Of a DNA stretch of 64,000 nt, positions 1 to 64,000 are shown in pieces. The position numbers and the translations under genes were made by a program. Location: positions 6,321,891 through 6,385,890 of the forward strand of contig JAJEKV010000035.1 in the NCBI GenBank assembly GCA_021234155.1, read 5' to 3'. The DNA is from Isoetes taiwanensis. Taxonomy: Eukaryota; Streptophyta; Lycopodiopsida; Isoetales; Isoetaceae. The notes under the pieces are model-generated. The model had not been told where the DNA came from. It ran no database searches and was given only the letters and a program-made list of their open reading frames with translations. The first letter of the stretch is position 1. Each line of letters opens with the position of its first letter.

Positions 1-774
1 GATATAGCATACATGAACAGGAACAGATTGGTGTGGAGTGGTGGATTTTGCTACACAGGAATGATGCTCGATCTCCCACTGCAATTGCAAACTAGAAAAC
101 GGACCAGGGACGGGATCTTGAACTGGGAGCATCAAAAGCTTCTGGAAATCACAAATGCAAAAACATACCTAAAGACTCTGAAAAATGCTCCCACGAATGG
201 GTGCCTGCTCTATCAACCTTGCTGCTCTATCACAATAACTTACCTGGTCCAACTCGGGGTCATCCTCCTCTGCCTCCATGGCTGCTGCTGCTCAAATCAC
301 TGGCGCTTCAATGGGTCGGAATGAAAGGAGGTCAAAAATTCAGAGGAAATTGGCCACGAATCCAACCATTGCCAATTCCGTTGCCGCTTGGCCGGAAACA
401 CCACCTCACGTCCGTTCAAAAGTCGTTCCCTCTTGAATGCACCTGCCCGCAGGTACCACGGACCTGCCACACTTGTGCGAATGAAGTACCAGGGCAGCAG
501 ACCCTGGTTTGCTCATGCGCGGTTGAACCGCGCAGTTCAGATGCATGCCCGAATGGCATCGGATGCATGCGGGAATGGCATGGCCCAGTTGATGGCTCCC
601 ATCACGTTCTGATGGGCATGGCGTGGCTGATCATGGGAGTCCGGAAATACCGAGTCAAATCTGTCCGAAAAGACCGGATCCCGGACTCCAAATACGGGGG
701 TCCAATTGTGTTACTGAAAATCCACATTTAATATTGTACAGCAGTTGAAAAGACTCCAGGCATGAATCTTGTAA
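1..774. other. No supported gene; unrecognised open frame at 201-731
   Basis: A 176-codon plus-strand frame (201-731) is open, but its product is Pro/Leu/Cys/His-rich, has no domain I recognise, and overlaps two other open frames. This suggests locally GC-richer sequence rather than a gene. The stretch at 500-620 repeats short GCATGC/GGCATGG words. No function is proposed. Confidence 0.4.
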
Positions 775-885
775 ATTCCACTAGGGATTGTGCCTTTATT
801 CAATTACCCTGTCAACTTTGCAGTCTCTAAGATTTTCCATGCACTTATTGCAGGGAATGTGCTTGTTCTTAAGCCTCCAACATAG
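775..885 (+). pseudogene. Fragment of NADP-dependent non-phosphorylating GAPDH (ALDH11)
   Basis: Reading from 775 gives 36 codons and then TAG. The product contains IPLGIV, FNYPVNFAVSKI and ALIAGNVLVLKPPT. These match the ALDH11/GAPN block around 'NYPVNLAVSKI.PALIAGN..VLKPPTQ', part of the NADP-binding region of the aldehyde dehydrogenase fold. GAPN oxidises glyceraldehyde-3-phosphate to 3-phosphoglycerate in the cytosol, making NADPH. Here the residues expected between IPLG and NYP are shortened, a stop (TAG) stands where the conserved Gln after PPT is expected, and the frame is closed by TAA at 772-774. No flanking ALDH exon is visible. It is therefore a short dead fragment, either captured or left from a decayed gene. 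Family assignment is confident; the origin of the fragment is inference. Confidence 0.75.
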
Positions 886-1948
886 GTATGGACATATGGT
901 ACATCCTATGTCTATAGGTCCCATCTCATGTCTTTTTATGCTTTAAGGAGCTAACGTTTCTTTCCATGCACTATATATAGGGGCTCTTTGTAGCCAATCC
1001 TACTTCCTGCTGCTGTTTTGCTCCACAACCCTTTTTTTTTGGTGCCATGGAAGAACAGAGGCCAGCAACAACGAAATCAGTTGTATTTCTAACAGCTTTT
1101 TTAATTGTATTACTTGAGTTTAATTGATGTCACACATTAAAGCATATTAATTGTCCCTTTCTTACAGTTGAATGGTTTATTGCATAGGAACGAAGTTGTG
1201 TTGTAAAGATTGTGGCCAGTGGAAGTGGCTGAGTGCATAAGCAAAGGGTTATGCTGAATAAAGGTCTAGTATAAAGAATGGTATGTTTATGCTATATTTA
1301 AATGAATTGTACTTAAACCATTCAGTTGTGGACAGAAAATCATATGCAATTTTGGCTAGGATTTTGGCCAGGCTTCGCTTATCCACTACATTGAGAAAGC
1401 AAAACCATGGCTGGATATTAATGGGTTGCAAAAATAGCCTAGGGTTTTGATGTTTGCAGCATTATTGACAATGGTAAATTTGCATGCACCCATCGGATGG
1501 GCATGGAAATTACTATGCCTACATTTACAATTGAGCTTGTGTGTTATCTGCTACAGTATTACAGTTGTTCAATGCCATATATTTATGCTATTTTTAAACG
1601 GATGTAGCCTTTTTTTTTCTTAATTTTTTTTTTGGTGTCTATTATCTTCGTTGATTAACCTTTATGTGCATTTGACGCACATGGATAACAAAGCATATGC
1701 CTCGATTATCTTATCAACAATATTCTAACCTGTATGTCCATTTCATACACATGGAAACAAAACATATGCCTCTAGTTAGATGCAATTACAAAATTGTGGA
1801 TCACTTAGATAGAACAACATAAAGACATGATGTTAAAGACAAATTAGAAATGCAATAGTTCCATATCCAATAATACTATTTACAAATAAATTGTTAAATG
1901 GCAACATACACGATGTTAAAGACAACTAGTTGCATATCCACTACATAG
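886..1948. other. AT-rich intergenic DNA
   Basis: I see homopolymer T runs (near 1030 and 1612-1635) and no coding-like frame that I can support. Confidence 0.5.
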
Positions 1949-2373
1949 AACTAACAGTAACATTATTAATACAAACTATTGCATCCAATACATTTAAATG
2001 AAAATCCCCCTGAAACCCCCTTTGGTTTGGGTGTATATTCACACGGGGGGTTACTCCAGGCAACGAGAGCTGTCGGATGGGCATATTTGCCTTTTATTCC
2101 AAGATCTGGACCGTACATAGCGATCCTCGTTTGTGGGGTATGCTTGTACAAGTTTATGTATACTGTATATTGAGGTTTGCAAAATACTATAAGATTTGAG
2201 GGAATGTACTTAATGGCGTTAATTTTGTACATGTATTATAAGTTTTTAAGGGCTCTCGCTGCCCTACGTAACCCCCCGTGTGAATATACACCCAAACCAA
2301 AGGGGGTTTCAGGGGGATTTTCATTTAAATGTGTTGGATGCAATAGTTTGTATTAATAATGTTACTGTTAGTT
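1949..2373. mobile_element. MITE-like element with ~105-bp terminal inverted repeats
   Basis: The left arm (1949-2053) and right arm (2268-2373) are essentially perfect reverse complements. They run from AACTAACAGTAACATTATT through a CCCCCTGAAACCCCCTTTGG core to CACGGGGGGTTAC. Similarity continues imperfectly inward (GGCAACGAGAGC against the complement of GGCTCTCGCTGCCC). The internal segment of about 200 bp has no coding capacity. Total length of about 425 bp and long arms fit a non-autonomous foldback/MITE. I could not define a target-site duplication, so the superfamily is unassigned. Confidence 0.8.
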
Positions 2374-2402
2374 ATATGCTGGTAGTTAAAAAAAAAAAAT
2401 TT

Positions 2403-2417
2403 GGGCCCTTCGGGCCC
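2403..2417. repeat. GC-rich perfect hairpin GGGCCC-TTC-GGGCCC
   Basis: A 6-bp GC stem with a 3-nt loop sits in AT-rich DNA next to an A12 run, between the MITE and the cluster of gene fragments. Such a hairpin could be a transposon terminus (Helitron 3' ends carry one), but no convincing CTRR end with an AT target is present. Confidence 0.5.
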
Positions 2418-2484
2418 TAACAAAATCAGACAAAGAAAACAAGATAAACGCATTGAAAAAAAACTATGGTGCTGCACCACATAC

Positions 2485-3057
2485 TCAAGTTATAAAAAAT
2501 ATTTTAGAATTTGCCACCAATTGTGGTCTCCTTCGTCCATGTAATGTGGAGATGTCAAACATATAAATATCACCAAAGATAATGGCGCCATCAAATCCAC
2601 CAAACGTGTAAAGTTTGTTACCAATTGCAATTAATGGATGTGAATACCGTGGAAATGGTATGTTGCCTCTACATTCAAGTAATGACCAATGTCTCAAGTG
2701 GGTATCCAACACTCGCAGGTCACCATAAGCTACAGATCTTCCTCAACCCCATGAATGTAGATTCTTGAACCAAGCGATGCACCTGCATGGCGATGCCTAC
2801 AACATATCTATGTCAAGGACCATAACTTCTTGGAGAGGGGTGCTTGGATCCTCCCTCCCACCTATCACCCACATCTTATCACCTAAGACAAAAGCCCCCT
2901 GTCCCATTCTTGGAGAAGGTGGCTCAATAGTATCCAAATGTTTGATAGTCCCATTGAATTGGTCAAGTAGTAAGGTATCAGATAATCGTGCATGTCTTCC
3001 AACGCCACCATATCCTCCAACAGTTAAGACATGTTCCTCGTGTGCAGGTGCTAACTT
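2485..3057 (-). pseudogene. Kelch-repeat (beta-propeller) gene fragment
   Basis: On the minus strand, 3057 to 2797 reads as 86 codons with two kelch blades (motifs [20 protein letters not shown] and GQGAFVLGDKMWVIGGRED), then a stop. Coding resumes at about 2730 in another segment with AYGDLRVLDTHLRHWSLLE, then PRYSHPLIAIGNKLYTFGGF and a following IYMFDIST. The paired Gly-Gly and the spaced Tyr/Trp of kelch blades are clear. Kelch propellers are protein-interaction platforms; the specific family cannot be told from four blades. A stop and an out-of-frame gap of about 60 nt break the reading frame, and no start or C-terminus is present. It lies directly downstream of helicase exons on the same strand, so it looks like part of a captured gene-fragment assembly. 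Confidence 0.75.
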
Positions 3058-3094
3058 GAAAGAACTTCACATACAGAAAATATTTGCTGCTCAC

Positions 3095-3405
3095 CTCTCG
3101 TAGAGCATTTGAACGAACCATAGAAATAATAATTGCTTCTTTCTCTCGGCCTTGAAACCCATCTACTGTGCTGATTTCTAGCCCACTTAATAAATTTTCT
3201 TCAAATTTCAACTGTTGTAGAAGCTGAACCTGTAAGAAAAAAGTTGCAGGCTCAATCAAAAAATTTGGAACCAAAGAACATATGCATCACATAACATTCT
3301 GAATTGAAGCCATACAACTAAGCAGCTGGTACCTGGGCTGCATATGGAGCAACACTAAGTATGGTAGGAGCAAGCCCGCTTGGATATCCTTTTTTTTATG
3401 TTCAG
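3095..3405 (-). pseudogene. Two exons of an SF1 helicase (SMUBP-2/IGHMBP2-UPF1-like)
   Basis: Exon 1 ends at 3333 with PSGLAPTILSVAPYAAQ followed by a GT donor. Exon 2 (3095-3229, exactly 45 codons) begins after a TTTTTTCTTACAG acceptor. It reads [12 protein letters not shown] and then [20 protein letters not shown] and MVRSNALRE, ending at a GTGAGC donor. The order 'APYAAQ ... [20 protein letters not shown]' is the motif IV/V region of SF1B helicases, which unwind RNA or DNA using ATP. The P-loop, DEAD-like box and the motif VI arginine block are absent. The retained 103-nt intron shows this was copied at DNA level, not by reverse transcription. The exons are intact but isolated between a STAND ATPase fragment and a kelch fragment. 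Confidence 0.8.
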
Positions 3406-3419
3406 GAGCATAACAGCAA

Positions 3420-3991
3420 CCTTGGCAGTTTTTACACCATTCCATTAATTTCAAACCAGCGGATTTTCTTCCACACTCTGCAGCAATACAAGCCAACAGG
3501 TTTAGGGGGATGGGACCTGGAGCCAGCCAGCCTGTACTCCAAGCCATGTTTATAGCCAGCCTGTTCACTTAAGGTTAAAGCAGTGTTCAACAACTGCCAA
3601 CACAAAAGGACGGCTTCCGTATATTGTGTCTGTCCAAGATTGATCCTCTGGTCCTTTCTCAATCATCTGTAACAACCGTGAAGGAAGAATTGAAAGTTCC
3701 AGAAGTTTACTAACAATGAATAGAGCGAAAGTCAAGTTGCCAAGCTTTTCTGCAATTTTGCCTAATGCGGATAATTCTTGCTCAGGAAAGACTTTATTAC
3801 CTTTCATCAAAGATATCATATCTGCCCCCTCCAAACATGATAACTACAGCTTTTGCAAGCAAAGAGGAGAGAGTAAGGTAATTTTGATGCAGGTAACGAT
3901 CTTCACCCTGTACCCACAGCACCATTTTGTAATGCTGGATGTTTCTGTAAGCATACTCCAACACTAACTCAGTTTTACCCAATGCCATAGG
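3420..3991 (-). pseudogene. STAND/NB-ARC-like P-loop ATPase fragment (AT5G56220-like family)
   Basis: From 3988 the minus strand reads ALGKTELVLEYAYRN, then QHYKMVLWVQGEDRYLHQNY. This matches the plant P-loop family with 'GIGKTEL.LE.AYR..QRYKMVLW..GE.RY.RQN' (Walker A then first strands of the NB domain). After a frame change at about 3834 it continues GADMISLMKGNKVFPEQELS, then KLGNLTFALFIVSKLLELSI and, in a third frame, GWLAPGPIPLNLLACIAAEC. These correspond to the later NB-ARC/winged-helix part of the same family. The intervening Walker B region (about 150 residues) is missing and the frame shifts at least twice. The family is NLR-related in fold, but its role is poorly defined. It is clearly a dead fragment, placed immediately upstream of the helicase exons on the same strand. 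Confidence 0.75.
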
Positions 3992-6244
3992 TGGTTCGAG
4001 ATCAAACAGGGCAAGCTAGGCCGGAAGACGCAGGGCAAAAGCATTCAATAGCTACCTGATGTTGGCCACCCGATGATTTAAGCCCCATAGCATTTCCCTG
4101 GCTACCCGATGCTGCTTATCTATGTAACATGCTCCAATCACTTTACCTGTCTCCCACGAATCTGCAAGAACAGCCATGGAAAATAGTGAAAGAAAAGCAT
4201 CTACAAGGAGACGGATGACAAATTTTGCAAGTCAGGCCATGGTAGCATCACAAATCCGGTTATTCGGACTGCTTCAATCCACGAATGCTCACGCCTGGCG
4301 TTGAGTCTTGCCCTAAACCCTAAAATATAAGAGGAAGCATCTACAAGGAGACGGATGACAAATTTTGCAAGTCAGGCCGCATCATCATCCTCGCCACTCC
4401 AAATCTGTTTCCACTCTGATCACAAGAACATTAATTTTTTGCAAGAATGCCCTGCTATCCACGAGGCTTGCATGTTCAGCCCTAAAATAAAAAGAGGGCT
4501 TTTGTTGTGAGCCCTTGGATGTTGGACCATTGAAAAAAAAAAAGCTAAATCAACGACTAAGAAATGGTGCACTCTAGATGTACGCATTAGTACATCCATT
4601 CGAATACGCCATGAAATCTTAGGAAAACCTTTGTGAAAAGCGTACAAAAACACAAAAAAAACCCCCTGTTATTATGCTACATATTAGAACTATTTACAAA
4701 CACAGTTTTAAAGGAGGCTATGCTATTCCATATAATATAAACCCCTTAATGTTCTACCTCTTTTTTCCACAACACTTACACTTTCATGCGAATAACTGTG
4801 GAATTAATCATAATGTAAATCAATCAAGAATTTCATATTATACCATAGATTAGAATTTTGAATGTTCCATACCCACGATATGAATTCTCAACATCATTAA
4901 TGTACCATCTTTCCATAAAATTCTTAGAAAATAAACATTGCATATGATTCTCATATCATACGCACCCATTACGCCTCAAATATCAAAACTTCCTTGAACT
5001 ACAGGGATTACCATTCACACCAGTTTAAATGATATGAAACCATCATTCTAATTTTCAATACCTAACTCTTCTCAGAAAATATTTACACTTATTTAAGTCC
5101 ATTTAAGCATATGGAATTATCAACCTCTTGCATACCATGTTAAAAATCCCCATAAATAGAAATATCACTAAGTACCACACAGATCTTACACCAATGGCCC
5201 AATCTTATGCTCGAATTGAACTCCTACTGGGAAAGATGGGGATGATGTTTATTTTTAGGCACCTATCAACATGGCACCTATCAACATGGACAATAATGGG
5301 GAAAGTGAGGATGACATTTTCTGGTCATTTTGCGATGCTCGTAATGGTGTAAATTGCAGGTTAATGATGTTCATAAGCTTTTTTAAGAAAATCCTGTATT
5401 ATCTTGGGTGTGGACCCATGTTAATTGCCAGCCAATTGGTGATGTAAAAATTTGTAAAGAAATGTACGACTTGCCTGATAGCTGGGATGAACTGCCCCCT
5501 ATGCCCTCTAGGTTATAGTTGGTCCAGTATTATATTGGAAAGAGAGAGATAAGAGAGGTATAAATTGAAGTTGGAATGGAAACAACTTTTTACACGAACA
5601 GATCAATGTATAATCCATCAAAGTGATGGTTTTCAACCCTGATGAACAACTTTTTCTACGTATATGTTGAATTCTTTCACCTCTTAATTGTTTCAGAGGA
5701 ATGTGCATGAATTGGTTGAGGAATTTCTTCAAAGAGAATAAGAAAGAGGTAAAAAATGTAATCTCACAAATTGTAGTCCAAAACTTAAATAGTAATACAC
5801 AAGGACAAGGACAAGGACAAGAAAATGTAAAAGCCGCCTGCCCTCAAATTTCTTGAAGTGAATCCAATTAATAATAATATAAATTTTTTAGACCTTAGCC
5901 ATTGAAGAATTATTTTTAAGTTTTCCACCTTAATCTTAGCCAAATCTCAGATCACCAACCACACTTCCTTGACACTAAAGATCTGAAAATTGGCCCTAGA
6001 AGCAAGAACACTCCTTTCAAGTTTAACACTTCTCTGCTCCAAATGAAGTCTTTCTGTCAAGAGTTTACCTCTTTCAACACTATTGCAAATGAAATGGGAG
6101 TGTTGCATAACTCTCGTTTCAAAGATTCCCTTCAAAAAAACAACATGCTCTAAAAAATGACCATTTTTAGAGTAACTGAAAAATTTCTAGAGGGTCAGTT
6201 TTTTTTTTTTGCATTTTGACACCCCATTAAGTGTCAAGTTTGTA
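3992..6244. other. Intergenic DNA with small repeats; one unrecognised coding-like fragment
   Basis: A 44-bp direct repeat is at 4195-4238 and 4335-4378. A GGACAA hexamer repeats about four times near 5800-5821. The plus-strand frame 5390-5518 reads WVWTHVNCQPIGDVKICKEM and then DLPDSWDELPPMPSR before a stop. It looks protein-derived but I cannot name it. A minus frame at 5947-6135 (62 codons, charged, helical) is also unrecognised. The rest is AT-rich with no supported gene. Confidence 0.4.
4195..4378. repeat. 44-bp direct repeat, two copies 140 bp apart
   Basis: Positions 4195-4238 and 4335-4378 are identical (beginning AAGCATCTACAAGGAGACGG). The local text also repeats phrases such as GCTACCTGATG/GCTACCCGATG at 4050-4110. 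It is probably a local duplication of non-coding DNA. Confidence 0.8.
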
Positions 6245-8680
6245 TTTTTTTTTTTTTTTTGAAGAATATAGGAATATATTAAACCACTAGAATGTGATCA
6301 AGTACAATGATAAGTGTGGTGCTAAGAAATGAAGTGCCCATCATGATTCACAATCTGTAGGAATGTCGACCAAATTTCCCGCTTAACTGTGCCAGACAAG
6401 CTTGAGACTTGGTAAGCCTGCCACAACTTATGCCTCAAGATCGGAACCAACCGAAAAGGGCTATCAACCACAGAAGCCAAGCTCTGCATAAATGGAAGGC
6501 CTGCTGCTTGGCCACTGACCAACTGCTAGGAAAGACTCCCATGAGAAGCTTCTGACTGCACAGTGAAGACCCAAAGAGGGCTCTCACCCAAGACCAAGCT
6601 GCCCCTACCTCTGTGCATAGGACAAAGCAGTGCTCAATGGTCTCCCGGCGCCTCCCACATAGAGGGCATGTTTCCGCTACCTGAGGCTTGAACCTGTGTA
6701 CTCGGACATTCACCCTGAGGCTACGGTGCAAGATCTGCCATAGAAGGGTACGGATTTTAGGAGGAGGCAATGTATTCCACGCCCACTTCCACATGGCGGG
6801 CCACTTACTTCCTGGAAGCTTAAGTGACCACTTATCCGAAGGCGGCAATGTGTCCTGAAGCGCTAGAAGCCCATAAGCCGATGCTACAAACTGAGATGCA
6901 TCAAGTCCACTATGCGACTTCCAAACGCGATTGACTTGAGAACACAACTGCAATGGAATAGCATTCGCAATTCTGGCCCAAGTCCGAATGTCCCAGCGCC
7001 GAAGGCCAAATCGATCCCTAAAAAACTCCCACGGCGCCAGATGACCCTCCCAATACCAGTCACGGATGGATGTTACCCCTGCAGCAAGCCATCGGCGCTG
7101 AGTACCTAGGTGTAGGGAAGAGGCCAAGGGAGATGCAGAATCCAAGGGTACCCAAAGAAAGGGCGATGAGGCTACCATACACCTGCTAGGGTCCAATGAA
7201 AAGAGAACCTTGACCACCTTCCAAGCCTTGAGGAGACCTTTAACAAAAGGCGAAGCATGAGGGAATGGCCGCAAATCCTCAAACAGAGCCCACGCCAACC
7301 GAGCCGGAATTGCCGGGCTTCCTAAACACAATAGAGTGGTGAAGCGACCGCGGCTAACAGAGCCAATCCCGGGATTGTTGCTCCCGCAACAACCGCCGAT
7401 GAATTTCGACACCAGAACCTTCGTGTGCAAGGACACATCAAGCATACCTAAGCCCCCGCCTCGGGGGACGCACACACTTCCACCATGCGACCTTCATCGT
7501 AGCCCCTCCTCATTTCCTCCCCAAACAAAATTGCGAATGGTGTCATCCAACTCCTTAACCACACTTTCCGCGCAAGTATGCAGGAGGTCAGGTAAACATG
7601 AGTGCTACAGAGCAATCGACTTGGCTATCGTAATCCTACCAGCCATGGTGAGTTTACTTCCCCTCCACCGATTCGGATCTTCGCTTAAGATTCTCAGAAT
7701 GTCTCCGCCCAAATTGCCCTAGCATTAATGTCCAAGCCAAATGGTATGCCTAACGGTTTGGCAGCTCAGGTGGCGGTGTAAGAGCCTGTGGAAACCGACT
7801 CAACCACGGGGAGGAGGTTCCTCCAGTACCCACATGGCGAAAGCACTTCCCGGTTAAGTAAGCACCACGAAGCTAAAGAAAAGGCATCCAAAATATTCTT
7901 GGCTGCACGGAGATTGACTCATCCGCATGAAGAAAGAGGAATGTATCATCCGCAAATTGATTGCAAACTGTTGCGACCCATCATCCATGCGGAGACCTTG
8001 CACCACCTTGTCAAGAATCGCCACACGAAAAAGTCTGCGAGAGAGCTTCGAGTGAACAGGGAAGGGGCCAGCGGACATCCCCGCCTAATGCCGCCCACGA
8101 GAAGATTGAAGAGGTCTCACCCCGACACCACACCGCCGCCCCTAGCATTACGTCGCAGCTTCATAACCGTTTCCCTGAAACTAGGTCCGCACCCAAAGGC
8201 CTGCATCATATCTGCCAAGAACTGCCAGCTAACACTGTCATAAGCCTTGGCAAAATCCAGCTTAAGAAAAACAAGGGGCTGCCTCATCCTACGAGCCCAA
8301 TGCACTCCCTCAAAAGCAGCAGCCACATTATGAAGAATGTTCCGCTGTGGTATAAAACCAGACTGCTCTGCACTAATGGCGTGAACTAGTACTGGCTTAA
8401 GCCTCTCAGCCAAAGCCTTAGCAATGATTTTATACACTACAGACAACAGAGTAATAGGCCTCCAGTCATTGATGGTTTTAGGATGCTTACACTTGGGTAT
8501 AAGTGAAATACAACCTGTATTCAGCAGAGGATGCATCGAGTTATTCCCCAAAAGATCCACATACACCTGCACCACCGAGTCCCCCACCCATTCCCAGTAC
8601 TTCTGAAAAAACTCCACTGGTATTCCATCTAATCCAGGACACTTATTCCGAGCCAACAGGTCAAAACTGGCAAAATTTAG
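6245..8680 (-). mobile_element. LINE A: 5'-truncated L1-type retrotransposon
   Basis: A T16 run at 6245-6260 is the poly(A) tail of a minus-strand element whose ORF2 remnants fill the next 2.4 kb in the correct order: reverse transcriptase (8110-8680), motifs B and C (7850-8110), then the C-terminal zinc-finger domain (6435-7475). Coding begins abruptly inside the RT domain at about 8680, so the endonuclease and ORF1 are missing, as expected from incomplete target-primed reverse transcription. Several frameshifts make it inactive. I found no clear target-site duplication. Confidence 0.88.
6435..7475 (-). pseudogene. LINE A ORF2 C-terminal region with zf-RVT domain
   Basis: An uninterrupted 346-codon frame on the minus strand. 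It contains the plant LINE 'post-RT' region and, near residue 270, a CPLCGRRRETIEHCFVLC cluster (CxxC...HxxxxC), the zf-RVT signature found after plant L1 reverse transcriptases and thought to bind nucleic acid. The motif PPPKIRTLLWQILHRSL just before it is the usual entry to this domain. It is the downstream part of the RT at 8110-8680, separated by frame breaks at 7480-7850. The frame is long for a dead element, so decay may be recent. Confidence 0.85.
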
Positions 8681-8755
8681 ACATGAATGTATAATCCATG
8701 AAAGTAAGACTTCAAAAACATCAAAATAGAGATATAAGAATAATAAATATTTCAA
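7850..8755 (-). pseudogene. LINE A reverse transcriptase domain, frameshifted
   Basis: The frame 8117-8755 carries the RT start: NKCPGLDGIPVEFFQKYW, ISLIPKCKHPKTINDWRPIT, then motif A FLKLDFAKAYDSVSW with its catalytic Asp. A stop at about 8117 interrupts it. In shifted frames the strand continues with motif B (RRGCPLAPSLF, near 8070) and motif C FADDTFLFLHADE (near 7925), so the catalytic Asp pair is still readable. At least two frameshifts separate the motifs. The amino-terminal 25 residues or so of the frame (above 8680) are host flank, not LINE. Confidence 0.85.
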
Positions 8756-9035
8756 TAATAATTTTTAGTACATCATTTCTGGCAGTAATATAATGTTAAC
8801 GTTGTCATGTTTTTTTGCTCAACTCAGCTTTATCCTTCTCCCCTGTCTGCTCCTTTGGTGGTCCACTTTTGGAACCTTAAAGGGTAGTCCACGTTTAGTT
8901 GTTCCATCAAACATGTTTGACGTTTTATGGGTTGAATAAAAAACAAGAAAATAATCAAGTACATAAATGAACACTAGGACACACACAACAAAAAATGTAA
9001 AAACAAATACACTTTTGCTTTTTTTAAAAACAAAC
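8681..9035. other. Intergenic, AT-rich
   Basis: Nothing recognisable lies between the LINE A truncation point and the first palindrome cluster. Confidence 0.5.
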
Positions 9036-9175
9036 GTGTATTCCAGAATACACTTTGGATTCTCAGAGAAAGCAAAAGTGTATTCCGGAATACACTTTTG
9101 CTTTCCTGAGGAAGCAAATGTGTATTCCGGAATACACCTTTGCTTTCTAAGAAATCAAACGTGTATTCCGAAATC
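9036..9175. repeat. Palindrome cluster 1 (GTGTATTCCGGAATACAC family)
   Basis: Three tandem palindromes and one half copy are spaced by roughly 40 bp. The best, centred on 9086/9087, is a perfect 38-bp palindrome (9068-9105) made of GAAAGCAAAAGTGTATTCC and its complement. The spacers themselves are GCAAAA/TTTTGC-type extensions of the palindromes. A second cluster of the same family lies at 18800-19490. Confidence 0.9.
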
Positions 9176-9515
9176 AAACCTGCATCATGTTAGTACCCTT
9201 AGATACTTGGGATACTCGTGTATTTTCTGTAACATATTGTGAAGGCTTCTATATTGCCAATTGGAATGCCTCTCTTAGGTTTAGGCTCAAAGAAAATATG
9301 TCTAGTTGGTTGAACACTATCTTTGCAGATGACAATGTTGCTAACATTGGATAAGTGTTCATTGTTTAAGTGCTATTGACAAAAAGCTCAATATTATAAT
9401 TCATCTTATATTATAATGTTATTCAGTAAGTGTTGGACCCAGCCCTAGATCCAACGGCTCAGATCTAGAGCTGCAGATCCGACGGTCGTTAAGAAAAAAA
9501 CAGGGCGCTTCCTTC

Positions 9516-9806
9516 TTCGGCTGTGGTGGAGTTCATGCAGCAATTGTAATTCGTTGTGTTTGACATCAGATGGCCTGACTCTGTGTTCGGTTGTGGTGGA
9601 GTTCATGCAGGTGTCATTCGTTGTGCTTGACATCAGATGGCCTGACTCTGTATTCGGGTCATGTTGATGGGAACATGCACTTTTGGGATCTCCGATCTGG
9701 GAAATTGGCTGAAGTTGCAGCTCATTCACAGGGGATCACATCTGTATCTATATCACATGGCGGATTCACATGGAGCACATCTATGGAGCTTGATTCAACA
9801 GTGTAA
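9516..9806 (+). pseudogene. ATG16: ATG16 WD40-repeat fragment with internal 70-bp duplication
   Basis: The frame from 9591 reads LCLTSDGLTLYSGHVDGN, then MHFWDLRSGKLAEVAAHSQG and ITSVSISHGG before losing similarity and stopping at 9806. This is the WD-repeat block of plant ATG16 ('SGHVDGN.R.WD..TGKL..EVAAHS..VTSVS'). ATG16 joins ATG5-ATG12 in the complex that lipidates ATG8 at the autophagosome membrane. The 5' part of the fragment is duplicated in tandem (9516-9585 and 9586-9653, both ending in ...CAGATGGCCTGACTCTG). The duplicates begin just upstream of a TGCAG acceptor-like sequence. About one and a half blades are present, with no other ATG16 exon nearby. It is a captured or decayed fragment. 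Confidence 0.7.
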
Positions 9807-9869
9807 GATATGAATGAGCTTCCCTCCCTTTTTTTTAAAAGCCGTTTACACTGTATGCTTAACAGATAG

Positions 9870-10064
9870 CTTGGCCGTGATAGTTGGATGCGAAGACCCA
9901 AGCAGCTAGCTATCACTTCGATATGGATGGCTGAGGGTTTGATGATCATGGCACTGCTTGGGCAATCAGCTAAGGCTTCCAGCCCTTCTCTTCCAACTTA
10001 CCAACCTAGGGTTCCTTTACGGCAGAGCAGTGGGCCTGGAGCTGCTTCGTTAACTGGAGGTTAA
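9870..10064 (+). other. Unrecognised 64-codon open frame
   Basis: Following the ATG16 fragment on the same strand, a frame bounded by stops reads GRDSWMRRPKQLAITS and later SSPSLPTYQPRVPLRQSSGP. The composition is protein-like (Pro/Ser-rich linker), but I recognise no family. It may belong to another captured fragment. Confidence 0.3.
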
Positions 10065-12669
10065 CTGGAGGGTATGTCCAAGATATGGCTTAGAAATTTA
10101 GATTGACTAAAGGGGTTTGCGATTATTTTCCCCATCTATTCCACGATGAAGCCTGCTATCTGACAGATTGATGAATCCAGAACACAGTCTTTCCTTCTTC
10201 TTTGGCTATGCAAGTATCCTAATCATTTTTTCCTTTACCATTCCATTGCTTACCACTGATCTTTTAGCCCCTTTATCTTAGCAGAGAACCAGAAGGCAGG
10301 AAGGCATGCCATAACGGCGGAGTTGCTACGAGCTGTATTTTTAGGATTTGTTGGTACTTCTCTTGGTCTCTACCATCCATCCTTTTTTCTTCTACCATCT
10401 TCTACTATAGATAAGGTTTAAGCTATTCTTAGTAGCCTTCTTAAACAACACACAAATGCAGAAGGATAGAAGCAAATGCAGATCTGCTTGCATCCTTTGG
10501 TTGTTGCTACTGCACTCCAGATGTATGCTTAAAGGGAGCTTCGGAAGGAAAACAAGCAAAACAATAACACAATGAATCAAAGGCAGAAGGCAGAAGCGAT
10601 TATACCCAAAGTTCTTTTGAATATTTTGATTCATGTGTTATGAAATAATAAGTTATTGATATTGCTTGTGTAATATTGCGAATCCATATTGAAAAGGTCT
10701 GCTCTCTGCTAGAAGTTGGCCAGAAATAGCAGATAGAAGGCTGTGTAGCAAGAAAAACATTTTTAAGCTGGCAAAAGATTATGTTACCATAATGGTCTTT
10801 AGGTATGTTCACATAAATAAACTCTGGCCATTATGCATAACAGCAGATACTGGCCTTTGATAAGGAGTTCAATGCTTAAACCAAAGAATATGCTGGCCTG
10901 CAACTGATTATGCGATGTTTGGATTTGTTCCGTCAGGGTTGAGGCTGGAGGTATATATCGGCAATGGCGGCAGAGCTCACCTTTCGTGGTACCTTTGCTG
11001 CAGTGGATGCTATGGCTGAAAGGTAACACGTAACAATTCAATTGTTTATTTGAAGCTAGGCAGATGCATCCTTGCATTTGACACATGAAAACCTTTTAGA
11101 GAATCCTGAAGCATATCAAAGGCATGAACTGCATGAAGCCGAAATGTAAGAATCAAATATGGTTGATGTTTTTATTAAGCAATTTTATGATATTTATGTT
11201 TCTTTTGCAGATGGATTTGGTGCGCAAGATCATAAGGCTGATGCTGTATATGCAGATGTACCTCCAAATGTGATATTGTTTATAGATCTTGAATTATTAT
11301 CTTGAAAAGTAGTTGAAGAATTACAGATGACCATAAAATGAACTTTTATTTTTTTCCAATTGAGTTCAAAGTCATGGCAAATTGGGGTAAGCTTTGCTTT
11401 GCCTTTTCATTTTATATTGGGCAGCTAGATGTTTGCACAAAAGTCTTCATTTCTAGATGGATGCAGTATGGATGGGTATCCATGTTCAATAAACTCATTC
11501 TTCTTGCATAACAAAGTTCAACATGCATTACCAAATATCACAAGACCATGTAAAATGCTGTGCAGACTTATCTGCAGAAAGAAGATTGATTTTAAAAGGA
11601 ATAAGATGTGTTGTGTGGTGAGCTCCAAACTCTACACAATGTATCAGAGAGTATAGTTTTATTGTTTGAAGAAAATGAAGGGTCTACCAAGGCTTATAAG
11701 ACAAACGGGTATGAGCCAGACCCGTGGGATAATTATGTAGAAGGAAGAGAGAAGTAGCTATCAATAGAAGAGAGAAGTAGCTATCAATAAGAGCATACAT
11801 CAGATAGCTGGAGGCAAGAAGAATACTGAGGCCCCAGAGATTTGCAGTCACGAAATAGATTAATTATTTATGATGCAAATTCAAGAGAGTAGATTGGTTA
11901 TTGAGGAGAAGGAAATTTTGAATGTTAGTACTGCCAAAACCCATATGGCACGTAATGCCATCACACTAAATGGTGGAGGAATGAATCATAATTGTGTTAT
12001 CTATAGAAGATGAGAAGGTCATGAACAACTAGAAGCGGGATAGTAAGACACTGCAGCCAAGGCCAACATTGGCAAGATCCTAACCGTCTAATAATAATCT
12101 TAGCTAATGAGGGCTAACTGTCAATGGTGTATACTTTCTATAATACTACAAATGACGAACACAATTGAAAGTGCATTAAGTTACAAGTTTTCTCATGTAT
12201 CACTAAGTCTCTTGTGAAGTAACATGTAACATTATTCTCAAAAAACCATTCCTATGAATAATCTGCATTGAGTTACGTGTAGTTACATGTTTCTAACTAT
12301 AGCCTAGCAAAGAAACAAGCACAGAATAGAGAGGGACATATCGAGCAAGCATGTATCTACGTTGAACTTCAAGGAGATGGCCAAATGGAGACCGAAAAAG
12401 CAAGCATAAAACCAGGAGAGAGGACCAACAAACACAGGACCATCAGCAAGAGCTTGAGATCACCAACCAATAGGAAGTTAGGGACATGGCAGTGGTTGAG
12501 ATTATCAACCAATAAGAACTTGACAAGATCACAGATCCTATACACATAAGAAACAAGATGCTCCTAGCTCCATCGCGCAGAGTTACACATAAGAAACAAG
12601 ATGCTCCTAGCTCCATCGTGCAGAGTTGTAGACTTTGATTATAAGCTTACCTTAAAACCTGCTCAAGTT
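10065..12669. other. Non-coding stretch with two small tandem duplications
   Basis: No frame here is supported. A short plus-strand frame from 10964 (MAAELTFRGTFAAVDAMAER followed by a GT) could be an exon start, but nothing follows it. AGAAGAGAGAAGTAGCTATC is duplicated at 11743-11788, and a 43-bp unit at 12541-12583 and 12584-12626. Confidence 0.4.
12541..12626. repeat. 43-bp perfect-to-near-perfect tandem duplication
   Basis: Two head-to-tail copies (TACACATAAGAAACAAGATG...) differ by one base (CGCG versus CGTG). Confidence 0.85.
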
Positions 12670-12751
12670 GACAATATTTATTTATTTTATTTATTTATTT
12701 ATTTCTTTGCTCGCTCGGGCCAAGAAGGCCATGGAGCCCAAGTACAATGAA

Positions 12752-13506
12752 TCAGATTTTAAGCAGTAGAGAACGATGTTCATCTACAGCCTTAATATAT
12801 GATCCTACTTTGAACAATTGCAACTGAAACAAAGATCTAAAATCAGCTACATGTATGTTGAATTTCTCTCTAAGTTCTTCATATGCTGGGCATTCGGCAA
12901 ATACATGATCTTCGTTTTCAATGTCACCTGTATTGCACAAACTGCAGAGCCTCTCGTCCACTGGAGTTTTAGACCACCGACCTGTCTCTATTGCCAATCT
13001 ATGGGAACTTAATCTATACCGTGCCATAACTTGCTTGAAAAATCTCGGTATCTCAGCTCTCAAATATGCTTGATCACCATATGAATCTAAAGGGTTCACA
13101 TACTCTCTATAATGTATCATTCTGCTCCCTTGTTCGGACCACATGCGCCGGACAGCAAGATGTTCAAGCAATTCTCTCGCATCTTTTTTGTTGTCTGGCC
13201 AATTAACACTTGACAGCCCCCATTGCCCCCCATTTCATCACGTTTTCCATCCAGCCCTGCTCGGGATGGCCTTGATAGCCCGATATGATAATGCAAATGC
13301 GTGGACAAGCTCTTAAGCCTATTCACAAAGTTTACAGTCTGATATAAAGCCTCTATTTCCAAGGGATACAAACCTGTTTCTGCAAGCAAAAGAGCATATG
13401 GGATCGTACTTTTGACACCCAGCTCTTCCCTGATAAACTGTTTTTGCACTGACTCTCTACGCAACCGAGTCTTGAAGACAGCCTGCGCCCCAAATTGGAG
13501 AACCAT
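12752..13506 (-). pseudogene. LINE B ORF2 C-terminal region
   Basis: Two overlapping minus frames. 13506-13117 reads QKQFIREELGVKSTIPYALL, the typical post-RT region of this LINE type. 13171-12752 reads YRLSSHRLAIETGRW, then LCSLCNTGDIENEDHVFAEC and PAYEELREKF. The CxxC...HxxxxC cluster is the C-terminal zinc-binding motif that follows the RT. A frameshift at about 13150 separates the two. Confidence 0.85.
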
Positions 13507-13693
13507 AAAGAACTACGGCACCACTAAGGACCTCAGTATAAAACTTTTTCAGCCCCCAATCATACAAGGATATACTAGAGCACCGTGATAACATCCCATA
13601 TAGTGCCGCTTTCCCCAAGTTCGTCTTTTTATACATTCCTTCCGGCTATAATTTGACGAAAAATCAATCCCAAGGTACTTAAAACTCTCCACA

Positions 13694-15741
13694 TTATCCA
13701 CAAGAACCCCCGATATGTAAACTTTGGTCTATCCTTGTACCGAAGATCATAATCTTCGTCTTAGCTATGTTCACTTTCATATGCCTCTTTACACAAAATT
13801 CTTCCAAAGTGCATCCAAATGAGCCTCGTAATGCTGCCCCCTTAGTTGCCAAGAGTGCTACATCACAAGATACAAGTAATAATTGAATCACATATTCACC
13901 CAAAGACGGCCCCTCGCCAATGAATGAGCACGCATCCATTCGTCCAGTTCATCTATAAACAGACCAAATAGAGTAGGAGACAGTGGGCATCCCTGTCTTA
14001 CTCCAATGTTGTTTCTCACTATGGAGTTCAGGTCCCGTGCTATCGATATTAGAACTTCCGAATATAATTGTGTTACTGCTCCTTTAAGTTCATCTGGAAC
14101 CCCTAACTGCACCATGCGGTCTCCCAATTCATTCCTCTGGACTGTGTCAAACGCCTTAGTAAAATCAATGAAAGCAACATACAAGGCTTTATTTGGACTT
14201 TTTGCTCGTTCAATCAATGCTCTCAATGTCAAAACATGATCTAAAGTGTTATGTTCAACTCGGAAACCAGCTTGGCAAGGAGATCTTCTTTCATTCTGCT
14301 CGGCCCATGCACTCAACTTCTGTTCTAAGAGTGTGCCCAAGATCTTAGTAAACGTGCTCCCTATTAGAATCGTTCTGTAATTCTGAACCTGTCTTTTGTC
14401 TCCCGACTTATACACTGGATGGACCCTGTTTAATTTCCAAGTATCTGGTAGACCGAACTTGAGACTGTTATTTAGACAACTGGTCAGCTTTTCCATTGTA
14501 TTCTCACCACCCCACTTGAACAACTCTATGCACAATCCATGAGCGTCATGAGCTTTCCCACTATCCATGTTGGCTAATGCCTCTATCACATCTTCTGTTG
14601 TGAACAGATCTGTACTTGGGGCTGAGAAAAACATGTTATTTTCATCTGCCACTGCATATAGACTCACCACTAGTTGTTGTAGATCATGCTGATCTAAATT
14701 TGGCTGCTCGATCCTGCCTTGTAGCTTTTTCCAAAAGGCCTTGGGTGATACTATAAGCTGCTCACTCAGCTCCCTTAGCGTGTTTTTATAATACGTGCGC
14801 TTTTTCTGTCTCAAGAACTTTTTATACCATGTGGGTTTATGTCTGTAGCCAGCCGGAATTCTAGCCCGAGCTTCAGCACATTCCCGATCCCACCAGGCAT
14901 TATTAGGTCTCCCTTGTACTGGTTTTTTAGTGAAGCCAAAGATCTCTTCAGCTGCTTGCATAACTAAGCCAGCAAAATGCTTTTCATCATGTTGGAACAC
15001 TCCAGTCCACGCGTGCTGAGCCAACAGCTCTTCTATCCTTTGCTTATATGCCAGGTTATGCTTATGATTTATTTTGAGTCTAGGATGAAACAATTGCTGC
15101 TTTGAACTAGCTTCACACGACATACTTATATCCACCTGCAAAGGGATATGATCTGATTCGAATGCTTTCTCTCCCAAGGTAAACTGTTTCACCAGCATGT
15201 AATCACTTGCTGCCACATAATCCACTACGCTCGAACCCATGTGATTAATGCATGTGAACCCTCTAGAATTTTGAAACATGTTTAATCCATTCATAATTTT
15301 CAGATTATTCACAGTACATAATTCTAAAAGCTTTTCCCCGGTCATGTTCTCCAGACGATCATCTGATATCCTATGAAATTGCGGCTCATCTACTTCATGT
15401 AAATTCAGATCTGTTAGATTATCAAAGGTAACTGCCTGTTTACTTCCTATTCTTGCATTAAAATCTCCAATCAGCATTATGTCTCCTCGCCTTCTGTAAT
15501 TCGCCACGTCCATACATAACCCCTGGAAAGGGTCTGCCCCATCTAAATCTGAACTATTGTATATACTTGAGCCTGTAGGTGCAAAGTAGCACGCTCCTAA
15601 GAAAAGTTTCTTGATATGTAACCAAATGTATTGCCTATTGGTATCTCTCGATGCAATCTTAACTTTGTTCAGAAATGTTCTCGGACATATATAGCTATAC
15701 CACCAAACCCCGCCCCTGCTCCAATTCTTTTTTCGTTCCAT
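13694..15741 (-). pseudogene. LINE B ORF2: endonuclease and reverse transcriptase
   Basis: The 617-codon frame 15741-13888 has APE-type endonuclease motifs (MLIGDFNARIG; SDHIPLQVDI near residue 195 with the catalytic His), then RT motifs: AHDAHGLCIELFKWGGENT, motif A LYVAFIDFTKAFDTVQ and motif B GVRQGCPLSPTLFGLF. The frame breaks immediately before motif C. In the next frame (13939-13694) the expected YADD box reads LLLVSCDVALLA, so a small deletion plus substitutions have destroyed the catalytic Asp pair. Downstream VNIAKTKIMIFG is the normal motif D. ORF2 is therefore dead both by frame and by active site. Confidence 0.9.
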
Positions 15742-15901
15742 GTATGCTCCATCGAGTAAACCCCTCGATCTCGCAAATTTGGCGAGATTGATGTTCCCAT
15801 GTCTCTAATAAAACTAACAGATCCTTACTGTCCCATATGTGTCTTGTTGCTGCAATTTTAGCCTGACTTAAACCATGCACGTTCCAACAAACAACCTTCA
15901 A
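15695..15901 (-). pseudogene. LINE B ORF2 start (endonuclease N-terminus)
   Basis: The frame starts MKVVCWNVHGLSQAKIAATR, the APE endonuclease N-terminus with its catalytic Asn (WNVHGL). It continues to the acidic site LLVLLETW. It runs into a frameshift at about 15710, where the main ORF2 frame takes over. Its ATG lies 12 nt downstream of the ORF1 stop, the usual bicistronic layout. Confidence 0.88.
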
Positions 15902-15913
15902 GGCCCGAGCTTC

Positions 15914-16489
15914 CTAGTTCTTCTTCCTGTTAGTAACAACTGCCTTCCCATTCCTGTCCAAAAAGGCTACTACACCTGCTTGTCTTGCATCCTTAACCTT
16001 CTGCCATTCTATTTTCCGTGCTTCCAATTGTGATGGACTAAGATCTGCATCAAGCCAAATCCCTTTCTCCCCTTTCAAAGCACTCCTGTTGTGCATGATT
16101 CTGTCTCTCGCTTCCTTGCTTCCAAACTTTACTAGAATTGGACGATTGTGGAAACTAGGTCTCCCTAATCGCTTCCCTGATATATACTGAGGTTCATGGA
16201 TATGCATGGTTTCCCTAAAGAATTTTTCAATGACCTCAGATATATCTTCACCTTCTGCTTCTGGTAGTCCAGAAATTTTTAGGTTCCTGGATCTGATTTC
16301 ATGATCTGCGATTTGTTCCTGGTGAATCGTCAACTGCTCCTTTGCTGTTTCTGAAATCAGAGAAGCAAGCTTATTTTCAAGCTCTTTAATCTGGCTATTA
16401 TAATCAACAGGTTCACATTGCATCCTTGTGGTGTTATCTGTATGAATTTGCTCTCTCAGAGTTGTGTTTTCGTTTTGCATCTGTGCCAA
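15914..16489 (-). pseudogene. LINE B ORF1 (coiled coil plus RRM-like nucleic-acid chaperone)
   Basis: The 191-codon frame begins inside a coiled coil (heptad-like LRETLAQMQNENTTLREQ; ELENKLASLISETAKEQL). It continues with NLKISGLPEAEGEDISEVIE, RPILVKFGSKEARDRIMHNR and DLSPSQLEARKIEW, an L1-ORF1p-like RRM followed by a C-terminal domain. ORF1p trimerises and coats LINE RNA. The coding sequence continues upstream in frame to about 16512, where similarity is lost, so the N-terminus is missing. The frame itself has no internal stop. Confidence 0.8.
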
Positions 16490-16512
16490 GGTCTCTCTCA
16501 GAACTGCTATGT

Positions 16513-17103
16513 ATAGGCACCATGTTATTTAGAGATATCAATGCAATACTATCTAACTCATTGTTATTGTTCTTATAACTTCATAGGTTCCCAACTAATC
16601 CCTGTAACACTCGACATCGTTATTATCTTTGGGTATTTTTGTTATAATAAAAGATTACTGCACACTTTCCTCATTGCAGTCAAAATATTTACAAACTTCC
16701 AACATATGCCCAGCAACGCTGGGCACTGTTACTAGTTGATAATAGTTTACATGGAAGGTCGAATAATGGTAACAAAGATAACACTTGTAGGTTACATGGA
16801 AGGTCCTGAATTTAGATTTCTGCCAAACGCTCGATCAAGCATCTTGTTTCTTGTTCTGAACCAACCCAATGTAACACCTAGAAATTTCAGCGAACACTTC
16901 CCAAGTCAATAAAAAGCAGCACTAAATAATGTCCAAGCTGAAATATTGCAAAATTATCTTAAATTTCGTAATTATTCAAAACACAGAGTTTTTAGATAGC
17001 TGTTCCTTTGAAGCATTTATTGTCATCCTTGTCATCCTGTGGAAAGCTAAGCATGAAGATGCTTTGAAGCACTGCAAGAAAGTAAAGTCAACAGTAAGCT
17101 TAC
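16513..17103. other. Probable intron remnant of the HAD-like gene
   Basis: No coding sequence is visible between the LINE B 5' end and the last HAD exon. The good GTAAGCTT donor at 17103 shows that an intron begins here. Confidence 0.45.
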
Positions 17104-18698
17104 CTTCTGTAAGACAGATTCAGCGCCAGAGCAAAGCATGAGCCTCCTCTTTTCTGGATCATCAGTGATAGTTCTGCCTGCAACAAATTTTAAACACTAA
17201 ATTATTAACCCCTATTCATCAAAAGCTCGGCAACAACATGCTGGCATCTATACCACAGAAACAAACCTACTTCGGTCGCAAGCCGCTTCCATGCCTTTAG
17301 CCTAACCCTTCGAGTATCTGCCTGGAAAAATAAGATTAGAATGCATGTTACTAATTTTGTCTATATGTAAAAATGGATTATCCGAAATCATGGCAACACC
17401 CAGCTCAAACAACTTTCAAGACATTCCCATGTGCTTAAAATATGGTTCACTAATCTTAGAGCAAAACTTTTATGCACTAGGCCCTGATGTCAGGGTGTAT
17501 CCTTAATATGTCCTAGCAGATCCTCCGGAACAATATGGGATGCTCGTCAACAAGTATTCCCCTTCCTTGGGTGCATCTATCTGACAACGGTTTATTTCGG
17601 GACTAACGACAATTACAGCTCAGAAACGGGAAGAATGTTCAATACAGGTGCCACAATGGTATTCTTTATGTGTAAAGCCTTCAGATTGCTTAAAAGACTA
17701 AATATTATATAAAAAGGTGGAAGGCCCTATCAAAGTAGACAGGTGTTTAGAAGCATGAGTCATGAGCGTAATTAGCAAATAATACATGGTTAAACAGGCA
17801 TAACTAGCAAAGAGATCCGACAAAGACTTACCAATACATTGTCCCATGAGTAAATCAGCCCAAACGCTTCATCAGGCTTCATGGCATATCTTATTCTTTG
17901 TAGGCCCCTTTCACGCATCCTATCATTTAGGTAGTCCTGGAAAAAGAAATCAAAATAGGTGAAATAACATCTCAAAAACCTTCCAAGCCATGTAATATAT
18001 AAGTTTAAGCAGGCATAGCATAGCAAACACCCCTTACCACATCAACACGCAATGGTCGTTGGGGTCTATATGTTGCAAATCCTTCTCCATGCTCTGCACC
18101 AATGGCCTACAAAAGATTATGAGAAAGACCAAATTTGTTATTATTCTGCACAAACCTCGGCGGTTTTAGTTTATCAATGCATAGTAACAGACGTAGTATA
18201 CAACTAAAAGATTTCCTTGTATATATGGTGAAAGTTGTATAATCTCTATTCACGAAATTCACGAAATTCAAGGATAAACTAAATACGACAGAACAAGTAA
18301 CCTGCCTGTATTTGGCTTCTTATGATTAGAATCCAAGAAACCATCCGCCATAATTCACTGGACTATACCTCTTCAGTAAAGAACGAACGAGAAATGTTTG
18401 GAACACTTCTACTGCCTTCATTGTCACCAGTTCCAGAACCCCTATTCAAAGCTGCCGAGATGGGCATTCTTACTCGCTGAACAAGTACGTCAGAAACTTA
18501 AAAATGAAATGAACATTTAGACTAAAAATGTTTACTCACTGAAGAACTGGTAGTCCGAAATTGGGTAAGAGATGAGAGGTGCGGTTCTTGATCGGAACTC
18601 CAAAGTTCTTGATCGGCTCCACAGTTCTTGAATCCAAATAGTTCTTGATCGGCTCCATAGTTCTTGAATCCACAGTTCTTGATCGGCAAATAGAGAGG
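17104..18698 (-). pseudogene. Truncated HAD-superfamily hydrolase gene (plant AT3G10970-like), six exons
   Basis: Minus-strand exons: 18698-18540 (start uncertain), 18476-18369, 18106-18038, 17936-17832, 17321-17267 and 17177-17104. All have GT donors and AG acceptors and keep one reading frame. Key peptides are RVRMPISAALNRGSG, AIGAEHGEGFATYRP, RIRYAMKPDEAFGLIYSWDN, ADTRRVRLKAWKRLA and DPEKRRLMLCSGAESVLQK. They match the N-terminal half of a plant chloroplast-type HAD protein ('YAMKPDEAFGLI.SWDNV.ADTR..KL.AWK'). The HAD fold uses an Asp nucleophile; here motif I is the variant SWDNVLADTR. The cap and C-terminal motifs are absent: the next intron runs into LINE B and I see no further exons to 9.9 kb. 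No in-frame ATG is visible in the first segment, which contains an expanded minisatellite. It is either a gene broken by LINE insertion or a captured gene part. Confidence 0.75.
18600..18688. repeat. Minisatellite in the first HAD exon
   Basis: About two and a half copies of a roughly 36-bp unit built on AGTTCTTGATCGGCTCC and AGTTCTTGAATCCA. It reads open in the exon frame as repeats of GADQEL and GFKN, replacing the expected transit-peptide region. Confidence 0.7.
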
Positions 18699-19854
18699 TT
18701 AAACTCCAATGTCATTCACCTGCCTGTGATTCTTGTCATCCCACCTGTCTGTGATTCTTGTAAGTCACCAAAAGAAAACTCAATATGTACTTTTGCTAGA
18801 ACATTCCGGAATACCTAGAAGAGCTCTGCTCTATGCCTAACCGCCCAGCAAAAACGCCCAGCAAAATCCCGAGCCAAGACACAAGCCTTTCTGTTTGGAA
18901 AAAAATTTCGGAACACCCAAAAAGAAGGCGATGTAGCCAGCGATTGTATTTTCTGTAGGAAAAACCTAAAAACAAGCAAGCGCCAAACGAAAATGGGAGG
19001 CGCTAACTCCTCATAAGGAAATCGCCAAAGAAAATAAGAACTGCCAGTTTTTTCGAAAACGAAATCGTATTCCGGAATACAAAGTGTATTCCAGAATAAG
19101 ATTCCCTGTTTCTTTTTGAACCAATATTCTGTATCCCTGGTCCCCACAAAACAAAAACAAAAATCCTTTTTTTATTTGTACCGCTTTCCTGTATCTCCAC
19201 AAAACAAAAATAACATTCTAAGGTTGTTGGTTTGTTTTTCTGTTTCGCTAATCCGGAAAATCCGGAAAATTCATTGAAAATCCGGAAAATTCGGAAAAGT
19301 GCAAGATCAGTGTCGAGTCTCAAAAACTTGTACATCAAAAATGTATTCCGGAATACACTTCGTATTTCGAGCAAGACGAAAAGTGTATTCTCGAATACAC
19401 TTTGACTTTCAAGAAAAGCAAAAGTGTATTCCGGAATACACTTCTGTTATTCTCGAATAGTAAAAGTGTATTCCAGAATACAATTTTGGTACTTTAAAAT
19501 ATTATATCATTAAAAAATATCTCATTGTGACCTAAAAGTACGTTTTCTGGAAAACGATCCAAGCTAGCAAAATGATGTGTAGGACGTACACTTAAATTAG
19601 TGGTTTTCTCTAAAAACACACTTCAGGTAAATTCTAACTGTTAGGAAAAGTGTCACTTTGACATAGTCAAATTTCTCTTTGCACAAAAAAATGAGTGATT
19701 TTGGGGGGGTCAAAATGCATTTTTATGACAAAAATAAAATTTTTACCCCGTTTTAGCTCCTTTTTTGGGAAAAAAAAAAGGAATCTTCGAGGAATATTCC
19801 TTTTGCTCCCGTTTCAATGATTTGCTCCCGTTTCTATTGCAACCCTGTTTTTCT
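18699..19854. repeat. Palindrome cluster 2 (GTATTCCGGAATAC family) and AT-rich flank
   Basis: A degenerate half copy lies near 18806. Paired copies are at 19067-19096, and at least four more lie between 19340 and 19482, several extended by GCAAAAGTGTATTCC and its complement as in cluster 1. Variants have one change at the centre (TTCTCGAA, TTCCAGAA). ATCCGGAAAATCCGGAAAAT also repeats at 19250-19300. No gene is supported from here to the start of LINE C. Confidence 0.85.
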
Positions 19855-19889
19855 ACCTCTCTCTGCCCAAGATTGGCCAACACCAATCC

Positions 19890-22307
19890 ATGAAGTGCTT
19901 CAATGATAAAATGACGAAAGTCAAAGATTGGGTGAAACAATGGGGAAAAGACCTTGCTCAGAAAAGGAAAGCAATAATGACCAGCCTGTTGGAACAAATC
20001 AAGAATATCAGATCTGATCTTGAAAGCAATCCTAAGGATGACTCTCTTCATTTGAGAGAGGAACAATTAGAAATTCAGATCAAAGCTCTTGAAGAACACC
20101 AGGTTAAGGGGATGGCGCTTAGGAGTAAAGTTAAGATGTACAATCAATTGGATCATGAGAGTTCTAAAATGTTCTTTAGAATTGCTAGGAACAGGTTGGT
20201 TAATAACTCCATTACCCAGCTGGAATCTGAACAATGATCCACTCTTACAGATGAGAAGGAAATTGCCTCAGCCTTCCTCGATTTTTACACTAATCTTTTT
20301 AAAGATGAGTTGATAGACGATTGTAAAATTCAGGAAGTCTTTGATATCATTGGCCCTCCTAATGAAATGATGGATGATGACTGGACTGAAGTCCCTGAAC
20401 TTCCTGAAATCTTTGAAACACTTAAGAAAATGAAGCATGGGAAGAGTCCTGGTATAGATGGTTTTCAACCTGAATTCTTTATGGAATTTTGGCCTATTAT
20501 GAAGGAGGACATCATTCAATTTGTTCAGGGGGTTTGGAGAGCCAGCACTATTTATCCAACCTTCAATGTTGGGGTCATCTCTCTCATCCCTAAGACTGAA
20601 TCCCCTTCTAAAACCAATGAATGGCGCCCCATCTCCTTGACTACAACTTTATACAAACTTGTAGCTAAGATTATAGCTGGTAGAATTTTGGTTCACCTCC
20701 ATGAAAAAGTGAATGCCTGTCAATCTGCCTTTCTTCCCAGCAGATCCATACTGGATAACTATATAGCTGCAAATGAGGCTCTGCACTGGAATAGATTGAC
20801 CAAACAAAACTGCATCCTCCTCAAGCTGGACTTCAGAAGGGCTTATGACTGTATTTCTTGGAAATTCTTAGAGAAAGCCATGGTCCATATTGGCATTCAT
20901 CCTGCTCTCACTAAGCTCATTATGGGATTAAACCAAAAAGCCACTTCATGTGTTATTGTCAATGGGACTCCTACTGGTTTTTTCCACATTCAAAGAGGGG
21001 TGAGACAAGGCTGCCCCCTGGCTCCGTACCTCTTCATAATTGCTGCTGAAATTCTCACCAAAATGGTCCTCTCTTACCAAGATAAGGGTCTGCTCCAAGG
21101 CCTTCAAATGCCTGATTCCAATAAACAGCTTTCCATTCTTCAATATGCTGATGATACCTTTACCATGCTTAGAGCTGATAATGACAATATGAAGAATTTT
21201 ATGGACTGTATCTCTAAATTTAGTGCTGCCTCTGGGATCCACCTGAATTATGCCAAATGTTCTATCCTAGCTGATGGCTCGTATCCAGACCTTAATACGC
21301 ATGGCATCAAATTTGTTCCTAATGGCCAATACCTGACTCTTTTAGGCCTCCCCCTTGCAGTTCATATGTCCCATAAGATTGCTTGGCAGCCTCTGATTAA
21401 TAGGATCAGGAAAAAGCTTATCCTCCTTAAAGGTTTCTTGTCTCTGGCTCGGAGGATTTTGATTGCCAACTCTGTCCTTGCTAGTAGCCATGTCTATTTC
21501 TCTTCTGCTTTGATTGCTGACAAGGCTTCCTATAACAAAATTGAGCAATGTATTAAAGAGTATATTTGGCAAGGTACACACCTATCTGCCTGGGATCAGC
21601 TGACTCATAGTAAAAAGTCAGGGGGTCTGGGATGTAAATCCTTATTTCTCCAGGCCCAAGTGCTTGGGGCCAAAAATGTGTGGAAAGCCATTTCTGGTTT
21701 CCAATCTCCTGCTATGGATTTTATTAGGTTCTGGATTAATAAAAGTAAACCCTTAGGAAGTCCTTCCCTTAAGCACCAGCTCCCAGATTCTGCTTTCTAT
21801 GAGTTCAAATGTGCAGCTAATACTTCTCCTCTCCTTAGAAGTATCTTTAAAGCATGGGAGAAAGTGGCTGCTAACTTTACTCATGACAAATTGTCCAATT
21901 CAGTGAGAGATACTTCCATATTTTGGTCTCCTGTGATGGCCCCTTCCTCCTACTCTGCTATGGCTATTTGTCACCCTACATGCTACAAAAAATGGCACTC
22001 TGCTAATATTTTGCATGTCAGAGACCTCATTGATGATGAGGAAAATTGGATTCCTTGGGAAGTGATCAAGAAGAAAGTAGGAGGGGGTGCTACTCATAGA
22101 TCGATATATAAGAAAGTGGTGCTCACCTACTCCCCTTTCTTAGGCAAAGATGGCAAGGGGGAGAGTCACTCCCCCCTGAACTGGTTTTTCAAGGTTAATA
22201 GGAGCTACAAAGTATCTAAGATATGCATGTCTTCCCCAGAAAAGCAGAAAGCATGCCTCTCTCCAGGGCTTATCTTCCAAGAATTTCAAGAAGATTCTTC
22301 ATTCTAG
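19890..22307 (+). pseudogene. LINE C ORF2 reverse transcriptase, nearly intact
   Basis: One frame runs from 19890 to 22307 with a single internal TGA at 20235-20237. RT motifs are all present: HGKSPGIDGFQPEFFMEFW, GVISLIPKTESPSKTNEWRP, motif A LLKLDFRRAYDCISW, motif B RGVRQGCPLAPYLF and motif C LQYADDTFTMLRADN with the catalytic Asp pair. The thumb-like region follows (SAASGIHLNYAKCSILADGS; LPLAVHMSHKIAWQPL). Compared with LINEs A and B this RT is much better preserved, so the insertion is probably younger. A frameshift just before 22307 moves the sequence into the next frame. Confidence 0.92.
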
Positions 22308-22309
22308 CT

Positions 22310-23091
22310 GGAAATCCTATGTCTGTCCTAAGATAAAAGTGTTCTCTTGGCTCATCCTGCACAGTGCTATCCTGAGTAACACTAACATGATCAAGAGAAA
22401 CTTTAAGTCTGTCCATAGTGCTCTCTGCCAGCTCTGTAACAGTCATGATGAATCTGTGCTACACATTTTCACTTGCCAAAGGATTCAGGACTTTTGGAGA
22501 TGGTTGACTCGGTCAGGCATGAAAATCCCTGATTTCGATTCCATAACCAGTATCTCTCAATTCTTTCAGCTCCAGAATTCCAATGTCAATTGTACAGTTC
22601 TACAACTAGCCCTGTGGATTGTCTGGAAACATAGAAATAATGTGGCTCTGGCAAACAGGAAGTGTGACCTTAATTGGATGAAGCTCAATTTCCAATTTGA
22701 ACTTATTAGATGTGCTATGGCTCATAAGGCCCTTAAATTGGAGAAGTTTGATGCGGATTGGTTGAATTGGGGCTCCTTCAAGTCTAATTTCTTTTCTATT
22801 CATTCTGACTCCCTGATTGACTTGAATGCCTTTGTGGATTGCAGCCTTTTTGAGCAAAATTGTGGTTCGGTGTTCAGGGGATCAATCCTCTGGGATGATG
22901 TTCCTATCCACCATTCAGGGACGCCTCGTCAAGCTGTCAGAGCTACGTTTCGGCTAAAATTCTTGCTGAAGGAAGCATACAATGCACACATCCTCCACAA
23001 GTTCATTGGAGCCAACAACCGGCTTCTTACTGAAAGACAGTTCTCTTGCTTGCGGTTCTATGTATTACTACCACAAAGGCAGATGTGAGGC
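22310..23091 (+). pseudogene. LINE C zf-RVT and RNase H region, interrupted
   Basis: After the frameshift the frame reads SWKSYVCPKIKVFSWLIL, CQLCNSHDESVLHIFTC (zf-RVT CxxC...HxxxxC) and LALWIVWKHRNNVALANR. It then enters an RNase H-like domain beginning LNAFVDCSLFEQNCGSVFRG, corresponding to the 'N.DGS......G.V.R' start of RVT_3, with Cys replacing the usual Gly after the first Asp. A second frame change occurs at about 22960. The domain is split at 23091, and its last 36 or so codons lie at 34675-34783. RNase H removes the RNA strand during element replication. Confidence 0.82.
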
Positions 23092-24709
23092 TGTGACGTC
23101 CCCTACTCGCATACGGTGCCCTCACCGTATACAAACAGGAGTTCATCCCCCATACCAGCTCCATGCTAATACAGGGCCCTCCACATGACACCGCAACCGC
23201 GGGGACAGTTCGATTGGGAAGAGTGGAAGGGTCATTGCACCCCGTCTCCCTCAGGGCCTACCTAGCTGCGGAAGCGTAAACATACATGTCAGTAGCACAT
23301 ACATCAACATCATATGACCATCACGAAGGATGGTCCTCCACATATCTGCATAGACAAAGATCAGCACATCACATAGGGAATCCTACCCAAGGCTCAGACT
23401 CAAAGGGATGACTGACGGCTTGGGTCTCCAGAGTTCATTGCAGACAGAATTCATGGCAATGGATTTGGCTGGCATAAGAACATGGCATAGGGTTGTCCAC
23501 TCCATCCGCCCCTCACATTGCACACTTTGCAGAGTAGGCTGAAAAGTGTTGGGACCTGACTGTAGCCCGCCGGATGCATAGCCAAGGGGGCTATATCCTG
23601 GGTTGCATCTCCCCAGTTCCGATGGGGCAGGTAGGGATCACTCCCTCCAGAGATCTCCATGCTGACTCAAGGTGACTAGAGGGCCACTGCCCGTATTCGA
23701 CTTGAACTCAATGGAAGGTCATATTCACCACCTCACGAGTGTCGAGCCCATGCCTTGCCCACACGCAGTGGCAAGCCATTAGACCTAGTCACAATGATCC
23801 CCGGCAGTCTTTACACACCAGAGGGATCGTTCAAGAGTCAAGACATGAACCTCCTTCTCAGCCAGTCTGGCCCCTTCACCCACATCCCGGTGTGGCTCTT
23901 GTGCACAGGCCGAATCTATAGTGTGCTAGAGAGGCTAATCTAGGAGCATCTACTACCAAGCTTTAGGTCTCTACCCCCCTTCCCAATACAAGGAGTTCAC
24001 AGAGATACATCATCCATATACATCACAGAAGAACTAAAGAACATAGATCTAATCTATATCATAGAGTTAGGTTCTTTAGTTAGAGTCTGGTATCTACTCA
24101 TCTAGAGATCTAGATAGCTGCTAAAGGCGATTTAATAGGCTAAACCCCTCGATACAATGACCCGAAAACGGTTTAGACCATTAAATCGACTACATACCTG
24201 ATCCATGAGTTGCTCCTCCTGACCTGAGTTCGACCATCCTACTGAACTGCTCGAATCAAGGGAAACTAATGGTGCCATTCTCTCAGACAGAGTCTGGGAG
24301 GCGGTTTTGACTCCTAGAGCAGCCAAAACAGAGCTCTAAAACCCTAGGAACGAAAATGGGCAAGTTAGGGTTCTTCTACTTAAATAGGCAAGGGTTGGGG
24401 CTTAGGGTTTCCAATTATCCCTTTAGGCATGTGGGATAATTGGAAATGGGCCCACTTGCCTTTAATGGCTAGGTGGCCAAATGTGCCTACATGGAAATGT
24501 GTGCACCTAAATGTGCCCACATGGAAATGTGTGCACCTTAATAAATGTGCATGTGCACATTAATAAGAAGTGCACATACCTAGCAAGTTGCCCCTAGGGC
24601 TACTCACTGGCTACACGTCGTACCGTCGGGTTGGAGTGGTGGTACGCAGCGTGACGAGACAAAGATCAAGATATCGCCCCGGGACCGGTATCTTGGCCGG
24701 AACGCCACA
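23092..24709 (-). repeat. 3' LTR of the nested element
   Basis: 1618 bp, ending TGTGAC...GCCACA on the plus strand. It is collinear with 33049-34670 over its whole length, with long identical blocks (for example 23655-24060) and a few short, heavily altered patches. Within it a roughly 30-bp unit (AAATGTG..TACATGGAAATG) is duplicated near 24478-24540, in both LTRs. Confidence 0.92.
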
Positions 24710-24722
24710 TTCTCCCCACCTT
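24710..24722 (-). promoter_or_regulatory. Polypurine tract
   Basis: AAGGTGGGGAGAA on the minus strand abuts the 3' LTR, the position where plus-strand DNA synthesis is primed. Confidence 0.7.
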
Positions 24723-24837
24723 GAAATGATCTTTGCCCAGCAAAGATCGTGGGTCTCCCCCACCTTGGAATCTTCCTAACCCGCAATCAACCCGATGCAT
24801 ACGATATACTACTATTATACTTACACATTTATTAAGA

Positions 24838-25335
24838 TTACCTTAAGGTAATATTTTTAAATTATTATTACGCCATTACATTATCAATTAACTTGTCAAT
24901 TCGTAACTTCTATTAAAACAGGGTACTTATTAGTCCTCGTTATTATAACATTTAGTTTATCACAATTTAACACTTTCATATACAATTATTATTTAAGGTA
25001 CTCTTCATTCCTTGCAACACATTCCAACAAAATTTGTGTTGCAAGTCCTGACCTTAAAATCCTGCATTAATTTTACAATATCTATAATTACATACTTACT
25101 ATTACTATCTTAATTATTAGAATTACTCTAAGGTAATGTTTAAGACATTCTTGTACTATTTCATTACCCAATTAACTTATCACTTCATAACTTAATCTCA
25201 CGCCAAGGTAATTATTAACCTTACTTAACACAACATTTAAGTTTATCAAAGTTTATCAATTTCATACAAAATTTACACTTCTAAGGTACTCTTCATCCCT
25301 TGCAACACATTATGACTAAATTTGTGTTGCAAGTT
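24838..25335. repeat. Diverged ~290-bp tandem repeat, each copy ending in a hairpin
   Basis: Copy 1 (24838-25050) and copy 2 (25126-25335) share the order CTAAGGTAAT..., CAATTAACTT, AACATTTA, AAGGTACTCTTCATYCCTTGC. Each ends in the hairpin CTTGCAACACA...TGTGTTGCAAG. They lie next to the polypurine tract, so they are in the 3' untranslated part of the element. Confidence 0.7.
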
Positions 25336-28300
25336 TTCAGAAATAACTTCGACCTCCTTGCTCTCGGGGGCTCTATTGGCCGCAGGGTCGACCCACGTTA
25401 TTACTATTTTAATTATTAATAAAATTTTGGTTATATGGTGACCACCCACCTATCTACATGGATGCATGGCTAATCTCCGTAGGAAGAGGGTGAATCTTCC
25501 ATTATGGCCGTGGAGGCAGCGCGCCTATATGCCTATATGCCGCTCATGCCTACACCTCTAGTTGCCAGGCGTGGAGGATATCCTTCCAGCGTGGGGCGTG
25601 AAGGATAGCTTCCTCCTATCAAAGCATATATGGGGCTAAAGGTGCCTTTCCTATCAATGCATTCTGAATGACCTCCTTTCTTCGAGAGGTCGTCTACTTA
25701 CGTGGGAGAAGTAGACTTTCTAATCTACCTTCCACTTTCGTCCAGCGGAACGCGGTCATGCCTACATTGACATTACACCCGCCCTAGAGATCGCGTAGTG
25801 GTCTCATCATCGTAACAACGCATGCAACCCCTACCTAGCATAGGTTGCATGCGTAGATTAATCTTAACTATACAAGCATTTAATCTACACACAAAACGAC
25901 ATGCCTGAGCCGATTTTTGCTGGCTCCGTTAATGCATGTGATTGACATAATTACCCTACGGTAATATTTATGAATTAATATTATCATAGTATCGGATACA
26001 TTACTTCCGATAGTACAATTATATTTACTCTAAGCTTTGCAATTTTTAACGACTTTTAGATCGCGATTATTTGAACAATAACCCTGATTTAGACCTATTG
26101 TTACATAGACAAGGTTTTAATTATCATACACAAGAATTAGATGTGCTTCTTATTCTCCTCCTTGGGTCCTGCATTACCCTTGGAAGTATATCCCTAAGAT
26201 GCACTTAAGTATATTTGAATTCTATTTTCTATCTATATCTATAAGGACCCCAAGGTCATATGGCTATCCTTGAAAGGAATTGCATCCTTGCGAAGGATTA
26301 ATTAACATGCTACCTCAGATTATCGTTGTTATTTAACTTATTTCCGTATGATACATATACGTACAGTAATTCCATGCAATTATTAGGACCTATATTTAAC
26401 TTATTTATAAGACACATTAAAGCTTATAATGCATGCGTACGCCTTACCTAGGCTAGAATGCATCCACCCATTGAGCCGGCGTCGACTAATTTGGAGATGA
26501 CTTGGTCGTTGCATTGCTCCCATAGTTTTGCTCCACTTCATTGGTGTAGATAGCTACTGCGTCAGTCTCGCACGTTGAAGACCTCCTGAGCTATCTATCT
26601 ATCTATCTTGTGCTCTATTCGCTTCGGCCATTGCCGGAGTGAACTCTATTCTATGGGTCAGTCAATTCGATGCAAGTACGTTCAATCATAAGATTGAGCC
26701 CTCCCACTTTCTTCAAAAAGAAAATGGTCCTGCACCCCTTCAATGACGTTGTACACAACGTCATATCTATTCTCTCCCCTTAAGAGGTTATATGCTTCTT
26801 ACTTAGCACATTAATTTACTAGCCTTAGCTAACATATATAACCATCTAAGATGGATGCACATATTATGTTATCATTTATTTCAATATAGCTATGGGTTAC
26901 CTGCTTAGTTAGAATGATTCTAAACCACAAGGTTTTGTCATCATGACAATTCCTTTTGTCTCAAAAGACTATTTGATTACTATAATTCTTATTTTAGATG
27001 TACCTTACATGTATTATTCTTTTATATTCTAGAGATTCCCCCTTTCTTAGTTATTTAGCTCTTGGAATATTCCTACCAATCGAATTGATGTCATCGTAAC
27101 AAGTTGGCCGGACTTGTTAGATTACTTCTTTTCTTTCGGTTGGATTATTCTTTGGAGGTACTAGATTTATACATGGTTAACAATTATCCTAATAATGATT
27201 CCTTCTTAGCGAGGAGATCAATCTCACCAAGTGGTTTCAATACGTTGGATGTCTGTTAACAATCGTGTATAATTATAGTTACTCCTATGCATTTCCTTCC
27301 CAATCCTTGACGCTTAGCTCAATATTGGGGCAATCCTTTAGAGAATATGGAAATGCCTTCTAATCCCAATATGGATGTTACCGTCCATACATTAACCTAC
27401 TAGGCCCCATGGCCTTAGATCCTTGAGCTTGCTAGAAGCTCATCCACTCGTTGCCTGCTTGAAGTAGCAAGGTAATGTTCTTCCGAGTCGCTCGATACTT
27501 CAGTCTCCTTGACGGTGGCTCCTCTTTGATGTAGAGGTTGACTTTGTTCGTTAGAAGCCTCGCATTGCTTGATGGTGTAGTTGAACACTTGAAATCTTCC
27601 ATGCCGCTTTTCAAAAGCCTGAAGGTGGCGCCGTTGAAAAAAAATCTTTCATCTTGAACTCTTTGTCTTGGCAGCTAAAGGATGACTCTGTATCCGATAT
27701 TGTTTCTTCGACTCCATCGATGTCTCATACGTCGAGTCCTCTTGTCGTTATCGTGTTGCCCGAAGAGTGTTGACGATGTTGATTGCTTCACCCCTGCAAC
27801 TTGCATGACATCTCTTCCTTTGATGTGTTACGCTATGGGAGGGAAGAAATAACAAGGGAACTATACATGCACAACATATAGCTTACATAATTACAATTAC
27901 TACTAGAGCTATTAGGTCTCCCTTGTGCCTCCCTTCGAGTTGGACACCTACTCCTTGGCAATGTCATCGGTGTTCCTCCCGGTGCAATGGTGTTGACGAT
28001 CTATATCCTCCTATTTGTACGTCGGCTCGTACTCCGGGGTAACTTGTTGATATACTTGGGCCCTCCGATGTTTGTCGGCTATGGCACAACCGCTTTGCAT
28101 CACATTCTAACTAAGGTGTGCTTGTCGTTGATGCTTCGACATTTCAGTCTGCTTCCTGATCCTGTTCTCGGGCGGTAATTGTTCTTCCTTCATGATACTT
28201 GAAGCTATTTGAAGGCGTCTCTTGAGGCTGTGCGCGATTCCTTTGGCTATACTCCTCTGGAGTTGTTCTCTTCTGTAGTTGTTCTTTGAATCGTCCATCC

Positions 28301-31300
28301 TTGGGTTCACCAAGTTGCATGCAAGTCCGTGTGCAAGTCATCGGCTCGCCTCGCCTAGATGCTTCTCCATCGAGCTTCTAATCTTCCCTGTTTGCTCCCC
28401 TCGATCACATGGCTTGGATGTTGTCACGTTGCGCAGTGCTATGCCGTCTTCTTGTCTTGAGGTACCCTCCGGTGACTTTGATTGTGCTCGTCAGTTTTGA
28501 TCCTCCTGTTGCCTCTAGGGAGCTCGTGGAAGAAGTCGGTTGCTAGCACTTCTCCAGCTTTCAGTTCCGGACCTTTGTCTCTCTATGCATGTCGGCCTCT
28601 CTGGCAAGTAAGGCTTCATGGCTCTTCTCCCTGCTGGCGATGTTGTCGGGATGATGGATCCTTATATCTGCGCAGCTTGACCCTTGAGTTGAAGAAGTAC
28701 CTGCCTTAGATATGCTCTTGTCGTTGAATAGCCTGGCTATTATCTTGAACTCTCTTTTTGCCGAAGGTGCTTTAGTTGTTATCCTTGTCGTTAAGGTGTC
28801 GAATGCTTCTACCTTGGGCGTTTGACGTGCCACATGTCGGAGATATGATCGGCTTCTTCTCTTCTAATTCTTGGTAGGAGTACGGTGAAGCCATCACCTA
28901 GTTCTTGAAGGCATATCTCCTCATCGCGATTGCCTTTTCGTAAGTGCATCTCCATCTAATACACGTGTCATAGCGCATCACCCTATATTACCACAAGGTG
29001 GAATTATGGTTGTCGAGATGTTGCCTTCTTAATTGGCTCATTGATGTCGGGGCGTTCCTTCTTCTATTGTTGAGGCCACTTTCGTGTCATAAGTTAGGTC
29101 AAGTGTTGCTGCTGCCACAAGATGTAGTGTTTGCGTCTCGACGATGTCCCAGTCTGCGCTGATGATCTTGACATGACCGGTATTATCTCTTATTCGACAT
29201 TGGGTGGACGAGTTGTCTTCTACTTCAGGCCACTTCCGGAAGTGTTTGGAGTCGAAGGTTTGCTTGGCCTCCGGTCGTTTCTCCCTCGTACTTGCTCTTC
29301 CATTTTGATCTTGGGCTATAGTTGTGCTTCTATGCTTCCTCTTTTGGTAGTCGAAGTGAAGGAGCTTCTGATCTAAAGCGCTAAATCCGTAAAACATGAC
29401 TCTAAACTCATGTTTCTCCATCGTATCTGTGAGCACCGAGATATACAATAGACATATACGCATTTACATTGGGATTTTAATTCATCGACTTTTTCAAAAC
29501 AACTCACGAAGATCTACTTAATTGTTTATACTCCTTTAGGGTTTCCCCTCCTCCTATCGCATTTGACCCTTTTGTTTTCTTTGCATCTTCTTTGTTACGG
29601 TTGACTCTCGGGATTCCTTTGAGATCTTTGCTACTATTGTTGAGCTTCATGTCCGATCCGAGCTCGTCCACGCCCGATTCGCGAAGAGTGTTCGTCGATG
29701 TGATCCCTTGAGAAAGATGCTCCTCCTTAATGTGTATATTCGTCGTGAGGAATGCGGTGACCGCTCAACGTCCCTACATGCAGTGTGTCATTGCAGGGTT
29801 GCCGATGTGCGGTGCCATTGGTCGCTTGAGTAGGATCACCTAGCTGTTGCAGTTGGGCATTCTTGGATATCTTGAGCTCTAAGATCGTGGTCGGTGGCGG
29901 GCATTGGCATTCCTCCGCGGGTTGAATTTCGGTCGACTCCATTTGCTTGGGCTTTGCTTCATTCGAGGTGCCTCTCACATTGCCTAGAAGTGTGGTCATC
30001 TCTATTGTCCCTACCATGGCTCCTTACGGTCGCCTTTGCATGATTTGTATCTGGCGGCTGGGTCGTCTCCTCCGTCCCTTTGGGTCCTATCCATTCAAAT
30101 CTACGCACTCCTTGGGCGGCGTAGTAAGGTCGTCCCTTCCTTTGGTTTCTAGGTGTTTACGGGTCCCGAATTGCTTTGTTGTGAGAATATTCTCCTCCTT
30201 GATCTTGCCCCTAATGCTGATATAGGCCTTCAAGTTGAGATGTTCCCACGATATCGTCTCCTCCCTCGTGGCCTCCTTTGGTGCAAGGGAGCTAGAAGCT
30301 CATCTTGGTCAGCCTTACTAGGTGCTTTGTGGTTGCCTAGCTTGGTGGCTCCTTTTTTGTTGGCGTTGCGACATTCGCTTGAGTTGCTGGGCTGCAAGTC
30401 GAGGTGGTCTTCTCTCCGGTTCCTATCGCTCTGTGCCGCCATGACTTCTCTCCTCGACGGAAGGTTATGCCCCTCGGCCCTAGCTTCGTGATGCTAACGG
30501 TATCGATGTCTAACGTCTTCCTGCACCTATATTTTGTTGCCTTGCATTCCTCCATTTGAAACTCATGTGCGTTGAGTCGGTGAAGGCGTCGAGATCCTCT
30601 TTCTGATGTGACCTCGTCGTGATAGCCGGGAGGTTGACACCTAGAAAATTCTTGATGCCGTTGGTTACCAATTATTCTTCCCATTTGATGAAGATTGATG
30701 ATAGGCCGGTGGTGTCTGTTCTACTCGTTTGTCGGTTGAGGTGTTTCTCGTTGTGCTTCCCTCTCTTGGGTGCGCCTTTTCGGTCTCCTCTCCTTATGCA
30801 TGCAGTACATCGTTTGGGACCTTGATGTCTTCAAGGAGTTGCGCCTCAAGCTCTTCGTGGCTCGGCCCGTGCTTCGAAAAGCAACGCTCGTATTTCCCTA
30901 GAGTCTAAGGTCTACTTGAAGGGCTCTCCTACAACATTACGGGGCTCTATAAGCAAGCAAGGTGGCTCGGCGGCATTCTTGGAGACATATCTATAATCTA
31001 CAAGTCTATGGATATTAGGGCGTGTGGTATGGCATGACATGAGGATTGTTTTGCAAGACCTCCATGATGTTTGAGGCATACTCTAAGGTCCTAACAAAGT
31101 TGGTTTGGGAAGTCCAATCTCTACACATGGGCGGCTTGGGCAGGTTCTAGACTCTAGCTCCTTTCTAGGTACCCGGCAATAGGGAGTGTGAATGTGGCGG
31201 CTATATAAGTCAAACTCTATTAGAAGGACACGTAATTAGGTCAAGGTTTATGCCTTTGGCATGAGCGAGGGAGGTGATGTACCCCAGGTTGGACTTGGGT

Positions 31301-31600
31301 TGCTATCTTTGAGGGTCTAGATGACTATAACAAAGGGGTGTTCTTGGGCACTTCTATCTAGGAGTAAGGTATCAGCTTCGAGCTGAGAGCAATACTTGCG
31401 AGCTACTAATGGGGTAGGCTTCTATCTACAAACAAACTACAGTTTGGAAAAACAATTCAAGGGTTTGGGCAATTTTGGTCAATTTGGGCTAGGGTTTGAC
31501 ATTTCTAGCCTAATTTGAGGTCATAAATGGATTCTAGGCTATCTAATGGTCCTATTGCAACAATTTTCAGACGATTTGGAGCTCTGTAGCTCAAGTTATG
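25336..31600. other. Retrotransposon interior with no recognisable protein domain
   Basis: About 6.3 kb. Part of it (27400-30900) is A/C-rich on the element's sense strand and holds several charged open frames of 60-140 codons (29463-29038 is the longest). None carries RT, integrase, protease or zinc-knuckle motifs, and the frames do not join. Either it is strongly decayed gag-like sequence or non-coding filler. Confidence 0.5.
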
Positions 31601-31618
31601 GAGGTTCAAAGTTTGGAG

Positions 31619-31885
31619 GTCTCACAGGTTGCGCCCTGCTCAAAAACTAAAGTTTAGTTCTTTGACCAGGCGCGAGCTGTGAGACATTGGCTGTAAATTG
31701 GGTTAAACGTGTCCAATTTGGGTGATCTAAGGGTCAAATCATGCTAGTCTCATCGAGTTAGGCAGAATGGACCCCTTACTTGGTCAATTTGGAGGTGTTT
31801 TGGTCAAGTTTGGGCGAGGTCTCACAGCTTGCGCCTCGCTTCAAAACTAACTTTTTGTTTTGCGACCAGGCGCGAGCTGTGAGAC
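31619..31885. repeat. Two 67-bp hairpins, 200 bp apart
   Basis: 31619-31685 and 31819-31885 each begin GTCTCACAG, have a 20-nt arm ending TTGCGCC, a loop containing AAAACTAA, and close with CCAGGCGCGAGCTGTGAGAC. The arms are complementary. A third full copy is at 32627-32693 on the other side of the H3-like ORF. Confidence 0.85.
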
Positions 31886-32062
31886 ATCACACTTTTTTGG
31901 TCTGAGAGTATCCTATTTTACTAAAATAAAACTACTACTTGCTAACTCGTCCTAATTAAGCAAGATTTGACACATAAACTACTCAAAATTATCATGTATT
32001 AACAAAATTATTGATTATTTACAACATATCTACTGGGGATCTCCCTTAATTAAACTAGCTAA

Positions 32063-32278
32063 TTACATGCCTTCCCTCATGAGGGTTACTCGCTTCGCAT
32101 GAACAGCGCAGGCTGTTGAGTCTTCAAAATGTTGGACCAGCTTCTGCTCTGCTGCTTTTTGAGCCTTGGCCTCCCGCTCTCGTTCTGTCCTCTTCTCTTC
32201 TTGTTTCGTTCGGCCTCCTTGGCCTCTGGCTGTTTCGCCTTGTCGAGAAAGTCGAGCGGTCTGTTTGATGCGCATCAT
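32063..32278 (-). CDS. Histone H3-like mini-protein encoded by the LTR element
   Basis: A 71-codon frame on the element's sense strand, starting ATGATG about 760 nt downstream of the primer site and ending TAA. Residues 2-11 read MRIKQTARLS, aligning with the H3 tail ARTKQTARKS: K4, Q5, T6, A7, R8 and S10 are kept and K9 is Leu. A second RTKQ stands at 23-26. Residues 27-46 are a charged, helix-prone linker. Residues 47-67 read LVQHFEDSTACAVHAKRVTL plus M, matching H3 100-120 at 14 of 21 positions, including Cys110, His113 and AKRVT. The H3 alphaN and alpha1 helices and most of alpha2 are absent, so it cannot form a normal histone fold. What remains is the tail recognised by chromatin enzymes and the end of alpha2/alpha3 that contacts H3' and DNA. 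Possible roles (chromatin targeting, interference with H3 modification) are inference. The frame upstream of ATGATG is open to a stop but has no earlier ATG. Confidence 0.75.
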   Translation of the reverse strand: MMRIKQTARLSRQGETARGQGGRTKQEEKRTEREREAKAQKAAEQKLVQHFEDSTACAVHAKRVTLMREGM

Positions 32279-32419
32279 GTCGATCGAAGTCCTGGTGTCT
32301 ATCGAGATGCTGTCTCTATCTAGCTTAAGGGCCTTGGTTCTAAATCTAAGGCTTAGCCATTAATATTATCTAACATTATTAAAGCTTAAATCTAATTAAG
32401 AATTATAATTCAAACACAA

Positions 32420-32505
32420 AGCGATGCCGCCGATTGGTTGGCACGGGGGGGTGGGGGGTTCAACCCTGTGGGTGGGAGGTTCAATTCTCGCTACCGCGGG
32501 AATTC
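32420..32505 (+). other. tRNA-like A-box/B-box remnant
   Basis: GCCGATTGGTTGGCAC resembles a D-arm/A box. GGGAGGTTCAATTCTCGCTA, about 45 bp later, resembles a T-arm/B box, and the ends (GCGATGC and GCTACCGC) pair only partly. It could be a decayed tRNA or tRNA-derived SINE. No intact cloverleaf can be drawn. Confidence 0.25.
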
Positions 32506-32626
32506 TTTTAAGATGAGGTTCAAAGAGATTGAAAAACTAGACTAGTCTAGCTAGATCCTAGGCTAAGATTCGAATTACCAAGCTATTTTTTTAAATTTTA
32601 TAACTTTTCAAGCTGTTGTCATCAAT

Positions 32627-32693
32627 GTCTCACAGCTTGCGCCTCGTCGCAAAACTAAAGTTTAGTTATTGAACCAGGCGCGAGCTGTGAGAC
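32627..32693. repeat. Third 67-bp hairpin, in the element's 5' leader
   Basis: Same length and arms as the hairpins at 31619 and 31819 (GTCTCACAGCTTGCGCC and its near complement). It lies between the primer site and the H3-like ORF in sense orientation. Confidence 0.85.
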
Positions 32694-32916
32694 CACCTTA
32701 CCTGGCTCATTCTTTTTAGTTTTATTAAGTTCCAATTCACCTAACTGTGCTAATATTAAATTCCAATCCACTTAACTGTTACTAGCTAAAGTTTAGTTAT
32801 TGAACCAGGCGCGAGCTGTGAGACCACCTTACCTGGCTCATTCTTTTTAGTTTTATTAAGTTCCAATTCACCTAACTGTGCTAATATTAAATTCCAATCC
32901 ACTTAACTGTTACTAG
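32655..32916. repeat. 131-bp near-perfect tandem duplication
   Basis: 32655-32785 and 32786-32916 read identically by eye. The unit begins CTAAAGTTTAGTTATTGAAC, so the second copy carries only the right half of the 67-bp hairpin. Confidence 0.9.
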
Positions 32917-33035
32917 CTTAGCATAAACTACAAAAATGAGAAAAAAATTTCCCACTTTTCGAGGTTCGAGGATCCTATCAAGTTAGTACTACTGGGAGCA
33001 TGGCCAGTGCTTTGCTCTTGGTCTCCAAGAACATT

Positions 33036-33047
33036 GCTCTGATACCA
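33036..33047 (-). promoter_or_regulatory. Primer-binding site, initiator Met tRNA
   Basis: TGGTATCAGAGC on the minus strand, one base from the LTR. It is complementary to the 12-nt 3' end of plant tRNA-iMet, the usual primer for minus-strand synthesis in plant LTR elements. Confidence 0.92.
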
Positions 33048-33048
33048 C

Positions 33049-34670
33049 TGTGACGTCCCCTACTCGCATACGGTGCCCTCACCGTATACAAACAGGAGTT
33101 CATCCCCCATACCAGCTCCATGCTAATACAGGGCCCTCCACATGACACTGCAACCGTGACGGGTTCCAGTGGGAAGAGTGGAAGGGTCATTGCACCCCGT
33201 CTCCCTCAGGGCCTACCTAGCTGCGGAAGCGTAAACATACATGTCAGTAGCACATACATCAACATCATATGACCATCACGAAGGATGGTCCTCCACATAT
33301 CTGCATAGACAAAGATCAGCACATCACATAGGGAATCCTACCCAAGGCTCAGACTCAAAGGGATGACTGACGGCTTGGGTCTCGAGTTCATTTGGAGGCG
33401 AATTCATGGCAATGGATTTGGGCGGCATAAGAACATGGCATAGGGTTGTCCCCTCCATCCGCCCTCACTGTGCACACTTTGCGTAGTAGGCTGAAAAGTG
33501 TTGGGACTGGCAGTAGCCCGCGGATGCATAGCCAAGGGGCTATATCCCGGGTTGCATCTCCCGGTTCGATGGGGCGGTGGGGATCACTCCCCTCAGAGAT
33601 CTCCATGCTGACTCAAGGTGACTAGAGGGCCACTGCCCGTATTCGACTTGAACTCAATGGAAGGTCATATTCACCACCTCACGAGTGTCGAGCCCATGCC
33701 TTGCCCACACGCAGTGGCAAGCCATTAGACCTAGTCACAATGATCCCCGGCAGTCTTTACACACCAGAGGGATCGTTCAAGAGTCAAGACATGAACCTCC
33801 TTCTCAGCCAGTCTGGCCCCTTCACCCACATCCCGGTGTGGCTCTTGTGCACAGGCCGAATCTATAGTGTGCTAGAGAGGCTAATCTAGGAGCATCTACT
33901 ACCAAGCTTTAGGTCTCTACCCCCCTTCCCAATACAAGGAGTTCACAGAGATACATCATCCATATACATCACAGAAGAACTAAAGAACAAGATCTAATCT
34001 ATATCATAGAGTTAGGTTCTTTAGTTAGAGTCTGGTATCTACTCATCTAGAGATCTAGATAGCTGCTAAAGGCGATTTAATAGGCTAAACCTACTGATAC
34101 AATGACTGGAAAACGGTTTAGACCATTAAATCGACTACATACCTGATCCATGAGTTGCTCCTCCTCGACTGAGTTCGACCATCCATCCCAACTTGCTTTC
34201 GAATCAAGGGAAACTAATGGTGCCATTCTCTCGAGGCAGTGCAGGGAGGCGGTTTTGACTCCTAGAGCAGCCAAAACAGAGCTCTAAAACCCTAGGAACG
34301 AAAATGGGCAAGTTAGGGTTCTTCTACTTAAATAGGCAAGGGTTGGGGCTTAGGGTTTCCAATTATCCCTTTAGGTATGTGGGATAATTGGAAATGGGCC
34401 CACTTGCCTTTAATGGCTAGGTGGCCAAATGTGCCTACATGGAAATGTGTGCACCTAAATGTGCCCACATGGAAATGTGTGCACCTTAATAAATGTGCAT
34501 GTGCACATTAATAAGAAGTGCACATACCTAGCAAGTTGCCCCCTAGGGCTACTCACCTGGCTACACGTCGGCGTACACGTCAGTTGGAGTGGGCGGTGTG
34601 CGGCGTGATAGATAGCGATTATCGTCTGGGCCCCGGTATCTTTGTCTTTGGCGGCGAATCCTGAGGGTGC
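33049..34670 (-). repeat. 5' LTR of the nested element
   Basis: 1622 bp, collinear with the 3' LTR. The promoter side is at the high-coordinate end. Its last 35 bases or so (34635-34670) no longer match the other LTR, so the terminal TGTGGC is not visible on this copy. Confidence 0.9.
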
Positions 34671-36349
<1,679 letters not shown>

Positions 36350-36826
36350 GGCCGCTTTGGCACATCTCAAAGGCAAGCCTGCCCAAGCAAACTTTGAGAA
36401 CTCTAGAGAAGGTGGAATAGTGGGGATGCAATTTCCGACAGTGAGGTTGTTAGGGGATTGCAATAGAAGCAGAGCACTTGGATTTGTTGGGGGAAATGAC
36501 TTTGCTAGCAACTTTAGTTGAGGGCAAGTCCACTGTATTTGTGCAAATGTAGGAGTAAGTAATGGTGCTGTCTTATCAAACTTTGATGGTCATGGTAATG
36601 TCGGTGATGCCCTTTTCATCAGTGAATACAATTTAAATGAGAAGGCAAGCAAGCTTATTGGAGCGCATCTTATCAACGGACCATTTCTCAGAATGCATGC
36701 TTTGATATTGCAGGACCTGCAAAAAGCCTTCACGTCAATAATTCCAACCCAATCTGTCATGCGTTTGATCCTCAGGCTAAGGATGGATATGATATTCTTA
36801 TTGGATTAATATCAAGAGATGGCTAG
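36350..36826 (+). pseudogene. creC-type WD40 protein fragment
   Basis: The clearest part is 36713-36826: GPAKSLHVNNSNPICHAF, then DPQAKDGYDILIGLISRDG and TAG. Just upstream in another frame is NFDGHGNVGDALFISEYNLN. Together they match the plant creC-like WD40 family ('FDGKGT..FNVGDA.F.SDLN...KDPIKSIHF.NSNP.CHAFDP.AKDGHDLLIGL'), scaffold proteins related to fungal creC and human WDR20/DMWD, which support ubiquitin-specific proteases. The phrase GGNDFASNFS before a stop may be the preceding low-complexity part. Stops, a deletion before GDALF and an insertion of about 70 bp ending TTGCAG break it. No WD blades follow. Confidence 0.7.
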
Positions 36827-37633
36827 GATATTCTGTATGCTCAGGTTTAAACCCTAAATATGGTCTCACGAATTCTGTTAAAGATCTATCATGAATAGAT
36901 TTAGAGAGAGAATGAGCTAGTTATACAATTGAAGTAAATTGGAGTTCTTTTTTTCGTTTCCTGTTCATGCACTAAAATTTGTGAGATTTGTGATGTCTGT
37001 ATTTATGCAGGGGAGCATTGAACACATTCGTTGCCATTGGAGCATCCAACTAAGAACTGCTAAAATGCATTGAAATTGTAGTGATTTTGCTGCTTCATTA
37101 TGGGGATGTATACATCTTATTGTTTATTCGGCTTCATATGGCTTATATGGCTTATTGTTTATATGGCTTCATATGTATGCATTTATATACTGTAGTGATA
37201 CTGGGCTTTGATACTGCAACAAAAGTTGTTTCTAGTGATACTGGGCTTTGATACTGCAACAAAAGTTGTTTCTGTTTCATACGCTTACAAGAACTACAAT
37301 TGTGCTAAAAGTTGTGGTCGCATTCCTAGCAGTAAATTACAAACCACACATTGCCATTTGTTAACGAGGTAAGCATTTGTAGCTTAACGAGGCAGGTTAT
37401 GGTTTCCCTCCGGTCAATAACTGGGGCTGCCCATCATGAATGAAGAACAAACATTTGTAAACTTGGAGACAAGCATTGTACTTATCTTTGTGGCTTCTAG
37501 TCAAAATTTAAGTTGCAAGACAAATTGCATAACAACTAGAGCTAATTTTGATGTAAATGTTGGCCTAATGTTGGAGTACGTTAGCTTAATTCTGCTATAC
37601 AATGTTGAGAAGTAGCAGCTTCTGTATTGCGAG
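36827..37633. other. Intergenic with a 40-bp tandem duplication
   Basis: A 40-bp unit (AGTGATACTGGGCTTTGATA...) is duplicated exactly at 37194-37233 and 37234-37273. A TTTATGCAG acceptor-like site at 37011 precedes a short frame (GALNTFVAIGASN, stop) that I cannot assign. Confidence 0.4.
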
Positions 37634-38686
37634 TTTCTAGGAAGCTTCCTTTTTTGTAAAGGTGAGGCGCACATCTTTGGATTTCTCTAGTCGAGAACTT
37701 TCCAATGAATGATGCTTTGGCATCGTTCTGTCGCAGTTGGAGTCAATGTGATCGAATTCTAAGAATCTTCTTGGAATTTTAGAATTTTATGGAATCTACA
37801 CTAATTTATGGGAATCTAGGGGAATCTCCATAGAATCCTTGAGATTCTATAAGAATCTCAAGAGAATCTTGGAGAATCTATAGGAATCACAAGAGAATCT
37901 TTGAGAATATAGGGGAATCTTGATGGAATCTTGAAGAATATAGGCGGATCTACATAGAAACTTGAAGAATCTAGAGAAATCTTGGGATCTCAACATCTTA
38001 AGGAATAATGGAAAAATCTAAAAAGAAGAATCTTAAGGAATTTATGGAAATCTCAAGAGAATCTTTGAGAATCCAGTAGAATCTAAGAGATATATCTTTG
38101 TATTTGGCTTCTAATTGGATTTGTACAATCCCTAACTCATACAGAGTTAGGGACTGTACAAATCCAGCTAGAAGCTAAATACAGAGATATATCTCTTAGA
38201 TTGTATTGGATTCTCAAAGATTCTCTTGAGATTTCCATAAATTCCTTAAGATTCTCGTCAAATTTTTCCATTATTCCTTAAGATCTTGAGATCCCAAGGT
38301 TTCTCTAGATTCTTCAAGTTTCTATGTAGATCCTCCTATATTCTTCAAGATTCCATTAAGATTCCCCTAGATTCTCAAAGATTCTCTTGTGATTCCTATA
38401 GATTCTCCAAGATTTCTCTTGAGATTCTTCTAGAATCTCAAAGATTCTATGAAGATTCCCCTAGATTCCCATAAATTACTGTAGATTCCATAAAATTCTA
38501 AGATTCCAAGAAGATTCTAGAATTGGATCACATTGACTCCTAACCACCATTGTAATGCCAAAGCATCACTCATTGGAAAGCTCTCTAACCAGAGGAATCC
38601 AAAGATGTGGGCCTCACCTTCACGACCCTTTGCAAAGAGGTTACGGGCCTTTGAAGGCCGTTATGAAAAAGGAAGCTTCCTAGAAA
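37634..38686. mobile_element. ~1.05-kb foldback element with AGATTC-rich arms
   Basis: The outer ends TTTCTAGGAAGCTTCC (37634) and GGAAGCTTCCTAGAAA (to 38686) are inverted. The arms remain complementary through the conserved block around TTTCCAATGA.TGATGCTTTGGCA, ATTCTA...ATCTTCTTGGAAT and the AGATTC arrays, to a centre at about 38138 (CCCTAACTC-ATACA-GAGTTAGGG). The right arm has about 47 bp (near 38620-38668) absent from the left. No ORF. It could be a foldback transposon; transcribed, it would make a long double-stranded RNA. Confidence 0.8.
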
Positions 38687-38870
38687 GTGCACTTGTAAAA
38701 TGTTTTTGCCACCTCATTACTTTTTTTTTATTTATGATGGTGCCACCTCACCTCCTTTAATATAAAAAAATACAATTTAATTAACAGAATAATGGTAGGA
38801 TTTTTCCTTCCCTTTTGGTCTAACGACTAAAGATTGGCAATACCAAATCCACCCTATGAAGGATTGTGTG
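38521..38870. repeat. Terminal module, copy 1
   Basis: Contains GGATCACATTGACTCC, CATTGGAAAGCTCTC, GGAAGCTTCCTAGAAAGTGC and GCCACCTCACCTC. It is followed by an AT-rich stretch and a GGTAGGATTT...CTTTTGGTCTAA phrase. It matches 40915-41260 at the same relative positions next to an AGATTC array. Confidence 0.75.
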
Positions 38871-38885
38871 AAGCCGACCCTGCAA

Positions 38886-40914
38886 AACACACCTTCGCAT
38901 ACATTCCTCAAGATTCTATGTAGATTCCCTAGATTCATTCAATTTTGATAAAGATTCACCTAGATTCCCCTATATTATCAAAGATTTTATGAAGATTCCC
39001 TTGGATTCACCTAAATTCTCAAAGATTTTTCTAAGATTCCCATAGATTCTATTGAGATTGCCATAGATTCCCAAAGATTGTCTCAAGGTTCACCTAGACT
39101 CCCCAGGATTCTATGTAGATTCTCTTGGATTCCTTTAGATTCTATGAAGATTCTCTTAAGTTCTATAAGATTTCATCAAGATTCCCTTAGACATATAAAG
39201 ATTCTCTCGAGATTCCCAAAGATGCCCCAAGATTCCCCATGATTCTATGTAGATTCTCTTGGATTCCCTTGGCTTATATAAAGATTCTTTTAGGTTCTCC
39301 ATGATTTCATCAAGATTCCCCTACATTCTTAAAGATTCCTTTAGATCATATAAACATTCCTTTAGATTCCATCAAGATTCCCCTAGATTCTTCTAGATTC
39401 TCCTAGATTCCCAAAGATTCTCCCAATATTCACATGGACTTCCCAAGATTCTATGTAGATTCTCTTAGATTCTCTAAGGTTCTATCAATATTCCCTGGAT
39501 TCTCAAATATTCTATGAAGATTCCCTAGATTCCCATAAATTCTCTCGAGATTCCCAAAGATGCCCCAAGATTCTATGTAGAATCTCTTAGATTTCCTTGG
39601 CTTATATAAAGATTCCTTTAGGTTCTCCATGATTTCATCAAGATTCCCCTAGATCCCTAAAGATTTTATGAAGATTCCTTCAAATTCCTTTAGATCATAG
39701 AAAGATTCCCTTAGGTTCTCCAAGATTCCATGAAGATTCTCCTAGATTCTCTCAAGATTCACATAGTTTTCTCAAGATTCTATGTATATTTTCCTAGATT
39801 CTCTAAAATTCTATCGAGATTCCCCTAAATTATCAAATATTTCTATGAAGATTCCCTAGGTTCCCATAAATTCTCTCGAGACTCCCCTACATTCCTGAAG
39901 ATGCCTCAAGATTCACCCAGATTCCTCATGGTTCTATATAGATTCTCCACAATTCCATCAAGATTCCCTTAGATTCCCAAAGATTCTATGTAGATTCCTC
40001 TAGATTCTTCTAGATTCTATGAAGATTCCTTTAGGTTCTCCAAGATTTCATCAAGATTCCCAGGGATTCCCCTCGATTATTAAAGATTTTATGAAGATTG
40101 CTTTAGATCATATGTAGATTCCCTTATGCTCTCCAAAATTCTATCAAGATTCTCCTAGAATCTCAAAGATCCCATCAAGATTTCCAAATATTCTATCAAG
40201 ATTCACATAAATTTCCCAAGATTCTATGTAGATTCTCCTAGATTCTCTAAGATCCTAGGAAGATTCCCCTAGATTCTCAAATATTCTATGAAGATTCCCT
40301 TCGATATCCTTACATCCTCTCGAAATTCCCCTAGATTCCTAGAGATTGCCTGAAGATTCCCAAGGTTTCCATAAATTCTCTCGAGATTCCCATAGATCCT
40401 CAGAGATCGTCCCAAGATTCACCTAGATTTCCCACAATTCTATGTAGATTCCAGTAGATCCTATGAAGATTTCCTTGGGTTCTCCAAGATTTCATCAAGA
40501 TTCCCCTAGATTCTTAAAGATTCCATCGAGATTCCCCTACATTCCGAACTATTCTCTCAAGATTCATATAGATTCCTCAAGATTCTATCTAGATTCTCTA
40601 AGATGTTATGAAGATTCCCCTGGATTCCCATAGACCTCTTGAGGTTCCCATAGCCCCCAAGATTCTCTTGAGATTCCCTAAATTCCCAAAGACTATTCCA
40701 AGATTCCTCTATATTCCCAAGATTCTATGTAGATTCTCCTAGCTTCCCTGAGATATTATGAGGATTCCCTAGATTCCCAAAGATTCTCTTGACATTCTTC
40801 AGATTCCCTAAGGTTCTGTTGAGATTCCTCTAGATTCCTAAAGTATCGATGAAGATTCCCCTAGATCCCCTTAAATTACCATAGATTTTGTATTGTTCTA
40901 AGATTCTAAGAAGA
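38886..40914. repeat. ~2-kb degenerate AGATTC array
   Basis: AGATTC or close variants recur almost continuously at spacings of about 10-12 bp (AGATTCCCCTAGATTCTC, AAGATTCTATGAAGATTCCC). Higher-order phrases recur about every 30-50 bp, such as TCTATGTAGATTCTC and TCCATCAAGATTCCC. There is no coding capacity. The same array, in inverted orientation, makes the arms of the adjacent foldback. Weak relatives are at 45650-45820 and 60890-61010. Confidence 0.9.
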
Positions 40915-41260
40915 TTCTTAGAATCTGATCACATTGGCTCCAAGCTGAAGCGAAATAGTGCCAAAACACCGGTCATTGGAAAGCTCTCGGCGAGAAGGAT
41001 CAATGGCACCTGTGTCTCACCTTCATCAGAGCCTACGTCACGCAAGTTCGTGCCTTTGAATAAGATTAAGAAAAAGAAGTTTCTTGGAAAGTGCATTCAT
41101 AAATGCTTTGCCACCTCACTAACTTTTTATTAATGAGAGTGCCACCTCACCTCTTTAAAAAAAAAAATATCAATTTAATATAAAAGGTTAAGGGCTAGGA
41201 TTTATCCTCACCCTTTGATCTAATGGTTACAATCTGTTGCACCAAATCCACTTTTTGGCA
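40915..41260. repeat. Terminal module, copy 2
   Basis: Diverged copy of 38521-38870: GATCACATTGGCTCC, CATTGGAAAGCTCTC, TTTCTTGGAAAGTGCATTC, GCCACCTCAC and GGCTAGGATTTATCC in the same order. Confidence 0.75.
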
Positions 41261-41307
41261 CCTTCCTTGCACCTTCCTAACAAAATTTAAGGGGCTAGGA
41301 TTTCTTC

Positions 41308-41711
41308 TCCCCTTTTGATCCAATGGCTTGGGGATGTGGTGCATGCCCCCATGCATGCCCATGCATGTCCCCCATGGAGATCCAATGGCTATATGTTCGC
41401 CACCTCACCTATTTTCAAATGCATGGCCTAGATCGATTTGAATATATAGATATCTATTCCATGGGGGCATCCAAAGTAATTTTATATATATTATATATAT
41501 AAATAAATATATATATATATATCGTAATATATATAAAATTATTTGGATGTGTCCCGTGATATAGATTGTTTACATATTCAAATCAATCCAGGTCGTTTAT
41601 TTTGGGGAGGTTGAGGTGGCACATCTTTGGCCGTTTGATCTTTATGTGGGGCATGCATATGCATGCATGGGGCATGTCGCGCATCTAGAGACCGTCGGAT
41701 CGAAGGGGGCA
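41308..41711. mobile_element. ~400-bp foldback with AT-rich centre
   Basis: Left-arm phrases (TTTTGATCCAATGGC, CCATGCATGCCCATGCATG, GCCACCTCACC, CCTAGATCGATTTGAATAT, GCATCCAAAGTAATTTTATA) return in inverted order on the right (ATATAAAATTATTTGGATG, ATATTCAAATCAATCCAGG, GAGGTGGCAC, GCATGCATATGCATGCATGG). The centre is (AT)n near 41510. It lacks an ORF. Confidence 0.75.
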
Positions 41712-41712
41712 A

Positions 41713-42500
<788 letters not shown>

Positions 42501-42958
42501 GATGAAGCCGCAGCTATGGCGGTTCTGGGGTAGCTCTTGCCTTTGTTTTTTGGGCTATGGCGGTTATTTCTTGGCGTGACCGTGGTATGGGTTCGTGGAG
42601 GGCTGTCTGGTGATGAAATGGTGATGAATGGTTCATCTCTGTTTGCTTTCCCTTCAAAAATGTTGCATCTGCGTTTATGGGGGCCATATCAAAGCGAAGC
42701 CAAGCGTTTATTCGAGGTTCGCCATAGTAATCATGGACAAGGCGTGTTTGGGTAGCTTTGCATCTCGATTTGTGCCAAGCTTTCTTGTTCTACCTAGGCT
42801 GGCCTATTTTGCAGCCTTGCTTCATTCACTCTATGATGGAGAATTTGCAATACTGGTACTTGAGATAGAAATTGGGACTCGCATCGTGATTCGTGGCCCG
42901 GCACAACCAATTGGTTCGGCAGCAAAGGGTTCTAGCGGGGCTTTTCGATTTACGCAAT

Positions 42959-43080
42959 AGGAGGCAAATACCGGGGTATGGGCTTGGGACTTACGCAGCG
43001 GGGAGGCACATGATCTATCTTCGGATATGTATAGCCTGGCATTGGACCGTACATCCTTGATCTCAGCTTATTTACATATG
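42959..43080 (+). pseudogene. Possible WD40-blade fragment
   Basis: The frame reads NTGVWAWDLRSGEAHDLSSD, then MYSLALDRTSLISAYL, before a stop. 'VWDLRSGE' plus 'YSLALD.TSLIS' is what one WD blade followed by the next strand looks like. A preceding frame (42830-42957) is open and ends GAFRFTQ, stop. No further blades are found, so family and origin are open. Confidence 0.4.
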
Positions 43081-45640
43081 GTATGATGTATATGCCTATC
43101 TCATCTTGAACAATTGTTTTGTTACGGGCTGTTATTTTGGATGGATGTTAATAAGAGCCTTGATAATCTGTGTTAAGTGCCTAAGTTGAAACAGGCTGTT
43201 GTTAACTATGGCAAAGAGGATCCCATCTGCAAGGTTCAGTCCGGGATGTTTGGGGAACCTCTGAAGTCTTTTGATGCTGGGCATATCTTCCATGCTTGAT
43301 CCCGGTTTCACGCCATATTTTTGCTGAAAGCTTCATAATCGAGCCTTCATTAAGGGGTTAACTATGGCAGGATGTTCCACGTCTTGCAAAATAGAAAGCT
43401 TTTATAAAGGGAATCAAGCAGATCCAAGGCCTGCCAAATGCCTTTTGTGGTAGGGTTTATCCCTTATTATATTAACTGCAGAAATAAAACTTAAGTTTGC
43501 TAGTTCATGTCTCACATGCTTATGTTTGCAGGTGGAAAAGCAAATTTGCGTAAGTTGGCATGCTAATTGTCATGAGTGAAATAATGGTGTAATTCCTGCA
43601 ATGCTAAATGCATGCCACTCCATGCGTGTGTCTGGACATTATCTTTGAGGAAGTGAACTTGCTAATACAGTTTGTTACAACTGCAGGCATGGGTAAAAGA
43701 CTCTTCATGGATGCCAATTTTTGATGTTGTCTCGATCCTGGGGCTGCGTTAAAGAAAACATAACTTTGCATTTGGTATAACCATTGTCCTTTTGTTTTTA
43801 TGTGTTGTATTTAACCTCAGAAACTCATTCATAATTGGTACCTTTTGGTTAGGGCTCTGGTGGACTGGAGTGCCACTTAATTGGAGTGGAACAGGTAGCT
43901 TAGCTTCTCTTCAAATAATGATAGCAAAATGCATGAGTTGTATTTCCAGTTTGTTTTATTGTTAATCAATACATTGTTTCACAGGAGATATATGCCTGAT
44001 GTAGTTGCAAGACTCCCAGAAAGCAGAAACATCAGTCACTTATAGTCAGTTGCCAAAAGGGCCTAAGGTATATATTTTACTAATCCCTTCCTTCTTGACA
44101 GTCTATCACAAAGAGCTCATTATCAGTGACCAATAAAGATGTCCAGGTTACCATGTATGGCAACATTCAATAATTATTATGGGGCTAGTAAAGAGGCAAG
44201 ATTATTTTTGAAATGTTGCTTAATACAATACAATCATGGGAATACGGTTTAGGGTCTTGTCACTGCACGCATGTAGTTTGATGCATTCTAATGTCAAATA
44301 GTTTAACAAAATTATTCTGGGTTTCTTTGAGTTTCCTTAGTTCTCCTTCCGTGTGCATCTGGGGCTGGCCTTGCCAGCGTTTTTTGTTATATGGCCTTCT
44401 CATTTATCCTTTCTACTGTCTATGTAGCACATCTAGTAGCTCTAAGAAAGTTGGATTATTCTTCAGAAATAATATGAGATTCTTGTGAAGTTTGACTAGG
44501 CTTTATTAGAAGTATAATGATAAAGCTACTATTTTGTCCTATTTCTTAGCCTATTGTTATATCTTCTTCTGTTAGAGGCCTACCATTTAATTTGTATTTA
44601 TACAGCTTGAGAAGCCTTCACCTGACCTGCATTCCCCAAATTTTGAGATTGGAATTCTAGTGGCCCAACAACTGGTGATGGGTTCAGTTTCATATTTTTT
44701 GAGGCCAAAGATGCAAAAATGTTTGAAGGTTCATTATCCATCCAGGACGACAGTCTGATTCACTGCCCAATGATTTGCATAAATTAGACAAACTTCTAGG
44801 GTATGAATCTTAATTATGATAATCATTGTTAGTAGTAATCATTGATTTTGTTTCTAGTATGGTTACAATTTCAGAGACGGTGCTTTTGCATGTTAATGCA
44901 TGCAAGAACTTTTTCTGGTTTCCAAATGGAAACTTTTTGCTGAGCAAATGGAGCAAAGCCATTTCCAAAATTAAAGCTATACATATTACGACAAGCTTTG
45001 CAGATTTTCTTCAATGGTGGTCTCTGAATTTGAACAGCATTGTATCTAGTGTACCCATGTTTACTCGTTTATGCACTTCTGCTATTGCAGTTTACAACTT
45101 TTGGATTTTGTACACCATATTTAAAAAATGTGATGTCTTTTAAAAATGTAATTAAATGTCCAATGGTTTGCTTTGTAAATGTTTATCATAAACAAGTGCT
45201 AACGTCTCTGATAGCCACTTATTCTCAAATTGAAGACAAGGTTAACGTATGACCCGTTGGAGTGTTTATTTCAGCATTTGCAATGCCTTTGAAATTCATT
45301 GCGATAGAAATAAATCTACCAAATTATCAGGTCATATAATATGTAGTTTTTGCCTCTCGTCTCTCTTAGAAACTTAAGTGCTTACATGTTATATATGCCA
45401 CAAATATCCTAGAGCTTGGAGCACGCACTATATGATCCTCGTGATATTCGATAAATGATCGAATCTTGAAGTTCTAGATTTCGTTTGTTAAACGTTCATG
45501 ACTGTAACCCTAAGGAAAATGGGATCTTGAAGAATCTTCGTAAAAACTTGAAGCTCAACATTAGATCGTGATGTCTTTATTTCTAAATATTCGAAATTTC
45601 AAGCTCGAACTAGATACCATACAAACTATACAACATTCGC
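43081..45640. other. No supported gene
   Basis: Several acceptor-like TGCAG/TACAG sites and short open pieces occur (for example LEKPSPDLHSPNFEIGILV after 44608), but they do not join into a protein I can name. The composition is AT-rich and transcript-like; it may be a decayed gene or a non-coding transcript. Confidence 0.35.
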
Positions 45641-45825
45641 GTACACATGGGGAATCTAAGGGCATCTTTGATAGAATCTCAATGAATATTTCAATAATCT
45701 AGTCAAACCTTAAAGAATGTTTGAGCATCTGGAGGAACTTTAAGGAAATCTAGGGGAACCTTCATAGAATATAGGGAATTTAGGGGAAATCTTTATAGAA
45801 TCTTAGAGAATCTTTTTTCTTAGTT
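45641..45825. repeat. Diverged relative of the AGATTC array (opposite orientation)
   Basis: GGGGAATCTAAGGG, TTGATAGAATCTCAATGAAT, ATAGAATCTTAGAGAATC and similar GAATCT phrases recur at about 10-20 bp spacing. Confidence 0.6.
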
Positions 45826-47559
45826 GCTCAGGTTTGAATTTTTTTTCCCATGAGCTTATTTACATCATATTATCTTTGCTTTCAAACCATATATAAAGCA
45901 TGTTCCCCTTCTATTTGCTTTGATGCAAAATAAACCTGGGAGAGACACGTGTCCAATGAACCTGGGAGAGACACGTGCCCTTGAAAAAAAATGAAAAAAA
46001 TTAAAAAGAAAATCGACAGGATTCTTGCTTTGGAAGCAATCGAATCCCCTGCTGGGGTATGTCGGAACTGGAGCCCCAAATATTTTGCAGCTCCTGGCTA
46101 TGGCATTGAAGCTCTAGCAACCTGGGCTGTTGGAATATGACCCGGGCTAAATGCGCGGCCAAATGTCTCTTGCCGCAGCAAGATTATCTGAAAGATTTAG
46201 TCTGCTCTCCGACTCTGCTTCTATAGCGCATCCAAAATAGGTAAAGGGCTCCTACCCTTGCAAATCCGATCCTCTAGTCGTCAAATCATTTGTAGAGCCA
46301 TGCTTCATTTGGGGTGGCCATGTTTAAAGCCCCATCGACCTAAGAGAGCAAGAAAACGGTAATCTATTTCCTTTGGCCGAGAGGTTTATCGTTGCGATGG
46401 TAGATAGTTCACAACTCCTTTGCCAAATCCAGCGATCTTGGGTGCTTAGCTATCTCTTGCAAATTCACCCAATAGCGGTTAATCGGGTGTGTCTTGGCTG
46501 GGTTTAGATTACGGGATAAATTATATTATTCCCGCAAAATAACTTAGAAAGGGTAATTGGTCCATTCGGAAACTCGCAATTGTGGAGCTCGTTCTTTTTT
46601 CGTTGGTATTATGATTTGGGCCGAGAAGCAAGGCAAATTTTGCCTAGTTGCAGAGCATAAACTCAAGAATAGAGTAGTTTACAATTAGTCCTTCATGCCC
46701 TTACATGGAGCAGGGATGGCATTGGCATATAAAGACTCCAAATTTGCTCCAAAATTGTCACTATCGTCTATCTATGGCGGGCTTGATCAAGACTGTTCAT
46801 AACTCGATAACATCTTTGCAACAATGTTGGGCGAGATTTCAATTGCCATGGATTCGGTGTCCAAATAAGCAGGGGAAACTTCAGTTGGTTGGTTCGGCTA
46901 GGCTACGGATTATGGAGAGTCGGGTTTGGGAAAGGTCGTGCTTCCCGCATTCGGAGCTGGCCTCTCTAATTTCTACGCTACATGGAATGAAAATGGTGTG
47001 GTTTTGTTGTCGCATTGCTCGGGCGAAGCAAACATTCATGAAGATTTATTATCTTGGTGAAGGCAATTGTAAGGAGCTCTTCTCCGCCATAGCCGGAAGC
47101 TCTAACCAAACATGCCGATCTTTATCATTTTGGACATTTTATTGGGGTTATGCAATTCTAAAGCAAGGGCTGCAGCCTTCTGGGGCTCGGCTCGCCCTAT
47201 GATTTAGCCATGTGCGGGAAGCGCATCTACATATCGAAAAGCAAAAATGATTCTTCTATAAACATGTGGGTTCAATTTGTCCTCGGTTGTGCTTTTAACG
47301 AAGCATAGTATTGTGTACATGTGGTGCTTCTTGCGGTCGATGGTGACTTTGGCAAGTGGCGGGTATATAATTCTAGATATTGTTTGCAACTCTTCACAAT
47401 TGGTTTGGTGAAACTTAGAGCGAGAGGTTGGAACATGCAATCGGGGCTGCTGAATTGTCGCGACAAAAGGAACTACCATATCCGAGAGACCATGCCTATG
47501 GGCTGTTTTACGAAGATGTATAAAGGTGCAAAACTTGAGCCTTTCTAGGTATATGATTC
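45826..47559. other. Unassigned; a 165-codon frame at 46705-47202 is unrecognised
   Basis: The plus frame 46705-47202 is open, with scattered Trp/Cys and no domain I know. Upstream, AACCTGGGAGAGACACGTG is duplicated at 45932-45977. The segment has a higher GC content than its neighbours but no convincing gene structure. Confidence 0.35.
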
Positions 47560-47844
47560 TTGATTCTTCATGGTGGGCTTACCTCAATTCACGTCTTGAA
47601 TGATCAAGTCATACGTTTGCTTGCCACTTGTGGAAGTTTAGTTGAAGCAAATCAATATTTCACCTCAGTGGCAAATCCAACTCAGTATACTTGGAGTGCA
47701 GTTATTGCAGCCAATGCAAAACAAGGGGAAGGTCATAGGGCTCTTCAGCTATATGACAGAATGATTTGGTCAGGTCTTGAGACCAATAAGTTTGTTTATA
47801 GAGCTAAACATTTAATTCCAAGCTCAAACGAGTTGATATTGTAG
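47560..47844 (+). pseudogene. PLS-type pentatricopeptide repeat (PPR) fragment
   Basis: The frame reads HVLNDQVIRLLATCGSLVEA, then FTSVANPTQYTWSAVIAANA and KQGEGHRALQLYDRMIWSGL, and loses similarity after NKFVY. This is about two PPR motifs: the Leu/Ala-rich helix ending 'CGSLVEA' and the 'P..YTW.A.I.A..KQG....AL.LY..M...G..PNKF' repeat typical of organelle RNA-binding editing factors of the PLS subclass. Those proteins run to 500 or more residues with an E/DYW tail; none is present. The frame ends by drifting into unrelated sequence. Expanded PPR families in ferns and lycophytes leave many such relics, which fits the inferred host lineage. Confidence 0.7.
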
Positions 47845-49215
47845 GCATGCATTCAAATTGTTTGGAATGGTAGTAGATTATAAAAACATGGGAAGCAATC
47901 TTTGTAATAACCAAACTTTGGGGTCATGCAAGTATATACCTTTTTGAACATGCAAGACTTTGATTCCCCTTGGTAACAATCTACTCAGGAGACAAAGAAG
48001 ACTTAAAGGAGAGGAAGACCTGCTATGCACGAGGAAGTGAGGGGCTGGCTTATCGCATTATCTGGGTTGTGTAAATGTAACATTATTAGCATTTAGGTAA
48101 AGCCATTTGTTGTGAATTTCAAGTTTATATGATGTGGTTGACAAGGTTAAACGATTAAACATTATGATCCTGCTTGAGGTGTGAATTTTTGCACAATTGC
48201 AAAAATATTCTTCGTTTGGCTTATTTTTGTAAATGGACCACATTTTAATTAGGGTTTTACCATAGTAGGTGATTATTCTATAACCCCAATAAATATTATA
48301 TGTTGAACTAAGAACGCTCGATGTAAGGAGCAGTTTATATCTTCTTTCTATAGATATTTATTACTATATGAGGAGCTTATAATCTTCATATATGTCAAAC
48401 ACAGACATATCATGAATTTTGATATATACGTCCATGGATTTTGTCGTGCCCTTATTATTAAGGTGCCATATCTGTGTTGTTCAACAATTAAAAGTAATTC
48501 CAAGTCTCATACATTTTGATTGAACAAATATGCTATCAACAAGCACGCATTTGTATGGATAACCTATGCAATATTTAAGATTCTGTCAAATCATTCACAA
48601 TTTGAGTAGGTTGCAAGTGTGTGTGGGTGCATGCACTGTAGGTTGTCCAACAAATATGCTTATGCTCCTTGTTAAAGGAGATATTGAATTCGACTTATCT
48701 GAAACAAAGGCACCCCGCTTCCAATGTTAGGCATTGTTTTAAAAATAGTCAGCTAATTTTGTTAAAATTTTTTATCATTTGACAAAATTAGAGAACTTTC
48801 CACATCATGAAACTTCCATGTGGTATCCCGCAATGCTTTAGATTGCAGTGTTGGTTCGATTGTGTGGTGAACAAATTAGAGTTTAGTCGAAATTTAGTTC
48901 GACTTTTTTATTCCTCTGTACCCAATAGAATCATTAATATAGACAAATAAAAGTCCTTGCTAACATCTTTATCGTAAATTCCTCGCACAAAAATTTCGAT
49001 TGCAAGTGACCAATCTACTTGATACATGGCTCTTTTGGTTTAACTCAAATTTAACTCGATTCTTCATTGAAAAGTTCTAATAAATGATGGTGAACTTCAT
49101 TGAATGGCTATCAGTCACCGAATTTAGCTTAAAACTTCATGACTTTGGACTAGATGCATACCGCCTTTTGTGGGAGAGGATGTGATGACAATAAATCAGT
49201 GGATTATGATACCTG
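47845..49215. other. AT-rich dispersed repeat, copy A
   Basis: Phrases such as TTGAGTAGGTTGCAAGTGTG (48602), TTCATTGAATGGCTATCAG (49095) and AGTGGATTATGATACCTGAA are found, diverged but in the same order, at 58815, 60380 and 60545. This marks a long repeat family without visible coding capacity. Confidence 0.5.
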
Positions 49216-49285
49216 AATTATATATATATATAAGGATATATATATATATATATATATATATATCCTTATATATATACAACTATAT
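49216..49285. repeat. Palindromic (AT)n tract
   Basis: TATATATATATAAGGATATA and its complement TATATCCTTATATATATA flank a run of AT, giving a near-perfect palindrome of about 60 bp. Confidence 0.85.
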
Positions 49286-49289
49286 AATC

Positions 49290-49530
49290 TCTACCAACTT
49301 TCGGTAGAGATTGATCTCGGCCGTCCATCTCTGAGATGGACGGTCCAGACGGTGCCACCTCGTAACACCCCAAGCATCCCCTGATTTGGGGCTTTTAATC
49401 TGGACCATCGGATTTAGGGATTTGATCTAGGCCATCCATAAAAAAATTAATGATATTAAATGCCACCACCCTTATTTGGGGCTTTTGATCTCGGCCGTCC
49501 ATCTCAGATCTGGACGGCCCACAACAAAAG
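49290..49530. repeat. Dispersed GGACGGTCC/GGGGCTTTT repeat, copy 2
   Basis: Shares with 42060-42470 the palindrome CCGTCCATCTCTGAGATGGA, TTTGGGGCTTTTAATCTGG, and TCGGCCGTCCATCTCAGATC followed by TGGACGGCCCAC. It lies immediately right of a palindromic AT tract, just as copy 1 lies right of an (AT)n tract. Confidence 0.75.
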
Positions 49531-52500
49531 CCCCAAATTAAATTCCTTTCTTCTCACGCCCGAGCAGAGCTCCAAACTTGGATTTCTTCGTGTCTGTGTT
49601 ATGGCAGCAATGTGGAGCGCCATTCGAGTTTCGCTTTGTTGCTGATGGCTCCTCCTTTCCATTCTTAGACGAAAAGATTCACTCCACTCAGAGCATTGTT
49701 GCCAAGCTTACCCATGGTACATTTGCGTTCAAAATTTTGGGTTTTTCTCACATCTGGCAGGTCATTTCTTTAATGGGCAGATTCGGCAATGGCAACACAT
49801 CCGGCCAGTTGTGGGCATTTTCGTGCTCTCGTTTGCATTAAAAATCAAGCCAGGGAAATTTTTTGCATGCAGGCATTCTTTTCATCCGATGGGTTATGCA
49901 GGCAAGGGAATATTTGATCCCATCATTAAGCAGTATGGAGCTCCGGTAAACCTTAAGTGGAGAACGAAATGTAGCCGGATCAGGGTAAAAGCTTCCTGTA
50001 TACATAGCATTCTGCCAAAAAATGCATGCTGGAGTTAAATTTCCAATGTCCGGTGCTCTGTTACCTAGGTTTTAGCAGTGATATGGTTCTCAGGTACTCC
50101 AGGATTCCGTTAAACTCAGTTGCATCGTTCCATTTTTTATGTTTTGCTTCATGCAGGCAGTCGTTGCCAATTTAACAAAATCTATAAGAACATGATTTCC
50201 ATTGCGACCATTATCTTGCTAATTTGTTACCATTGGAGGTGCTGGAAGGAGGCACTGCCGGGCTTCTTTTTGCTGGATACCCATTGTTTAATCTTCTTGG
50301 AGTTGTTTAGAAGAGCAGGATGGATGCACTCAGGATCTGCATGCACACAGCTGGATATTATGCGGTTATTTGGATCAGGTCGAAAATAGACTGGTCGGTT
50401 GTGCTGGGATACGCAGACTGGCCTTTTTGTGCTCATGCCAACATGGCGAATGTATCTGAAGCCTGCGGATGAGAGTAAAGGCATCTCTGAGATGACAATT
50501 GTGGGAGCAACACAGTTTGTTCATGCACAAGGGAGTGAAGCACGAATATACACAACCCACCATCACGTATGTTTCGTTTTGCATCTATAACATTTTTCTT
50601 CACAAAATAATTGTTTTAACATAACTGGCAGTTGATTTTGAAGGTTTCAAGAAGAATTGCCAAATTCCAGTTATCATGTAGATCAAGCGTCAAGCTTCAA
50701 ATTAAGATGAAGTTTTGTGATTGATTGGCAACTGGTTAAAAGAGCATTTTTTATTTCTCATAGGAGCCTTTTCTTTGACATTGATTGTGTTGTAATTAGA
50801 ACCATATTAGATGTTACTGTTCACAGATTTGTAACCTGCTCAGTCTAAATTGATGGAAGAATATGAACTTTTCTGGTCTCTCGTTTTTAGGGCGGGTATA
50901 AATTCCGTCTATAACAAAGTAGTCTTTTCCAGAAAGGAGAACACAGTATCCAGGTCTTTGTTTTCGTGGTACTGTGGCAGTATTTTCATATGTGTTTTAT
51001 GCTTAATCTGGCTACCGCTAATTGATAAATCACCAGCATTGGATGTGATCCGTAAATGATTATCATATATGGGATAAATGTTGAAGCTCAGTCTCTGCTG
51101 TAAACATTCTAATCTTGCTTACATTATTTCGCACTGAGAATCACGTTTCCAATTTAGCAAACCTGTATTGCTGCACTTTTGACTTAATATGGCATGTTCA
51201 AAGGTATATGGAAAGAAAGTGTGGGCTATGTTTTTCCTACTGAGTGATTATGCTAGATATAAGCTGGCGGGGGTTTGCGCTTGTTGTTGGATTAGCGGTG
51301 TTGAAACCCGACTCCTATTAGGTAGGAGCCGCCAATTATCTTTGCAAATGAGTGATGAGGCTGCTAACGTCCATTGTACTTTGGACTATCCATATCAGAA
51401 TTCCTTTTTTTTCTTCCCTTTGCTGGGGAGATAGATTAGCAGATGTTGTTTACACTGAAACACTTTTTGTTGTTGCTGCACATGGAGCACAATTCCGAAT
51501 TTGCTTGTTGCAGCCAGAAATCAACTCAAAAACCTTCCGGATCTGCTTTATGCAGCCAGAAATTTGCTCCAGAGGTATGATCTATAGCTGGATCCATTTG
51601 TTGATAGCTAGGTTAGGCATTTGTTGAAGGCTTTTCCCTTTGATTTTTATGCGTTAATACAGAAAATTGAATCTGCGCTATGATAAATGACAGACCGTTT
51701 GTGGAAACTAGTTGTTCCGGGTCTGCTAGTAGAACTGGTTGTGGCATTATGCAGTTGGATTGTGCTAGTGATATGTAGATCGAATTTTTCGTTTTATGGC
51801 AGGGTTGGGCAGGGGTTTATTTTTCATGGAGGTACTGGTCGATTTTGCATTACATCAAGATTTCGGAGCTCTTTCTAGAAAGATCGTTTGATTATGACTG
51901 TGTTGTTGCAGGTTAATTCGCTGGTTGTTATTGCAGCCTTACAAAACTATGGCCAGTTAGGAAATTGCAGTGGCTTTGGTTTTTTGAGAAGCTGGTTATA
52001 GAGAGAGAAGGATTCTGGGGACACAAAGCAGTCTGACCAAACTATATTGTCAATTCATTGTGAGAAGCTCTTCGTTCACTCTGCTTCTTCTTTCATTCGT
52101 CATTAACTGTGATAATGTTTCTTCTTCTTTGCAGCTTGTGAGAATAACTACTCCGACATGTGCAGCATGTATATGTGTCCGTGGTAGATTATTTTGGTCA
52201 TCGGTGGATCCAATATGCTCATATACACTTTCGCTCTTTCTTTAATTATGTAATTAATCATCCACCTTAAAGTTCTACAGATTCTGCAACCTATTTATCT
52301 TTCTGTGGAAGGTCAGACAAGTGCATTTGTTGATCCAGCATTTATTAATCTAGCTTGCTCGTGTTTTAATTTGATTATTTGACAAATTACCGTAACCGCG
52401 TTATTTGCATGCAAGATAGCAGCAACTTGTTCCCTAGCAATGGATCCATTCGGTGTCAAAAATCTTGATTTGTATATTCGTGTTTTTCATCCTCTTTAGT

Positions 52501-54415
52501 AATCCACTGTATGGATTTATTGTATCTAAGGTTGATGCTACTCGCATGACCCACGTAAGAGGTATGTTTTTTCCCGAGGCAACCTTGTTTCGTTCGTCAC
52601 TATCATGAATGTACCAATGCAGGGGTTGACATGGCGGACCCAATCCTCCTGTTATTTCTAAGTCAGAACGCGTTGTTTGTGGTTATTGCCATGGCAAAAA
52701 AGTGGCAAAACAATTTATTGGAAAGTGGGGGCAATAACGTGAAGTTTTTGGTAATTTAAGACTTTTAAGCTATTAAATTTTTGCGGTGTATGCTTTTTAA
52801 GCTAATAAATTTTATTTGAGTATGCTATTTGATCTCTTGCGGTTCTTCACAAGGCTGGTTTTCCTTTAAATTTAGGACATTCTAGAAATGATCGTGGAGA
52901 AATTTTTGAGTCAGGGCTTTAGAGTCGACACACGACTGTGCTCAATCGGTCGGTTAGCAATTTCTTTTATTGCTTCGCATTTTGCTTTTCGATCGGTTGA
53001 AGCGATTATAGTCTTTGCATGTAACATTTGCGAGCATTCTCGGTATTGTGGCTTGAATCTCATCCATTGGGTTGTAAATTTTATTCCTTGCAAATCATGA
53101 AGCTAGAAGCCATTGTTGGCGTGTGAAAAATCATGCTAGTGGATTGTTTTGCTATTTTAGGGTTTATATTGGCTGTTTTTTGCGGGTTATAGGTGCTCTC
53201 TTGGCTGCCGGGTAATTGTTTGTTGAACCATCATTTGATCCGCTAGGGTCTTCTTGTGCATTAACTTTATGCCGCTTTGGTCGATTTTTGCAAAGATAGC
53301 CGCGGAATGTCGTGTTTTTAAAAAGATCATGTCCCTAAAGGAGCTTGCCAAATTTGGGGATTTGCTCATCTTGTCAAAGCGCCCGGTCTTAGATAATTTG
53401 AATCTTCCTTTTAAAATAAAATACAGGTTTTGCAAGTTTCATGTCTATTTTGCTTAAGGGAGATAGAATAAATCGTCACCAATAAGATTTGTTGAAAGAG
53501 TCGAAGATCTTAGAAGCTTTCAAGAAACCAATTACATTTTTTGTGTATGGCGAGGTGTCATCTTAGATCTCAGCTTTGAAACAATCGAAGATCTTCCAAG
53601 CGGTTAAGAAAGCCTCATTTTATGACTTACTTCAATGAGTTATTGAGTTTGTCTTGCCGGGCAACGATATGCTCATATCCGGATATTTAAAGCCTATTCG
53701 GATGGTCAGCCCCACATGTGTTCTCAATTGTGGCCAAGATGCACCAAGGCAAGTCATGAAGATAGTATTCCATCATTTTCCGTAAAACCATATGGCGCTT
53801 TATCAAACTTTTAAGCGATCCAATTTCAATGCCCGATGGCTCGGCAAAGATTCGGACATGGAAAAATGTCGAGCATTATTTCCAGGTATTTGTATGCCCA
53901 TAAAGATGAGATGCACTAAGTTTTGCACTTCGTGCATGATCTATGAAGAGTTAGAAGCAGGCATGGTTAAATGTTTGTATGGGACACATACATGGATTGC
54001 CATACTTAGTCTGCCAAAAATGAAACAAAATTAAGCATGTGTTTCTAGTAGAGTTCGGCCTGTAAACCAAAATGAGATATAGCAACTGCAATGTTTGATG
54101 TCTTTCAATAAGTGTCATACTTCTCTGGGACATGCAAGAGAATTCAAGTACATTGAGGGAGATTGCCTGCAGCCATGCATGCTTTGCAGAATCGTTAGCG
54201 GATTTGCACAGCCCCTTATAATTGCTGGTCAATGGATCATGCAGATTGTATGCTATTTTGCAAGAGCCGTTGCTGTATTGGGGATCCCATTCAGGTCAGA
54301 TATACTTCGAACATTTTCAGGAGATATACTGATGTGGACTTTCCAGAAAATGATGTCTCAACCAAAATTCTAATTAACAAATTACTATCATAAATATTTC
54401 GGGAAATGACAGAGC
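49531..54415. other. No supported gene in ~4.9 kb
   Basis: Many short open pieces and TGCAG acceptor-like sites are seen, none convincing. 50399-50590 is open (CWDTQTGLFVLMPTWRMYLK...) but unrecognised. A roughly 45-bp imperfect duplication (FRICLLQPEI / FRICFMQPEI when translated) is at 51490-51565. Confidence 0.35.
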
Positions 54416-54418
54416 TCT

Positions 54419-54476
54419 CATTTGGCCGTGAAGAGGATAAGCTTGGCTGGAGGCCTCAACCCACTTCCGCAGTAAG
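54419..54476 (+). other. Candidate isolated coding exon, unrecognised
   Basis: A short open piece ends ...EEDKLGWRPQPTSA followed by a good GTAAGA donor; an in-frame ATG lies at 54407. It could belong to the WD gene whose exons lie 1 kb downstream, but I cannot show this. Confidence 0.25.
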
Positions 54477-54479
54477 AAA

Positions 54480-55556
54480 ATTTCTATTGCTTCTTTTTGG
54501 GCTTCATTGCATAGTTGTCTGTAATAACACTCTGAATCATTTTTTGCAGCGATGACTAGTTTGAGTGATGCAGTGGATCTACATTAAATTTCACGAGTTC
54601 TTTCTCTCTTCCGCTACGTTCAATATTTATATGGATATGGAAAGCCTTCAAACCTCATTCCATAAAACGTGCTTCTAGGATTCACGTTATATATCTTAAA
54701 TGCCAGCATGTGTTCCATATGTATTGCTTCGAACATTTTAGTGTCTGCTCTACTCTCACATCTGTAGAGTTCAATAGGCTTTCATTGAACTATGCACATG
54801 ATGGAACCACGTGCTTCATTTCTGGTTGTTACCTTTGGGACAAAGGACGTTTCAGTTGTGAGATTATTAGATGTTGTAAGCAGCTGCGAAATGTCATAGA
54901 CAGTCATTTCAGGCATGCTAGAGACAACGAACCTTTTGTCATCACAATTTGATAGGAGCTGTATTTTACAAACATGTGAGTTCCCTCTATGCATGCAACT
55001 TTGCAACAATTTACCATTTTACTTTGGACATCGTTGCTTTGGAGGTTCTTTGGCATTGGAAGATGAGTCTTCAGCATATTGTTGATTTTTGCTCCTTTTC
55101 TTGCTGATTTTTGTGCAATGTCTTAATGTTTGCAAATCCAATGTTTCAGGAACTGCAACAATAGGACAGATCAACAAAGCATGTTCTATAATGTTTTGCA
55201 AGATTTTGCACAAGCTCCAAAATTCGTAAGGTCACAAAGATTTTTGGGAATTGCAATGTCATATTCGTGACCACCAAATCATTGCCTATGACCAAATGTT
55301 TGCTGCTTCAACTTTTCAGAAAAACATGCTCGTAAGTTTTTTGCCTGAGGTTATGTTGTGCCTTATTTTGGAATATATTAGCAGTATGCCCAATCAATGC
55401 CATAGTTGCGCTGGAAATCCATTTACTGGTGTAAATATTTTGTTTTATATTTGGCATGTTCATGATGATGAATCATTTTTTGCAGCCATAACTGGTTTGA
55501 CCTAGATTGTCGTCTTCTATTTCTTGAATGATAACATTACATGAATTGTTTTGCAG
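54480..55556. other. No supported gene; short direct repeat
   Basis: TGAATCATTTTTTGCAGC followed by a diverged GATGACTAGTTTGA/CATAACTGGTTTGA occurs at 54533 and 55468. Otherwise nothing is recognisable. Confidence 0.4.
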
Positions 55557-56338
55557 GTGACTTCTCCTGATGAATTTCATTATTACAACTGATAGGGACT
55601 TCAAGATTCGGGTATACGTCCTTGAATGTTCTGTTGTCTCTTATTTTCGTTTTTGTCTGGGGCATACAAAGTATGCCTTAACTGTCTTACAAGATATTTA
55701 GTGCAAATAAATCCCCATGCTTCTTTAAACTCTGAAGTAAAATGTGGTAAAATATGCGTGTAAGAATTGCGAGCTGTAAGTGCATAAATTAAAAATGGAC
55801 CTTGTTAAAGGACCCTCTACTTTAACATCTTGATTATTGTTCATGCACCTTGGTGTTCTTCTGATATACAATGCTCGATGTAGCTTTGTCTCTTGCCTTG
55901 CATTTATAGGAAGTTATTCGAGCGTATCACTCCTCATCTCTTATCACTCCTCATCTCTGCTGGAGGCGATGCATGCTAAAGGAGATAATCGTGCATGTAA
56001 TTGTATATGCTAAAATAAGTATCCGAAATTGACTTCTGCCACTTCCACCTTAGCCAGATAAGGCCTGGCTTTCATATAGGAAGCTAATTTGGCTTATGGC
56101 TTGATGTTGCTTACCAAACAATGTAGATTTTGAAATAAGCAATATAAGATCAATATGCATGTGTGTTCCTGTTCTTCAATTAGTTTAATTATTTGGAGAA
56201 TCTTTTAGTTAGGTATTTTTATCATTATTATTCCTGTAATTTGATAATTATATTTTTACAAGAACATTTTTTTTCTAGATTCGACTTTGGGATTACTCGG
56301 AGGGCAGTTTGCTAGATACTTTTGATGTGGCAAACGTG
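55557..56338 (+). pseudogene. Two exons of a TRM82/WDR4-like WD40 protein
   Basis: Exon 55557-55611 follows a TTTTGCAG acceptor and ends at a GTATAC donor. It reads TSPDE and, after a one-base shift, FIITTDRDFKIR. Exon 56279-56338 follows a TTTTTTTTCTAG acceptor and reads IRLWDYSEGSLLDTFDVAN. These match TRM82/WDR4 ('SPD..FI...DRDFKIR' and 'GD.T.RLWDY.SGSLLDT'), the non-catalytic subunit that holds the TRM8 tRNA m7G46 methyltransferase. The exon that should lie between them (GHTEFVS block) is missing, and the first exon has a frameshift, so it is not functional. TNGQNEATDGLVGGVHYV at 56412-56465 may be a further decayed exon. Confidence 0.6.
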
Positions 56339-56465
56339 GTCAGTCTAACACTTTTCCTGCATGTATGTCTTGCTATCTGTTTTCTCTGTTTTTGTTGTGA
56401 AGCTTATTTGGACTAATGGGCAGAATGAGGCAACGGATGGTCTTGTTGGTGGAGTTCATTACGTC

Positions 56466-58400
56466 TAGAGTCCCATGCAGTTTTAGGAATTGCTACAAGT
56501 CAGATGGAACATACTGTTGCAACAATCATTGGGGGGTACATATTCTATCCCTAGAAAAAAAAAGTGGTCTTTTATTTTATTTTGGAAACTTAGGTTGTAG
56601 CTGGACTGTGTAGTTCGCTTCATGTAATTCATTCTGCATTCTGATTTTCAATTCTTTAAGTGGAAGTGAAACCGAACTGGACACTTCTCCCTCTACCTGT
56701 CTTTACAAATGAATGGAGCCCTGGGGCTGTCTTTCGTATGAAGCTTTTTCAGTCTCATTTTGGATGCGAGCATCAGACCCAGCTTTTAAGTAGTGTATGC
56801 GTTATCATCTTGTGTTTACTGCCAATTCCAGAGAATTTAACTATTTTCACCTTCTCTGTGAAATCCCTGTGCGTATAGCTATTATACTAGTAGTCTTTGA
56901 GACATTTTTGAATCTTTCTGGTTATTTTGATTAATTTGAGATGAGCTGCAGGTTTTATGGAGTTCTGCTACTTCGATGTGATATTGGAACAAAGAAACTA
57001 TGTTTATGAATGTAATATTTCTTCACACTAAGATGATGCATATGGTTCTCCAGACAATTATTTTAGAAGAAAAAATTTGTCCAACTAGTCTGCAGTTTGA
57101 AACAATGGTCATTGACAATTTTGGGCACCCTCTTGTGCTTGGCCAGTCCCTTTGTTTTGTGTATTTGGAATTTTGTTGACCGAGCACAATGAGCTTTGGA
57201 TTGTGGCAGTTTGTCATTATCTTCCCCACCATCTTACACTCTAATAATGAATGAAAAATTGTTTCATTGTTAATCAACTGAGACAGAGAGCACTACGATA
57301 TTTAGCTGTTCTAGAATTCAGGTAGCTACATCGTTGTTTTGAATACCGGCGTTGCAATTTTTAACTTTTGCAAAAAACTTGATTTGGGCAACAACCAGTA
57401 AATGCACGATCCGACAATTCCACTCAAAACATTTTGCAAACTAAAATAATGTTGAAAGATTTGCAATTAACATAAAATCATTTTGCTTTGGGCCTTGGTT
57501 TGCACTCTCTGATTGGCTCGGCAATATAAAAGGAGCAAAATACCCTTCTTGCTTCGGAAGAATGGTGCTTTTACGGATCTAGCATGAGGGTGGCGCCGAA
57601 AAGGCCACGATAAGCCCTCAGCCTCTCAATTGTATACTTTTGTCCTTTAGGGGAAGATTTTGACACAGTGGATGCAAGAAGAGTTGTAACTCTAAGCTAT
57701 TGATCAAGTCTTGAAGGGCTCGCAATTTGATAGCTCATTGAGTTGTGCAACCGTTGAATGAAAGTTAATCCAAGGCAAAAGCATACACCATCGTTATGGA
57801 TAAGACTATACCTACTTTAAATGTATTATCATTGCATAAAGTAGGTCCGGTTGTTGTAATTGCGCTATGGATGAACAAGAGGTCATTATTCTTTCTTCAA
57901 AAAGGGAGCCAATTTAGTAGCATATCCTTGTTATCCACCATTCACCCAATTCAAGTAACAATATTTTCTTGAGATGGGTTCAATGATTTTGAACACGGAT
58001 TTTTGCATCCAACTCCGTGAGAAATGTTGCATGATAATCGTTGGAACCTAGAGCTTTTAGATCCAACTTCTATGCTATTTTTGAATTATGCAAATCACTC
58101 GGAGGTGAAGAGCTTCAAAATCATTCACAAAACCAAATAACTAAATAGATCAAGATGAAAATGGAAAACCTTTCATTCAGGGGATATTAAGAGAAGTTAT
58201 TTAGGGAAGCTCTTTTAGCAGAGTAAAATCCTTTGTTTAACATTTTCAATTGAAGAAATTATTTAGGGGAATTCTTTAAGCACATGGGATTCAATCACAC
58301 ATAAAGTTTTGGCATTAAACAATGACAAGATATTATGGATATTACAAAGACCACACCAATCAACCCAAAAACAAAAAGGAAGAATTGTTTACTTAAATCT
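56466..58400. other. No supported gene
   Basis: AT-rich. Open pieces such as 56660-56878 are unrecognised. Confidence 0.4.
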
Positions 58401-60785
58401 ATATAATGTTTGAATGCTTTATTATGTGCAACAAGATACGTTTAGGGCCTATTCTATCAATACGGAGATGTATAGAGTGTATGTGCAATGCTTTATTTTG
58501 TAGGCATTGGTGCCTTGCTATCTAATTTGGTCATTGACAACTTCTCTCGACAATATGTTGACACTTAAAAAATACAAGTACAATGTCACGTCCATATTAT
58601 GCAAAATCCAAATGGGAGAATACAAATAGCAAGTCGTATCATGAAGACATCCTACCAGGCTCTTCCTGCCCAAAGGTAAAGTTTTTTGTAGGTGTAAGAT
58701 ATCTACCAATCAATGCGTATTTAAATGGCAAATGGAAATCATACAATACTTATTGTATATATATATATATTCGTATGCTTGTTGGGGACCCTTATCTACG
58801 ATATGAAACATTTGGCATACATTCATAATTTAAGTAGGTTGAAAGTGTGTATGGATGCATTTTTGCTAAAATTGTTTAACAGATACACTTATGCTACCAT
58901 AATTTAATTGTGGAATTGCAAAATTCCATGAATTTTTATTGCGATCACTATCGCTGCATAGAGCAAATATTGTGAAAAAAAAGAAAAAAATGGTGCAAAA
59001 CACTGGCCAAAATGCTCTAAATTAGTGGTTCTGATGAGGTTTTTGTATGCTAGGGTGAAGTCATCATTCAGTGTCAAATAGGAGGTATCACTTCATAGTA
59101 CATGCTCCGGAGGTGGGCGAACCCACTTGGATTATTGGGTATGGTGGGTGGCAAGGTCTATCAATTAATGATCCTGTAGCACAAAATCTCTTCAGCTGTG
59201 CAAATTGCTATATCATCCTCTTCAACTTTCTTGGGTTTTCTATAGCCGATCTAATTGATCCTTCTTTAGGTGGGAATGCCTGGAATATTACTAGATGATT
59301 TATCTACTATAAAGGTTTTAAATCCATAGTTTCTCTAATTACTATATTAGACGGTACCATGTCTGTTTGTTTTACTCGTTGTCATCTCTCATGAGGACGT
59401 TAATAGTGATTTCAACTCCACAGGTTTCGGATAAAATAGAGTTTCAACTAGTAAAGAGAAATGTTCGTGCGTAATCTAGCATACTGCCATTTGCTAGCAT
59501 GCCGTGCTGGCCAGTCCACCGAATATTAAGTCCTGGATGGAGAGACAATGGATGAAAAAGTTCTCATAAATAATGGTGAGCTTCTGACTGCAAGAAGTTG
59601 TAATAAACAATGGTGAGCCTCCCACCTCTACTTGGTGACTTCCACTATGATAATGACTTCTTTTAACTTAACATTAGACAACACGAAAGTCGAGCTATCC
59701 GACTCGACTTTGCTAGATAGGTTTTTTTGTACATTTGAGTTGTCTGGTTCGATATCACCAAATTGTCAAATTATTCTTGACATTACGCAAATCGATCTTT
59801 GACTCTATTTTTGACTTTGGTTTATACATTTACCTCGACTCTTTTAATTTAATCAAATTTAGCTTTGCTTTTATATTTGACCTTGCCCACTTAAGGTAAC
59901 TTCAACTTTCAATTTTCTTGATAAACTCTTCATCGAGACTCTAACGAAGTTGCCTTCCATTCACAAAACTTTCTTGATTTGCTCTAAAGTTAGAATTCAA
60001 AAAAGCAAGGCAATAGCAATAAGCCCCTTAGTGTGATCTCCATTTAGTGGGGACTCGATGAAGATACACTCCATGTATTTTGTCCCATAATCGGTGAAAG
60101 CCAAGGCAAAAGTATTAGAGTTATTATCTTTCTGTAACCAATTTAGTGGTCAGCCAAATGGGGCCATATGTCAAACATGGTTTGAGTCAATGTCGGAGTC
60201 CAAGAGAATCACAATTCAAGCAATTTTGAATATTCCAAAAAAGGAGGTCCATTACTAGGAAACAAGTTTTTAACATGGCACTTCCGACAACATTGGATGT
60301 TTTTTATTCTATAGATGAAATAGTTCTAGTAAATAATGGTGAACTTCTAACGGCTAGAAGTTCTAATAAACAATGGTGAGCTTCATTGAATGGCTATCAG
60401 GCAAAGCATTTAGCTTCAAGCTTCATGATTTTAAACTAAATACAGACTCCCATTTGTGCGACATGACAGTTGAGATGATAAAATATCAAACAAGAAGAAC
60501 GTTAAAGACACTAATACTTCACCATGTGATGCCAATGAATTAATGGGTTATGATACTTAAATCCGACTTGAACAAACAAAATTCTGGGGTTTACCTATGA
60601 CTATATCTTAGAAAACAGACTAAGAAACTATATGAAACTATACGGCAATGTTGAACGACCCAACTTCCACTATGGATTCTTCTAACTTAATTTTTGACAC
60701 TCAACTTTAGATACTAATATTTTTAAGCTTTGATTTTATTCCCAAATCTTCATAAACCATGGTAATAAACCCACTGATAGTACAA
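58401..60785. other. AT-rich dispersed repeat, copy B, with internal duplication
   Basis: Shares ordered phrases with 48500-49200 (see that entry). Within it, AATAATGGTGA(G/A)CTTCT... followed by AGAAGTT(G/C)TAATAAACAATG occurs twice (near 59572 and 60332). No ORF of note. Confidence 0.5.
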
Positions 60786-60792
60786 ATACTTG

Positions 60793-60816
60793 TATATATA
60801 TATATATATATATACA
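60793..60816. repeat. Short (TA)n microsatellite inside a palindrome
   Basis: TAGTACAAATACTTG-(TA)n-CAAGTCTTTGTACTA (60778-60831) is an inverted repeat around the dinucleotide run. Confidence 0.8.
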
Positions 60817-61424
60817 AGTCTTTGTACTATGAGAGAGTGTACGAAGCCAAATGTACGTACATTGGTAAGTATAGGCTTCCAAAGTTCGTATAAGATTTTT
60901 AAGATTACCAACATTCCATTAGGATTACCCAACATTCTAAGAGATTCTAAGTTTTCTAGGACTCTCTTAGTATTCCCTAAGATACTGTGAGTATTCCTTA
61001 AGATTATACAAAGTACGGCAAGCTCTGCCATCGTTCCATAATACTAAGTGCCTACACATGAGAAAGAGTCATAAAATGTCAAATGTATATATGACAGTCA
61101 TTGCAATAATAGCCGTTGGTAATAACAAATTGATCACTTCCTGAACTAAGATATTTAGGAAACATCTTTTCACCTATTCTTGATGTAAATTTTGCAAACA
61201 GACGAGGTAAGGACTGTTTGATTGTAAACACATTAAATGTTCATGTGTTAAGATTGAAAGGCTCTAATGCAAAAGTTTGGGTCTCTTTGATTGATTGCTG
61301 GCAAATATTTCTCATTATTGCACAAAAAAACGCTAAAGCATATAGATGCTTAGTTTCTCAAATTAATATATGGTTATAGATATTGAAATTGAGATATATG
61401 AGCATATGTTGAGCCCCCTATAGT
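60817..61424. other. No gene; short AGATTC-type relics
   Basis: 60890-61010 contains AAGATTACCAACATTCC, AAGAGATTCTAAG and CCTAAGATACTGTGAG, a weak relative of the AGATTC arrays. The remainder shows nothing. Confidence 0.4.
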
Positions 61425-61677
61425 TGGGCAAAAGTATGCTGGTGAGGTACAAAAAAACGCGGCCCCAGCACTTAGATCAGCACCCTGCACCTACTATTCT
61501 ATCATAGTATTCCACTTGTCGTTCATTGGAGCTGTTACATATTTCTACTGATTACCTAATTACCATGTGCTAGTACCAGTAACACCCTAAACAGGCTGCC
61601 ATATGGGGTGCTATATGAGTGCTGTCAGCATGTGTCCGGACGCCTGCTTTTGTACCCCACCAGCATACTTTTGCCCA
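61425..61677. mobile_element. 253-bp MITE with ~30-bp terminal inverted repeats
   Basis: TGGGCAAAAGTATGCTGGTG followed by AGGTACAAAA (from 61425) is the reverse complement, with one mismatch, of the sequence ending at 61677 (TTTTGTACCCCACCAGCATA...TTTTGCCCA). The inside is non-coding. Target duplication is unclear. Confidence 0.8.
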
Positions 61678-62529
61678 GTTACCATATATCGAAGAAACAG
61701 CCATATTATTTGAACTTGTTATTGCGGAATGCAAAAGAACAAAAAGGACTTCGAATTGATTAGAAATGCCAATTTGTGAAAGGAGGTAGCATATATATAA
61801 AAGTCGTTTGAATGGCTTTCATATTTCATGTCTTTGTACTATGATGGAGTGTATCAAGACAACCAGTTGTTTATGGTTTGACGTTATCGTTTGAATTGTT
61901 AGGCAATAAAATAAATATTATCTTCACTACTGGAGCCTAAGCACATTTTGTAAGACGATGAGGCAGTTTGAAGGTTTGCCTAGCTCTAAGCACATTGTGT
62001 AAGACAATGAGACAGTTTGAAGGTTTGCCTAGATGATCCATGTTTAAATTTTATGAACGTTAACAAACCTCGAAATGCATCCCTCCGTATGAGAAAACTA
62101 GACAAAGGTATATCAAATTACCAATTTTTAATGTACCTCCTGGGTTATACAGATCTAAGAGACAAAAGAAAACTCTCTTTGCTCTTCCCTAGATGATCTA
62201 GCATGGCTATATATTGCAAAAGCAATAGCTTGTTCTAGTTACCTTGAATTTGGAATCGTTACTTGAAAGATGACGACACACATACCAAAGTCATTTGAAT
62301 GGCTTTCATATTTCAAGATATCTCATTGGTTAGCATTGTACCCCGTTAAATTGGGGGATGCTATTTGGGCAAATGCAAAAGCCTTATATAGACTTTCAAA
62401 TGGCTCAAACCTAGCATTGCAATGTGAATTTTACATGTAGATGTGTCGGTGTGATTAAGCCATGACATAAAAAGAATAACATGTATTTAAATGGGCCAAC
62501 AATCAAAGCCCCACTTTGTTTGGGACAGG
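61678..62529. other. No gene; one 49-bp tandem duplication
   Basis: TAAGCACATT(T/G)TGTAAGAC... GTTTGCCTAG is repeated at 61938-61986 and 61987-62035. CATTTGAATGGCTTTCATAT also occurs at both 61808 and 62293. Nothing else is seen. Confidence 0.5.
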
Positions 62530-62729
62530 GATTCCATCACCAAATGTGCCACAAATGTGCCAAGCGTGCTACAGAAGGCAAACAAAAGTTGTAGAATTTT
62601 GATTCCATCACCAAATGTGCCAAGCGTGCTTTCTGAGAAAAGCAAACAAAAGTTGTAGAATTTTGATTCCATCACCAAAGCGTGGCAAGTGTGCTTTCTG
62701 AGAAGGCAAACAAAAGTTATAAAATTTTG
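62530..62729. repeat. ~65-bp minisatellite, three copies
   Basis: Copies start at 62530, 62601 and 62665, each GATTCCATCACCAAA... AACAAAAGTTGTAGAATTTT, with small indels. Confidence 0.9.
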
Positions 62730-62841
62730 CGATTGGACCAAGTTTCATTCCTCCTTCCGTTTTCCATCGTTCACAAGTGGTGTCATCAGCTTTTCATGTG
62801 TTCACAAGTGATGTTATCTGAACATATGATATCAAGCTCAA

Positions 62842-63040
62842 GCTCTATCTATTATACCCCTATCTTTTATGTCCCAAAAAGGTTGCAGAACGCCAAATCG
62901 ATGTGTAACATGCTCTATTTGTTATACCCCTATCTTTTATGTCCGAAGAAGGATGCTCTATTTGTTATACCCCTATCTTTTATGTCCCAAGAAGGATGCT
63001 CTATTTGTTATACCCCTATCTTTTATGTCCCAAGAAGGTT
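62842..63040. repeat. 43-bp minisatellite, four copies (three contiguous)
   Basis: GCTCTATTTGTTATACCCCT followed by ATCTTTTATGTCCCAAGAAG begins at 62842, 62912, 62955 and 62998. The first copy is separated by a 25-bp spacer (GCAGAACGCCAAAT...) that recurs after the last copy. Confidence 0.9.
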
Positions 63041-64000
63041 GCACTAACGCCAAATGTATGTGCAACATATGCCAAAGACAACGTTCAACAGCATACAACA
63101 TTGTTGGTATTAAGATCCATTATTGTAAAGCAAAAAACTATGTTCAGATTTTGGTGCTTTATTTTTATCAACCATTAAAAATGCAAATGGTCTAAAGACC
63201 ACCATTTACAGGACTCTCAGAACATCCATAGCCATGAAGGTTAACATATTGGCTAACAATTTTTTTTGGCTAACATATTTAAAAACTTCAACATCGATCT
63301 TGTTCACGAGGTAAATAGATAGAATATCGAGGACATTGGAAGCTATATAAATTGAATCCATTGGAAGCTATATAAATTCGAATCCATGGCACAAAACAAA
63401 CCATCAACTTAATTGCCCTCATACTTAAATTCTCAAATTGCACTAGATAGGATTACATTATCAACACACAAGACCACAAATACATCACACATCATTATTT
63501 AAATATGCAGCATCTCTCTCTTGTCCTCTCCTCCTTTACCAAGATATATTGCTCTATTTAGCATGACAGATCAAGTGAACTCTCTAAAATACAAAGATGC
63601 AATAAGACACAACAAGAGCTCAGTTGTGAATAGAATCAACCCCAACTTTGGAAAAGAGTTTGGAATGCCTTCAATGCATGGCTAAATTCTTGGAAACCAA
63701 GTCTTGAAATGCTTCATGATAGACACCAAACACGAACCTAGTTAGGGATGCACACCAAACATGAATGTAGTTAGAGATGCACACAAACTGTGCCCTCAGA
63801 TTTAGGCCCCTAGAAGGGCTTTTATTCAAATACTTCTTTATGAGAGCCAACTCTAAACTACGGACTAATATCTGGGAACATGAACTCACAACATACCAAA
63901 AGTAAGCCGGTTATGAAGGCTTGAACGCATTTCCAAAAACCTTTGTGTCATTGACCTTACTTCAATGCTTTGATCATCATCTACAGGTGTAGATACTTTC
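63041..64000. other. No supported gene
   Basis: AT-rich. TTGGAAGCTATATAAATT(C)GAATCCA is duplicated at 63335-63388, and ACACCAAACA(C/T)GAA...AGTTAG.GATGC at 63723-63780. Otherwise unremarkable. Confidence 0.4.

Follow-up and report, generated by a model that had tools for sequence, protein, structure and literature searches.

A histone H3-derived open reading frame in a high-copy LTR element family of Isoetes taiwanensis, with a near-complete H3 in its Ty3/gypsy relatives

Introduction

The silencing of retrotransposons acts via histone H3 marks, which in plants are mostly placed at K9. Some LTR elements are themselves non-autonomous, e.g., those of the LARD type, which have LTRs, a primer site and a long internal region without gag-pol. 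Core histones are also encoded by certain parasites, such as Marseillevirus, which has histone doublets.

Several described systems resemble, in one respect each, the elements reported here. Orchid Ty3/gypsy elements carry an AlkB-type m6A RNA demethylase ORF (PMC9289625) and, like the present elements, represent a plant Ty3/gypsy family with a host gene as an additional ORF that may counter host control; unlike them, they encode an RNA-demethylase enzyme and no histone, and both mentions of "histone" in that paper refer to chromodomains and demethylases. The LTR elements of bdelloid rotifers likewise hold captured ORF3s, extra genes acquired as modules (PMC5408684), but these encode esterase, exonuclease and envelope proteins, and the abstract of that report is without mention of a histone. 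The chromodomain integrases of plant Ty3/gypsy elements (PMC3350952) also tie a retrotransposon to host H3 chromatin, but they read H3 marks such as H3K9me (PMC12786077), whereas the elements described here encode H3 itself. Among viruses, bracovirus H4 joins host nucleosomes, after which its N-terminal tail alters host gene expression (PMC9145170, PMC5423620); such viral histones share with the present elements a parasite genome encoding a core histone, but they belong to DNA viruses and not to retroelements, and a review of them (PMC9145170) contains no word beginning with "retro".

Among the titles and abstract openings listed in searches of open-access full texts, we found no described retrotransposon with a core histone. 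The word "histone" is absent from articles on additional ORFs of plant LTR elements (PMC7264820), on Retand elements (PMC11963269) and on gene capture by the LTR elements of rice and sorghum (PMC3726574), as well as from the Isoetes sinensis genome paper (PMC10541799). A paper on CENH3 loci and retrotransposons (PMC8603533), considered as a possible precedent, deals with insertions near CENH3 and not with capture.

A small ORF homologous to histone H3

The window (the whole 64,000-nucleotide stretch of Isoetes taiwanensis DNA analysed here) contains a 71-codon ORF followed by TAA at 32063–32278 on the minus strand (ORF list and alignment); the plus strand of this interval does not hold it, and its placement on the element's sense strand in the preliminary description is correct. 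Codons 1–20 (32219–32278, minus) align to H3 1–20 with R2, K4, Q5, T6, A7, R8 and S10 retained and with A1 changed to Met, T3 to Ile and K9 to Leu, in agreement with that description, which had reported K4, T6, A7, R8 and S10 as kept and K9 as replaced by Leu. Codons 30–71 (32066–32191, minus; PDB match, alignment and dN/dS) correspond to alpha2, loop 2 and the start of alpha3, henceforth the C block, and the 14 of 21 identities to H3 previously counted at residues 47–67 were recovered exactly. As that account also held, most of the histone fold is missing: of the complete alpha1-L1-alpha2-L2-alpha3 arrangement, the ORF has just the C-terminal alpha2, L2 and alpha3, with alpha1 and half of alpha2 absent.

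A phmmer search of PDB chains with the ORF matches H3 (E 9e-7), and the Pfam Histone model gives E 2e-4 at 22 bits, which lies under its 26.4-bit cut-off. In the reciprocal direction, a tblastn search of the window with H3 returns a single match at E 1.3e-9, the next (E 2.6) being the tail block. Shuffled ORFs attained the H3 score of the C-terminal part in 0 of 20,000 cases and that of the N-terminal part in 8 of 20,000. Judged from these alignment statistics, the ORF is homologous to H3 beyond chance.

Codon 72, which aligns with a Gln of H3, is TAA; past it the frame continues as LASLIKGDPQ and a TAG stop at the end of H3 (32030–32062, minus), aligned with LARRIRGERA-stop of H3; in copies that have Gln in place of the stop, this segment is in frame. 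Because the TAA takes the place of an H3 Gln and in-frame H3 homology continues beyond it, the window ORF is truncated by a nonsense codon. The window copy has thus lost its last 11 residues through a nonsense mutation and is probably decaying; the ORF typically measures 82 codons in most copies that lack this TAA.

The LTR element carrying the ORF

The ORF lies between two LTRs of ~1.6 kb each, placed by LTR alignment on the minus strand at 33049–34650 (5′ LTR, outer end uncertain) and 23092–24709 (3′ LTR). They are 94.6% identical over the blastn-aligned part, and 1,515 of 1,632 ungapped columns are identical when the divergent outer end is included. A primer-binding site, TGGTATCAGAGC (33036–33047, minus), which we take to be of the initiator-Met tRNA type, adjoins the 5′ LTR, and a purine-rich tract, AAGGTGGGGAGAA on the minus strand (24710–24722), adjoins the 3′ LTR, as in an LTR retrotransposon. 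With its primer-binding site next to the upper LTR and on the minus strand, the element has minus as its sense strand. TG...CA ends are observed for the lower LTR and, of the upper LTR, for the inner end, the outer one being unclear. By eye, no exact 5-nt duplication is seen at the edges.

The H3-like ORF is the first recognised ORF after the primer site, ~760 nt downstream of it, and the only recognised coding part of the internal region (24723–33035, minus). The scan of the window element covered all 37 minus-strand stretches of at least 45 codons and found gag or pol domains in none of them, though a short or frame-broken gag-pol could escape it. Among 20 further genomic contexts (see below), none of the 14 sense ORFs of at least 150 codons beyond +300 has a gag or pol domain; one such ORF, in L068, has a weak transporter-family match (7e-4) under the family cut-off. 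Searches with the gag, zinc-knuckle, protease and ORF3 pieces of the gypsy relative (see below) gave nothing below E 0.09 in the window or the 20 contexts, and Rfam gave nothing on the element at gathering scores. The window element, in which the gag and pol domains of an autonomous Ty3/gypsy element were not found, looks non-autonomous. It shares LTRs, a primer site and a gag-pol-free interior with LARD-type elements, but where these have a non-coding internal region it adds a recognisable ORF with a constrained block (see below).

The two LTRs differ in clusters, with 300 columns at 100% identity beside 100-column stretches with 7–11 mismatches. These clusters could reflect polishing errors in the assembly, gene conversion or recombination, and they make LTR dating unsafe. 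The leader has a perfect 131-nt tandem duplication (32655–32916). Palindromic modules of ~67 nt, GTCTCACAGC...GCTGTGAGAC, stand on either side of the ORF (31619–31685, 31819–31885 and 32627–32693, with a half copy to 32824); as RNA they are far stabler than shuffles (z −7.1 to −9.4), and they are possible hairpins for packaging or small RNA. Similar modules are present in 13 of the 20 contexts; in seven of these they are paired, lying near +393 and +607 relative to the start of the ORF. In eight of the 20 contexts (L050, L053, L055, L057, L060, L062, L064 and L067), sense ORFs of 155–253 codons have their starts between +1361 and +1712, counted from the start of the H3-like ORF; they lack a match to gag or pol families and are possibly a second, broken element gene.

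Elsewhere in the window, three ORFs have a reverse-transcriptase domain, non-LTR in type by look (13888–15804, minus; 20238–22307, plus; 8117–8764, minus), and the second of these precedes an ORF whose end at 23088 almost abuts the lower LTR, which starts at 23092. Repeats of 31 nt form a large array at 37700–41000, which also has long inverted repeats, and 54569–54952 (plus), with a weak Vps8-type RING finger match below cut-off (E 8e-4), is possibly an exon of a host gene.

Copies across the genome

A search of the window's own genome (1,658,258,908 bases; 1.66 Gb) with the 71-residue product gave 6,564 candidates at first look. Each of the 150 that were scored proved to be a match; the matched stretch is free of stops in 96 and has one or more in 54. 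We examined codon by codon a set of 57 copies, made up of the 48 best matches and nine lower ones and thus drawn mostly from the top of the similarity list. An ATG and no stop in codons 1–71 are found in 42 of the 57, and 32 have no stop across codons 1–78; the window's TAA is common to 12 and absent from 45.

We also retrieved 20 contexts of ~10 kb, 11 from the 44 best matches and nine from farther down the list. All 20 align with the window element, 19 over 8.0–11.5 kb and one (L054) over 4.3 kb, with 80–93% identity in the main aligned pieces. Ten of the 20 have the exact primer-site 12-mer 232–1,050 nt ahead of the ORF, and L063 has it at +5. The ORF is flanked by direct repeats in just six contexts, since 10 kb is often too short for both LTRs. 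A host-derived ORF is therefore present in many copies of one LTR element family, as the assignment of an H3-derived ORF to an LTR element had proposed. A one-off H3 pseudogene, or an element without further copies, either of which the preliminary description had named as fatal to its proposal, is ruled out by the 150 scored matches and by the same element in 20 of 20 contexts.

In L067, the tail and C block are farther apart and in different frames, with a stop between them. The L067 piece, used as a query, gave 7,633 candidates, of which 150 were scored. In the top 34 rows the match spans 84 or more of the 92 query residues, and 29 of these rows have open frames 92–98 residues long. For several dozen further rows, the match starts at residue 23 and includes a TAG in a common register, which we infer to be one shared codon. 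The idea that such longer copies retain a full-H3 ancestor was rejected, the central part of L067 not being H3-like by shuffles. Relatives of the window ORF were absent from IMG/VR and phage records, two sets that do not contain plant genomes.

Ty3/gypsy relatives carrying a near-complete H3

With H3 as the query, the same genome gave 9,022 candidates, and the 150 scored consist of 15 canonical genes (96–98% identity) and 135 others (71–86%). A stop is absent from 129 of the 135 non-canonical matches and present in six, and 51 of them lie in open frames of at least 400 residues. With H4 as a control query there were 69 candidates, every one of which was scored; 43 matched, including 16 full-length genes. 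Histone H3 is expanded in this genome and H4 is not.

Three of the 135 non-canonical matches were read (L069, L070 and L074). A contiguous 8.4 kb (L073, L069 and L071) displays an LTR end, then the window's primer-site 12-mer and, shortly after it, a 409-residue ORF (from the first Met; L069) that ends in an H3 fold (Pfam Histone, 1.7e-40). Next come a second ORF, at most 482 codons long, a stretch of 165 codons and then pieces of Retrotrans_gag (7e-5, just under cut-off), a zinc knuckle (8e-4, under cut-off) and an aspartyl protease, RVP_2 (1e-7, above cut-off). These pieces do not all share one frame; the beginning of a reverse transcriptase is visible by eye. Neither the second ORF (L069:1912-3300 and onward) nor the 165-codon stretch (L071:358-852) has a Pfam match. 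L070 has the same first two ORFs, and in the gypsy copies read the ~410-residue H3 ORF stands upstream of gag. Between L069 and L070, dN/dS is 0.05 for the H3 part, 0.05 for an N-terminal part and 0.06 for ORF2. Used as a query, the N-terminal part gave 3,652 candidates, with 131 of the 150 scored free of stops; this domain lies just upstream, on the same strand, in at least 46 of the 135 non-canonical H3 matches, and it has no PDB relatives up to E 1.

At E 1e-6, the gypsy LTR matches LTR sequence in 15 of the 20 contexts as well as the two LTRs of the window (72% identity over 696 nt in L055; 82% and 76% over ~145 nt in the window), and the window's primer-site region is 77% identical to that of the gypsy copy over 61 nt. 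By this LTR similarity, the window family is a relative of the gypsy family, and its H3-like ORF occupies the same first position as the gypsy H3 ORF. The H3 tail is absent from the two complete gypsy ORFs read, whereas the small ORF has it at its N-terminus; L074, a candidate H3 that might have retained its tail, proved to be a further gypsy copy in which a stop precedes the fold. In place of the FED and Gln of host H3, three gypsy copies have FGD and Ala. At five positions at which these three share a residue unlike that of host H3, the ten small-ORF copies compared show the host residue at two (E in 9/10, Q in 6/10) and the gypsy residue at none. On thin evidence, these residues and the tail make it less likely that the small ORF is a cut-down gypsy H3 ORF and fit two captures.

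Constraint in the C block and a possible docking role

Across sequence lineages, codons 47–80 show dN/dS of 0.04–0.09 in six pairs, with dS near saturation (pS 0.61–0.73). Among variants found in at least five of the 57 copies, those in codons 58–78 are 15 synonymous and five nonsynonymous (P 2e-7 against neutrality), as opposed to none and six, respectively, in codons 1–57 (Fisher P 0.002 between the two). The low cross-lineage dN/dS and the synonymous excess indicate that the C block was under protein-level constraint; between sequence lineages, this alpha2-loop2-alpha3 block is strongly constrained. The preliminary description had named neutral dN/dS and stops in most copies as grounds for abandoning its proposal; the cross-lineage values speak against neutrality, while stops do occur in the 54 of 150 scored copies given above. 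Between the small ORF and host H3, synonymous sites are saturated and the dN/dS ratio is not obtainable.

We posit that the small ORF was built from a histone H3 gene, with a K9-to-Leu tail and the second half of the fold joined by a charged linker that replaces the first half of the fold. Lacking alpha1 and half of alpha2, its product should not form an H3-H4 pair; it does, however, keep the C-block surface, which in H3 we take to be that of the H3-H3′ four-helix bundle and the contact with the chaperone ASF1, and it might bind there. Since almost all of the histone fold is retained in the gypsy H3 domain, its pairing with H4 is plausible. Accommodating both, we tentatively favor, at somewhat below even confidence, an accessory H3-derived gene of a high-copy LTR element whose protein, like the gypsy H3 protein, docks element products to chromatin or to H3-H4 chaperones. 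This docking account builds on the homology, the copies and their context, the K9-to-Leu change, the constraint on the C block and the gypsy ORF, and the expansion of H3 and not H4; it supposes that the ORF is translated, that its product meets such partners and that the element would benefit. Against it count the missing alpha1 and half of alpha2, the stops in 54 of 150 copies, the TAA shared by 12 of 57 and the position of H3 R129, presumably a chaperone contact, which is Leu, Tyr or His in 51 of the 57 copies, as well as a dN/dS of 1.15 in a pair within one subfamily (L001 versus L011).

In our view the most probable role is docking, to H3-H4 or a chaperone; a decaying passenger is a serious rival, and a tail decoy comes next. 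The passenger reading, which we consider quite possible though improbable on balance, is that a captured H3 fragment is now functionless and decaying in the element and that the constraint on the C block derives from other elements or from the source gene. It draws on the same within-subfamily pair, on the nonsense codon that the window shares with other copies and on the same-register TAG in many rows of the L067-piece search. The stops in scored copies favor it too, as the elements multiplied nonetheless; indeed, subfamilies multiplied with a stop in the ORF, such that each copy did not need a full protein of its own. It further accords with a divergence step inside the ORF: between two subfamilies, DNA identity is 81–98% from −251 to +158, 52–80% from +159 to +486 and 75–88%, with one stretch at 59%, from +487 to +855, while upstream of −333 it drops to 44–60% in a gappy alignment. 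This step (codon ~54 to ~+480) points to recombination with older sources; the selection may have taken place earlier, in unseen source elements. What tells against a mere passenger is that 96 of the 150 scored copies are without a stop and that the C-block lineages keep the protein even with synonymous sites near saturation.

A broader reading, which we regard as rather unlikely, extends from the gypsy relatives: their clade would encode its own H3, which would pair with H4 and enter nucleosomes, where an element domain of 300 residues would replace the host tail, leaving no normal H3 tail to silence; the half-H3 of the window's relatives, with its unmethylatable K9-to-Leu tail, would act on the same host pathway.

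The tail block and the decoy alternative

The K9 position is Leu in 53 of the 57 copies. An exact DNA pattern around the K9 codon, with the codon itself left free, has 121 genome-wide matches against none for a reversed control, and the codon is Leu in all 41 of the 121 that were read. Counting the start Met, Thr4, Lys5, Gln6, Thr7, Ala8 and Arg9 are present in 51–53 of the 57, and the T3 position is Thr in 52, so the Ile of the window is not family-wide. Such near-uniformity of the tail, together with the 121 matches, is what favors the decoy proposed in the preliminary description, in which the K9-to-Leu tail occupies writers, erasers or readers of H3K9 and H3K4 and weakens silencing of the element. 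We nonetheless judge it unlikely, and the proposal is not supported by the data. The tail shows almost no variation of any kind: pS over codons 1–46 is 0.00–0.05 in the seven pairs compared, and since even synonymous sites barely vary, uniformity does not demonstrate protein-level selection. Moreover, the residue following the start Met is Ala in just 10 of the 57 copies, the S10 position is Pro in 32, and the proven constraint sits in the C block. A second RTKQ at residues 23–26, also pointed out in that description, does exist in the window copy but is private to it (residue 24 is Thr in 1/57 and Arg in 54/57), and we reject it as a functional second tail or a family feature.

In all sampled lineages, the module that starts near −130 and extends to codon ~53 is almost the same. 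Over codons 1 to ~53 and the ~130 nt upstream, synonymous change is near-absent, beside a near-saturated C block. This uniform leader module may reflect either recent spread by recombination or RNA-level constraint.

Lastly, a resemblance to H3 by chance or low complexity, for which one might invoke an E/R/K-rich linker able to match many proteins, is vanishingly improbable in view of the shuffles of the C-terminal part, the PDB match and the homology that runs past the stop to the end of H3.

Significance

A small H3 ORF in many copies and a near-complete H3 in relatives together suggest that these elements have captured and kept part of the host chromatin machinery. If this is true, H3-encoding elements and a half-H3 relative changed at position 9 would constitute a direct weapon against silencing or a docking device. 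The finding opens the testable question of whether a retroelement-encoded H3 enters nucleosomes, and where.
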